In this document: one piece after another, positions 1-41,506 of the stretch
Layout: the number at the start of each line of letters is the position of its first letter
Position numbering within the stretch: position 1 is the first letter of the stretch
Source: Lysobacteraceae bacterium
Lineage (GTDB): Bacteria > Pseudomonadota > Gammaproteobacteria > Xanthomonadales > Xanthomonadaceae
Direction of reading: 5' to 3'
Assembly (NCBI GenBank): GCA_024508915.1
Contig: JANINR010000057.1
Coordinates: 1 to 41,506 of the forward strand
Length of the DNA stretch: 41,506 nt
Program-made: the position numbers and the translations under genes
The notes under the pieces: generated by a model
What the model saw: only the letters and a program-made list of their open reading frames with translations
What the model was told of the DNA's origin: nothing
Database searches by the model: none

Positions 1-115
1 GCAGGCCGAGCGCGCGCACGATCGACCAGGCGCGGGCCGCCACCGCGACCGCCCCGCGCACGCCGCCGCCGCGGTTCGCGACGGCGCGGCGGAAGGCGGC
101 GAGCGCCTCCCTCAC
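1..115 (-). CDS. Start of an unidentified gene downstream of ETF-QO (partial)
   Basis: A GTG codon at 115-113 overlaps the stop of the ETF-QO gene in a GTGA arrangement, and the frame stays open for all 38 codons to the window edge. The visible peptide begins VREALAAFRRAVAN and is rich in Ala, Arg and Val. The 4-bp overlap suggests translational coupling to the upstream oxidoreductase gene. N-termini of this style occur in some LPS glycosyltransferases, but that is only an impression. No domain can be assigned because the window ends. Confidence 0.35.
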   Translation of the reverse strand, partial: MREALAAFRRAVANRGGGVRGAVAVAARAWSIVRALGL

Positions 116-1821
116 AAGGTCTGGTAGTTGGGGCCCGAGCCGCCTTCCGGCGTCACCCAGGTGATGATCTCGTACGGGTCCTTGATGTCGCAGGTCTTGC
201 AGTGCACGCAATTCGCCGCGTTGATCTGCAGCCGGCGGCCGGTGCTGCCGTCGGGACGGGCCTCGTCGACCATCTCGTAGACGCCCGCCGGGCAGAAGCG
301 CGTGCAGGGATTGCCGTACTCGATCGTGCAGCGGTCGACGCAGACGCTGGTGTCGTGCACGACCAGGTGCACCGGCTGGTCCTCGTCGTGCGCCGTCGCG
401 GCGTAGTACACGCCCTGCAGGCGGTCGCGCGGCGCCAGCGTGCGTTGCACGTAGTCGCGCTCCGGGCGCGCGTGCTCGCCCAGCTTCGCGAGCGAGGACC
501 AGTCGGGCTTGTTGCGCAGGGTCCACGGCGAACGCCCGCCGGTGGCCGTTTCCCATGCCGCGTTGAGCATGCCGAACCACAGGCCGCGCTTGAAACCGGG
601 CTTCACGTTGCGGACGGCGCGCAGTTCACGCATCGCGTCGGAGGCGCGCAGCTTCGCGTCGTAGCCGGCGCTCTCGATCGATGCCGGGGCCGCCTGCGCG
701 GCGGCATGCTGTCCAGCGGCATGCTGTCCGGCGATGTGCTCCGCCGCGAGCATCCCGGAGCGGATCGCCTGGTGCGTGCCCTTGATCTTCGGCACGTTGA
801 GCAGGCCCGCGGCGTCGCCGATGAGCAGCGCGCCGGGCATCTCCACCTTCGGCAGCGACTGGTAGCCGCCGGTGACGATCGCGCGCGCGCCGGCGGACAG
901 GATGCTGCCGCCCTCGAGCAATGCCGCGACCGAAGGATGGTTCTTCCACTGCTGGAACGCTTCCCAGGGCTTGTATTCCGGGTCGCGGTAGTCCAGCCCG
1001 CTGACGTATCCCAGCGCGATGCGGTCGCCGTCGAGGTGGTACAGGAAGCTGCCGCCGTAGGTCGCGTTGTCCGCCGGCCAGCCGAAGCTGTGCACGATCT
1101 TCCCGGGCGAGGCGCGGCCAGCAGGCACCTGCCACAGTTCCTTGATGCCGATGGAATAACCCTGCGGGTCGCTGTCCGCGTCGAGGCCGAAGCGCTTGAC
1201 CATCTGCTTGGTGAGGCTGCCGCGCGCGCCCTCCGCGAACACGGTGAGCTTCGCGCGGATGTCGATGCCGGCCGTGAAGCCGGGCTTGTGCGTGCCGTCC
1301 TTCGCCACGCCCATGTCGCCGATGCGCACGCCGGCGACGCGGCCGTCCGCGTCGTGGAGCACGCTCGCCGCCGCGAAGCCCGGATAGATCTCGACGCCCA
1401 GGGCCTCGGCCTGCGGCGCGAGCCATGCGCACATCGCGCCGAGGCTGACGATGAAGTTGCCGTGGTTGCGCATGCCCGGCGGCACCGGCAGCCTGCGGCC
1501 GCCGGTCTTCGTCAGCAGCCAGAATTCGTCTTCCGTCGCGGGCACGCAGACCGGCGGCGGGTTGTCGCGCCAGCCAGGCAGCAGGGCGTCGAGCGGGCCG
1601 GGCTCGATCACGGCGCCGGAGAGGATGTGCGCGCCGACCGTGGCGCCCTTCTCGATCACGCAGACGCTGAGCGACGGCGCAAGCTGCTTCAGCCGGATCG
1701 CGAACGCCAGGCCGGCCGGACCGGCACCGACCGCGACGACGTCGTATTCCATGACGTCGCGCTCGATCTCGACGGGTCGCTCCGTTTCCCCAGGCTGCTG
1801 CATCGCGGTCTCCTCGGCCAT
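112..1821 (-). CDS. Electron transfer flavoprotein-ubiquinone oxidoreductase
   Basis: ETF-QO takes electrons from reduced ETF, the acceptor of acyl-CoA and related dehydrogenases, and passes them to ubiquinone at the inner membrane. The 569-residue protein has an N-terminal FAD-binding GAGPAG at residues 32-37. Its C-terminal ferredoxin-like segment has the four expected [4Fe-4S] cysteines: C510 (in FCPAGVYE), C538, C541 and C544 (CVHCKTC). Length and architecture match full-length family members. The ATG at 1821 has no clear Shine-Dalgarno sequence. The ATG at 1803, six codons in, has GAGGAG seven bases upstream and may be the true start. Its partners etfB and etfA lie 5.5 kb away on the other strand. 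A 15-bp tandem repeat (701-730) encodes a duplicated AGQHA. Confidence 0.95.
   Translation of the reverse strand: MAEETAMQQPGETERPVEIERDVMEYDVVAVGAGPAGLAFAIRLKQLAPSLSVCVIEKGATVGAHILSGAVIEPGPLDALLPGWRDNPPPVCVPATEDEFWLLTKTGGRRLPVPPGMRNHGNFIVSLGAMCAWLAPQAEALGVEIYPGFAAASVLHDADGRVAGVRIGDMGVAKDGTHKPGFTAGIDIRAKLTVFAEGARGSLTKQMVKRFGLDADSDPQGYSIGIKELWQVPAGRASPGKIVHSFGWPADNATYGGSFLYHLDGDRIALGYVSGLDYRDPEYKPWEAFQQWKNHPSVAALLEGGSILSAGARAIVTGGYQSLPKVEMPGALLIGDAAGLLNVPKIKGTHQAIRSGMLAAEHIAGQHAAGQHAAAQAAPASIESAGYDAKLRASDAMRELRAVRNVKPGFKRGLWFGMLNAAWETATGGRSPWTLRNKPDWSSLAKLGEHARPERDYVQRTLAPRDRLQGVYYAATAHDEDQPVHLVVHDTSVCVDRCTIEYGNPCTRFCPAGVYEMVDEARPDGSTGRRLQINAANCVHCKTCDIKDPYEIITWVTPEGGSGPNYQTL
701..730. repeat. 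15-bp direct tandem repeat inside the ETF-QO gene
   Basis: Two adjacent copies of GCGGCATGCTGTCC(A/G) occupy 701-715 and 716-730. They encode a duplicated Ala-Gly-Gln-His-Ala in a linker of ETF-QO. The unit is a multiple of three, so copy changes would keep the frame. Confidence 0.85.
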
Positions 1822-1856
1822 GCAGGGATTCTACAAGCCGCCGCCCGCCGCCGCGC

Positions 1857-2485
<629 letters not shown>

Positions 2486-2486
<1 letters not shown>

Positions 2487-3217
2487 CAGTTCGCCTCCTG
2501 GCGGATGGTGCGCTGCTCGATGCGCTTCTCGGGATGGGCGTTGGGCACGATGCGGTCGACGTAGATGCCGGGCAGGTGCACCTGGTCCGGGTCGATCGCG
2601 CCGACGTCGACGATCTCCTCGACCTCGGCCACGCACACCTTGCCGGCCATCGCGCAGGCGGGGTTGAAGTTGCGCGCGGTCTTGCGGAACACGAGGTTGC
2701 CGGCCCGGTCCGCCTTCCACGCCTTGACCAGGGAGACGTCGGCGACCAGCGCGGTCTCCATCACGTACATGCGGCCGTTGAACTCGCGCGTCTCCTTGCC
2801 GTCGGCGACGACGGTGCCGTAGCCCGTGGCGGTGAAGAAGGCGGGGATGCCCGCACCGCCGGCGCGCAGGCGCTCGGCCAGCGTGCCCTGCGGGTTGAAC
2901 TCGAGCTCGAGCTCGCCGCCGAGGAACTGGCGCTCGAATTCCTTGTTCTCGCCGACGTAGGACGAAATCATCTTGCGGATCTGGCGCGTCGACAGCAGCT
3001 GGCCGAGGCCGAAGCCGTCGACGCCGGCGTTGTTGGAGATCACCGTCAACCCCTTCGCGCCCGAGTCGCGCAGCGCGGCGATCAGCGCCTCCGGGATGCC
3101 GCACAAGCCGAAGCCGCCGACCGCGAGGGTCTGGCCGTCGGCCACCAGCCCCTGCAGGGCCGTGGCGGCGTCGGGGTAAACCTTGCCGGACTGCGCCGGG
3201 CGTGCCTGCGATGACAT
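2486..3217 (-). CDS. scoA: 3-oxoacid CoA-transferase subunit A
   Basis: Alpha subunit of the CoA-transferase encoded with the preceding entry. The 243-residue protein has the family-1 signature [10 protein letters not shown] near residue 35 and the [15 protein letters not shown] segment typical of the CoA-binding half. A good Shine-Dalgarno (GGGAG) lies just upstream of the ATG at 3217. It opens a probable operon scoA-scoB, followed by ETF-QO after a 35-bp gap, a combination suited to ketone-body or fatty-acid oxidation. The 93 bp between it and cysNC hold no other gene. Confidence 0.93.
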
Positions 3218-3310
3218 GGATGCTCCCTTCGGCGGCCTGGTCGTGCCGTGGAAGCCGCAATTCTAGCGCGGACGCCGCGGGCGGGCCGCGTACTTCCGGG
3301 CGATCCGGCG

Positions 3311-5176
3311 TCAGTCGGCCAGCAGCAACGCGACCAGCCGTTCCGCCAGTGCCTCGGGCGCCTCGGCGACCGTGTCGAGCACGACCTCGGCGGCCTCCGG
3401 CGCCTCGTACGGCGAGTCGATGCCGGTGAAGTTGCGCAGCTCGCCGGCGCGCGCCTTCGCGTACAGCCCCTTCGCGTCGCGCGCTTCGGCGACGGCGAGC
3501 GGCGTGTCCACGTGCACCTCGAGGAACTCGCCTTCGGCGAACAGCGCGCGCGCCATGCGCCGCTCGGCGCGGAACGGCGAGATGAAGCTGACCAGCACGA
3601 TCAGCCCGGCGTCCACCATCAGCCTGGCCACCTCGGCCACGCGGCGGATGTTCTCCACGCGGTCGGCGTCGGTGAAGCCCAGGTCCTTGTTCAGCCCGTG
3701 GCGGATGTTGTCGCCGTCGAGCACGTAGGTGTGGCGCCCGAGCGCGGTCAGCCGCTTCTCGACCAGGTTGGCGATGGTCGACTTGCCCGCGCCCGACAGC
3801 CCGGTGAACCACAGGCAGCGCGGCCGCTGGTGCTTGATGCGCGCGCGCGCCGCCTTGTCCACGTCCAGGTGCTGCCAGTGGATGTTGCCGGCGCGGCGCA
3901 GCGCGAAATCGATCGTGCCGGCGCCGACGGTGGCGTTGTCGTGCCGGTCGACGAGGATGAACGCGCCCAGCGCGCGGCTGTCGGCGTAGGCCTCGAACGG
4001 CACCGCCTGGTCGAGGTACAGGTTGCAGTAGCCGACTTCGTTGAGCGCCAGCGACTTGGCGGCGAGCTGTTCCTGCGTGTCGACGTCGACGCGGTGCTTG
4101 ATCTCCGTGACCTGTGCGCCGACGGTGCGCGTGCCGATGCGCAGCCAGTACGGCCGGCCGGGCAGCAGCGGGCGGTCGCCCATCCACAGCACGTGCGCGG
4201 CGAACTGGTCGGCGATTTCCGGCGGCCGCGCCGCGGCGGCGATGACGTCGCCGCGGCTGGCGTCGATCTCGTCGGCCAGCGTCACGACGACCGCCTGCCC
4301 GGCGCCGGCCTGCGCCAGGTCGCCGTCGGCGGTCACGATCCGCGCGATGCGCGAGCGCTGTCCCGAGGGCAGGACCGCGACCGCATCGCCCGGCGCCACC
4401 GTGCCGCTGGCGATCGTGCCCGCGAAGCCGCGGAAATCCTGGTCCGGCCGGCACACCCACTGCACCGGCAGCCGGAAGCCGATGTCCGCCGCGGCGCGGT
4501 CCACGCGCACGGTTTCCAGGTGCTGCAGCAGCGACGGCCCGTCGTACCACGGCATCCGCGGCGACGCTTCGAGCAGGTTGTCGCCGCGCAGCGCCGACAG
4601 CGGGATGCAGGCGACGTCGGCGATCCCTAGGGACGCCGCCAGCGCGCGGTACTCGGCGGCGATGCGCTCGAACAGCGCCCGGTCGAAACCCGCAAGGTCC
4701 ATCTTGTTCACCGCCAGCACCACGTGGCGGATGCCCAGGAGCGAAACGATGTAGGTGTGGCGCCGCGTCTGCGGCAGCAGGCCCTTGCGCGCGTCCACGA
4801 GCACCACCGCCAGATCCGCCGTGGACGCGCCCGTGGCCATGTTGCGCGTGTACTGCTCGTGCCCCGGGCAGTCGGCGACGATGAACTTGCGCTTGTCCGT
4901 GTCGAAGAAGCGGTAGGCGACGTCGATGGTGATGCCCTGCTCGCGCTCGGCGGCCAGGCCGTCCACCAACAGCGCGAAGTCGATGTCCTCACCCTGGGTG
5001 CCGTGGCGGCGGCTGTCGCGCTCCAGCGCGGACACCTGGTCGTCCAGCAGGCGCTTGCTGTCGTGCAGCAGCCGCCCGATCAGCGTGCTCTTGCCGTCGT
5101 CGACGCTGCCGCAGGTGATGAAGCGCAGCAGGTCCTTCGCCTCGTGGCGGCGCAGGTAGTCGTCCACGACGCCCAT
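3311..5176 (-). CDS. cysNC: Bifunctional sulfate adenylyltransferase large subunit / adenylylsulfate kinase
   Basis: CysN-CysC fusion of 621 residues. The N-terminal part is the GTPase subunit of ATP sulfurylase, with G1 GSVDDGKST (23-31), G3 DCPGHEQY (102-109) and G4 NKMD (157-160). The C-terminal part is APS kinase, with its P-loop GLSGAGKST (459-467) and the ISPF segment whose Ser (about 533) is the usual phospho-acceptor position. Together with CysD it converts sulfate to APS and then PAPS. The start is the ATG at 5176, which overlaps the cysD stop by one base (TGATG), supporting a coupled cysD-cysNC operon. PAPS serves cysteine synthesis and also any PAPS-dependent sulfotransferase, such as the one at 15177-16505. 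Confidence 0.96.
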
Positions 5177-6087
5177 CAGAAGTAGCCCTCCTGCTTCTTC
5201 TTCTCCATCGAGGCGGCGGGGTCGTGGTCGATCACGCGGCCCTGGCGTTCGGACGTGGTCGCCACCAGCATCTCGGCGATCACCTTCTCCAGCGTGTCGG
5301 CCTCGGATTCGATCGCTCCGGTCAGCGGATAGCAGCCCAGGGTGCGGAAGCGCACGCGGCGCATGGCCGGCGTTTCCCCCGGCCGCAACGGCAGGCGCTC
5401 GTCGTCCACCATGATCAGCGCGCCGTCGCGCTCGACCACCGGCCGCTCGCGCGCGAGGTACAGCGAAGGCACGGGGATCTTCTCGCGGTGGATGTAGAGC
5501 CACACGTCCAGCTCGGTCCAGTTCGAGATCGGGAACACGCGCACCGACTCGCCCTTGTGGATGCGCGTGTTGTACAGGTCCCACAGCTCGGGACGCTGGT
5601 GTTTCGGATCCCAGCGGTGCTGCGCGTTGCGGAACGAGAAGATGCGCTCCTTCGCGCGCGACTTCTCCTCGTCGCGGCGCGCGCCGCCGATGGCCGCGTC
5701 GAAGCCCCAGTGGTCCAGCGCCTGCTTCAGCGCCTGGGTCTTCATGATGTCCGTGTGCACGGTCGCGCCGTGCGTGAACGGGCCCACCTTCTGCGCCAGC
5801 CCCTCCGGATTGGTCCAGGTGCGCAGCTCGATGCCCGTCTCGGCCGCGCGCCGGTCGCGGAACGCGATCATCTCCCGGAACTTCCAGGTCGTGTCCACGT
5901 GCAGCAGCGGGATCGGCGGGCGCGCCGGATGGAAGGCCTTCAGCAGCAGGTGCAGCAGCACCGAGCTGTCCTTGCCCACCGAGTACAGCATCACCGGGTT
6001 GCCGAAACCGGCCGCGACCTCGCGCAGGATGTGGATGCTCTCGGCCTCGAGGCGGTCGAGGTGGCTTGCGGCGGCGGACAGGCTCAT
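5176..6087 (-). CDS. cysD: Sulfate adenylyltransferase subunit 2 (CysD)
   Basis: ATP-pyrophosphatase-family catalytic subunit of ATP sulfurylase, 303 residues, close to the usual CysD length of about 302. The PP-loop [11 protein letters not shown] sits at residues 35-45, and the family N-terminus [14 protein letters not shown] starts at residue 11. The ATG at 6087 was preferred over one at 6147, which would add 20 non-conserved residues. It is the first gene of cysD-cysNC, divergent from the cysteine synthase gene across a 148-bp spacer that should hold both promoters. The conserved context is assimilatory sulfate activation; cysH, cysI and cysJ are not in this window. Confidence 0.96.
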
Positions 6088-6123
6088 TCCGTGGAATCCG
6101 CGCTCGGCGGGGGCTCGCGGCCG

Positions 6124-6129
6124 ATTGTA
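6124..6129 (-). promoter_or_regulatory. Possible -10 element for cysD-cysNC
   Basis: On the minus strand the hexamer TACAAT lies 37 bases upstream of the cysD ATG in the divergent cysD/cysK spacer. No convincing -35 element is visible at the right distance, which would fit an activator-dependent promoter such as those of sulfur regulators. That regulation is inferred. Confidence 0.35.
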
Positions 6130-6235
6130 CGGGTTGCGACCGCTCACGGGTCCTGGACGCCCGCGCCGCGAGCATCGTCCGGGCGCGGCCCCGGCCTGCG
6201 TTCCTTCTCATACCCCCCGCCTCACGGTGACGCCC

Positions 6236-7195
6236 ATGGGCCTCCACGACAGCATCCTCGACACCATCGGCGGCACGCCCGTGGTCCGCCTCCACCGCGT
6301 GGCACCGTCGCGCGTCGCGCTCTACGCCAAGGTCGAATCGTTCAATCCCGGCGGATCGGTCAAGGACCGCCTCGCCCTGGCGATCGTGCTGGACGCCGAA
6401 CGTCGCGGCACGCTCAGGCCCGGGCAGACGATCGTCGAGGCGACGTCGGGCAACACCGGCATCGCGCTGGCGATGGTCGCGGCCGCGCGCGGCTATCCGT
6501 TCGTGGCGGTGATGGCCGAGACGTTCTCGATCGAGCGCCGCAAGCTGATGCGCGCCTACGGGGCGAAGGTCATCCTGACGCCCGCCGCCGAGCGCGGCAG
6601 CGGCATGGTGCGCGTCGCAAAGGAACTGGCCGAGCGCCACGGCTGGTTCCTCGCCCGGCAGTTCGAGAACGAGGCCAACCCCGCCTGGCACCGCAACACC
6701 ACCGGCCCGGAGATCCTGCGCGACTTCGCCGGCCGCCGCCTCGACTACTTCATCAGCGGCTGGGGCACCGGCGGCACGATCACGGGCGCCGGCGAGGTGC
6801 TGAAGCTGGCGCGCCCGGGCCTGGCCGTGGTCGCCGCGGAACCCGCGGTGGCCTCCCTGCTCGACGGCCGGGAGTGGCAGCCGCACCGAATCCAGGGCTG
6901 GACCCCGGATTTCGTGCCGCCGGTGCTGTCGCGGGAGGTCGTGGACCGCATCGTGACCGTGGAAGACGTCGCGGCGCGCGACATGGCCCGGCGCCTCGCC
7001 CGGGAGGAGGGCCTGCTGGTGGGCATCTCCGCGGGCGCCACCGTCGCCGCTGCGCTGCAGGTCGCCGAAGACGCGCCGGACGGCTCGGTCCTGCTGGCGA
7101 TGTTGCCGGACACGGGCGAGCGCTACCTCTCCACCTTCCTGTTCGAGGGCATCGAGGAAGGCTCGGACGACGCCTGGCTGGCCTCGCTGGGCTAG
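6236..7195 (+). CDS. cysK: Cysteine synthase (O-acetylserine sulfhydrylase family)
   Basis: PLP-dependent enzyme of 319 residues that makes cysteine from O-acetylserine and sulfide. The PLP lysine is K43 in NPGGSVKDR, the substrate loop is TSGNTG (70-75) and the phosphate loop is GTGGT (in [11 protein letters not shown]). The ATG at 6236 starts [15 protein letters not shown], the usual family N-terminus. It has no CBS domains, unlike the related gene at 33075-34457. The residues do not separate CysK from CysM firmly; the position next to cysDNC favours sulfide assimilation. It diverges from cysD. Confidence 0.93.
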
Positions 7196-7228
7196 CGCCG
7201 CCGTGCGTGCGCGCCCCGCGCCGGCGGT

Positions 7229-7257
7229 TTGGGCCGGTCGGGGCGAGCAGGTAGAAT
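7229..7257 (+). promoter_or_regulatory. Predicted sigma-70 promoter of etfBA
   Basis: TTGGGC (7229-7234) and TAGAAT (7252-7257) are separated by 17 bases, close to the sigma-70 consensus. Transcription would start near 7264, about 75 bases before the etfB ATG. The element lies between the cysK stop and etfB and is the best promoter match in this spacer. Confidence 0.55.
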
Positions 7258-7338
7258 CGGGGCCTGTCGAATGCTCCGCGCCCGCTTCGCCGCCCCTGCG
7301 GCCGCCCGGGCCCCTGCCCCCACAGGACTCCCTGAACG

Positions 7339-8085
7339 ATGAAGATCCTCGTCGGTTACAAGCGTGTCGTGGACTACAACGTCCGCATCCAGGTCAAGCC
7401 CGACGGCTCGGGCGTGGTCACGGACGGCGTGAAGCTCTCCGCCAACCCCTTCGACGAGATCGCACTGGAAGAGGCCCTGCGCCTGCGCGACAAGGGCATC
7501 GCCACCGAGGTCGTGGTCGCCACGATCGCACCGGCCGATGCCCAGGCGCACCTGCGCAACGGGCTGGCGATGGGCGCCAACCGCGCCATCCACGTCGTCG
7601 CCGACCAGCCGGTGCAGCCGCTGGCCGCGGCGCGCACGCTGCTCAAGCTCGTCGAGAAGGAACAGCCCGACCTCGTGATCCTCGGCAAGCAGGCGATCGA
7701 CGACGACGCCAACCAGACCGGGCAGATGCTCGCGACGCTGTGGGGCCGCCCGCAGGCGACGTTCGCCTCGAAGCTCGAGGTGGCCGGCGGCAAGGCGACC
7801 GTGGTGCGCGAAGTCGATGCCGGCCTCGAGACGCTCGAAGTCGAACTGCCCGCCGTCGTCACCACCGACCTGCGCCTCAACGAGCCGCGCTTCATCAAGC
7901 TGCCGGACATCATGAAGGCCAAGTCCAAGCCGCTGGAGACGATCGCGTTCGCCGACCTCGGCGTCGACGCGGGCGGCGGGCTCGACACCACGCACTACGC
8001 GCCGCCTGCGAAGCGCAGCCGCGGCGTGATGGTGAAGGATGCGGCCGAACTGGTCGCGATGCTGAAGCAGAAGGGGTTGCTGTGA
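7339..8085 (+). CDS. etfB: Electron transfer flavoprotein beta subunit
   Basis: The 248-residue AMP-binding subunit of ETF, the heterodimer that shuttles electrons from flavin dehydrogenases to ETF-QO. It begins [20 protein letters not shown] and contains the beta-subunit signature region [18 protein letters not shown] (near 185-203), both typical of EtfB. Its TGA overlaps the etfA ATG by one base, so both subunits are coupled. The redox target, ETF-QO, is encoded at 112-1821. Confidence 0.97.
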
Positions 8086-9032
8086 TGGGTAGCAAGGTCC
8101 TCGTCGTCGCCGAACACCTGGACGGCAGGCTCAACGCCGCCACCGCGCGCTGCGTGTCCGCCGCGCAGGCGTTGTCGCCGGATGCCGTCGACATCGTCGT
8201 GCTGGCCGCCGATCCTGCCGCCGTCGCCGCGGAAGCGGCGAAGGTCGCGGGCGTTTCGAAGGTGCTGGCCGTCGCGAACCCCGCCAACGCGCACGCGATC
8301 GCGCAGGTGCTCGCGCCGCAGGTGGCGAAGCTCGCGGCCGGGTACACGCACGTGTTCGGCCCGTCGACGACCTTCGGCAAGGACCTGATGCCGTGCATCG
8401 CCGCGCTGCTCGGCGTCGCGCAGGTGTCCGACGTGATGGCGGTCGAAGGCGAACGCACGTTCAAGCGCCCGATCTATGCGGGCAACGCCATCGTCACCGT
8501 GCAGGCGCCGGAAGGCCAGGCGGTCGTCGCGACGATCCGCACGGCCTCGTGGCCCGAAGCCGCGCGCGGCGGCAACGCGCCGGTGGAGGCCGCGGCCGTG
8601 GATGCCGCGCTCCCGGCGCATACGCGGTACGCCGGGCTCGCCGCCGGCAAGTCCGACCGCCCCGACCTGCAGAGCGCGAAGCGCGTGGTGTCCGGTGGCC
8701 GCGGCGTGGGCTCGAAGGAGAACTTCGACATCATCTACAAGTTCGCCGACCGGCTCGGCGCGGCGGTCGGCGCCTCGCGTGCCGCGGTCGACGCCGGCTA
8801 CGTGCCGAACGAGCTGCAGGTCGGCCAGACCGGCAAGATCATCGCGCCCGAGCTCTACGTCGCCGTCGGCATCAGCGGCGCGATCCAGCACCTCACCGGC
8901 ATCAAGGACGCCGGCACGATCGTGGCGATCAACAAGGACGGCGACGCGCCGATCTTCGAGGTCGCGGACATCGGGCTGGTCGGCGACCTGTTCCAGGTGC
9001 TGCCCGAGCTCGAGAAAGCGCTGGGCGGCTGA
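8085..9032 (+). CDS. etfA: Electron transfer flavoprotein alpha subunit
   Basis: FAD-binding subunit of ETF, 315 residues starting [14 protein letters not shown] at the ATG 8085-8087. The C-terminal FAD domain is clear: VGQTGKIIAPELYVAVGISG is the EtfA signature, followed by KDAGTIVAINKDGDAPIFEVAD. In xanthomonads etfA marks one border of the variable LPS locus, and here the glycan genes begin only four bases after its stop. Confidence 0.97.
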   Translation: MGSKVLVVAEHLDGRLNAATARCVSAAQALSPDAVDIVVLAADPAAVAAEAAKVAGVSKVLAVANPANAHAIAQVLAPQVAKLAAGYTHVFGPSTTFGKDLMPCIAALLGVAQVSDVMAVEGERTFKRPIYAGNAIVTVQAPEGQAVVATIRTASWPEAARGGNAPVEAAAVDAALPAHTRYAGLAAGKSDRPDLQSAKRVVSGGRGVGSKENFDIIYKFADRLGAAVGASRAAVDAGYVPNELQVGQTGKIIAPELYVAVGISGAIQHLTGIKDAGTIVAINKDGDAPIFEVADIGLVGDLFQVLPELEKALGG

Positions 9033-9036
9033 CGCC

Positions 9037-9582
9037 ATGCCGACGTTCCGGCACCGCGCGCTGCTGCTCGCCGCCTCCGCGACGCTGCTGGCGGCCGGCT
9101 GCCGCGAACGGCAGGTGCCCGCCGCGCCCGCGGTGCCTCCGACGTCCGATGCACGACCCGCACCGGCGGTCGGCGCCGCGCCGCTGCCCGCCGCGGAACT
9201 GCGCGCCGCGCGCGCCGATCCTTCGCTCTGCTCGCTGGATCGAATCGACGAGGCCTACGCCCAGGGGACGCTCGCGGTCGACCGCGGCCGGGCGGTGCGC
9301 CTGCGCGGCTGGTTCGGCACCAGGGCGCACCAGCCCGCCGGCGAATTCCGCCTGGTGCTCGCCGGCACCACGTCCGCGTGGGCGCTGCCGGCGCACACCG
9401 GCGAACCGCGGCCCGATACCGCCGAATACTTCCAGGCGCCGGCGATGGGCACGGCCGGCTTCGACTTCGAAGCCGACCTGTCCGCAGTGCCGGCCGGCAC
9501 TGCGTACCGCATCGTCCTGCTGGCGCCCGAGGGCGACGCTTCGGTCGCCTGCGACACGGGCCGGGGGCTGCGCCTGCAATGA
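9037..9582 (+). CDS. Predicted lipoprotein of unknown function at the O-antigen locus border
   Basis: A 181-residue protein with a type II signal peptide: a short basic start, a hydrophobic run and the lipobox LLAAGC with Cys22 as the lipidation site. The mature part starts with a Pro/Ala-rich linker, followed by a domain of about 130 residues with two more cysteines (near residues 64 and 173) that could form a disulfide. I do not recognise the fold. The gene starts four bases after etfA, and its stop overlaps the next glycosyltransferase start by four bases (ATGA). Coupling to a glycosyltransferase suggests a role in envelope glycan assembly, but this is inferred from position only. Confidence 0.75.
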   Translation: MPTFRHRALLLAASATLLAAGCRERQVPAAPAVPPTSDARPAPAVGAAPLPAAELRAARADPSLCSLDRIDEAYAQGTLAVDRGRAVRLRGWFGTRAHQPAGEFRLVLAGTTSAWALPAHTGEPRPDTAEYFQAPAMGTAGFDFEADLSAVPAGTAYRIVLLAPEGDASVACDTGRGLRLQ

Positions 9583-10583
9583 GCGCCTGCATCGCCGTCG
9601 TCGTGCCGTGCCACCGCGTCCGCGCGCACGTCGCGGGCGTCCTCGCCGCCATCGGCCCGGAAGTCGAGACGATCTACTGCGTCGACGACGCCTGCCCCGA
9701 CGCCAGCGGCGACTACATCGAATCGCTCGGCGACCCGCGCGTGCGCGTGCTGCGGCACGCGACCAACCAGGGCGTCGGCGGCGCGGTGATCACCGGCTAT
9801 CGCCAGGCCATCGCCGACGGCGCGGACGTCATCGTCAAGCTCGACGGCGACGGGCAGATGGATCCTGCGCTGCTGCCCGGCTTCGTCGCCCCGGTGCTCG
9901 CCGGCGAGTGCGACTACGCCAAGGGCAACCGTTTCTGGGACCTGGAGCAGATCGGCGAGATGCCGCTGGTCCGCCGCATCGGCAACCTGTGCCTGAGCTT
10001 CCTCTCCAAGGCGTCCACCGGTTACTGGGACGTGTTCGACCCGACCAACGGCTACACCGCGATCCACGCGCGCGTCGCCGCGCACCTGCCGTTCGACCGC
10101 GTCAGCAAGCGCTATTTCTTCGAATCGGACTTGCTGTTCCGGCTCAACACGATCCGCGCCGTGGTCGCCGACGTGCCGATGGACGCGCGCTACCGCGACG
10201 AGGTCAGCGGCCTCAGCGTGACCCGCGCCGCCGGCGAATTCCTGTTCCGGCACGCGCGCAACTTCTGCAAGCGCATCGCCTACAACTATTTCCTGCGCGA
10301 CCTGTCGCTCGCCTCGCTGGAGCTGGTCGCCGCCGCGGGACTGCTTGCGTTCGCGCTGTGCTTCGGCGGCTGGCACTGGCTGCACTCGATCCGCTACCAC
10401 GCCACCGCGCCGGTGGGCACGATCATGGTGGCCACGGTGGCGGTGGTGTCGGGGCTGCAGTTCCTGCTCGCCTTCCTCGGCTCCGACATCGCCTCCGTCC
10501 CGCGCCGGCCGCTGGGCCCGGCGCTGGCCGCACGCGCTTCCCATGCCCCGGGGCGCGCACAAGGAGACTCGCGTGACGCATGA
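9579..10583 (+). CDS. Family 2 glycosyltransferase, polyprenyl-phosphate (DPM1/GtrB-like) type
   Basis: A 334-residue protein with an N-terminal GT-A domain. VVVPCHR opens the nucleotide-binding fold, CVDDACPD follows, and KLDGDGQMD contains the metal-binding D89-x-D91. After the catalytic domain come two hydrophobic segments (roughly 240-268 and 280-303), the layout of dolichol/polyprenyl-phosphate sugar synthases such as GtrB. It would charge undecaprenyl phosphate with one sugar on the cytoplasmic face. The start ATG overlaps the lipoprotein stop. The next gene encodes a four-helix flippase-like protein and overlaps this gene's 3' end by 11 bp, which supports a lipid-linked sugar pathway. 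Sugar identity is unknown. Confidence 0.85.
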   Translation: MSACIAVVVPCHRVRAHVAGVLAAIGPEVETIYCVDDACPDASGDYIESLGDPRVRVLRHATNQGVGGAVITGYRQAIADGADVIVKLDGDGQMDPALLPGFVAPVLAGECDYAKGNRFWDLEQIGEMPLVRRIGNLCLSFLSKASTGYWDVFDPTNGYTAIHARVAAHLPFDRVSKRYFFESDLLFRLNTIRAVVADVPMDARYRDEVSGLSVTRAAGEFLFRHARNFCKRIAYNYFLRDLSLASLELVAAAGLLAFALCFGGWHWLHSIRYHATAPVGTIMVATVAVVSGLQFLLAFLGSDIASVPRRPLGPALAARASHAPGRAQGDSRDA

Positions 10584-10929
10584 CCTCGATGCCAGGAACG
10601 TGGCGATGATCGTCGCCACCATCGCCCTGCTCGGCTTCGGCCAGGTGCTGTTCAAGTACGCCGCCACGACCCTGCAGCCGGGCGACCTGCGCAGCTGGCT
10701 GTCGCTGCCGCTCGCCGCTGCGCTGCTGGTCTACGGGGCGGCCACGATCGCGTGGTTGCTCGTGCTCGCGCGCGTGCCGCTCTCGACCGCGTTCCCGTTC
10801 TACGGCCTGGCGTTCCTGTTCGTGCCGATCCTGTCGGCGTGGCTGCTCGGCGAACGGCTGCGCTGGTCGACCCTGGTCGGCGGGCTGATCATCATCGCCG
10901 GCATCCTCGTCAGCTCGCGCCAGCGATGA
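10573..10929 (+). CDS. Small four-helix EamA/SMR-type membrane protein, candidate lipid-linked sugar flippase
   Basis: A 118-residue protein with four predicted transmembrane helices (about 12-31, 43-66, 75-93 and 99-115) and the LLGERLRW segment before helix 4 that is common in EamA/SMR transporters. I chose the GTG at 10573, which has AAGGAGA about six bases upstream; the first ATG is 11 codons later, at the edge of helix 1. Relatives include ArnE/ArnF, which flip undecaprenyl-phosphate aminoarabinose. Adjacent to a polyprenyl-phosphate glycosyltransferase, the likely role is translocation of that lipid-linked sugar to the periplasm. A general small-molecule exporter role is the alternative. 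Confidence 0.78.
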   Translation: MTHDLDARNVAMIVATIALLGFGQVLFKYAATTLQPGDLRSWLSLPLAAALLVYGAATIAWLLVLARVPLSTAFPFYGLAFLFVPILSAWLLGERLRWSTLVGGLIIIAGILVSSRQR

Positions 10930-11852
10930 CGCCCGCGCGCTGCGAAGCCTGCGACGCGCCGCTCCGCGCCGGCCTCGCCCCCTGGCACCGCCGGTGCCCG
11001 TCCTGCGGCCTGGAGTCGAGCACGCTCACGCCCGCCATCGGCGAAGGCGGCGCCGCGGCCCGCATCGACGAGGACGCGCGCGAGACGGCCCTGCAGCCGA
11101 TCCGCGACCACAACTTCGACCTGCTCCTGCGCTGGCTCCTCGGCGTTCTGCCGGCGGCCGCAGGCGCCGCGCCGCCGCGACGCCTGCTCGACGTGGGCTG
11201 CGCTCACGGCTGGTTCGCCGCCAAGGCCGCGGCGGCGGGATTCGACGTCCTGGGCATCGAACCCGATGCGGCCATCGCCGCCCGGGCCGAAGCGCGCGGC
11301 GTGCGCGTGCGCGCCGGCTATTTCCCCGATGCGCTCGAAGCCGGGGAGTCGTTCGACGCGATCGTGTTCAACGACGTCCTGGAGCACGTGCCCGGCGTGG
11401 TCGACGCGATGCGGGCCTGCCGCGACCGGCTCGGCGACGGCGGCCTGCTGGTGGTGAACGCGCCCGACCGCCGCGGTCCCTTCTACCGCACGGCCGCGCT
11501 GCTCTGGCGCGCCGGCGTGCGCGGGCCGTTCGAGCGGATGTGGCAGAAGGACATGCCGTCGCCGCACCTCTACTACTTCGACGACGCGTCCATGGCGCAG
11601 GCCGCCGCGGCCGCCGGCCTGCGCGTGCGCGCCACGCGCCGGCTGCCCGCGCTTGCGCTGCGCGGCCTGTACGCGCGGATCCGCTTCGACCGCAGCCTGT
11701 CGGCGCCGGCCGCGCTGCTGCTCTACGCGGGATCGCTGGCGCTGCTGCCCGTGCTCCGGCTCCTGCCTTCCGACATCAGCGTCTGGTTCCTGGAGCCGGG
11801 CCGCAGCAACAGCCACACGCCAAGCACGGTCGACAGGCAGGCGACCGGGTAG
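10926..11852 (+). CDS. SAM-dependent methyltransferase with N-terminal zinc ribbon
   Basis: A 308-residue protein. Four cysteines (C6, C9, C24, C27) form a CxxC...CxxC zinc ribbon. Motif I LDVGCAHGW (88-96) binds SAM, and FNDVLEHVPG (148-157) is the post-motif typical of class I methyltransferases in LPS clusters. The target could be a sugar hydroxyl or carboxyl, or the chain end. The start overlaps the flippase stop (ATGA). The last 43 codons overlap the convergent membrane-protein gene on the other strand. The C-terminal residues after about 295 look unlike a family tail and may be read-through into that gene's antisense. Confidence 0.85.
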   Translation: MTPARCEACDAPLRAGLAPWHRRCPSCGLESSTLTPAIGEGGAAARIDEDARETALQPIRDHNFDLLLRWLLGVLPAAAGAAPPRRLLDVGCAHGWFAAKAAAAGFDVLGIEPDAAIAARAEARGVRVRAGYFPDALEAGESFDAIVFNDVLEHVPGVVDAMRACRDRLGDGGLLVVNAPDRRGPFYRTAALLWRAGVRGPFERMWQKDMPSPHLYYFDDASMAQAAAAAGLRVRATRRLPALALRGLYARIRFDRSLSAPAALLLYAGSLALLPVLRLLPSDISVWFLEPGRSNSHTPSTVDRQATG

Positions 11853-13132
11853 AGGTAGCGGAAGTCGCAGGCGATCGTCGTCGGCACGAACGAACCGAGG
11901 TACAAGCCCGCCGCGAGCGCGCCCGCGCGAAGCACGACGGCGTCGGGCCCGCGCCGCCGGAGCGCGGCGATCGCCGCCAGCAGCAGCATGCCGGCATAGA
12001 ACCAGTGGCGGAACACCGGCGTGGGCTCCAGCGCCGTCGCCGTGCGCCCGATGAACCGGTCGCGCGGATCCATCTCTTCGCGCAGGCCGAGCGGTTCCTG
12101 GTATTCCGGGATGATCGCGGTGCCCCAGTACGCGGGAACGCAGCCCGCGATGCCGTCGAAGCCCAGCAGCGCGCGCAGCGCCGCGACCCGGTGGCTGGCG
12201 TAGGCGACCGGATCGTGGCGGATGCCGGCCCACCAGGCCTCGCGCAGGCTGGCGTCCCCCAGGCCACTGAAATACTTGCGCGCGAACGCGTCGCGCCACA
12301 CGAAGTCGATGCGCTCCGGGCTGTACAGGTATTGCACCTGCTGCCGCGTCGCGGCATCCGCGCCGCTCCACGCCGAAGGATCCCCTGGCCGCGCGTACGC
12401 CATCATGCCGGCGATGTCGTAGGCGCGGATGGTGCTGAAGCCCACCGCCATCGGGCTCTTCGGCAGGGGCGAGATGGTCGCGTCGGACAGCCGGCCCAGG
12501 GCGAAGGTCGATGCCGCGGACACCGCCAGGACCGCTGCGACCACTGCCACGCGCCCGCCGCGCCGCGTTCCCGCGAGAGGCTCCGCGCGCGCCAGCAGCC
12601 ACGCCGCCGCCATCGCCAGCGGCACCGACAGCAGCAGGCCCTGCTGCCGCAGCAGCGCCATCGGCGCGATCGCGAGCAGCGCCACCGCGACCGCCCGGCG
12701 CCGCCTGCGCGCATCGCCGGTCGAGGCGACGAGCAGCGCCGTGAGCGCCACCATCGCGCAGCTCGCGAGCATCACGTCCTTCCACAGGATGCCCGCGTAG
12801 AACGCGAACAGCGGGTTCAGCACCAGCAGCAGCGCGAGCGCGCGGCGCCAGGGCGACGGGGAACCCGCCGCCACCGTGAGCAATACCGCGAAACAGCCGT
12901 AGATGGCGAGCGTGTCCAACGCGACGAACAGGCTGGCGCCGAGCGCGCCGCCGCCGAGCCAGCGCAACGCCGCCGCGAAGAACGTGGGGCCCCAGCCGAT
13001 CGCATGGCCGACGAGACCTTCGTAGAGCGCGACCCCGGAGTCCACCGACATCTGTCCCGGCGCGTGGAGGGCCGCGATCAGCGCCGCGAACAGCGCCATG
13101 CCGAAGAACACCGCCGTGCGCCACCAACGCAT
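11723..13132 (-). CDS. Multi-pass membrane protein, candidate GT-C (GtrC-like) glycosyltransferase
   Basis: A 469-residue protein with about ten hydrophobic helices. Helix 1 is followed by a short loop with an acidic residue (PGQMSVDSG, D31), the position used catalytically in many GT-C enzymes. A large soluble loop (about 230-360) contains aromatic-rich segments such as YLYSPERIDFVW, as in periplasmic sugar-binding loops. Its ATG lies one base after the stop of the upstream glycosyltransferase. It could transfer a sugar from a lipid carrier onto O-antigen or lipid A in the periplasm. The 3' end overlaps the methyltransferase gene by 130 bp, and the last 20 or so Ser/Arg-rich residues look non-conserved. 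No family name is certain; a polymerase-like role is possible. Confidence 0.72.
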   Translation of the reverse strand: MRWWRTAVFFGMALFAALIAALHAPGQMSVDSGVALYEGLVGHAIGWGPTFFAAALRWLGGGALGASLFVALDTLAIYGCFAVLLTVAAGSPSPWRRALALLLVLNPLFAFYAGILWKDVMLASCAMVALTALLVASTGDARRRRRAVAVALLAIAPMALLRQQGLLLSVPLAMAAAWLLARAEPLAGTRRGGRVAVVAAVLAVSAASTFALGRLSDATISPLPKSPMAVGFSTIRAYDIAGMMAYARPGDPSAWSGADAATRQQVQYLYSPERIDFVWRDAFARKYFSGLGDASLREAWWAGIRHDPVAYASHRVAALRALLGFDGIAGCVPAYWGTAIIPEYQEPLGLREEMDPRDRFIGRTATALEPTPVFRHWFYAGMLLLAAIAALRRRGPDAVVLRAGALAAGLYLGSFVPTTIACDFRYLYPVACLSTVLGVWLLLRPGSRNQTLMSEGRSRSTGSSASDPA

Positions 13133-13133
13133 G

Positions 13134-13991
13134 TCAGGCACGCCCCCGCAACACGCGCCGCAATGCGCGCAGGACGCGCGCGGCGAAGCCGGCCAGGCGC
13201 GGATGCCGCGCCGCCGCCGCTTCCAGCCAGCCGTAGCGCGCACGGTAACGCGCCAGTTCTTCGGCCAGCGCGAACCGGTGCTCGAACAGGACCTCGGCGT
13301 TGCGCGCGTAGAAGTCGATGTTGTCGCGGAAGATGCCCGCGTAGGTGGCGACCACCACCGCACGGTCGCGCGCGAAACCGGAGGTGCGCGACTCGGCCTG
13401 CACGCGGTAGTGGAACAGCGCCTCGTCGAGCTGGAGCACGCGGCAGCCGGCGTTCACCAGCCGCACCCAGAAGTCGTAGTCCTCGACCCCGTGCCGCAGG
13501 TGCTCGCCGAAGCCGCCGACGCGCGCCCAGTCGGCCTTGCGGAACACGGCGCTGACGAAGATCACGTTGTCGATCACCAGCTCTCGCAGCGTGTAGTCCG
13601 GCAGCTGCCAGGGCCCTTCGGCCGCGCCGAAGCGCGTCGCGCGGCAATACACCACGCCCAGCCCCGGATCCGCGGCGAAGGCGGCCATCGCCTTCTCCAC
13701 GTAGGTCGGATCGATGCGGTCGTCGGCGTCCAGCGGCAGGATGAACTCCCCCGTCGCTTCGCGGATCGCCGCATTGCGCGCCGCCGACGGCCCGGCGTTG
13801 GCCTGGCGCAGCACGCGCGTGCGCGGCCATGCGGCCTCGTCGAGCAACCGGCGCGTCGCAGCATCGGTCGAGCCGTCGTCGACGACGACGACCTCGACGT
13901 CCGGCCAGGTCTGCGCGAGCGCGGACTGGACGGCCTCGTCGATGAACTGCCCCGCGTTGAAGCAGGGGATGACGATCGAAACCCTGCTCAC
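13134..13991 (-). CDS. Family 2 glycosyltransferase
   Basis: Cytoplasmic GT-A enzyme of 285 residues. It starts VSIVIPCFNAGQF and has the nucleotide-binding VVDDGSTD (37-44) and the metal-binding LDADD (87-91). The acceptor-side segment GVEDYDFWVRL (near 164) contains the ED motif usual in family 2 enzymes. It has no transmembrane helices. It should add one sugar to the growing lipid-linked O-antigen. It sits between a second glycosyltransferase and the GT-C-like protein in the minus-strand block led by wzm and wzt. Confidence 0.9.
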   Translation of the reverse strand: MSRVSIVIPCFNAGQFIDEAVQSALAQTWPDVEVVVVDDGSTDAATRRLLDEAAWPRTRVLRQANAGPSAARNAAIREATGEFILPLDADDRIDPTYVEKAMAAFAADPGLGVVYCRATRFGAAEGPWQLPDYTLRELVIDNVIFVSAVFRKADWARVGGFGEHLRHGVEDYDFWVRLVNAGCRVLQLDEALFHYRVQAESRTSGFARDRAVVVATYAGIFRDNIDFYARNAEVLFEHRFALAEELARYRARYGWLEAAAARHPRLAGFAARVLRALRRVLRGRA

Positions 13992-14010
13992 GACAGCCGG
14001 AAGAAACGGT

Positions 14011-15180
14011 TCATCGCGTGCTCTCGCTGGTTCCGAATGCCTTGCGCACGGCCTTGCGCACCGTCATGCCGATCCCGACCTCGCGCACCGAGCGCGCGAC
14101 GCGATCCAGGATGCCCATGCCCGCCACCGCAACGGCAACGTCCCCGCTGCCGCCGGCCTCGAGCGGCTCGACAGGCGCGCCGGTGGCCGATGCGGCGGCC
14201 AGGATCGCTGCGTCGCCGGACTCGAACGGCCGCGGGATCAGCGTCCAGAGCGCCGGCTCGCGATACGCCACGCGCGCCTGCCTGCCGATCGGCCGGCCGT
14301 CGGCGTAGGTGGCGTAGCTCCAGGGCGTGCGGCCCAGCGTCTCCTGGCCGTGCGCGGCCAGCAGCCGCCTGTACTCGCCGTACAACCCCTCGAACGTCGC
14401 GCGGTTGTCGTCGGTGAGCCACCAGCCGATCGCCTTGTCGATCGTCCCGGAGTCCAGGCCGGAGAAATGGATGAAGCGCAGCGGGTCGCCGTTCGCGCTG
14501 TACCCGCCGCCGGGCGCGGGGCGCAGGTCGCTGCCCAGCAGCGACCAGGTCGCGAAGTCGTAGCCGTGGTGCTTGAGGATGTGCACGTCGAAGAACGACG
14601 GCGCCAGGTCGATCCACTTCTGGTCGGTGAAGATGCCGCGGCTCTTGTCGTCGTAGCAGTAAAGGAACAGGCGGTCGGCCCACCACTGCAGGAACGCCGC
14701 GGCGTTCGGCGCGCGCGAGACGGCGAGGAAGCCGAGGTTGTAGCTGCCGTGCGCGAGCGAGCTGATCTCCATGTCGATGTTGCCCGGCCGCAGCAGGTGC
14801 GGGCACAGCACGATGGACTCGCGGTCCAGCAGCGCCTCGAGTTCCGACAGGTCGCTGTACACGAGCACGTCGGGGTCGAGGTAGACGAACTTGTCCGCGT
14901 CCCCGTGCGTCTCCACGAGGTGCTGCATGAAGCGCGGCTTCACCGCGGTCGACGCTTCCACGATCGAATGCCGGAACATGAACGCGTCGAAATTGTCCCA
15001 GCCGGCATCCTTCGCGAGCACGACCTCGTCGAAGTGCGGGAAGGCGGCGGCGGCAGGGTGCACCTCGCGCTCGACCAGGCACAGCACGAAGCGCGCCCCC
15101 GGGCAGTGGCGCTTGACCGATTCGGCGAGCGCCATCGCCTTGGGCAGGTAGTTGGCGCAGATGGAAGTGAAGAAGATCAT
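14011..15180 (-). CDS. Glycosyltransferase with a DPD metal-binding motif
   Basis: A 389-residue soluble protein. It starts MIFFTSICANYLPKA, a nucleotide-diphosphosugar transferase opening, and has YLDPDVLVY around D102-P-D104, consistent with a GT-A metal site. Further conserved-looking parts are YNLGFLAVSR, FTDQKWIDL and RFIHFSGLD, the pattern seen in GT8-like retaining enzymes of LPS clusters. The last 90 residues are variable and Ala/Arg-rich. Its ATG overlaps the sulfotransferase stop by four bases (ATGA), so it is coupled to that gene. Donor and acceptor cannot be predicted. Confidence 0.82.
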   Translation of the reverse strand: MIFFTSICANYLPKAMALAESVKRHCPGARFVLCLVEREVHPAAAAFPHFDEVVLAKDAGWDNFDAFMFRHSIVEASTAVKPRFMQHLVETHGDADKFVYLDPDVLVYSDLSELEALLDRESIVLCPHLLRPGNIDMEISSLAHGSYNLGFLAVSRAPNAAAFLQWWADRLFLYCYDDKSRGIFTDQKWIDLAPSFFDVHILKHHGYDFATWSLLGSDLRPAPGGGYSANGDPLRFIHFSGLDSGTIDKAIGWWLTDDNRATFEGLYGEYRRLLAAHGQETLGRTPWSYATYADGRPIGRQARVAYREPALWTLIPRPFESGDAAILAAASATGAPVEPLEAGGSGDVAVAVAGMGILDRVARSVREVGIGMTVRKAVRKAFGTSESTR

Positions 15181-16505
15181 CGATGTCGTCCGCGAAACCC
15201 CGTGAATGTCTTGTCGGCGAAGGCCTTGAGCGCGCGCAGCGGCCGGGTCAGGCGCCACGACATCGACCCCAGCATCGCGGCGAGCTCGTCCTCGCGCGCC
15301 GCCAGCACCCGCCGGGATTCGGCGAGCGCCTGCCCTGCTTCGTCGAGCGCGTGCCGGCTCGCGTCCAGCTCATGTTCGTAGCGCTCGGCGCGCGCCTCCC
15401 AGTCCGCCACCGCCTGTTCCGACCAGCGCACCTGCGCGATGAGGTCCGAGCGCACGCCCGCGAGCTCGGCCTGCAGCGCGTCGCGCTCGGCGTAGCGCTC
15501 GGCCTGCAGCCGGTCCCGCTCGGCGAAACGCTCGGCCAGCAGCCTCTCCCGCTCGGCGACGGCCGCTTCCGACCACGCGATCTGCGCGATCAGTTCCGAG
15601 CGCATGCGCGCGTTCTCGGCCTCGAGGTCGTCGCGCAACGCGCGCGCCTTGCGCTCGACGTCCATCGCCATCGCGGCCAGCGCGTCGAGCGAGCCGCCGG
15701 ACCGCTGCCAGATGGCGTCGAGCGCGGCGCCGGCATCGGCGATCGCCTCCCACCCGCCGCCGCCGGCGGCGATCGCGTCGAGCGCGGCCTGCGCCTGCGC
15801 GACCGGCGCCGCGAACAGATGGGTGGCCGCCTCGCCGCGGCCGCGCTGGTGGCGCTGGCCGGCGTCGGCGAACGCGCGCAAGGCCTCGTCCGCGACGGAG
15901 GGCAGCTCCACGCCCAGCCGCCCGAGCGCCGCGCGCAGGCTCCCGGCAGGATCGGCAAGCAGGCCGGCATAGGAAATCGCGGTGCGCGGGATGCCGCGCG
16001 TCGCCGCTTCCGCGTCGCAGACGTGGCGCAGCCACAGCAGCTCGCCCAGCGGCGGCGCCCAGCGGTTGCGCGCCTCGATCGATGCGGCCACCTCGGCCGG
16101 ATCGCGGGCGACGAACAGCGCCACCGCGCGGATGCCGCGGGCGCGCAACGCCTCGAGCCAGGCCGGCAGCAACCGGCACATCCGCGGATCCTTCAGCGCG
16201 AACAGCGGCGCGGTGCCGAAGTCGGCCGCGAGCAGCGCATCGATCTCGGCGACCGCTTCGCGCGCGGCGGCGCCTTCCGCCCAGCCCGCCGGCAGGGGGC
16301 GGGCATCGGCCCAGCCCGAGCCCAGCGCGGCCAGCAGCCGCTCGTCGATGGCGACGGCGCGCTCGTGCTCGAAATAGCCCTTCGGATTGTCTTCGCCGGG
16401 CGGCAGCAGTTCGCTGCCCAGGGCGACGCCGCACAGCTCCAGCGCGCCGGCCGTTGCCGACGTTCCGCTGCGGTGCATGCCGACGACGAGGATGGCCGTC
16501 TGCAT
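15177..16505 (-). CDS. Sulfotransferase-family protein with long C-terminal coiled coil
   Basis: A 442-residue protein. Residues 1-225 are a PAPS-type sulfotransferase domain: the 5'-phosphosulfate loop GMHRSGTS (9-16) and the 3'-phosphate region VARDPAEVAASIEAR (132-146) are both present. Residues about 275-412 are an uninterrupted charged coiled coil with internal repeats. One 50-residue period has RSELIAQIAWSE (302-313) matching RSDLIAQVRWSE (352-363), and two near-identical 11-residue units lie at 324-345. The tail SWRLTRPLR (416-424) is a C-terminal motif common in LPS-cluster enzymes. It lies between wzt (TGATG overlap) and a glycosyltransferase (ATGA overlap). It may sulfate the glycan. 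A chain-cap and length-control role is inferred from architecture. Confidence 0.85.
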   Translation of the reverse strand: MQTAILVVGMHRSGTSATAGALELCGVALGSELLPPGEDNPKGYFEHERAVAIDERLLAALGSGWADARPLPAGWAEGAAAREAVAEIDALLAADFGTAPLFALKDPRMCRLLPAWLEALRARGIRAVALFVARDPAEVAASIEARNRWAPPLGELLWLRHVCDAEAATRGIPRTAISYAGLLADPAGSLRAALGRLGVELPSVADEALRAFADAGQRHQRGRGEAATHLFAAPVAQAQAALDAIAAGGGGWEAIADAGAALDAIWQRSGGSLDALAAMAMDVERKARALRDDLEAENARMRSELIAQIAWSEAAVAERERLLAERFAERDRLQAERYAERDALQAELAGVRSDLIAQVRWSEQAVADWEARAERYEHELDASRHALDEAGQALAESRRVLAAREDELAAMLGSMSWRLTRPLRALKAFADKTFTGFRGRHR

Positions 16506-17875
16506 CAGGCGACCCCCGCGACCAGCACTTCCGGCCTGACGTCGAGGTCGACGAACCCGGTGGCGAGGCGCTGCGGCTGCTGCATCACCCGGAACATCGC
16601 CACGTCGATGCGACGGTCGGCGTAGTCCTCTCCGGACTCGCCGCGCGCGAGCACGCCGGCATTGCCGAAGTAAACGCCGGGCGCCAGCAGGCAGCGGAAG
16701 CGGAAGCGCACCTCGAGCGAGGCCCCGCGCTCGACCGCGGGGATCGCGTCCTCGCGCGTCGATGTCGCCGCGCCGGCGATCTCCACGCCGGCGATCGAGC
16801 GGATCATCATGCCGCAGCGCACCCCCGCCAGCGTGCGCGCGAAGTCGACCGTGTACGCGTACACGTATTCGTCGCCGGCGACGATCACGTTGACGCGCTC
16901 CCCCCCGGGCGTCTCGATGCGGACGTCGCCGATGCGCGCGCCGCGCGATTCGTAGGCGATGGTGCTGGAGGGGACCATGCCGTCGTCCCAGTACGCGCGC
17001 GACGCGCCTCCGGTCTTCGGCACCGCGACGCCCGGCGGGGCGCCGGCCTGGGCGACCGACGGCGCCTCGTCCACGTCGAGCCCGCCCGCGCCCTCCGCTC
17101 GGATCTGCTCGCGCACTTCGCCCACGCGTTCGGGCGGGGCGTAGAGCAGCTTCTGGTAGCGCGACACGATGTTGCGCGGCGTGCCCTGGGCCAGCAGCTC
17201 GCCATGGTCGAGCAGGACCGCGCGGTCGCACAGGTCCACGACCGTGCCGGCCGAATGCGAGACGAACAGCACCGTCGCGCCGCCGTCGCGGATCTGGTCG
17301 ATCCGGGCGAAGCACTTGCGCTGGAACGCCTCGTCGCCGACGGCGAGCGCCTCGTCCACCACGAGGATGTCGGGCTCCACGTTGCTCGCCACCGCGAAGG
17401 CGAGGCGCACGTACATGCCGCTGGAGTAGGTCTTGACCGGCTGGTCCATGAACTCGCCGATGTCCGCGAACGCCGCGATGCCGTCGAAGCGCGCATCGAG
17501 TTCGGCGCGCCCGAGGCCGAGCACGGCGCCGTACATGTAGACGTTCTCGCGACCCGTGAACTCGGGGTTGAAGCCCGCGCCGAGCTCCAGCAGCGCCGCG
17601 ATGCGCCCCGCGACCGCCACCTCGCCGGTGGTCGGCGCCAGCGTGCCGCAGATCAGCTGCAGCAGCGTGGACTTGCCGGATCCGTTGCGCCCGACGATGC
17701 CGACGGTCTCGCCGCGGCGGATGTCGAGGTCCAGCGGCTGCAGGGCGTGGAAGTCGCGGTGCCAGCGCCCGTCGCGCCGCGGATCGAGCAATTGCAGCAG
17801 CCGGTGGTGCGGCTGCCGGTAGACCGGGAACACCTTCGACACGCCGCGGATGCGGATGGCGGCGTCAGAGGACAT
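16505..17875 (-). CDS. wzt: O-antigen ABC exporter ATPase with carbohydrate-binding C-terminal domain
   Basis: A 456-residue Wzt. Residues 1-240 are the ABC ATPase, with Walker A GRNGSGKST (62-70), signature YSSGMYVRLAFA (150-161), Walker B ILVVDEALAVGD (170-181) and the switch His in FVSHS (204-208). After a linker (about 255-285), residues 285-456 form a beta-rich domain of the Wzt C-terminal carbohydrate-binding type. That domain binds the finished, modified non-reducing end of the polymer before export. It overlaps wzm by 11 bp upstream and the sulfotransferase by one base downstream. The long form of Wzt implies that chain termination by a chemical cap precedes export. Confidence 0.92.
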   Translation of the reverse strand: MSSDAAIRIRGVSKVFPVYRQPHHRLLQLLDPRRDGRWHRDFHALQPLDLDIRRGETVGIVGRNGSGKSTLLQLICGTLAPTTGEVAVAGRIAALLELGAGFNPEFTGRENVYMYGAVLGLGRAELDARFDGIAAFADIGEFMDQPVKTYSSGMYVRLAFAVASNVEPDILVVDEALAVGDEAFQRKCFARIDQIRDGGATVLFVSHSAGTVVDLCDRAVLLDHGELLAQGTPRNIVSRYQKLLYAPPERVGEVREQIRAEGAGGLDVDEAPSVAQAGAPPGVAVPKTGGASRAYWDDGMVPSSTIAYESRGARIGDVRIETPGGERVNVIVAGDEYVYAYTVDFARTLAGVRCGMMIRSIAGVEIAGAATSTREDAIPAVERGASLEVRFRFRCLLAPGVYFGNAGVLARGESGEDYADRRIDVAMFRVMQQPQRLATGFVDLDVRPEVLVAGVA

Positions 17876-18677
17876 CCGCGAATCCCTTCCGCGTCGCGTT
17901 GAACCACGCCCAGCCGCCGGCGAACACGACGAGCGCCGCGAGCAGGTACAGCGCGAGCCCCGCCCAGTCCGGCATCGCGCCCCACAGCATCACGTTGCGC
18001 GCCTGGTCGATGATGAAGCTGAGCGGGTTGGCCTCGAACACCCAGCGATAGGCCTCCGGCACGCTCTCCAGCGGCATCATCGCCGACGACAGGAACAGCA
18101 GGGCCATGCTCAGCACGCCGGTCACCTGGCGGACGTCGCGGAAATACACCGACAGCGCGGCCAGGAACCACGACACGCCGAGCGCCAGCACCACCAGCGG
18201 GAACATCACCACCGGCAGCAGCACCACGCTCCAGGTGAACTCGCCGTCCATGAGCAGGCGCAGCACGATGAACACGACGGTGTTCATCGCCACGTGGAAG
18301 AGCGCCGACATCACCATCGGCCACGGCAGTATCTCGAGCGGGAAGATCACCCGCTTCACGAAATTGGGATTGCCCACCACCAGTTCCGGCGCGCGGTTCA
18401 GGCACTCGGCGAAGAAGCCGTGCACGATCAGGCCCGCGAACAGCACGATCGAATAGTGCGTGCTGCCGCTCTCGACCTGTGGCCAGCGCCCGCCCATCAC
18501 CGTGCCGAAGGCGAACGTGTAGATGCCGAGCAGCAGGAACGGGCTGATGAGCGACCACAGCAGGCCGAAGCTCGCGCCCCGGTAGCGCCCCAGCACGTCG
18601 CGCCTGGCGAGTTCCCAGGCCAGCGAACGGTGCCGCCCGAGCACCGAGAGGGGCCCGCCGGGTCGGGTGCCGATCAA
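17865..18677 (-). CDS. wzm: O-antigen ABC exporter permease
   Basis: Polytopic ABC-2 family permease of 270 residues with about six transmembrane helices. The family N-terminus LAWELARRDVLGRYRGASFG lies just before the first helix. It partners Wzt to export lipid-linked polysaccharide across the inner membrane. The longest frame begins with a TTG codon at 18677, only four bases after the metB stop, with a weak AAGG upstream. A GTG at 18644 is an alternative start. The tight spacing suggests reinitiation after metB or a promoter inside metB. Confidence 0.9.
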   Translation of the reverse strand: MIGTRPGGPLSVLGRHRSLAWELARRDVLGRYRGASFGLLWSLISPFLLLGIYTFAFGTVMGGRWPQVESGSTHYSIVLFAGLIVHGFFAECLNRAPELVVGNPNFVKRVIFPLEILPWPMVMSALFHVAMNTVVFIVLRLLMDGEFTWSVVLLPVVMFPLVVLALGVSWFLAALSVYFRDVRQVTGVLSMALLFLSSAMMPLESVPEAYRWVFEANPLSFIIDQARNVMLWGAMPDWAGLALYLLAALVVFAGGWAWFNATRKGFADVL

Positions 18678-18681
18678 TGCC

Positions 18682-19833
18682 TTATCCCGCCAGCGCCTGC
18701 AGGACGTCGTCGCGCAGGTCCGCCACGTCCTCCACGCCCACGCTCAGGCGCACGAGGTTGTCGGTCACGCCGAGCTGCGCGCGGCGCTCGGCCGGCACGG
18801 AGGCGTGCGTCATCACCGCCGGGTGGTTGGCCAGGCTCTCGACGCCGCCCAGGCTTTCGGCGCAGGCGAACAGCTGCAGGCGCTCCATGAACGCCTTGGC
18901 GGCATCGAAGCCGCCCTCCAGCCAGACGCTGACCATGCCGCCGTAGCCCTGCATCTGCCGGCTCGCGAGCGCATGCTGCGGATGCGAGGCGAGGCCCGGG
19001 TACGCGACGCGCTCGACCTTCGGGTGGCCTTCGAGCACCTGCGCCAGCGCCATCGCGTTGTCGCAGTGCGCGCGCATGCGCAGGTGCAGCGTCTTCAGGC
19101 CGCGCAGGCCGAGGAAGCTGTCGAACGGGCCCTGGATGCCGCCGACCGCGTTCTGCAGGAACGCCATGCGCTCGGCCAGGTCCGCGTCGTCGCCGACCAC
19201 CGCCATGCCGCCGACGATGTCGGAGTGGCCGTTGAGGTACTTGGTCGCCGAATGCATCACCATGTGCGCACCGAGTTCCAGCGGGCGCTGCACCATCGGG
19301 CTGCAGAACGTGTTGTCGACCACCACCAGCAGGCCGCGCTTGCGCGCGCGCTCCGCGACCGCGGCGATGTCGACGAGCTTGAGCGTCGGATTGGTCGGCG
19401 TCTCGAGCCAGACCATGCGCGTTTCGGGGCGGATCGCCGCGTCCAGCGACGCCGGGTCGGCGAGGTCGACGAAACTGAAGTCGAGGCCGGCGCTGCGCCG
19501 GCGCACGCGCTCGAACAGCCGGTAGGTGCCGCCGTACACGTCGTCGGCGCAGACCACGTGGCTGCCGGTGTCGAGCAGCTCGAGGATGGTCGAGGTCGCG
19601 GCGAGCCCGGACGCGAAGGCGAAGCCGCGGCTGCCGCCTTCGAGGTCGGCGACGCAGCGTTCCCAGGCGAACCGGGTCGGGTTGTGGCTGCGCGAATACT
19701 CGTAGCCCTGGTGCACGCCCGGGCTGGACTGCACGTAGGTCGAGGTCGCGTAGATCGGCGTCATCACCGCGCCGGTCGACGGGTCGGGCGACTGGCCGGC
19801 ATGGATGGCACGGGTACCGAGGCGATGGGCCAT
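18682..19833 (-). CDS. metB: Cystathionine gamma-synthase/gamma-lyase family PLP enzyme
   Basis: Trans-sulfuration enzyme of 383 residues; the PLP lysine is K198 in HSATKYLNGHSD. Other family elements are YSRSHNPTR (46-54), ASGLAATS (74-81) and the VDNTFCSPM segment. It should join activated homoserine and cysteine to cystathionine, or cleave cystathionine; the sequence alone does not separate the two. The ATG at 19833 has AGGA eight bases upstream and gives the usual start MAHRLGTRAIHAG. In Xanthomonas this gene is the other border of the LPS locus. A cystathionine beta-synthase at 33075-34457 would complete a reverse route. Confidence 0.93.
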   Translation of the reverse strand: MAHRLGTRAIHAGQSPDPSTGAVMTPIYATSTYVQSSPGVHQGYEYSRSHNPTRFAWERCVADLEGGSRGFAFASGLAATSTILELLDTGSHVVCADDVYGGTYRLFERVRRRSAGLDFSFVDLADPASLDAAIRPETRMVWLETPTNPTLKLVDIAAVAERARKRGLLVVVDNTFCSPMVQRPLELGAHMVMHSATKYLNGHSDIVGGMAVVGDDADLAERMAFLQNAVGGIQGPFDSFLGLRGLKTLHLRMRAHCDNAMALAQVLEGHPKVERVAYPGLASHPQHALASRQMQGYGGMVSVWLEGGFDAAKAFMERLQLFACAESLGGVESLANHPAVMTHASVPAERRAQLGVTDNLVRLSVGVEDVADLRDDVLQALAG

Positions 19834-19896
19834 GGGGATCCTGCAGCGTTCGTGACCGCCCATGATACCAACCGGGGGCGGAACCCCTGTGGCGCT

Positions 19897-21003
19897 TCAG
19901 CCCCGCAGCAGGCGCACGCCGCGCCAGGGTCGCTCCAGGCACCACCACGACGCGCCCGCTGCCGCCAGCGCCGTCGCCAGCACCGCCCAGCCGGCCGCCG
20001 CCCCGCGCGCGGCCAGGTGGCGGGTCGCGAAATCGAGGATCGGCATGTGCCACAGGTAGGCACTGAAGCTGACGACGCCGACCAGGCGCAGCGCCGGGTG
20101 CGCGAACGGCCGCCGCAGCCAGGCGGGTCCGTGCAGGATCGCCAGCAGCAGCACGGACCACAGGACGCCGAAGAACAGGAACCACTGGTGCCCCAGGTCC
20201 GGGCGCACCGCGGTCCCGGTCAGGCGCGCCCACGCGACCGGCAGCGTGGCGGCGAATGCCACCAGTGCGAGTACGCCGGCCCAGCCCCAGGCACGCGGGT
20301 GGCGTCCGGGCGCGAGGGCGATGTCGAGCCGCGCGGCGAACGCGCCGCAAAGGAACACGGGCAGGTAGTGCGCGAGATGGATGTCGTTGACCGGGGTCTG
20401 CGACGGCGGCCATGCGACGAGCACCGCGGCCATCAGCACCGCCGCCGAGATCGCCTCGACGACCGCCGAAGCGCGCCTGCGAAGCCAGGCCATCGCCACC
20501 ACCAGCAGCGGCAGCCAGAGGTAGAAGGTGAACTCGACCGGGATGCTCCAGAGCACGCTCTGCCCTTCCCGCAGGGTGAGGTGGCGCAGCAGCGACGCCG
20601 TGTCGATCTGGTAGTGCCAGCCCCGCACGCCGCGCATCGTCAATGCCCACGACAGCAGCAGCACGACGAGGAACAGGGGCCAGATCCGCAGGACGCGGCG
20701 CAGCGCGTAGTCCGCCCACATCCGGCGGTTGCCGTAGCCGTCGCGCGCGCCGCGCAACAGCATCAGCCGCACCAGCAGGAATGCGCTGAGCACATAGAAC
20801 AGGTACACGCCGCTCTTGCCGGTGCCGCCCATGGACACCGGCAGCAGCCCCATGCCGGCGTTGGACAGGTGCGAGGCGATGACGATCAGGACCGCGATGC
20901 CGCGCAGGCCGTCCAGCGCGTCCAGGTGCCCGCCCGCGGTCGGCGCGCCGCCGCCCAGCGCCTCGCGCACGCGGCGCGATACGAATGAAATGCCTGTCCC
21001 CAT
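19897..21003 (-). CDS. Acyltransferase-3 (OafA-type) integral membrane protein
   Basis: A 368-residue protein with about ten transmembrane helices and the acyltransferase-3 pattern. DGLRGIAVLIVIASH near residue 30 carries the R/H pair typical of the family, SFSAYLWHMPILDF lies near residue 320, and LERPWRGVRLL is the usual C-terminal tail. Such enzymes O-acetylate or succinylate surface glycans or other extracytoplasmic targets. It lies just outside the metB border of the glycan locus, 63 bp upstream of metB on the same strand, so it could decorate that glycan. The ATG at 21003 is preferred over an extended frame that would read through the terminator hairpin. Confidence 0.85.
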   Translation of the reverse strand: MGTGISFVSRRVREALGGGAPTAGGHLDALDGLRGIAVLIVIASHLSNAGMGLLPVSMGGTGKSGVYLFYVLSAFLLVRLMLLRGARDGYGNRRMWADYALRRVLRIWPLFLVVLLLSWALTMRGVRGWHYQIDTASLLRHLTLREGQSVLWSIPVEFTFYLWLPLLVVAMAWLRRRASAVVEAISAAVLMAAVLVAWPPSQTPVNDIHLAHYLPVFLCGAFAARLDIALAPGRHPRAWGWAGVLALVAFAATLPVAWARLTGTAVRPDLGHQWFLFFGVLWSVLLLAILHGPAWLRRPFAHPALRLVGVVSFSAYLWHMPILDFATRHLAARGAAAGWAVLATALAAAGASWWCLERPWRGVRLLRG

Positions 21004-21019
21004 GACGGAACGAGGATAC

Positions 21020-21046
21020 AAAAAAAGAGGCCCGCCGAAGCGGGCC
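21020..21046 (-). terminator. Rho-independent terminator of the secreted-protein gene
   Basis: On the minus strand a perfect 7-bp GC stem (GGCCCGC/GCGGGCC, 21029-21046) with a four-base loop is followed by CTCTTTTTTT. It lies 27 bp past the stop at 21073 and ends transcription before the acyltransferase gene. Confidence 0.85.
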
Positions 21047-21072
21047 CCTTCCTTGAGCACAACCGATGTTGC

Positions 21073-22380
21073 TTAGTTGGTGCCCGGACGAACCATCACG
21101 TGGTTGCTGATCGAACCCTTCTCCGGGTTGACGATCTGGTACAGGCCCTGGATCTGGTTGTTCGGGGCCGAGATGTTCACGTTGACGGTGCCACGCGAAC
21201 CAGCCGTGAACGCCAGGCCAGCACCCGCCGGAGCGGCGGTCGGCAGGTCGATCACCACGGTGCCGCCGGCCGGGATGGTGCCGGTGGCGTCGGCGAACGA
21301 ACCGGTCACGCCGGTTTCGGTCATCACGCTCATCTCGTACGGACGCGCGACCTTGCCGGTGTTGGTCAGGGCAATGCGGCTCAGCCAGCCGGTCGGGATC
21401 TGCACCAGCGGCGCCTGCAGCTGCGTGCCGTTGCGGATGATCTCGCCGACGGACGTCGAGCGGTCGGTGGTCTCGTAGCCGGTGTTGGTCGAGGTGTGCA
21501 GGGTCGCGGTGTACTCCGAAGCCATGATGGCGTCGGCACCGGTCTCCACGAACACGAGCGGACCGTCAAGGCCGGCGGCCGGGATGGCGCTGGTGTACTC
21601 GAACTCGGCGGCGTCGTCGGACACGTCGTCGGCGCTGTTGCCGTCCCACGTCACGTCCGAGGCGGCGGTGAAGTCACCGTCGATGGTCGCCATGGTGTCG
21701 GCGTCGAAGATGTCGGCCAGCGTGATGTCGGCGTGGTCCTTGTCCCACACGCCCGGGACGGCTTCGAACTGCAGCTCGCCGAACTCGCCGGTGCCCACGA
21801 AGCCGAAGTACGCGCCGTTCGCGTCCTCGACGTTCGCAACGGCCTGGCCGTCGGTGCCGGTGAACACGTAGCCGGACTTGCGGGTGATCCAGGTCTTGTA
21901 GCCGTCGGTGCCCGAGTCGATCACGAGACCGTTCGGACCGCCCGCCTGCGCCTGCGACGGCAGGTCGTAGATGGCGAATTCGCAGGTCACGTCGCCCTTG
22001 TTCAGGAGCTCGACGTCGGCGGTGATGTCCATCGTCTCAGCGGCGGTCGGGGCGGCCAGGGCCGGGTCACCGGTCATCGAGAAGAAGATGGTGTTGGTGC
22101 CGTTGCCGTTGACCGCACCGAGGTTGATGTCGGCCGCGGTGGTGGTGACGGTCAGGTTCGACAGCTCCGCGCCGTTGCACGAGAAGCGGCCGTAGCGCAC
22201 TTCGTTCGGGCTGAAGTTGTAGCTCAGCGGAGCTTCGGCGACGCGGGCGCCCAGCACGGTGCCGTTGACGAGTTCGGTCGCGTACGTGTACGACGCGGTG
22301 CCCAGCACCACGGCGCCAGCGTTCGCGGAGAACAGCAGGCCGACGATGGCGCCGGCAAGCAGCTTCTTGTTCAGGGACAT
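21073..22380 (-). CDS. Secreted protein of unknown function
   Basis: A 435-residue protein with a Sec signal peptide (MSLNKKLLAGAIVGLLFSAN, likely cleaved near AGA-VV at about residue 23). The mature protein is acidic, rich in Thr, Ala, Gly, Val and Asp, almost free of Arg and Lys, and has cysteines in RFSCNGAE and DVTCEFAI. This is the composition of a beta-rich extracellular or surface protein. I do not recognise a family. A good AGGAG lies about a dozen bases upstream, the mRNA leader is long, and a strong terminator follows, so it is an independent and perhaps highly expressed gene. It abuts the type II secretion operon, so it could be a secreted substrate, but a surface-layer or outer-membrane role is equally open. 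Base composition looks less GC-rich than its neighbours. Confidence 0.85.
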   Translation of the reverse strand: MSLNKKLLAGAIVGLLFSANAGAVVLGTASYTYATELVNGTVLGARVAEAPLSYNFSPNEVRYGRFSCNGAELSNLTVTTTAADINLGAVNGNGTNTIFFSMTGDPALAAPTAAETMDITADVELLNKGDVTCEFAIYDLPSQAQAGGPNGLVIDSGTDGYKTWITRKSGYVFTGTDGQAVANVEDANGAYFGFVGTGEFGELQFEAVPGVWDKDHADITLADIFDADTMATIDGDFTAASDVTWDGNSADDVSDDAAEFEYTSAIPAAGLDGPLVFVETGADAIMASEYTATLHTSTNTGYETTDRSTSVGEIIRNGTQLQAPLVQIPTGWLSRIALTNTGKVARPYEMSVMTETGVTGSFADATGTIPAGGTVVIDLPTAAPAGAGLAFTAGSRGTVNVNISAPNNQIQGLYQIVNPEKGSISNHVMVRPGTN

Positions 22381-22751
22381 TTGCTTTCTACTCCTAAGCT
22401 TAGGTGTTTGTTTTTTTCCAGCAACATCGTCACGCAAGAAGACCACTCGCCGCTTGGCATGTACACGCCAGTGCCGGCGCCGGCACCAGGTTGGACCAGC
22501 AGGCAGAAGGCAGGTCGAAAAGCCCCCGCTCCCCCGTGTCCCCCCCAATCCTGCGCATGCCTCCGCTGTTCGCGCAGTCCCCCAACGTTGGGGCGATGGT
22601 AGTACGGGGGTTTTTCAAACGTCAATGGGCGCTGAACAACAAAACCTTAACCCGGTCACGATTCGGAACTCCGGCCGCGGCCCCCGGGGCTGGCGCCCGC
22701 CAGCGCTGGCCGGCATGGCTCGCCATCCCCGTTCGGGGAGTCCCGGCGGGC
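22381..22751. other. Non-coding spacer between xpsD and the secreted-protein gene
   Basis: 371 bp without a supportable gene. It contains the upstream region of the secreted-protein gene, including a 14-bp perfect palindrome (22580-22593) and AT-rich stretches near 22405-22425 and 22611-22650. Past the xpsD stop are GC-rich inverted repeats such as CCCCGTTCGGGG but no T-tract, so no clear terminator for the secretion operon is visible. Confidence 0.6.
22580..22593. promoter_or_regulatory. Perfect 14-bp palindrome CCCCAACGTTGGGG
   Basis: A perfect dyad about 200 bp upstream of the secreted-protein start. The sequence just upstream on the minus strand has TTGAAA (22617-22612), a possible -35 element. 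It could be an operator or a hairpin near the transcription start. No known regulator is assigned. Confidence 0.35.
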
Positions 22752-24902
22752 TCAGGGGGTCGCCGGCTCGGCCGGGAGGGCGGGCGCGTCGGCCCCGAAA
22801 CGGGAGTCCACGGCACCGAAACGCGCCTTCAGGGCATCGGTGATCTCCCGCGCCTGGTCGGCATCTTCCACGACGTACGGGGTGATGAGCATCAGCAGCT
22901 CAGTGCGCTGGCCATGGCGGTTGCGGTTCTGGAAGAAGCGCCCCAGGACCGGCACGTCGCCCAGCAGCGGCACCTTGGTCTTGCCGTCGGTGGTGCTGGA
23001 GGAGATCAGGCCGCCGAGCAGCATGCTCTGGCCGTCGGAGAGGCTCAGGCTCGTCTGCAGCTTGCGGCTGAAGATGCTGGGCGAGGAAATGTCGCTGGTG
23101 TCGGTCGGCGTGGCCTCGCTCACTTCCTGCGAGAGCTTGAGGTCCACGCGCTGGCCCGAGTGCACCACCGCCTCGATCTCGAGCAGCACGCCGGTCTTGC
23201 GGTACTGGATCGACTGCAGGATCGAGCTGGTGCCGCCGGTGGTGGGCAGGTCCACCGCGGTGGCCTGGCTGGTGATGATGGGGACCTCGGTGCCGACGTC
23301 GATGCTGGCGGTCTCGCCGCTCTTCACCATCAGCCGCGGCGTGGACAGGATCGACACGCGGCTGTCCTTCGCGAACAGGTTCACGACCGCCCGGACCTGG
23401 CCCGAGGACGACAGCGCGCGCCACACCAGGCTGCCCGTGGCCGGATCGCTGCCGCCGAGCGCCGTGACCGGACCGTTCATGCCGTCGATGCCGACGTTGC
23501 GCAGCGCCCACTCGATGCCGTGCGCGAGGTCGTCGGTCAGCGTCACCTCGGCGACGGTCACCTCGATCACGACCTGGCGCGCCGGCTGGTCGAGGCGCTC
23601 GAGCACGCTGCGGATGGCGCGCCAGCGCTGAGGGTCGCCCTGGTAGACGATGACGTTGCGGATCGGGTCCACCGCGACCTGCCCGCCGCTGCCCGCGATC
23701 GTGGTCGGCGTGCGCCCGCCCGCGCCGCGGACGCCCGACGTGGTGTTGCTGCCGGCGGTGGTGTTGCTGCCGGTCGTGCCCGCGTTCGCGGCCGCCGCCA
23801 TCGAGCTGCCGGCGCCGACCATCGTCTGCAGCACGGGCAACAGCGTTTCCACGGTCGTATGCCGCGCCGGATACATGTAGACGCCGCCGGCGCCGCCGTC
23901 GTTCTCGTTCGGCTGGTCCAGCTTCTCCGCCCACTCGGCGACCGCGCGCAGCGCCGGCTCCGATTCGCTGAAGACGATCAGCGCATTGGCCGAGGGCACC
24001 GGCACGAAAGTCAGCACGCCGGACGTACCCGCCGTGGTGCGCACCGAATAGCCCTGCGCGACCAGCACGTTGCGCAGTTCCTCCGAGAGCTGGTCGACCG
24101 GCAGGTAGAGCGGATTGATCCGCAGCGAGTGCTTGTCGCGCAGCGATGCGCGGTCGAGCGCGAGCGCGGCTTCCATCGCCGCCTGCACGTCGCTGCCGGG
24201 GCCGCTGATGAGCAGCGCGTTGGCGTCGAGCATCTCGGCGATGGTCACGCCCTTGGTGCCCACCACGGCACGCAGCTGGCCGGCCACCGCGCCGGGCGTG
24301 CTCGCATCGAGCGGCAGCGCCACGTACACGGTGCGCTGGCCCGCCGGCACGTCGGGCAGCGAGCGCGTGGTCAGGAGCTTCGGCGCGCGCGAGCTTTCGT
24401 CGGGCACCGGCGTGAAGCGCAGCACGCCGCCGCGCTCGGACACGTCGACGCCGTAATCCTTCAGCACCGCGACGCCGATGCGGTACAGCTCTTCCGGCGC
24501 CGTGGGCTTGGTCAGCCGCAGGCTCACCAGGTCGGGGCGCGCGCGCACGGCCTGCTCGATCTCCAGCCCGAAGCCGAGCTCGGTGCCGAACACGACGTTG
24601 ATGAAGGACGCCATCGGCACGCCGTCGAGCACCAGCGACGTCGGCTTCGTGCGCGGGATCGGCGGAACCACCAACGCCTTTTCCACCGGCTTGGCGGCGG
24701 TCGCGGACCTCGCCTCGACCACCGGGCCCTGTTCGATCCGCTGGCGCCCGCCTTCGGCCGACTGCGTGTCCACCGGCACCGGGTTCGGGCCGCGCAGCGG
24801 CTCGGGGAACGCCGGCGGGCGGGTGGCGCACGCGGCGAGCACGCCGGCGAGGACGGCCAGCAGCAGCACGCGGCAACGGACGATGGAAACGGATCGGATC
24901 AT
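22752..24902 (-). CDS. xpsD: Type II secretion outer-membrane secretin, lipoprotein form
   Basis: Secretin of 716 residues that forms the outer-membrane channel. It has a lipobox LAAC with Cys25 as the acylated residue; xanthomonad XpsD is also a lipoprotein. Periplasmic N domains include VYMYPARHTTVETLLPVL and RNVIVYQGDP. The C-terminal secretin domain runs from about residue 440, with VEVTVAEVTLTDDL-like and VPLLGDVPVLGRFF signatures. The Ser/Thr/Asn-rich loop near residues 375-395 contains a duplicated GSNTT unit. It is the last gene of the operon, and its ATG overlaps the upstream stop by four bases. Confidence 0.95.
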   Translation of the reverse strand: MIRSVSIVRCRVLLLAVLAGVLAACATRPPAFPEPLRGPNPVPVDTQSAEGGRQRIEQGPVVEARSATAAKPVEKALVVPPIPRTKPTSLVLDGVPMASFINVVFGTELGFGLEIEQAVRARPDLVSLRLTKPTAPEELYRIGVAVLKDYGVDVSERGGVLRFTPVPDESSRAPKLLTTRSLPDVPAGQRTVYVALPLDASTPGAVAGQLRAVVGTKGVTIAEMLDANALLISGPGSDVQAAMEAALALDRASLRDKHSLRINPLYLPVDQLSEELRNVLVAQGYSVRTTAGTSGVLTFVPVPSANALIVFSESEPALRAVAEWAEKLDQPNENDGGAGGVYMYPARHTTVETLLPVLQTMVGAGSSMAAAANAGTTGSNTTAGSNTTSGVRGAGGRTPTTIAGSGGQVAVDPIRNVIVYQGDPQRWRAIRSVLERLDQPARQVVIEVTVAEVTLTDDLAHGIEWALRNVGIDGMNGPVTALGGSDPATGSLVWRALSSSGQVRAVVNLFAKDSRVSILSTPRLMVKSGETASIDVGTEVPIITSQATAVDLPTTGGTSSILQSIQYRKTGVLLEIEAVVHSGQRVDLKLSQEVSEATPTDTSDISSPSIFSRKLQTSLSLSDGQSMLLGGLISSSTTDGKTKVPLLGDVPVLGRFFQNRNRHGQRTELLMLITPYVVEDADQAREITDALKARFGAVDSRFGADAPALPAEPATP
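23740..23775. repeat. 18-bp tandem duplication in xpsD
   Basis: Two near-identical 18-bp units (GTGGTGTTGCTGCCGG followed by CG or TC) lie at 23740-23757 and 23758-23775. They encode duplicated GSNTTA/GSNTTS in a low-complexity periplasmic loop of the secretin. Confidence 0.8.
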
Positions 24903-25360
24903 GGATTCGGGTTCTGCGACGGCAATGGATCGGTGAGCCACTCGTGCTCGCGCTTGTTCCCTTCCCGGTCGGTCCAGGCGACCCGGGTGCGGGAGACTTC
25001 GGTGACCTTGCCCCCATCGGGCAGGCGGCTACCGGCCTTCACCTGGACCTCCGGCTGGCCGGAGGCAACGAAAACGGCCTGCCAGGCGCGGCCGGTCGCC
25101 AGCACCCCGACCGGAAGATACGGGGGCGGCGGCGGCGGCGCAGCCTCGGGCGCCTTGGGAGCCCCCCACGGGGCCCGGTCATTCCAGACCGCGTCGGGTT
25201 TCGCGAGTTCCTGCTTTTCCCTGGCCGGGAGCCTCCAGTCTACATGGGCGTCGGCAACGGGCGCCCCCGGGTCGGGCTGGGTACCGAGGGCCAGGAAGGC
25301 GACGCACCCGGCGGCGAAGGCCGCGGCGGTCGCCCAGGCCCGCTTCGCCCAGGCCTTCAT
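24899..25360 (-). CDS. xpsN: Type II secretion protein XpsN (GspC-like inner-membrane protein)
   Basis: A 153-residue bitopic protein. A single N-terminal transmembrane helix (about 6-27) is followed by a Pro-rich spacer including seven prolines near 75-81. A small C-terminal domain (about 82-148: VGVLATGRAWQAVFVASG, then VKAGSRLPDGGKVTEVS) resembles the HR domain of GspC/PilP proteins that contacts the secretin. No separate gspC is present in the operon, so this protein probably bridges the inner-membrane platform and XpsD. Four-base overlaps join it to both neighbours. Homology to the HR domain is judged by eye. Confidence 0.8.
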   Translation of the reverse strand: MKAWAKRAWATAAAFAAGCVAFLALGTQPDPGAPVADAHVDWRLPAREKQELAKPDAVWNDRAPWGAPKAPEAAPPPPPPYLPVGVLATGRAWQAVFVASGQPEVQVKAGSRLPDGGKVTEVSRTRVAWTDREGNKREHEWLTDPLPSQNPNP

Positions 25361-26184
25361 CGGGTCTTCTCCGCGCGCTGGCGCCGGGGGCGACGGGGCG
25401 GCTTCGAACCGGAGTCCGGGGAAGCCTCCGAAGCGCCGGTCTCCTGCGAGGTTCGACGGCTGTCCGCCTGCGGGGCGGACGGCGCGGAGGCCTGCGGGGC
25501 GAGCAGATTGGCGGCCTGCGGCGCGAGCGGATTGCGCGTGGGCTGCGCCGTTTCCGGCGCGCTGGTCGCGGCGGGCAGCGCGGCCGGCCTTGCCGGCGGC
25601 TCCTTCGCGTCCAGCGGATCGGCCTGCCGGTAGTACCCGCGCACGACCGCGGACATGCGCCCGGCGTCGCCCGCGACGAGTTCCAGCCGTTCGGTCCGGA
25701 TCCAGGGCAGCGCCGACGTGAGCGCACGCACCAGGACCGGGATCGCGGCCGGGGACGCCTGCCCGTCGAGGCGCGCGAGCACCTGCCAGGTCCCCGCCGG
25801 CTGGCCCGGGACCGGGAGCGACGTCTCCACGCGGATGGTGGGGCCGGCAATGCCGGCATAGACGGCGAGGTCGGTGAGCCACGCCTGCATTTCCGCCTGC
25901 GCCAGGCCGTCGCTGGTCGCCGGCGGAATGGAATGCCGGGTCTCGGCGAGCGCGGCCTCGGCGGCCGCGGCGCGCGCCGGCCATGCCGCCTCGCGGCTGG
26001 CTTCCTCGAGCTTCCCGAGCAATTGGGCGTCGCGGCGGAACGCCTCCTCGCGGACCGCCACGGCATCGGAGAGCGCGAGCGTCGCGTGCGCTCCGAGGAT
26101 GCCGAGCACGGCAAGTGCACCGAGGCGGAGGCGACGGCTGCGGCGCCATTCCTCGATCAGGCGCTGCACCTGCGGAGCGCTCAC
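25357..26184 (-). CDS. xpsM: Type II secretion inner-membrane protein GspM/XpsM
   Basis: A 275-residue bitopic protein with one transmembrane helix (about 20-40), a charged periplasmic helix and a ferredoxin-like domain (about 90-190), the GspM layout. It partners XpsL to anchor the ATPase platform. The last 80 residues are a Pro/Ala/Gln-rich tail with repeated APQA motifs, ending in a strongly basic stretch; this extension is long for the family. The GTG at 26184 overlaps the xpsL stop (GTGA) and is the best start, since no ATG fits before the helix. Confidence 0.85.
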   Translation of the reverse strand: MSAPQVQRLIEEWRRSRRLRLGALAVLGILGAHATLALSDAVAVREEAFRRDAQLLGKLEEASREAAWPARAAAAEAALAETRHSIPPATSDGLAQAEMQAWLTDLAVYAGIAGPTIRVETSLPVPGQPAGTWQVLARLDGQASPAAIPVLVRALTSALPWIRTERLELVAGDAGRMSAVVRGYYRQADPLDAKEPPARPAALPAATSAPETAQPTRNPLAPQAANLLAPQASAPSAPQADSRRTSQETGASEASPDSGSKPPRRPRRQRAEKTR

Positions 26185-27179
26185 TGCGCCGCCCCCGTGG
26201 GTGCGGCTGCGGTGGTGGCGGCGTCGGCGCCGTCCAGGTCGAACGCGAGGACCATGCCGCGCGGATCGGGGGTGGCGATGACGCCGGACAGGCGGGGCTG
26301 CCCGTCGTATGCGGCGACGAAGTGGCGCGGGTCCGTGTCGGCGGACTGCACGGTCGCCTGCAGCTTCGCGCCGTCGCGGACCCACGACGCGAGTTTGGCG
26401 TCTTCCGGCAGCGGCGCCATCACCTCGGCCATCAACCTGTAGTCGCTGGTGCCCTGCTGGAGTTCGCGCAAGGCCAGCAGCGCCTCGCGCGCGGTGTCCG
26501 CGCGTTCGCGGGCGGCAAGCAACGGCGCCGCGCGGCTGCGCAGCGCGTCGAGGCGGGCGTCCAGCCGCGACTGCGCCATGCTCCATCGCGCATGCGCGGC
26601 GACCTGCCAGCCGAGCGCGCAGGCGACGAGCACCAGGACCGTCGTCCAGGCCCAGCGTTCGAGGATCGCCGGCGACGCCGGCAATCCGCGCGGCGCGTCG
26701 CCCCAGGGATCGCTCCAGCCGGCATCCAGCGGCTCCGGCACGCTGGCCGCGGTTTCCGGCCCGAGGCCGCAGGCGCGCGCGAAACGCTGCCATGCCTCCG
26801 GTGCCGGGGGCGCGCCCCACCACTGGCTGGCCTGCAGGCGCCCGTCGTGCCAGTACTGGCCCTCGACGCCGCGCGACTGGCGCAGCAGCCTGAGGCCGTC
26901 GCCGGCGGGGGCCGCGCGCAGCAAGGTTTCGGGGATCCACGATGCTTCGTCGGCGAGGATCGCCGGCTCTGCCCCGACCCAGGTCCAGGCATGCGCGATC
27001 GGGCCCGTCCAGGCCACGTGCACCAGTGCGCCGGGGCGCGGATCGAAGCGACGCGCGGCGATGCGCGCGGCGGCGGCGCGCTGGCGCGGCGGCAGGTTCG
27101 AGAAATCCATGCGCCGGTACTGGCAGTCCGCGCGCGGCACGACGAACTGCAGCCCGCCGAGCGGACCGCCCGCGCGCAC
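26181..27179 (-). CDS. xpsL: Type II secretion protein GspL/XpsL
   Basis: Inner-membrane platform protein of about 332 residues that recruits the ATPase XpsE. An actin-like cytoplasmic part (about 1-200) is followed by one transmembrane helix (AWTTVLVLVACALGW, near 205-222), then a periplasmic coiled coil and a ferredoxin-like domain containing RLMAEVMAPLPEDAKLASW. I prefer the GTG at 27179: it lies 10 bases after the xpsK stop and has GAGGG at good distance. An in-frame ATG at 27251 would add 24 residues, overlap xpsK by 62 bp and lacks a ribosome site. Confidence 0.83.
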   Translation of the reverse strand: MRAGGPLGGLQFVVPRADCQYRRMDFSNLPPRQRAAAARIAARRFDPRPGALVHVAWTGPIAHAWTWVGAEPAILADEASWIPETLLRAAPAGDGLRLLRQSRGVEGQYWHDGRLQASQWWGAPPAPEAWQRFARACGLGPETAASVPEPLDAGWSDPWGDAPRGLPASPAILERWAWTTVLVLVACALGWQVAAHARWSMAQSRLDARLDALRSRAAPLLAARERADTAREALLALRELQQGTSDYRLMAEVMAPLPEDAKLASWVRDGAKLQATVQSADTDPRHFVAAYDGQPRLSGVIATPDPRGMVLAFDLDGADAATTAAAPTGAAQ

Positions 27180-27189
27180 GGGCGCGCCC

Positions 27190-28260
27190 TCAGCGCCGAG
27201 AAGGCGGCGCGTCGGCGAAAAGATCGCTGCCAGTTTGCTGGACCGTTGCATCGTCGCTGGGGCGTGGCGCCGGCTGGGCGGCAAGGATGGACCACGGCGC
27301 TGCCGCGTCCGTGACCGGCGTGAATCGTACATGGATGCGCTGCGCCGCGCCGGAACGGCCCCACAACGTGATGCGCCAGCTTTCCGACGCCAGGAACCGG
27401 TAATCGACGGTGATGTCGCCGGCCAGGCGGACGCCGATCGCCTGCTCGATTTCCCGGCCCGAACGGAACGGCAGCAGCTTGCGGCGCTCGACCAGGAGGT
27501 CGCAGGCGGCGGGGCAGCCGGCGAGCCAATACGGCAGCAGGGACGCCGGCGCGGTATTGAGGTTGACCGGGCCGGACTCGAAGGTCGTCGTGTCGTCGAC
27601 CAGCCGGTCCAGCGTCGCCCGCGGCAACGCGTCCCAGCCGAGCACGCGCCCGGCCTCGGCCGGCAGCAGCAACTGCCTGCCGGGCGGCGGCGCGCGGCGC
27701 GCGCGCGCGTACTCGTCCTGCTCGGCGCCCGCGATCCGCGTCAGGTGGTCCGCGTCCACGTAGTCCAGCAGCGCGTCGCGCAATCCGGGGCGCTGGTCCG
27801 CCGGCACGCCGCCGAGCGCCAGCAGGCGATCGACGCCCACCGGCGACGGCGCCACGAGCGATGCAAGGCCTGCCTCGTCCTGGAGTGCGAAACGCGTGCC
27901 GCCGAAACCGGCGTAGGGTTGGCCGTCGAGCCGCAGTTCGCCGCCACGCGGGGTCTTGTCGAACGCGCCCATCTCGTCGAGCAGGCGGCGCGCGCGTTCG
28001 TCTTCGGCGAGCGGCGACACCGGCAGGCCGGCGCGCGTGAGCTCGCGCGTCGCCCCGAGGTACAGCAGCGTGTCGCGGGTGCTGTGCATCGCGGCGAGGT
28101 CCTCGGTCCGCGCGCGATCGTTGCCGGCGGCGCGGACCGCATCCAGCGCCCACAGCGTCGCCAGCCCGACGACCACCGCGATGGCCGCGAGGATCCAGAG
28201 CGTGAGCGCAAGCACGAAGCCGCGCTGGCGGGTTCGCGCGCGGCGGTCAGAGCCCGACAT
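27190..28260 (-). CDS. xpsK: Type II secretion minor pseudopilin GspK/XpsK
   Basis: Large minor pseudopilin of 356 residues at the tip of the pseudopilus. The prepilin site is RQRG-FVLALTLWIL (cleavage after Gly14). Position +5 is not Glu, which is normal for GspK and allows it to sit at the tip. Long length and the SGPVNLNTAPASLLPYWL segment with a helix-hairpin-helix-like fold also fit GspK. It overlaps xpsJ by 14 bp. Confidence 0.93.
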   Translation of the reverse strand: MSGSDRRARTRQRGFVLALTLWILAAIAVVVGLATLWALDAVRAAGNDRARTEDLAAMHSTRDTLLYLGATRELTRAGLPVSPLAEDERARRLLDEMGAFDKTPRGGELRLDGQPYAGFGGTRFALQDEAGLASLVAPSPVGVDRLLALGGVPADQRPGLRDALLDYVDADHLTRIAGAEQDEYARARRAPPPGRQLLLPAEAGRVLGWDALPRATLDRLVDDTTTFESGPVNLNTAPASLLPYWLAGCPAACDLLVERRKLLPFRSGREIEQAIGVRLAGDITVDYRFLASESWRITLWGRSGAAQRIHVRFTPVTDAAAPWSILAAQPAPRPSDDATVQQTGSDLFADAPPSRR

Positions 28261-28858
28261 CCAGCTCCTCCAGCCGCAGGTAGCGATGCTCGCGGCCGTC
28301 CACGGCGATCGGCACCAGCCACAGCAATGGGCCCGTCGACGTGGTCGCGGCCAGCCGCACCATGCGCGGCAACGGCGGACGCCCTTCTTCCTGGCGCCAG
28401 CCGTTGCGCCAGCGGCCGTCGGCGTCGAGGTAGGAGAACGCAGCGTCGCGCAGGCCGCCGACGACCCTCACCGGCGCCTTGTCGGCGCCGGCGTAAATCA
28501 GCGCCTGCGTGCTGCCCTCCGCCTGCAGCGACCAGCCGATCCGCTCCGGCCCCGCGCCCCGCAGCGGGGCCGCGGTGACGAGCGCCAGCGTCGCCGCATC
28601 GCCCCGGATCGGGCCGAGCGCGTCGGGAAGGTCGGGGATCGCGGACGACACCGTGTCGCGGAACCACTGCTCCTGCAGCGTCGACATGCGCGTCTCGCGC
28701 TCGAACCGCAGCAGCCGCGTGCGCAGGCCCAGCGCCTGCTGCAGCGCCTGCATCAGTACGACGACGATCAGCGACACGACCACGAGGGTCACGATCGTCT
28801 CGAGCAGGGTGAAGCCGGCCTGCGCGCGGCGGTGGCGGTGGCGGGACGGGGCGCTCAC
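28247..28858 (-). CDS. xpsJ: Type II secretion minor pseudopilin GspJ/XpsJ
   Basis: A 203-residue pseudopilin with the class III cleavage site QAG-FTLLETIV (after Gly15, Glu at +5) and a hydrophobic helix. It forms the tip complex with XpsI and XpsK. The GTG at 28858 overlaps the xpsI stop (GTGA). The usual GspJ segment FSYLDADGRWRNGWR is visible in the second half. Confidence 0.92.
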   Translation of the reverse strand: MSAPSRHRHRRAQAGFTLLETIVTLVVVSLIVVVLMQALQQALGLRTRLLRFERETRMSTLQEQWFRDTVSSAIPDLPDALGPIRGDAATLALVTAAPLRGAGPERIGWSLQAEGSTQALIYAGADKAPVRVVGGLRDAAFSYLDADGRWRNGWRQEEGRPPLPRMVRLAATTSTGPLLWLVPIAVDGREHRYLRLEELDVGL

Positions 28859-29280
28859 AACCGGGACGGCTCGCGCACCTGCCGGTAACCGGCGCGGCGC
28901 AGTTCGAATTCGCGTTGCCGCGCGCCGTCGCGCCAGAGCTCCAGGCGCATGCGGTACAGCCCGACCTCGTACAGGCCCGGCGCAAGGTAGCCGGTGGCGC
29001 CCGCGCGCGGCGTCTCCACCGGCTCCGCCGTCCAGCGCAGTTCCCAGTCGCCGAGCGCCTGTTCGCCGCGCGGCGAGGTCATCGGGTTCACGGTCTCCAT
29101 CCACGCCAGCGCGTTGCGCAGGGCCGCATCGGCCTCGCGCGCCTGCTGCGCGCGGCGCACCATCTGCAGCGACTGCGACATCGCGGCGAACAGCGCCATG
29201 CCGGCCGCGGCCAGGATCGCGAGCGCGACGATGGCCTCGAGCAGCGTGAACCCGCGCGCGCGCCGGCGATCAGGGGGCAT
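28855..29280 (-). CDS. xpsI: Type II secretion minor pseudopilin GspI/XpsI
   Basis: A 141-residue pseudopilin with cleavage site RARG-FTLLEAIVALAIL (after Gly10, Glu at +5). The ATG at 29280 is taken because a later start would lose the basic leader and an earlier one would add 15 residues inside xpsH. It overlaps xpsH by 11 bp and xpsJ by 4 bp. Role: nucleates the pseudopilus tip with J and K. Confidence 0.91.
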   Translation of the reverse strand: MPPDRRRARGFTLLEAIVALAILAAAGMALFAAMSQSLQMVRRAQQAREADAALRNALAWMETVNPMTSPRGEQALGDWELRWTAEPVETPRAGATGYLAPGLYEVGLYRMRLELWRDGARQREFELRRAGYRQVREPSRL

Positions 29281-29689
29281 CGGCGATGCTGCAGTCGGGC
29301 ATGGCGAGGGTCCAGGTTTCGGCACTGCCCCCGCCGGCCACGCGCACTTTCGCCGCGTGGCACAACCCGCTCGCCTCGACCTGCAGCGGGCCCAGCGGAG
29401 TCGCGGTCCAGCCCTGCGGCAGCGCGAGCATCCCGGTGAGCGCCTGCGCGTCGTCGGCGGCGATGTCGATGCCGGTGCCGCGTTCGCGCGCCAGCAGCGG
29501 CAGGCGCTCGAGCTGGCGCACGGCTTCCGCGCGTTCCCCGCTGCGCGCGACCGCGTCGTAGGTGCGCTGCAGGCGCGGCGCGACCATCGCCGCGACCATG
29601 GAGACCAGGGCCAGCACGATCAGCAGTTCCAGCAGGGTGAATCCCCCTGCCGGCGCGGCGGCGTCACTGCGGGGGCAGGAACCCGACAT
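29270..29689 (-). CDS. xpsH: Type II secretion minor pseudopilin GspH/XpsH
   Basis: A 139-residue pseudopilin. The leader runs to PAGG, with cleavage before FTLLELLIVLALVSM (after Gly16, Glu at +5). Two later cysteines (near 109 and 132) could form a disulfide. H links the tip complex to the XpsG fibre. The ATG at 29689 overlaps the xpsG stop region by 26 bp. Confidence 0.91.
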   Translation of the reverse strand: MSGSCPRSDAAAPAGGFTLLELLIVLALVSMVAAMVAPRLQRTYDAVARSGERAEAVRQLERLPLLARERGTGIDIAADDAQALTGMLALPQGWTATPLGPLQVEASGLCHAAKVRVAGGGSAETWTLAMPDCSIADAP

Positions 29690-30119
29690 CGGCGTCGTTG
29701 CCCTCGCCGCCGGGCTTGCCGTCGGCGCCGAGCGAATACAGCGCGAACGGCATGCCGTCCCGGCCCGGCGTCGAATAGACGTACGGGTGGCCCCACGGAT
29801 CGTCCGGCACCGCCTCGTCGAGGTACGGGCCGCGCCAGCGCGCCTTCGCGCGTTCGTCCGCCGGCGGCTTCGACAGCACCGCCAGGCCTTCGTCCGCCGT
29901 CGGCAGGCGGCCCACTTCCAGCTGGAAGGTCTCGACGGCGCCGCGGAGCATGCGCGACTGGGTATCGGCGATCTGCACCTTGGAGGTGTCGACGCGGCTG
30001 AACAGGCGCGGGCCGACGAGGCTCGCGATCAGGCCGATGATGACCAGCACCACCAGCATCTCGAGCAGGGTGAAGCCGGCGGCATGGCGGCGGGCGGTGG
30101 TGGCGGTATGGCGGGGCAT
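29664..30119 (-). CDS. xpsG: Type II secretion major pseudopilin GspG/XpsG
   Basis: Major pseudopilin of 151 residues. Cleavage is expected after Gly15 in HAAG-FTLLEMLVVLVIIGL, with Glu20 at +5. The globular part has the GspG hallmarks: RWRGPYL, DPWGHPYVY and a C-terminal acidic GEGNDADVGF that corresponds to the calcium-binding loop. The ATG at 30119 has GGAG nine bases upstream. It follows xpsF with a 17-bp gap, the largest inside the operon, consistent with stronger independent translation of the most abundant subunit. Confidence 0.95.
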   Translation of the reverse strand: MPRHTATTARRHAAGFTLLEMLVVLVIIGLIASLVGPRLFSRVDTSKVQIADTQSRMLRGAVETFQLEVGRLPTADEGLAVLSKPPADERAKARWRGPYLDEAVPDDPWGHPYVYSTPGRDGMPFALYSLGADGKPGGEGNDADVGFLPPQ

Positions 30120-30136
30120 GGGGACTCCGTGGTGCG

Positions 30137-31336
30137 TCAGAGCGGCACGTCGTTGACGCTGGTGATCGCCAGGATGATCGCGGTGACGATGGTGCCGACG
30201 ACCACGCCGATCACAATGATCGCCAGCGGTTCGATCAATTGCAACGCGCGCTTCATGCGGTCGCGGCCGGTGGTTTCGTACAGCCGCGCGAGCGCGGCCA
30301 GCAGCTTCGGCAGCTCGCCGCTCGCCTCGCCCACCGCGACCAGGTCGTAGCCGGTGGGATTCAGCGCGCGATGCTCGCGCAGCGCCGCGGACAGGGTCGC
30401 CCCGCCCTTCACCGTGCGCGCCACCTGCGACAGCCGGTTGCGCAGGAACGCGACCCGCACCGAGCCGGCGGCCAGCCCGAGCGCGCGGATCAGTTCGACC
30501 TTGCCGTTCAGCAAGGCCGCGAGCGTGCTGGACCAGCGCCCGACCTCGGCCTCCACCAGCCATTCGCCGAGCACCGGCAGCGCGGCGATGCGCTCGGCCG
30601 CGCGGTCGCGCAGGCCCGGCCGGCGCCACAGCCAGCGCGCCAGCGCGGCGAGCGCGAGCAGCGCCAGCCCGACCAGCCACGCGTGCGAACTCAGCCAGAC
30701 GCCGATGCCGATCGTGTAGCGCGACAGCGCCGGCATGCGGTCGCCGTGCTGCGTGAGCAGCCCGCCGAAGCGCGGCACGACCCACAGGAAGATGATCGCC
30801 ACCGCCGCGACGCCCGAGCACACCAGCACCGCCGGGTACACCAGCGCCGCCTTCATTTCCGCGGCGACGCGCTGGTCGTAGTCGAACTGCTCGACGCCCG
30901 AGCGCAGGGCTTCGGGCAGGCGTCCGGTGGCCTCGCCCGCCTGCACCAGCTGGTGGAAGTACTCCGGCATCGGCAGCGCGGAAGCGCGGAACGCGGCGCT
31001 GAAGGATTCGCCGCGCCGCACCGCGCGCTCCATCACCGCGAACGCTTCGGTCAGCTTCGGGTGGTGGCTCGACTTGGCCAGCGACGAGAGCGCCGTCACC
31101 AGCGTGACGCCGGACTCGAGCAGCGTCGCGAACTCCTGCAGCACGAGCAGCAGTTCGCGGTTCGACGCGCGCCCGCGCTGCCGCAGCGATGCCGCGCCGG
31201 CGCGCTGCTCGCGCAGCGCATACACCGTGAAGCCCTGCGCGGCGAGCTGGCGCGCGGCGTCGCGTTCGGCGGCGGCCTCGATGCTGCCGGACGTCTGGTT
31301 GCCGGCCGCGTCCAGCGCCTCGTAGCGGAAGCGCAT
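30137..31336 (-). CDS. xpsF: Type II secretion inner-membrane platform protein GspF/XpsF
   Basis: Polytopic platform protein of 399 residues with three transmembrane segments (near 165-190, 215-240 and 370-395) and two homologous cytoplasmic GspF domains. The repeats include FATLLESGVTLVTAL and AALLNGKVELIRALGL, followed by QAGEATGRLPEAL and AVGEASGELPKLL. It transmits XpsE-driven motion to the pseudopilus. Starts four bases after the xpsE stop codon. Confidence 0.95.
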   Translation of the reverse strand: MRFRYEALDAAGNQTSGSIEAAAERDAARQLAAQGFTVYALREQRAGAASLRQRGRASNRELLLVLQEFATLLESGVTLVTALSSLAKSSHHPKLTEAFAVMERAVRRGESFSAAFRASALPMPEYFHQLVQAGEATGRLPEALRSGVEQFDYDQRVAAEMKAALVYPAVLVCSGVAAVAIIFLWVVPRFGGLLTQHGDRMPALSRYTIGIGVWLSSHAWLVGLALLALAALARWLWRRPGLRDRAAERIAALPVLGEWLVEAEVGRWSSTLAALLNGKVELIRALGLAAGSVRVAFLRNRLSQVARTVKGGATLSAALREHRALNPTGYDLVAVGEASGELPKLLAALARLYETTGRDRMKRALQLIEPLAIIVIGVVVGTIVTAIILAITSVNDVPL

Positions 31337-31339
31337 GGA

Positions 31340-33055
31340 TCAGTCGTCCGCGGCGAGGCCGCCGGTGACGCGCACGACCTCCTCCACCGTGGTGAGGCCG
31401 GCGCGCGCCTTCAGCAGGCCGTCCTCGCGCAGCGTGCGCCCGCCCTGGGCGGTGGCGAGGGCGCGCATGCGCTCCGCGGTCGCGCGGGCGAGGATCAGTT
31501 CCTGCAGTTCCGGGGTCACGTCCACCAGTTCGTAGATGCCCAGGCGCCCGCGATAGCCGGTGCCCTGGCAATGCGCGCAGCCGGCGGCCTGGCGCCAGTG
31601 CGCCTCGCCCTGCGCGAACCCGTCGACCAGGCGCGACACCGCCGGCAGCACGTCGGCGGGCACGCTGCACTGCGGGCACAGCCGGCGCACGAGCCGCTGC
31701 GCCTGCACCGCGCGCACGCTCGTCGCGACGAGGAACGGCTCGACGCCCATGTCGACGAGCCGCGTGAACGCGCTGACCGCGTCGTTGGTGTGCAGGGTCG
31801 ACAGCACGAGGTGGCCGGTGAGCGCGGACTGCACCGCGATTTCCGCGGTCTCCAGGTCGCGGATCTCGCCGATCATGATGACGTCGGGATCCTGGCGCAG
31901 GATCGCGCGCAGCGCGCGGGCGAAGGTGTAGCCGATGTCGGCGACGGCCTGGATCTGGGTGACGCCCGGCACCTGGTATTCGACCGGATCCTCGACGGTG
32001 ATGATCTTGCGGTCGCGGCCGTTCATCTCCTCGAGCGCGCCGTACAGGGTCGTGGACTTGCCCGAGCCGGTCGGGCCGGTCACCAGCACGATGCCGTGCG
32101 GTTCGCGCGCCCAGTGCCGGAACATCGCGAGGTCGCGCGGCGCGAAGCCCAGCTTCTCCAGGCTGAGTTCCTGGCGCTCCTTCGGGAGCAGGCGCAGGAC
32201 CAGCGATTCGCCGTGGACGGCAGGAACGGACGAGGCGCGGATGTCGACGTCCTGGCCGCTGACGCGCGCGCTCAGGCGGCCGTCCTGCGGCAGGCGGCGC
32301 TCGGCGATGTCCATGCCCGAGATCAGCTTCACGCGCGAGGCCACCGCCGGGTAGCGGCTCGCCGGCAGCGTCATGCGCGTGTGCAGGATGCCGTCGATGC
32401 GCATGCGCACGTGGAACAGCTGTTCTTCCGGCTCGATGTGGATGTCCGACGCGCGCGAGTCCATCGCCTGGGCGAGGATGTTGTTCACGAGCTCGATGAC
32501 CGGCGCCTCCTCCGCAAGCTCGCGCAGGTGGCCCACGTCGTCGCCGAGATCGTCGTCGCCGCCTCGCCCGGCGCGGGCCGCGGTATCGAGCAGGCGGTCG
32601 AGGTCCTGGCCCCGCGCGATGCGCCACGCCCACAGCCCCGGCGGGAGCGCGCGGTCGAGCATCTCGTTCGCCAGCGGGTCGAGCGGATCCCGGCTCGCGG
32701 CCAGGTAGCCTTCGCCCGACGCCCACGCGATCACGCCGTTGTCGATCCACCAGTCCACCGGCAGGCCGCTGGCCTCGACCGCGGCGCGCACCTGGTCCGC
32801 GTCGGCGGGCCATTCGCCGGCCTCGAGCAGCGGGATGCCGAGCTGCTGCGACAGTACCGGCAGCAGGCTTTCCTCGGACAGCGCGCCCAGGCGCACCAGG
32901 ATGCTGCCCAGGCGGCCGCCGAACTGCTGCTGGAAGGCGAGCGCCTTGGCGATGTCGCCTTGCGACGCCAGCGCGCGCTCGACGAGGAGATCGCCGAGCC
33001 GGCGCGAAGCGGCGGGGGCCGGGGCCTGGGACGGCGCGGAAGCGGTGGGAGACAT
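31340..33055 (-). CDS. xpsE: Type II secretion ATPase GspE/XpsE
   Basis: Hexameric secretion ATPase of 571 residues. An N-terminal domain (1-180) binds XpsL. Walker A is GPTGSGKST (327-335), the Asp box and Walker B follow in IITVEDPVEY and PDVIMIGEIRD, and the His box is LHTND. The zinc-binding tetracysteine motif is complete (C460, C463, C493, C496). It powers pseudopilus assembly. It is the first gene of the 11-gene operon and starts 19 bases after the cystathionine beta-synthase stop with no clear Shine-Dalgarno of its own. Confidence 0.96.
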   Translation of the reverse strand: MSPTASAPSQAPAPAASRRLGDLLVERALASQGDIAKALAFQQQFGGRLGSILVRLGALSEESLLPVLSQQLGIPLLEAGEWPADADQVRAAVEASGLPVDWWIDNGVIAWASGEGYLAASRDPLDPLANEMLDRALPPGLWAWRIARGQDLDRLLDTAARAGRGGDDDLGDDVGHLRELAEEAPVIELVNNILAQAMDSRASDIHIEPEEQLFHVRMRIDGILHTRMTLPASRYPAVASRVKLISGMDIAERRLPQDGRLSARVSGQDVDIRASSVPAVHGESLVLRLLPKERQELSLEKLGFAPRDLAMFRHWAREPHGIVLVTGPTGSGKSTTLYGALEEMNGRDRKIITVEDPVEYQVPGVTQIQAVADIGYTFARALRAILRQDPDVIMIGEIRDLETAEIAVQSALTGHLVLSTLHTNDAVSAFTRLVDMGVEPFLVATSVRAVQAQRLVRRLCPQCSVPADVLPAVSRLVDGFAQGEAHWRQAAGCAHCQGTGYRGRLGIYELVDVTPELQELILARATAERMRALATAQGGRTLREDGLLKARAGLTTVEEVVRVTGGLAADD

Positions 33056-33074
33056 GGCGCCGGAGGATACCGGA

Positions 33075-34457
33075 CTACTGCACCCGTCGCCGCAGGTAGT
33101 TCAGCAGGTCGATGCGGGTGATCAGGCCGAGGAAGCGGGCGCCCGCGCCGCTGCCGTCGGTGACGATCGCGACGTGGCCGCGGTCGAACACCGGCAGCAA
33201 GGCCTCGATCGGCGACTTCACGTCGAGCCGGTCGAGCTTGCTGACCATCGCGGTGGACACCTTGTCGCGGAAGCGCGCTTCGTCGCCGTACACGTGCAGC
33301 AGCACGTCGGATTCGTCGACGATGCCGACCAGCGCGTCGCCGTCCAGCACCGGCAGCTGCGACACGTCGTACAGCTTCATGCGCTGGTACGCGGTGACGA
33401 GCAGGTCGTCGGGCCCGACCACGACGGTGTCGCGCTGCGAGAACGGGCGCAGGATCAGGTCGCGCAGGTCGCCGTGCGGCTCGCGCTCGAGGAAGCCGTT
33501 GTCCAGCATCCAGTAGTCGTTGTACATCTTCGACAGGTACTTGTTGCCCGTGTCGCAGACGAAGGTCAGCACGCGCTTCGGCTCGACCTGTTCGCGGCAG
33601 TAGCGGAGCGCGGCGGCCAGCAGCGTGCCGGTCGACGAACCGCCGAGGATGCCCTCCTTCTCCAGCAGCTCGCGCGCGGTCAGGAAGCTTTCCCTGTCGG
33701 AGATGGCGTAGGCCTTCTTCACCCGCGTGAAGTCGGAGATCGGCGGCAGGAAATCCTCGCCGATGCCCTCGACCATCCAGCTGGCGGACTTCTCCACGAC
33801 CTGGCCGCGGTTGATGTAGTCCTCGAGGATCGAGCCGACCGGGTCGGCGAGGATCAGCTCGGTCGCCGGCGACTGCGCGGCGAAGCAGCGCGACAGGCCG
33901 GTCATCGTGCCGGAGCTGCCGCAGCCGAACACGATCGCGTCGAGCCGGCCGTCCATCTGCCGCAGGATTTCCGGCCCGGTGCCGAATTCGTGCGCGGCCG
34001 GGTTGTCCGGGTTGCCGAACTGGTTGATGAAATAGGCACCCGGCGTTTCGCGCGCGATCCGCGCGGCCATGTCCTGGTAGTAGTCCGGATGGCCCTTGGC
34101 GACGTCGCTGCGCGTGAGCACGACTTCCGCGCCCATCGCCTTGAGGTTGAAGATCTTCTCCCGGCTCATCTTGTCCGGGACCACCAGCACCAGCTTGTAG
34201 CCCTTCTGCTGCGCGACCAGCGCCAGGCCGATGCCGGTGTTGCCCGCCGTGCCCTCGACGAGCGTGTCGCCGGGGCGGATGTCGCCGCGCTTCTCGGCGG
34301 CTTCGATCATGGACATGCCGATGCGGTCCTTGATCGAACCGCCGGGGTTCTGGCTTTCGAGCTTCAGGTAGAGGGTGCAGGGACCGGTGTCGAGGCGTTG
34401 CGCCTGCACGATCGGCGTGTCGCCGACCAGTTCCAGTACCGATTGATGGATCGCCAT
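33075..34457 (-). CDS. Cystathionine beta-synthase with C-terminal CBS domains
   Basis: A 460-residue PLP fold II enzyme. The PLP lysine is K43 in NPGGSIKDR and the substrate loop is EGTAGNTG (TAGN instead of the TSGN of cysteine synthases, as in bacterial cystathionine beta-synthases). GCGSSGTMTG is the phosphate loop. Residues about 335-460 are two CBS domains (MKLYDVSQLPVLDGD and LGLITRIDLLNYL), which usually bind adenosyl ligands. It would condense serine and homocysteine to cystathionine. The ATG at 34457 is preceded by GGGGG. Only 19 bp separate it from xpsE, so read-through into the secretion operon is likely. Confidence 0.93.
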   Translation of the reverse strand: MAIHQSVLELVGDTPIVQAQRLDTGPCTLYLKLESQNPGGSIKDRIGMSMIEAAEKRGDIRPGDTLVEGTAGNTGIGLALVAQQKGYKLVLVVPDKMSREKIFNLKAMGAEVVLTRSDVAKGHPDYYQDMAARIARETPGAYFINQFGNPDNPAAHEFGTGPEILRQMDGRLDAIVFGCGSSGTMTGLSRCFAAQSPATELILADPVGSILEDYINRGQVVEKSASWMVEGIGEDFLPPISDFTRVKKAYAISDRESFLTARELLEKEGILGGSSTGTLLAAALRYCREQVEPKRVLTFVCDTGNKYLSKMYNDYWMLDNGFLEREPHGDLRDLILRPFSQRDTVVVGPDDLLVTAYQRMKLYDVSQLPVLDGDALVGIVDESDVLLHVYGDEARFRDKVSTAMVSKLDRLDVKSPIEALLPVFDRGHVAIVTDGSGAGARFLGLITRIDLLNYLRRRVQ

Positions 34458-34554
34458 TCGAACCCCCGAGGAATGCCCCGAATTATGGGGCATGGGGACC
34501 CGATCTCCGAACGGGCGGTTCCGGCCGGGCGGCGTTCCCGGCCCTGGAACAACG

Positions 34555-34594
34555 ACGGGCGGCGGCGGCCGACGAGGAGGCCGCCGCCGCCCGT
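34555..34594 (-). terminator. Very stable 16-bp perfect hairpin downstream of the DUF465 gene
   Basis: Arms 34555-34570 and 34579-34594 are perfectly complementary (16 bp, almost all G-C) around an eight-base loop. It lies eight bases past the DUF465 stop and upstream of the cystathionine beta-synthase gene. On the minus strand only a weak CGTTGTT follows, so it is either an inefficient terminator or an mRNA-stabilising stem. Confidence 0.6.
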
Positions 34595-34602
34595 GTCGAG
34601 AC

Positions 34603-34815
34603 TCAGTGTCGCTGGTCGAAGAGACGGGTGAGCCGGTCCTTGGCGGCGAGCTTCTCGCGCTTCATCTGGGACAGGGTGACGTCGTCCACGGCGAGGACCC
34701 CGAGTTCCGCATCCAGCACCTGCTTGTCCAGCTGCTTGTGGCGCTGGTACAGCTGCTTGAACTCGGGGTTGTGCATCAGTGCTTCGACTTCCGCCTGGGG
34801 TTGCCCTTCGAACAT
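34603..34815 (-). CDS. YdcH/DUF465 family small protein
   Basis: A 70-residue, highly charged, helical protein. The end of the sequence, QMKREKLAAKDRLTRLF, is the DUF465 pattern, and the earlier HNPEFKQLYQRHKQLDKQV completes the two-helix hairpin. The ATG at 34815 has a strong GGAGG seven bases upstream, so larger frames that extend to 35106 are not needed. Function is unknown in the family. It is followed by the perfect hairpin. Confidence 0.88.
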   Translation of the reverse strand: MFEGQPQAEVEALMHNPEFKQLYQRHKQLDKQVLDAELGVLAVDDVTLSQMKREKLAAKDRLTRLFDQRH

Positions 34816-35192
34816 GGAATCCTCCTGCAGTGGGGTACCTTTGACAGCCGTTCGCAACGACGCGTCGCCCGGTGCATCGCCTGGAAACAGGAACGCCCCG
34901 ACCTTGCGGTGCGGGGCGTTCGTCGTTGCGGCCGCGGGGCCCGGAACCATCTTTCCTCCCTCGGGATCGCCCGCGGGCCCGTGGCTCGCGGCGGCGTGTT
35001 CCCTGACATCGGAGGCGTGGATCATGGGCTGGGCTCGATGGCCGGGCAGGCTAGCTTTTTTCCCACCCGGTGACCCGACCCTACTCCTGCCCCACGGGTC
35101 CGGCAAGCCCGTCGCCGCAAGCTACTGATTCGGCGTCGGATCCGCCGCGGCGACCGCGGCGGTTTGCGCAGGGCTTTACGCAACTACTTGAT
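34816..35192. other. Non-coding spacer between the DUF4398 lipoprotein and DUF465 genes
   Basis: 377 bp with no supportable gene. It holds a stem-loop at 34891-34921 and, by position, the promoter of the DUF465 gene. Open frames here lack ribosome sites and familiar motifs. Confidence 0.6.
34891..34921 (-). terminator. Hairpin, possible terminator of the DUF4398 lipoprotein gene
   Basis: A 10-bp stem GAACGCCCCG/CGGGGCGTTC, extended by ACC/GGT around a TTGC loop with one bulged G. On the minus strand it is followed by CCTGTTTCC, a weak T-tract. It lies about 270 bp after the lipoprotein stop. Confidence 0.45.
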
Positions 35193-36179
35193 TTATTTCT
35201 TTTTCTTTGCCGGCTTCGGAGCAGCCTTCGGCGCAGCCTTGGCCGCTGCGTCGCCGCCGCCGGCGGCCCGCTGGGCCTCCAGCAGCGCCGCCTCCTGGCG
35301 GGCCAGCTCGGCGTCGCGGTCGCGCGCCGCCTTGAGCCTTGCGGCCTGCTGGCCGCCGACATCCAGGATCACCTCCTCGGCCTGCTGGCGGGCCGCCGCC
35401 TCGGCTTCGGCCGCGGCGCGCAGGCGTTCGGCCTCCTCGGCCTGGATCTGGGCCTGGAGCCGGAGGCGCTCGGCCTCCTGGCGCGCGCGCTCGGCTTCGC
35501 GACGGCTCGCCTCCAGCAGCAGGTCGGCGCGCACCTGGTCCATGCGCCGGATCTCGCGCTCGACCAGTTCCCCGTGCGCCGCGAGTTCGGCGATCGCGAT
35601 CCGTCGCGTGGCGAGCACCAGCGCCGCGGGCCGGTCGCGTTGCCGCGTCGTCGCCAAGGCCTGCACCGCCTGTTGCGCGCGGAGCCGCTCGTAGGCGCCG
35701 GCGCCGGCAAAGCGCGGATCGGTCTCCAGTGCCTGCAACCGCAATTCCGGTGCCATCGCCGCGGTCTCCGGCAGCGCCGGCGGCACCGGCTCGCCCTCCA
35801 TGCCGGCGTCGACCTGCAACTGCGCGCGCAGGCGCGCGATCTCGTCGCGGCGCTGCGCGTAATCGCTGTCGAGCACCGCCACGCGGCTGCGCGCGCGCGC
35901 AAGGTCGCCGCCCGCGGCCGCCACGAGTGCCGCGGCGCGCGCGGCCGCGGCGTCACCGGCGGCCATCGCCGATTGCGCCTGCTGCAGTTCAACGCGCGCG
36001 CTGTCGAAGTCCTCCGGCGCGTACTGGGCCGCATCGGCGTCCGCGGCGCCGGCGACCGCCTGTTGCGCCTCCGCGAGCTCCGCGGTGGGTGGCGGCAACG
36101 TCGCGCATGCGGAGAGCACGAGCGCCGCGAGCAGCGGCCACTGACGGCGGCGGGGGGAGTGTGCGAAGCTTCGGTTCAT
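35193..36179 (-). CDS. DUF4398-type coiled-coil lipoprotein
   Basis: A 328-residue protein with signal peptide and lipobox LSAC (Cys25). Residues about 35-110 have the DUF4398 character (paired helices: AELAEAQQAVAGA, then DSARVELQQAQSAMAAGD). A long charged coiled coil (about 215-300, rich in Arg-Glu-Ala) follows, then an Ala/Pro/Lys tail ending in four lysines. In many bacteria DUF4398 is followed by an OmpA peptidoglycan-binding domain; that is absent here, and the basic tail may take its place in binding anionic cell-wall polymers. It diverges from pilU over 87 bp. Function is unknown. Confidence 0.82.
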   Translation of the reverse strand: MNRSFAHSPRRRQWPLLAALVLSACATLPPPTAELAEAQQAVAGAADADAAQYAPEDFDSARVELQQAQSAMAAGDAAAARAAALVAAAGGDLARARSRVAVLDSDYAQRRDEIARLRAQLQVDAGMEGEPVPPALPETAAMAPELRLQALETDPRFAGAGAYERLRAQQAVQALATTRQRDRPAALVLATRRIAIAELAAHGELVEREIRRMDQVRADLLLEASRREAERARQEAERLRLQAQIQAEEAERLRAAAEAEAAARQQAEEVILDVGGQQAARLKAARDRDAELARQEAALLEAQRAAGGGDAAAKAAPKAAPKPAKKKK

Positions 36180-36266
36180 GTCCGTGCCCTGGTGGAACGC
36201 ACGGCCGATTCTGGACAGCCGGCGCGCCTTCCGCAACGCGGTCGCCGCCACAGGGGGTTTTTCGCG

Positions 36267-37370
36267 ATGGATATCAGCTACTTCCTCAAGCTGATGGTGG
36301 AGAAGAACGCGTCGGACATGTTCCTGACCGCGGAGGCGCCCGTGTACATCAAGGTCGAGGGGCGGATGTACCCCCTCGGCAACGCCGGCCTGCCGCCCGG
36401 CATGGTGAAGAAGATCGCCTACTCGCTGATGGACGAGGGCCAGGTGCCCGCGTTCGAGCGCGACCTCGAGATGAACATGGCGATCGCGCTGCCGGACAAG
36501 ACCCGCTTCCGCGTGAACGTGTTCAAGCAGCGGGGCGAGGTCGGCATGGTGATCCGCGCGATCCGGAGCGCGATCCCGTCGATCGAGGAGCTTCAGCTTC
36601 CCCAGGTCCTCAAGCAGATCATCATGGCGCCGCGCGGCCTGGTGCTGCTGGTCGGCTCCACCGGCTCGGGCAAGTCGACGACGCTCGCGTCCATGATCGA
36701 CTACCGGAACAGCACCAGCCCCGGCCACATCCTCACCATCGAGGACCCGATCGAGTACCTGCACAAGCACAAGCAGTCGATCGTGAACCAGCGCGAGGTC
36801 GGCATGGACACCCATACCTTCCACAACGCGCTGAAGAACGCGATGCGCGAGGCGCCGGACGTCATCCTGATCGGCGAGATCCTGGACGCGACCACGATGG
36901 AGGCGGCGATCGCCTTCGCCGAGACCGGCCACCTGTGCCTGGCCACGCTGCACTCCAACAACGCCGACCAGACCATCGAGCGCATCCTCAACTTCTTCGA
37001 GGAAGGCGCGCACAAGAACGTGCTGATGAACCTGGCGCTGAACCTGAAGGCGGTGGTGTCGCAGCGCCTCGTGGTCGGCACCGACGGTCGCCGCGTGCCG
37101 GCGGCCGAAGTCCTGATCAACACGCCGGTGATCCGCGACATGCTGCGCCGCGGCCAGGTGCATGAGATCAAGCAGGCGATGGAGGAATCGCTGGAGCCGG
37201 GCATGGAGAGCTTCGACCAGTGCCTGTTCCGCCTGTACAAGGAAGGCAAGGTCGCGATGGAGGAGGCGCTGCGCGCCGCCGACTCGCGCGAAGGCCTGGC
37301 GCTGAAGTTCCGCCTGTCCGAGGGCACCACCGGCGAGCACGACCCCTACGCCGACGTCTTCAACGGCTGA
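36267..37370 (+). CDS. pilU: Type IV pilus retraction ATPase PilU
   Basis: A 367-residue hexameric ATPase that assists PilT in pilus retraction and twitching motility. The opening MDISYFLKLMVEKNASDMFL is characteristic of PilU. Walker A is GSTGSGKST (130-138), the Asp box is LTIEDPIEYLH (156-166) and the His box is TLHSNN (227-232). The Walker B region reads LIGEILDATTME, with Leu where PilT/GspE proteins have the Arg of GEIRD. The ATG at 36267 follows GGGGG; larger frames overlap the lipoprotein gene. pilT is not in the adjacent window sequence. Confidence 0.94.
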   Translation: MDISYFLKLMVEKNASDMFLTAEAPVYIKVEGRMYPLGNAGLPPGMVKKIAYSLMDEGQVPAFERDLEMNMAIALPDKTRFRVNVFKQRGEVGMVIRAIRSAIPSIEELQLPQVLKQIIMAPRGLVLLVGSTGSGKSTTLASMIDYRNSTSPGHILTIEDPIEYLHKHKQSIVNQREVGMDTHTFHNALKNAMREAPDVILIGEILDATTMEAAIAFAETGHLCLATLHSNNADQTIERILNFFEEGAHKNVLMNLALNLKAVVSQRLVVGTDGRRVPAAEVLINTPVIRDMLRRGQVHEIKQAMEESLEPGMESFDQCLFRLYKEGKVAMEEALRAADSREGLALKFRLSEGTTGEHDPYADVFNG

Positions 37371-37389
37371 CCCGGAACGCTGAAGTCGT

Positions 37390-38049
37390 TCAGGGGGCCG
37401 GGGCGTCGGGCTGGTTCTCGGGGCGGGCGGCGTCGAATTCGGGCAGCGCGAGGCAGGCCTGCTCGATGCGCGCGATCGTCGGGTACGCGGCGACGTCGAT
37501 GCCGAAGCGGCGCGCGTTGTAGACCTGCGGCACGAGGCAGCAGTCGGCCATCGTCGGCGTGTCGCCGTCGCTGTAACGACCGGTCGACGGGTGCTGGTGC
37601 AGCATCGCCTCGATGGCGGCGAAGCCGTCTTCGATCCAGTGCCGCGCCCAGCCGTCGCGTTCGGCCTGCGGCACGCCCCACTCGCGCTCGAAGTACTGCA
37701 GCACGCGCAGGTTGTTGAGCGGGTGGATGTCGCAGGCCACCGCCTGGGCCAGCGCGCGCACGCGCTGGCGGTCGCGCGCGGTGGCCGGCAGCAGCGACGG
37801 TTCGGGCCACATCTCGTCGAGGTACTCGAGGATCGCCATCGACTGGCGCAGCATGCGCTGCCCGTGCTGCAGCACCGGCACCAGGCCCTGCGGGTTGGCC
37901 TCGCGGAACGCCTCGGCATGCTGTTCGCCGCCGTCGCGCAGCAGGTGCACCGGCATGATGTCGTACGCCAGGCCCTTCAGGTTGAGGCCGATGCGCACGC
38001 GGTAGGCCGCGCTCGATCGCCAGTACGAGAACAGGCAGAGCTTGTCCAT
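37390..38049 (-). CDS. maiA: Maleylacetoacetate isomerase (zeta-class glutathione transferase)
   Basis: A 219-residue zeta-class GST. The motif SYWRSSAAYRVRI (8-20) contains the SSC-like active-site region (here SSA, so the usual Cys is Ala), and the family segments NPQGLVPVL and QSMAILEYLDE bind glutathione. It isomerises maleylacetoacetate to fumarylacetoacetate in tyrosine/homogentisate breakdown. It follows the fumarylacetoacetase gene by 38 bp with a good GAGGAG site. Its 3' end converges on pilU with only 19 bp between. Confidence 0.92.
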   Translation of the reverse strand: MDKLCLFSYWRSSAAYRVRIGLNLKGLAYDIMPVHLLRDGGEQHAEAFREANPQGLVPVLQHGQRMLRQSMAILEYLDEMWPEPSLLPATARDRQRVRALAQAVACDIHPLNNLRVLQYFEREWGVPQAERDGWARHWIEDGFAAIEAMLHQHPSTGRYSDGDTPTMADCCLVPQVYNARRFGIDVAAYPTIARIEQACLALPEFDAARPENQPDAPAP

Positions 38050-38087
38050 GGCGTCTCCTCGTGGGCGCGCGTTCGCGCGCCCCGCGT

Positions 38088-39077
38088 TCAGGGGGCTTGC
38101 TGCCGCTCGATCCGCTGCTCGATCGCGCCGAAGATGCTGCGGCCCTCGGCGTCGAGCATCTCGATCCGCACCAGGTCGCCGAACGACATGAACGGCGTGA
38201 CCGGCTTGCCGGTGGCCAGCGCCTCGACCGTGCGCTTCTCGGCGAAGCACGAAGCGCCGAGGCTCGTGTCCTCGTTGGCGATGGTGCCCGACCCGACGAT
38301 CGTGCCCGCCGACAGCGGCCGCGTCTTCGCCGCGTGCGCGACCAGCTGCGCGAAGTCGAACTGCATGTCGACGCCCGCCTCGGGCGCGCCGAACCACTCG
38401 CCGTTGACGTGCGTCAGCAGCGGCAGGTGCAGCTTGCTGCCGCGCCACGCATCGCCCAGCTCGTCGGGCGTGACGAACACGGGCGACAGCGTCGAGCGCG
38501 GCTTGGACTGCAGGAAGCCGAAGCCCTTCGCCAGTTCCGCCGGGATCAGGTTGCGCAGCGACACGTCGTTGACCAGGCCGACGAGCTGGATGTGCGAGGC
38601 GGCCTGTTCCGCGGTGACCGCCATCGGCACGTCGTCGGTGACGACGACGATCTCCGCTTCCAGGTCGATGCCGTAGGCCTCGTCCACCACGCGGACCGGG
38701 TCGCGCGGGCCGTTGAAGCCGGCGCTGGTGGCCTGGTACATCAGTGGATCGGTGTAGAAGCTCTCGGGGACTTCCGCGCCGCGCGCGCGGCGCACGCGTG
38801 CCACGTGCGGCAGGTAGGCGCTGCCGTCGACGAACTCGTAGGCGCGCGGCAGCGGCGCGGCGAGCGCGGCCATGTCGAGGTCGAACACGCCATCGGCGCT
38901 GCCGTCCTCGAGCGCGGCCGCGAGCGCGGCCAGGCGCGGCGCCGCGTTCTCCCAGTCCTCGAGCGCGCGCTGCAGCGTCGGCGCGATGCCGGTGGCGCGC
39001 ACCGCGCGGGACAGGTCGCGCGAGACCACCACCAGGGTGCCGTCGCGACCGCCTTCCTTGAGACTTCCGAGCTTCAT
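38088..39077 (-). CDS. Fumarylacetoacetate hydrolase family protein (fumarylacetoacetase)
   Basis: A 329-residue FAH-fold hydrolase. Metal-site acidic residues appear in GIDLEAEIVVV (E-x-E near residue 140) and GLVNDVSLRN (D near 170). The substrate region includes SGTIANED and FLQSKPRSTLSP. It should cleave fumarylacetoacetate to fumarate and acetoacetate, the last step of tyrosine catabolism, and the adjacent maleylacetoacetate isomerase supports this. The acetoacetate could be activated by the scoAB transferase of this window. Strong GGAGG upstream of the ATG. Confidence 0.92.
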   Translation of the reverse strand: MKLGSLKEGGRDGTLVVVSRDLSRAVRATGIAPTLQRALEDWENAAPRLAALAAALEDGSADGVFDLDMAALAAPLPRAYEFVDGSAYLPHVARVRRARGAEVPESFYTDPLMYQATSAGFNGPRDPVRVVDEAYGIDLEAEIVVVTDDVPMAVTAEQAASHIQLVGLVNDVSLRNLIPAELAKGFGFLQSKPRSTLSPVFVTPDELGDAWRGSKLHLPLLTHVNGEWFGAPEAGVDMQFDFAQLVAHAAKTRPLSAGTIVGSGTIANEDTSLGASCFAEKRTVEALATGKPVTPFMSFGDLVRIEMLDAEGRSIFGAIEQRIERQQAP

Positions 39078-39090
39078 CGCCTTCCTCCGT

Positions 39091-39858
39091 TCAGCCCGGG
39101 ATTGTAGCGTCGTCGCCCTGGAAACCGCCGGCGCGGAAGGTGAGCACCAGCGTGTCGCGATGCCCCTGCGCCGGCGCGTCCGGCGTTCCGGGCGGGCGCT
39201 CCGGCTGGATCGGGGTCGACTCGTGGATCACGCGGGCGTCGTCCAGCAACAGCAGGGACCATGGACGGGTCAACGTGAAACGCTGTCCGTCGGGGCCGCC
39301 GGCGGCGAACACGCGGGTCTCGCCGCCCTTGACGCCGACGCGCGCGACCAGGAACACCGCGACGAAATCGACGCCGTCGCGATGCGCGCCTTCCGGCGTC
39401 GGGCGGCCGATGCCGCCCGCCGTGTCGATGCGGAACTGGTGCGCCTCGACGTACCAGCGCGGCGCGTCGCGCAGGCGCGAGCACAGGCCGGCAAGCCCGG
39501 CGATCAGCGCCTCCCACGCCGGCGCGGCGGCGACCGGCGCGCGCACCGGCTCGAACCAGCGCTGCATGCCGCCGTGCAGCGCGTTGTAGTCGAGCGATTG
39601 CCAGTGCGCGCGATGCGGGGCGGCCTCCACGCCTCCCGGGCCCGCGACGTAGCAGGAATGCCGCCGGCGCCGATAGCGCCCCCCGTCGCGCAGGTAGGTG
39701 TCCGGCGGCAGGTCGTCCCACGATGGCGCAAGCGCCTCCAGGTCGGCCAAGCGCGTGCCGCACAGCGCCGCGGCGGCTTCGGGTTCGAGGACGGCGTACC
39801 CATGCCCGCGCAACTGCGACAGCAGGGCGGCGGGCGGCGTGTAGGGAGGAGGGAACAT
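39091..39858 (-). CDS. 2-oxoglutarate/Fe(II)-dependent oxygenase (2OG-Fe_Oxy_2 family)
   Basis: A 255-residue protein with the facial triad H159-x-D161 (EGAHRDGVDF) and distal H212 (ARVIHESTPI), plus an Arg suited to binding 2-oxoglutarate (RDTLVLTFR, R234/R242). This matches the family that includes bacterial free amino-acid hydroxylases and BsmA-like proteins. The substrate is unknown. The stop lies 13 bp upstream of the fumarylacetoacetase start, so it probably leads a transcript with the tyrosine-catabolism genes. An amino-acid or related acid substrate is therefore plausible. Confidence 0.85.
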   Translation of the reverse strand: MFPPPYTPPAALLSQLRGHGYAVLEPEAAAALCGTRLADLEALAPSWDDLPPDTYLRDGGRYRRRRHSCYVAGPGGVEAAPHRAHWQSLDYNALHGGMQRWFEPVRAPVAAAPAWEALIAGLAGLCSRLRDAPRWYVEAHQFRIDTAGGIGRPTPEGAHRDGVDFVAVFLVARVGVKGGETRVFAAGGPDGQRFTLTRPWSLLLLDDARVIHESTPIQPERPPGTPDAPAQGHRDTLVLTFRAGGFQGDDATIPG

Positions 39859-39927
39859 CGATGGCGGGCAGGCGTGGGGCCGGCACCCATTGTCGCGCCT
39901 GGCCGCGCCGCGCGCGCGGCGTCGCGC

Positions 39928-39962
39928 AAAAAGAAGAAGCCCGCCTTGCGGGCGGGCTTCTT
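39928..39962 (-). terminator. Rho-independent terminator of the tRNA-Gln transcript
   Basis: A perfect 12-bp stem (39934-39945 with 39951-39962) and a five-base loop, followed on the minus strand by CTTTTTG. It starts six bases after the tRNA 3' end. Confidence 0.9.
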
Positions 39963-39968
39963 CGGGTC

Positions 39969-40043
39969 TGGCAGCCCCGGATGGATTCGAACCACCGAAT
40001 GCCTGAGTCAGAGTCAGGTGCCTTACCGCTTGGCGACGGGGCT
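39969..40043 (-). tRNA. tRNA-Gln (anticodon CTG)
   Basis: A 75-nt tRNA with encoded CCA. The 7-bp acceptor stem AGCCCCG pairs with CGGGGCT. The D arm contains GCCAAGCGGTAAGGC, and the anticodon stem CCTGA/TCAGG encloses CTCTGAC with CTG at 40011-40009. The T arm contains GGTTCGAATCC. The discriminator base is G. It reads CAG codons. It is on the same strand as rpsI, 48 bp downstream. Confidence 0.95.
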
Positions 40044-40053
40044 ATAAGGCTGG

Positions 40054-40059
40054 ATTGTA
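40054..40059 (-). promoter_or_regulatory. Possible -10 element of the tRNA-Gln gene
   Basis: TACAAT on the minus strand lies 10 bases before the mature tRNA 5' end. No good -35 is seen at 17 bp, partly because the rpsI-distal hairpin occupies that place. Cotranscription from rplM-rpsI is the alternative. Confidence 0.4.
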
Positions 40060-40060
40060 G

Positions 40061-40081
40061 CGCCGGAGCCAGGCTCCGGCG
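40061..40081 (-). terminator. Hairpin after rpsI
   Basis: A 9-bp stem CGCCGGAGC/GCTCCGGCG with a 3-base loop, 10 bases past the rpsI stop. There is no T-tract, so it may be a weak terminator or an RNA processing signal before the tRNA. Confidence 0.35.
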
Positions 40082-40091
40082 AACCAATCGA

Positions 40092-40487
40092 TTAACGCTT
40101 GGAGAACTGGGTCGCGCGGCGGGCCTTGTGCAGGCCGACCTTCTTGCGCTCGACCTCGCGCGCGTCGCGGGTCATGAACCCGGCCTTGCGCAGCTCGGAC
40201 TTCAGGGTCTCGTCGTACTCGACCAGGGCGCGGGCGATGCCCAGGCGGATCGCGCCGGCCTGGCCGGTGGTGCCGCCGCCCTCGACCGTGACCTTGACGT
40301 CGAACTTGTCGGTCGACTTGGTCAGCTCGAGCGGCTGGCGCACGATCATGCGCGCGGTCTCGCGGCCGAAGAAGTCCTCGATCGAGCGGTCGTTGATGGT
40401 GATGGCGCCGCTGCCCTTGCGCAGGAACACGCGCGCGGTGGAGGACTTGCGACGGCCGGTGCCGTAATTCTGGTTCGTGGTTGCCAT
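40092..40487 (-). CDS. rpsI: 30S ribosomal protein S9
   Basis: A 131-residue S9 protein with [18 protein letters not shown] at the N-terminus and the universal basic tail RRATQFSKR, whose last residues reach the P-site tRNA. It follows rplM by 9 bp in the conserved L13-S9 operon. Confidence 0.98.
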
Positions 40488-40496
40488 GTGTCTGCC

Positions 40497-40925
40497 TTAG
40501 ATCTCGAGCGGCTGCGGCTGCTGGGCGGCGTGCGGGTGCTCGGCACCCTTGTACACCTTGAGCTTGCGGTACATCGCGCGGCCGAGCGGATTCTTCGGCA
40601 GCATGCCCTTCACCGCGATCTCGATCACGCGCTCCGGGTGGCGCTCCAGCGCCTGGGCGAGGTTCTCGGTCTTCAGGTTGCCGATGTAGCCGGTGAACCG
40701 GTGGTACATCTTGTCCTGCAGCTTCTTGCCGGTGACCGCGATCTTCTCGGCGTTGATCACGACGAGGTAGTCGCCGGTGTCGACGTGCGGGGTGAACACG
40801 GGCTTGTGCTTGCCGCGCAGGCGGCGGGCGAGCTCTGAGGCGAGGCGGCCCAGGGTCTTGCCCTCGGCATCGACGAGATACCAGTCGCGCTGGACGGTCT
40901 CGTTCTTGGCGCTGAAAGTCTTCAT
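40497..40925 (-). CDS. rplM: 50S ribosomal protein L13
   Basis: A 142-residue L13 protein starting [20 protein letters not shown] and containing the signature [22 protein letters not shown]. First gene of rplM-rpsI. In several bacteria the operon is autoregulated by L13; here a leader of about 90 nt precedes the ATG. Confidence 0.98.
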
Positions 40926-41024
40926 GGCGGGTCTGCTATGGGTACCTTGTCGGGCTGGTTGCGGGCAGGCTGGAAAGCGCCTGGCCGGAACTTCGCCGCG
41001 CGTTGTGGGAACACAAGAGGCGGA

Positions 41025-41053
41025 ATGATAGCCGGACCGGCGGCCACGGGCAA
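41025..41053 (-). promoter_or_regulatory. Predicted sigma-70 promoter of rplM-rpsI
   Basis: On the minus strand TTGCCC (41053-41048), a 17-bp spacer and TATCAT (41030-41025) form a good promoter. The start would be near 41018, about 90 bases upstream of the rplM ATG. It lies in the spacer shared with the divergent Fe-S gene. Confidence 0.6.
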
Positions 41054-41073
41054 CCCGGCTTAGACTTTCCGGC

Positions 41074-41506
41074 GTGAACGCGCCCGCTGGCCCCGCCCCC
41101 TTCGACCCGCTGGTCGCCCTGGCCGACCGCTGCGTCCAGTGCGGGCTGTGCCTGCCCGCCTGCCCCACCTACCGGCTGGATCGGCTCGAACCGGAGTCGC
41201 CCCGGGGCCGGATCGCCCTGGCGCGGGGCTGGGCCCTTGGCGTGGTGGCGACTGACCCGGCCGGCGAGGCCCATCTGGACCAGTGCCTGGGTTGCCGGAG
41301 CTGCGAAGCGGTCTGCCCGGCCGGAGTCGAGTACGGCGCGCTGCTGGTCGCCTCCCGGGCCATCCAGCGCGTGCGGCGGGCGCCGGGCCTGCGCCAGCGA
41401 CTGCTCGAAGGCCTGGCGGCGCGGCCGCGGCTGATGGCCACGGCGCTTCGACTCTACCGGGCGGCCTGGCCGGTGCTGCCGGCGGCATGGCGGCCGCTTC
41501 CCCGGC
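41074..41506 (+). CDS. Fe-S oxidoreductase, GlcF-like (5' part, cut by window end)
   Basis: From the GTG at 41074 a frame stays open to the window end (144 codons). It shows two [4Fe-4S] motifs: [12 protein letters not shown] (residues 21-32) and [18 protein letters not shown] (about 73-90). The arrangement, including [16 protein letters not shown] just after the first cluster, matches the iron-sulfur subunit of glycolate oxidase (GlcF) or the related D-lactate oxidase subunit. The CCG domains that would follow lie outside the window. It diverges from rplM. No ribosome site is obvious, so the start is provisional. Confidence 0.8.

Follow-up and report, generated by a model that had tools for sequence, protein, structure and literature searches.

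An EamA-type predicted flippase in a probable O-antigen glycosylation module at the etfA-metB locus of a Lysobacteraceae bacterium

Three-component glycosylation is represented by the Gtr systems of Shigella and Salmonella phages (GtrA, GtrB and a Gtr-type protein) and by the Arn system (ArnC, ArnE/ArnF and ArnT). A DPM1-like GT2 with C-terminal helices, a small flippase, a GT-C protein and a presumed periplasmic O-antigen target are the features of Gtr systems that recur at the locus analyzed here. The features of Arn that recur are a GT2 donor synthase, a flippase of the SMR/EamA class and a GT-C protein with an ArnT-like fold. According to the accessible part of a review (PMC9574504), the ArnE/F flippase of Salmonella shows signs of broader specificity. 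The pentofuranose system of Citrobacter youngae O1/O2 (GT136), as presented in the available text of PMC11127046, similarly combines an ArnE/EmrE-like four-helix flippase with a GT-C on an ABC-exported O-antigen. In Xanthomonas, the lipopolysaccharide (LPS) locus is flanked by etfA on one side and metB on the other (PMC524487); it encodes Wzm/Wzt, is mosaic and highly variable, and, in the strains BXO8 and Xac 306, is divided into two convergent units (PMC2238763), as far as the available parts of both papers go.

Here, a stretch of 41,506 nucleotides of contig JANINR010000057.1 from a Lysobacteraceae bacterium (hereafter the window) was analyzed. A sequence-only reading had proposed in it a GtrB-like glycosyltransferase, a four-helix flippase and a GT-C-like protein, encoded by open reading frames that were all confirmed (P0001, P0002 and P0003, respectively; Table 1), as was the position of the GT-C gene on the opposite strand. 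Two further genes of the module, encoding a methyltransferase and a putative lipoprotein, had been overlooked. The module is located next to Wzm/Wzt within the etfA-metB region, a known LPS locus of xanthomonads that is hypervariable. The genes of P0001 and P0002 share 11 bp, those of P0002 and the methyltransferase share 4 bp, and the methyltransferase and GT-C genes overlap tail to tail by 130 bp. The strand split is real, with P0003 on the minus strand and the other four genes on the plus strand, and it is ordinary, since a division into two convergent units has also been published for other versions of this locus.

Table 1. Annotated genes from etfA to metB, with the evidence for each assignment.
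Feature	Coordinates	Strand	Evidence
etfA, flank of the xanthomonad LPS locus	8085..9032	+	ETF_alpha, E 5.5e-36
Putative lipoprotein, Ig-like beta-sandwich at the C-terminus	9037..9582	+	Homologue rows and predicted model
P0001, DPM1/GtrB-like GT2, predicted undecaprenyl-phosphate sugar synthase	9579..10583	+	Profile and motifs
P0002, four-helix EamA/ArnE-like (SMR-size) predicted flippase, GTG start	10573..10929	+	EamA profile
SAM-dependent methyltransferase, N-terminal CxxC..CxxC motif	10926..11852	+	Methyltransf_23, E 7.4e-23
P0003, GT-C fold membrane glycosyltransferase, family without clear Pfam match	11723..13132	-	Predicted structure
GT2, predicted cytoplasmic O-polysaccharide glycosyltransferase	13134..13991	-	Glycos_transf_2, E 6.5e-33
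GT8-like glycosyltransferase, weak	14011..15180	-	Glyco_transf_8, E 0.002, 18.2 bits, below cut-off of 24.3
Conserved locus protein	15177..16505	-	Same place after Wzt in L086-L090
Wzt, O-antigen ABC exporter ATPase with Wzt_C domain	16505..17875	-	Wzt_C, E 3e-27; ABC_tran, E 1.5e-22
Wzm, O-antigen ABC exporter permease	17865..18644	-	ABC2_membrane, E 3.3e-23
metB-type Cys/Met enzyme, flank of the xanthomonad LPS locus	18682..19833	-	Cys_Met_Meta_PP, E 1.8e-148

The conserved locus protein following Wzt had no Pfam match at E ≤ 0.01; judged by eye only, its N-terminus resembles sulfotransferases and its C-terminus is charged and coiled-coil-like. Base composition gave no clear sign of a recent foreign origin, the G+C content of the module genes being 0.695-0.767 as compared to 0.719 for etfA and 0.712 for metB.

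P0001 matched Glycos_transf_2 (Pfam, E 6.2e-16), dolichol monophosphate mannose synthase in the PDB (E 3.5e-10) and the PHROG family 'GtrB-like O-antigen conversion' (E 9.4e-12), and contains the motifs NQGVGG at 63, DGDG at 89 and FDPTNGY at 153. Two hydrophobic segments were found by a simple hydropathy count, their C-terminal location being judged by eye. These results agree with the GtrB/DPM1-type assignment, two C-terminal helices included, that had been made from the sequence. P0002, of about 110 residues, matched EamA with 44.0 bits (Pfam cut-off, 28.2), and not GtrA (PF04138); its nearest NCBIfam model was ArnE, with 43.5 bits, under the cut-off of 92 for that model. Four hydrophobic segments were counted by hydropathy, and by predicted helices, size and profile P0002 fits the small form of the SMR/DMT superfamily, as the sequence-only reading had it. 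An Arn operon was considered and rejected, on account of the unmet ArnE cut-off and of P0002 being the single match outside tandem pairs among the 17 EamA-profile matches in this draft genome, the other 16 being paired. The only GtrA detected in the genome is encoded elsewhere, on contig C46 (C46:244-588).

P0003 had no NCBIfam match and a single Pfam row, at E 0.67; its family likewise had no clear Pfam match, and a PDB sequence search with the family profile gave none. By contrast to the sequence searches, the predicted model, which is confident (pLDDT 89.6, pTM 0.90), has a GT-C fold. Structural ranking was headed by Pmt4 (Z 17.5), Pmt2 (17.3) and ArnT (16.2), with ten rows above the Z of about 13 below which matches of helical proteins may be due to chance in this tool. 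Rows 1-44, down to Z 7.4, were named GT-C enzymes or complexes holding one, except for a GPI transamidase entry at rank 25, and were followed by divisome chains at Z 6.3 and 6.0. Foldseek rows at E ≤ 0.001 were AglB and two ArnT entries, with loose superpositions (the best three having a query TM of 0.33 to 0.39). Residues S29 and D31 were invariant in 16 rows of the family, and D31, which comes after the first helix (residues 2-23), is a candidate for the catalytic acidic residue that GT-C enzymes have in their first extracytoplasmic loop.

The putative lipoprotein has 181 amino acids and was aligned in nine rows, with 25-36% identity to the window row; its putative lipobox was assigned by eye. 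No member of the nine had a Pfam match better than E 0.053. Its predicted model (pLDDT 86.9) was matched by generic Ig-like sandwiches, with a best Z of 7.4 and no Foldseek row at E ≤ 0.001, so that no specific fold was assigned, and galectin rows from the profile search (E 0.27 or worse) were not used. In seven relatives (L086, L087, L088, L089, L094, L096 and L097), a homologue is encoded immediately upstream of the GT-C gene. In the methyltransferase, residues C6, C9, C24 and C27 were invariant in six rows. Its gene was linked to EamA in 5 of 15 versus 0 of 23 loci (P 0.006, with a threshold chosen after seeing the data and kinship ignored); weaker matches outside that count occurred with EamA (L072, L063, L052, L075, L067), GtrA (L048, L060) or neither (L074, L049).

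Neighbourhoods were compared using gene calls from a codon model trained on the window, which are poorer for loci of lower G+C, and a listing of rows that leaves out those below 45 bits and 30% identity for two reference proteins. A clear GtrB or DPM gene lay within 10 kb of the GT-C family gene in 12 of 16 loci, the other four showing no GtrB detected nearby (L092, L099) or weak or partial GT2 matches only (L095, L100). In seven loci the distance was at most 360 bp (L086, L087, L089, L090, L091, L093, L094). Several relatives have the GT-C gene beside GtrB on one strand, with GtrA in Lysobacter and Arenimonas and with EamA in Rhodanobacter. The order GT-C, GtrB, GtrA was co-directional in L086, L087, L090 and L094, other open reading frames or a gap preceding GtrA in the last two, and Rhodanobacter panaciterrae (L088) carries lipoprotein, GT-C, methyltransferase, GtrB and EamA genes in that order on one strand, which is the whole set of the window. 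Neither this GT-C (at E ≤ 0.001) nor this GtrB (at E ≤ 1e-40) was found in five genomes of the same genus searched whole. Together with the fold of P0003 and the family of P0001, the conserved proximity upheld the proposed reading as three activities.

Flippase class was surveyed with HMMs built from BLAST matches in the same loci (47 loci, including L091). Among 37 related GtrB loci of the family, 28 had a small flippase within 7 kb, which was GtrA in 17 and EamA in 11 and never both; of the nine with neither, three (L047, L058, L062) are on contig stretches ending within 7 kb. Pfam confirmed the class of all 18 EamA-type and 21 GtrA-type proteins given to it, a set that leaves out L055, the second GtrA copies of L077 and L079, L084, and the duplicates L091 and L097; the GtrA of L055 was recorded in a separate GtrA survey of family genomes. 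The flippase class changed at least nine times on the GtrB tree (37 labelled rows, omitting L091 as a duplicate of L056) and at least four times on the GT-C tree (12 labelled rows). In the former, the window GtrB was sister to a GtrA-linked GtrB of Arenimonas malthae (support 98/92), which suggests that the flippase was swapped within a conserved module, the direction of the replacement being our inference. Loci with unchanged GtrB and GT-C families but different flippase classes offer a natural swap experiment on the function of small flippases.

Combined, these results make it likely that the window encodes one extracytoplasmic glycosylation module within a chromosomal ABC-transporter-type O-antigen locus. 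The sugar of a nucleotide donor would be attached to undecaprenyl phosphate by P0001 on the cytoplasmic side, and P0002, which probably acts as a homodimer, would carry the lipid-linked sugar across to the periplasmic face. P0003 would then add the sugar to the O-polysaccharide after its export but before ligation, perhaps aided by the Ig-like lipoprotein. Either the donor sugar or the polymer may be the substrate of the methyltransferase. The module would correspond to the one-strand (lipoprotein), GT-C, GtrB, GtrA arrangement of relatives with the etfA-side genes on the opposite strand and the EamA-type protein in the place of GtrA. Within Lysobacteraceae, Rhodanobacter and some Pseudomonas, the GT-C family may mark a modification of the O-antigen. 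A more specific version appears doubtful to us, namely that GtrA and ArnE-like SMR flippases, by replacing each other repeatedly in a conserved O-antigen module whose GT-C family is undescribed, would therefore perform the same step on the same lipid-sugar, that the EamA form would be tied to a methyltransferase altering this sugar before flipping, and that the lipoprotein would present the polymer to the GT-C.

P0002 could instead act outside this pathway, the GtrA of contig C46 flipping the P0001 product and P0002 and the methyltransferase forming a unit of their own for the transport of a different lipid or metabolite. That GtrA could flip this or another lipid-sugar, although GtrA is encoded in 141 of 149 family genomes, so that its presence in this one says little. 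In two loci, EamA and methyltransferase genes occurred together but apart from GtrB (L059, across etfAB from GtrB; L085, on a 6-kb contig devoid of GtrB), and L050 has methyltransferase and GtrB genes with no EamA detected. Close relatives of P0002 occur in seven family genomes, including that of the window, and lie within about 2.2 kb of this GtrB in three of them (window, G016, G124). In the other four, the relative is some 1.5 kb away from GT2 matches that are weak and of another kind (G118, G103), beside etfA and the methyltransferase at a contig end (G143), or with no glycosyltransferase detected nearby (G102), which only partly excludes that the flippase-like protein is consistently found without the glycosyltransferase. 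However, the overlap of the P0001 and P0002 genes, the lack of any GtrB locus with both flippase classes, and three loci (L088, L093, L098) where EamA and GtrB are no more than 3 bp apart and no GtrA was detected within 7 kb render a separate role of P0002 unlikely.

The GT-C protein might alternatively be an O-antigen polymerase or ligase (Wzy/WaaL), or act on protein or lipid A instead of O-polysaccharide. Its best structural matches are to enzymes that act on proteins (the O-mannosyltransferases) or on lipid A (ArnT), so that either might be the acceptor, and either would be compatible with the rest of the module. Wzy and WaaL, however, share the other GT-C subclass, and a polymerase or ligase identity was rejected as the fold search favoured the Pmt/ArnT type (Z 17.5 to 14.8) over divisome FtsW complexes and RodA (6.3 to 5.0). 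With the gene lying in an O-antigen locus whose ABC exporter has Wzt_C, we regard this alternative, taken as a whole, as distinctly unlikely. Opposite strands, and the mosaic structure of etfA-metB loci reported in the available part of PMC2238763, would also fit two unrelated pathways, the GtrB-EamA-methyltransferase block and the GT-C gene, having met at a variable locus, but the close pairing of GT-C and GtrB genes in seven loci and the presence of all five genes together in L088 make such an encounter very improbable. A single glycosylation module is preferred.

As compared to Gtr systems, the window has a GtrB-like GT2 and, as far as the predicted fold goes, a GT-C, but an EamA/ArnE-like protein replaces GtrA, the GT-C gene is not co-directional, and the genes belong to a chromosomal LPS locus with an adjoining ABC exporter and an additional methyltransferase and lipoprotein. 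The label 'phage-type' given to the module was accordingly dropped and descent from a phage or prophage rejected, the GT-C having no match in 50,697 phage records and the GT2 only four partial ones below 30% identity. Unlike Arn, the window has one flippase gene instead of two, whose product does not reach the cut-off of the ArnE family; none of the annotated genes between etfA and metB is an arn sugar gene, and O-polysaccharide is the presumed acceptor. In the available text on C. youngae (PMC11127046), the donor arises via a PRPP-dependent synthase, in contrast to the predicted GT2 here, and the GT-Cs are likened by description; the accessible parts of the Xanthomonas papers (PMC524487, PMC2238763) describe no GtrB-EamA-GT-C module. 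The proposal that this would be an unusual form was half right, since small EamA proteins accompany 11 of the 37 related GtrB genes, and both an ArnE-like flippase in a three-component system (PMC11127046) and convergent units (PMC2238763) appear in the available parts of published work. The module would work like Gtr and Arn three-component glycosylation yet lacks defining features of both; its gene set is of a known kind, but one flippase type is repeatedly exchanged for another among relatives.

The window makes up contig C57 in a draft genome of 2.39 Mb. The sequence-only reading had proposed a Gtr-like three-part module here, and inspection of open reading frames bore out its three genes, encoding a GtrB-like glycosyltransferase (P0001), a small EamA-type predicted flippase (P0002) and a membrane protein with a predicted GT-C fold (P0003), at the positions listed below. 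Two further genes belong with them, giving a plus-strand block in the order lipoprotein, GtrB, EamA, methyltransferase. On the minus strand the order is Wzm, Wzt (the O-antigen ABC exporter), a conserved protein for which a Pfam search returned no match, then a GT8-like protein, a GT2 and finally the GT-C enzyme. The position of the conserved protein is common to loci L086–L090, and it may serve in chain termination or as a length ruler. Elsewhere on the minus strand (22752-33055), a run of genes, four of them with FTLLE-type N-termini, resembles by eye a type II secretion pseudopilin cluster.

Features of the two blocks, with coordinates in the window
Feature	Position	Strand	Remarks
Putative lipoprotein, 181 aa	9037-9582	+	overlaps the GtrB gene by 4 bp
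GtrB-like GT2 (P0001)	9579-10583	+	
EamA-type predicted flippase (P0002)	10573-10929	+	
Methyltransferase	10926-11852	+	overlaps the EamA gene by 4 bp
Predicted GT-C protein (P0003)	11723-13132	-	
Conserved protein, gene flanked by those for Wzt and the GT8-like protein	15177-16505	-	by eye, sulfotransferase-like start and long charged C-terminus

P0001 belongs to the DPM1-type GT2s (Pfam Glycos_transf_2, 6.2e-16), with a dolichol monophosphate mannose synthase as solved relative (3.5e-10) and a PHROG match to 'GtrB-like O-antigen conversion' (9.4e-12). P0002 passed the Pfam EamA cut-off (44.0 vs 28.2 bits); its best NCBIfam model was ArnE, but with a score well below cut-off. Among 20 EamA-type proteins, 16 showed the whole of the first helix; judged visually, that helix has no acidic residue just before the GQxLxK-like stretch in any of the 16. 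According to a review, the central glutamate of drug exporters is often missing from lipid-flipping SMR proteins (PMC9574504).

P0003 had no NCBIfam match, and Pfam gave none of the 16 rows of its family a match better than E 0.034. Its predicted model (pLDDT 89.6, pTM 0.90) superposed loosely in Foldseek on AglB (E 3.6e-5, query TM 0.39) and ArnT (E 1.5e-4, query TM 0.33), and in VIA-align aligned to Pmt4 (Z 17.5, 323 residues, 4.6 A) and ArnT (Z 16.2, 283 residues, 4.3 A). VIA-align rows 1–44 were by name GT-C enzymes or complexes containing one, a GPI transamidase entry excepted; the next rows were divisome chains (Z 6.3 and 6.0). S29 and D31, positioned after the first helix, were invariant in all 16 family rows, as were parts of GI.WKDV and A.D.RY.

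The module was compared at 16 GT-C loci, namely the window and 15 loci with a P0003 relative taken from named records. Seven of the 15 carry the name of a genus in Lysobacteraceae or of the family itself; for one such genus, Vulcaniibacterium, membership is that given by NCBI. A clear GtrB or DPM gene was present in the fetched flank at 12 of the 16 loci, window counted. L095 and L100 showed weak or partial GT2 matches only, and the fetched flanks of L092 and L099 (the latter ending ~240 bp past the GT-C match) contained no GtrB or DPM. Six of these 12 loci have GtrA as the flippase and six have EamA. GT-C, GtrB and GtrA share one strand at L086, L087, L090 and L094; GtrA is on the other strand at L089, and GtrB and GtrA diverge from the GT-C gene at L091. 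With EamA, Rhodanobacter panaciterrae (L088) has lipoprotein, GT-C, methyltransferase, GtrB and EamA on one strand, L093 the order GT-C, GtrB, EamA, and L096 and L097 lipoprotein, GT-C, EamA, DPM, while at L098 (Pseudomonas simiae) EamA abuts GtrB a few kb away.

Among 149 family genomes, window's genome counted, GtrB was found in 38 (E<=1e-40), close P0002 in seven (E<=1e-10) and the GT-C in three (E<=0.001). Whether the flippase occurs apart from a glycosyltransferase received a divided answer: P0002 lay near this GtrB in three of the seven genomes, and no glycosyltransferase was detected nearby in one. Relatives in two genomes lay near weak GT2 matches that were of a different type, and one lay beside etfA and the methyltransferase on a contig that ends. 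Around GtrB, window excluded, a small flippase occurred within 7 kb at 28 of 37 loci (GtrA 17, EamA 11) and within 1 kb at 19 (GtrA 12, EamA 7), never both; Pfam agreed with the class of all proteins submitted (18/18 EamA-type, 21/21 GtrA-type). A protein of >=350 residues with >=6 hydrophobic segments lay within 4.5 kb of GtrB at 42 of 47 loci, a raw count without chance control. Tandem GtrA genes were seen near one GtrB at L077 and L079. The sole GtrA found in the window's genome (L104:217-600, contig C46) lies at a contig edge behind another gene's tail, so that its partner genes are out of sight.

The GtrB tree (46 rows) required at least nine flippase-class changes among 37 labelled rows, and the GT-C tree at least four among 12. 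Labels were partly clustered on the GtrB tree, values as low arising in 1 of 500 shuffles for EamA and 9 of 500 for GtrA. The window's GtrB is sister (support 98/92) to that of Arenimonas malthae, whose locus has GtrA, and the window's nearest row on the GT-C tree, with weak support (81/71), is L086, also with GtrA. The simplest reading is replacement of the flippase, with the donor synthase and transferase beside it conserved.

A methyltransferase match better than 1e-30 within 7 kb was found at 5 of 15 EamA-labelled loci (L051, L059, L061 in fragments, L088 and the window), 0 of 23 GtrA-labelled loci (best 1.3e-6) and 1 of 9 unlabelled loci (L050), linking methyltransferase and EamA with Fisher P 0.006 (0.007 without a duplicate), at a threshold picked post hoc and uncorrected for kinship. 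The L061 homologue (L061:8257-9215) is probably broken or misassembled, since it is scattered over several frames. The lipoprotein, modelled as an Ig-like sandwich, lies upstream of GtrB in the window, and its family just upstream of the GT-C gene at L086–L089, L094, L096 and L097. Conservation within each family ends, as judged by eye, at residue 289 of the methyltransferase and residue 447 of the GT-C enzyme. Both points map to coordinate 11792, past which each gene continues through the other's antisense strand, producing a 130-bp tail-to-tail overlap (11723-11852). This junction is compatible with a rearrangement joining the two blocks; stop-codon drift would look the same.

The region is flanked by etfA and a metB-type gene. 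In Xanthomonas, metB and etfA bracket the LPS cluster, which is strongly variable and forms two convergent transcriptional units in strains BXO8 and Xac 306 (PMC524487, PMC2238763). The convergence of the blocks, earlier noted as striking, is thus usual for the locus. An etfA match was present in eight of nine genomes of the genus, window's genome counted; the etfA stretches of the other seven, that of L105 being 5.9 kb only, contained neither this GT-C nor a close GtrB. GT2s with 34-35% matches occurred at L109 and L110. L106, L107, L109 and L110 carry a set differing from the window's, with GT2s, small EamA matches, multi-helix proteins and, by eye, a DegT-type aminotransferase; Pfam confirmed the last of these for L110 only.

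Among the open-access papers listed, judged by titles and abstract starts, none was about GtrA-EamA replacement at the etfA-metB locus. ArnE/ArnF and GtrA have already been classed together as small flippases of lipid-linked sugars (PMC7389260), and in Citrobacter an ArnE-like flippase has been proposed as partner of a GT-C enzyme acting on an ABC-exported O-antigen (PMC11127046).
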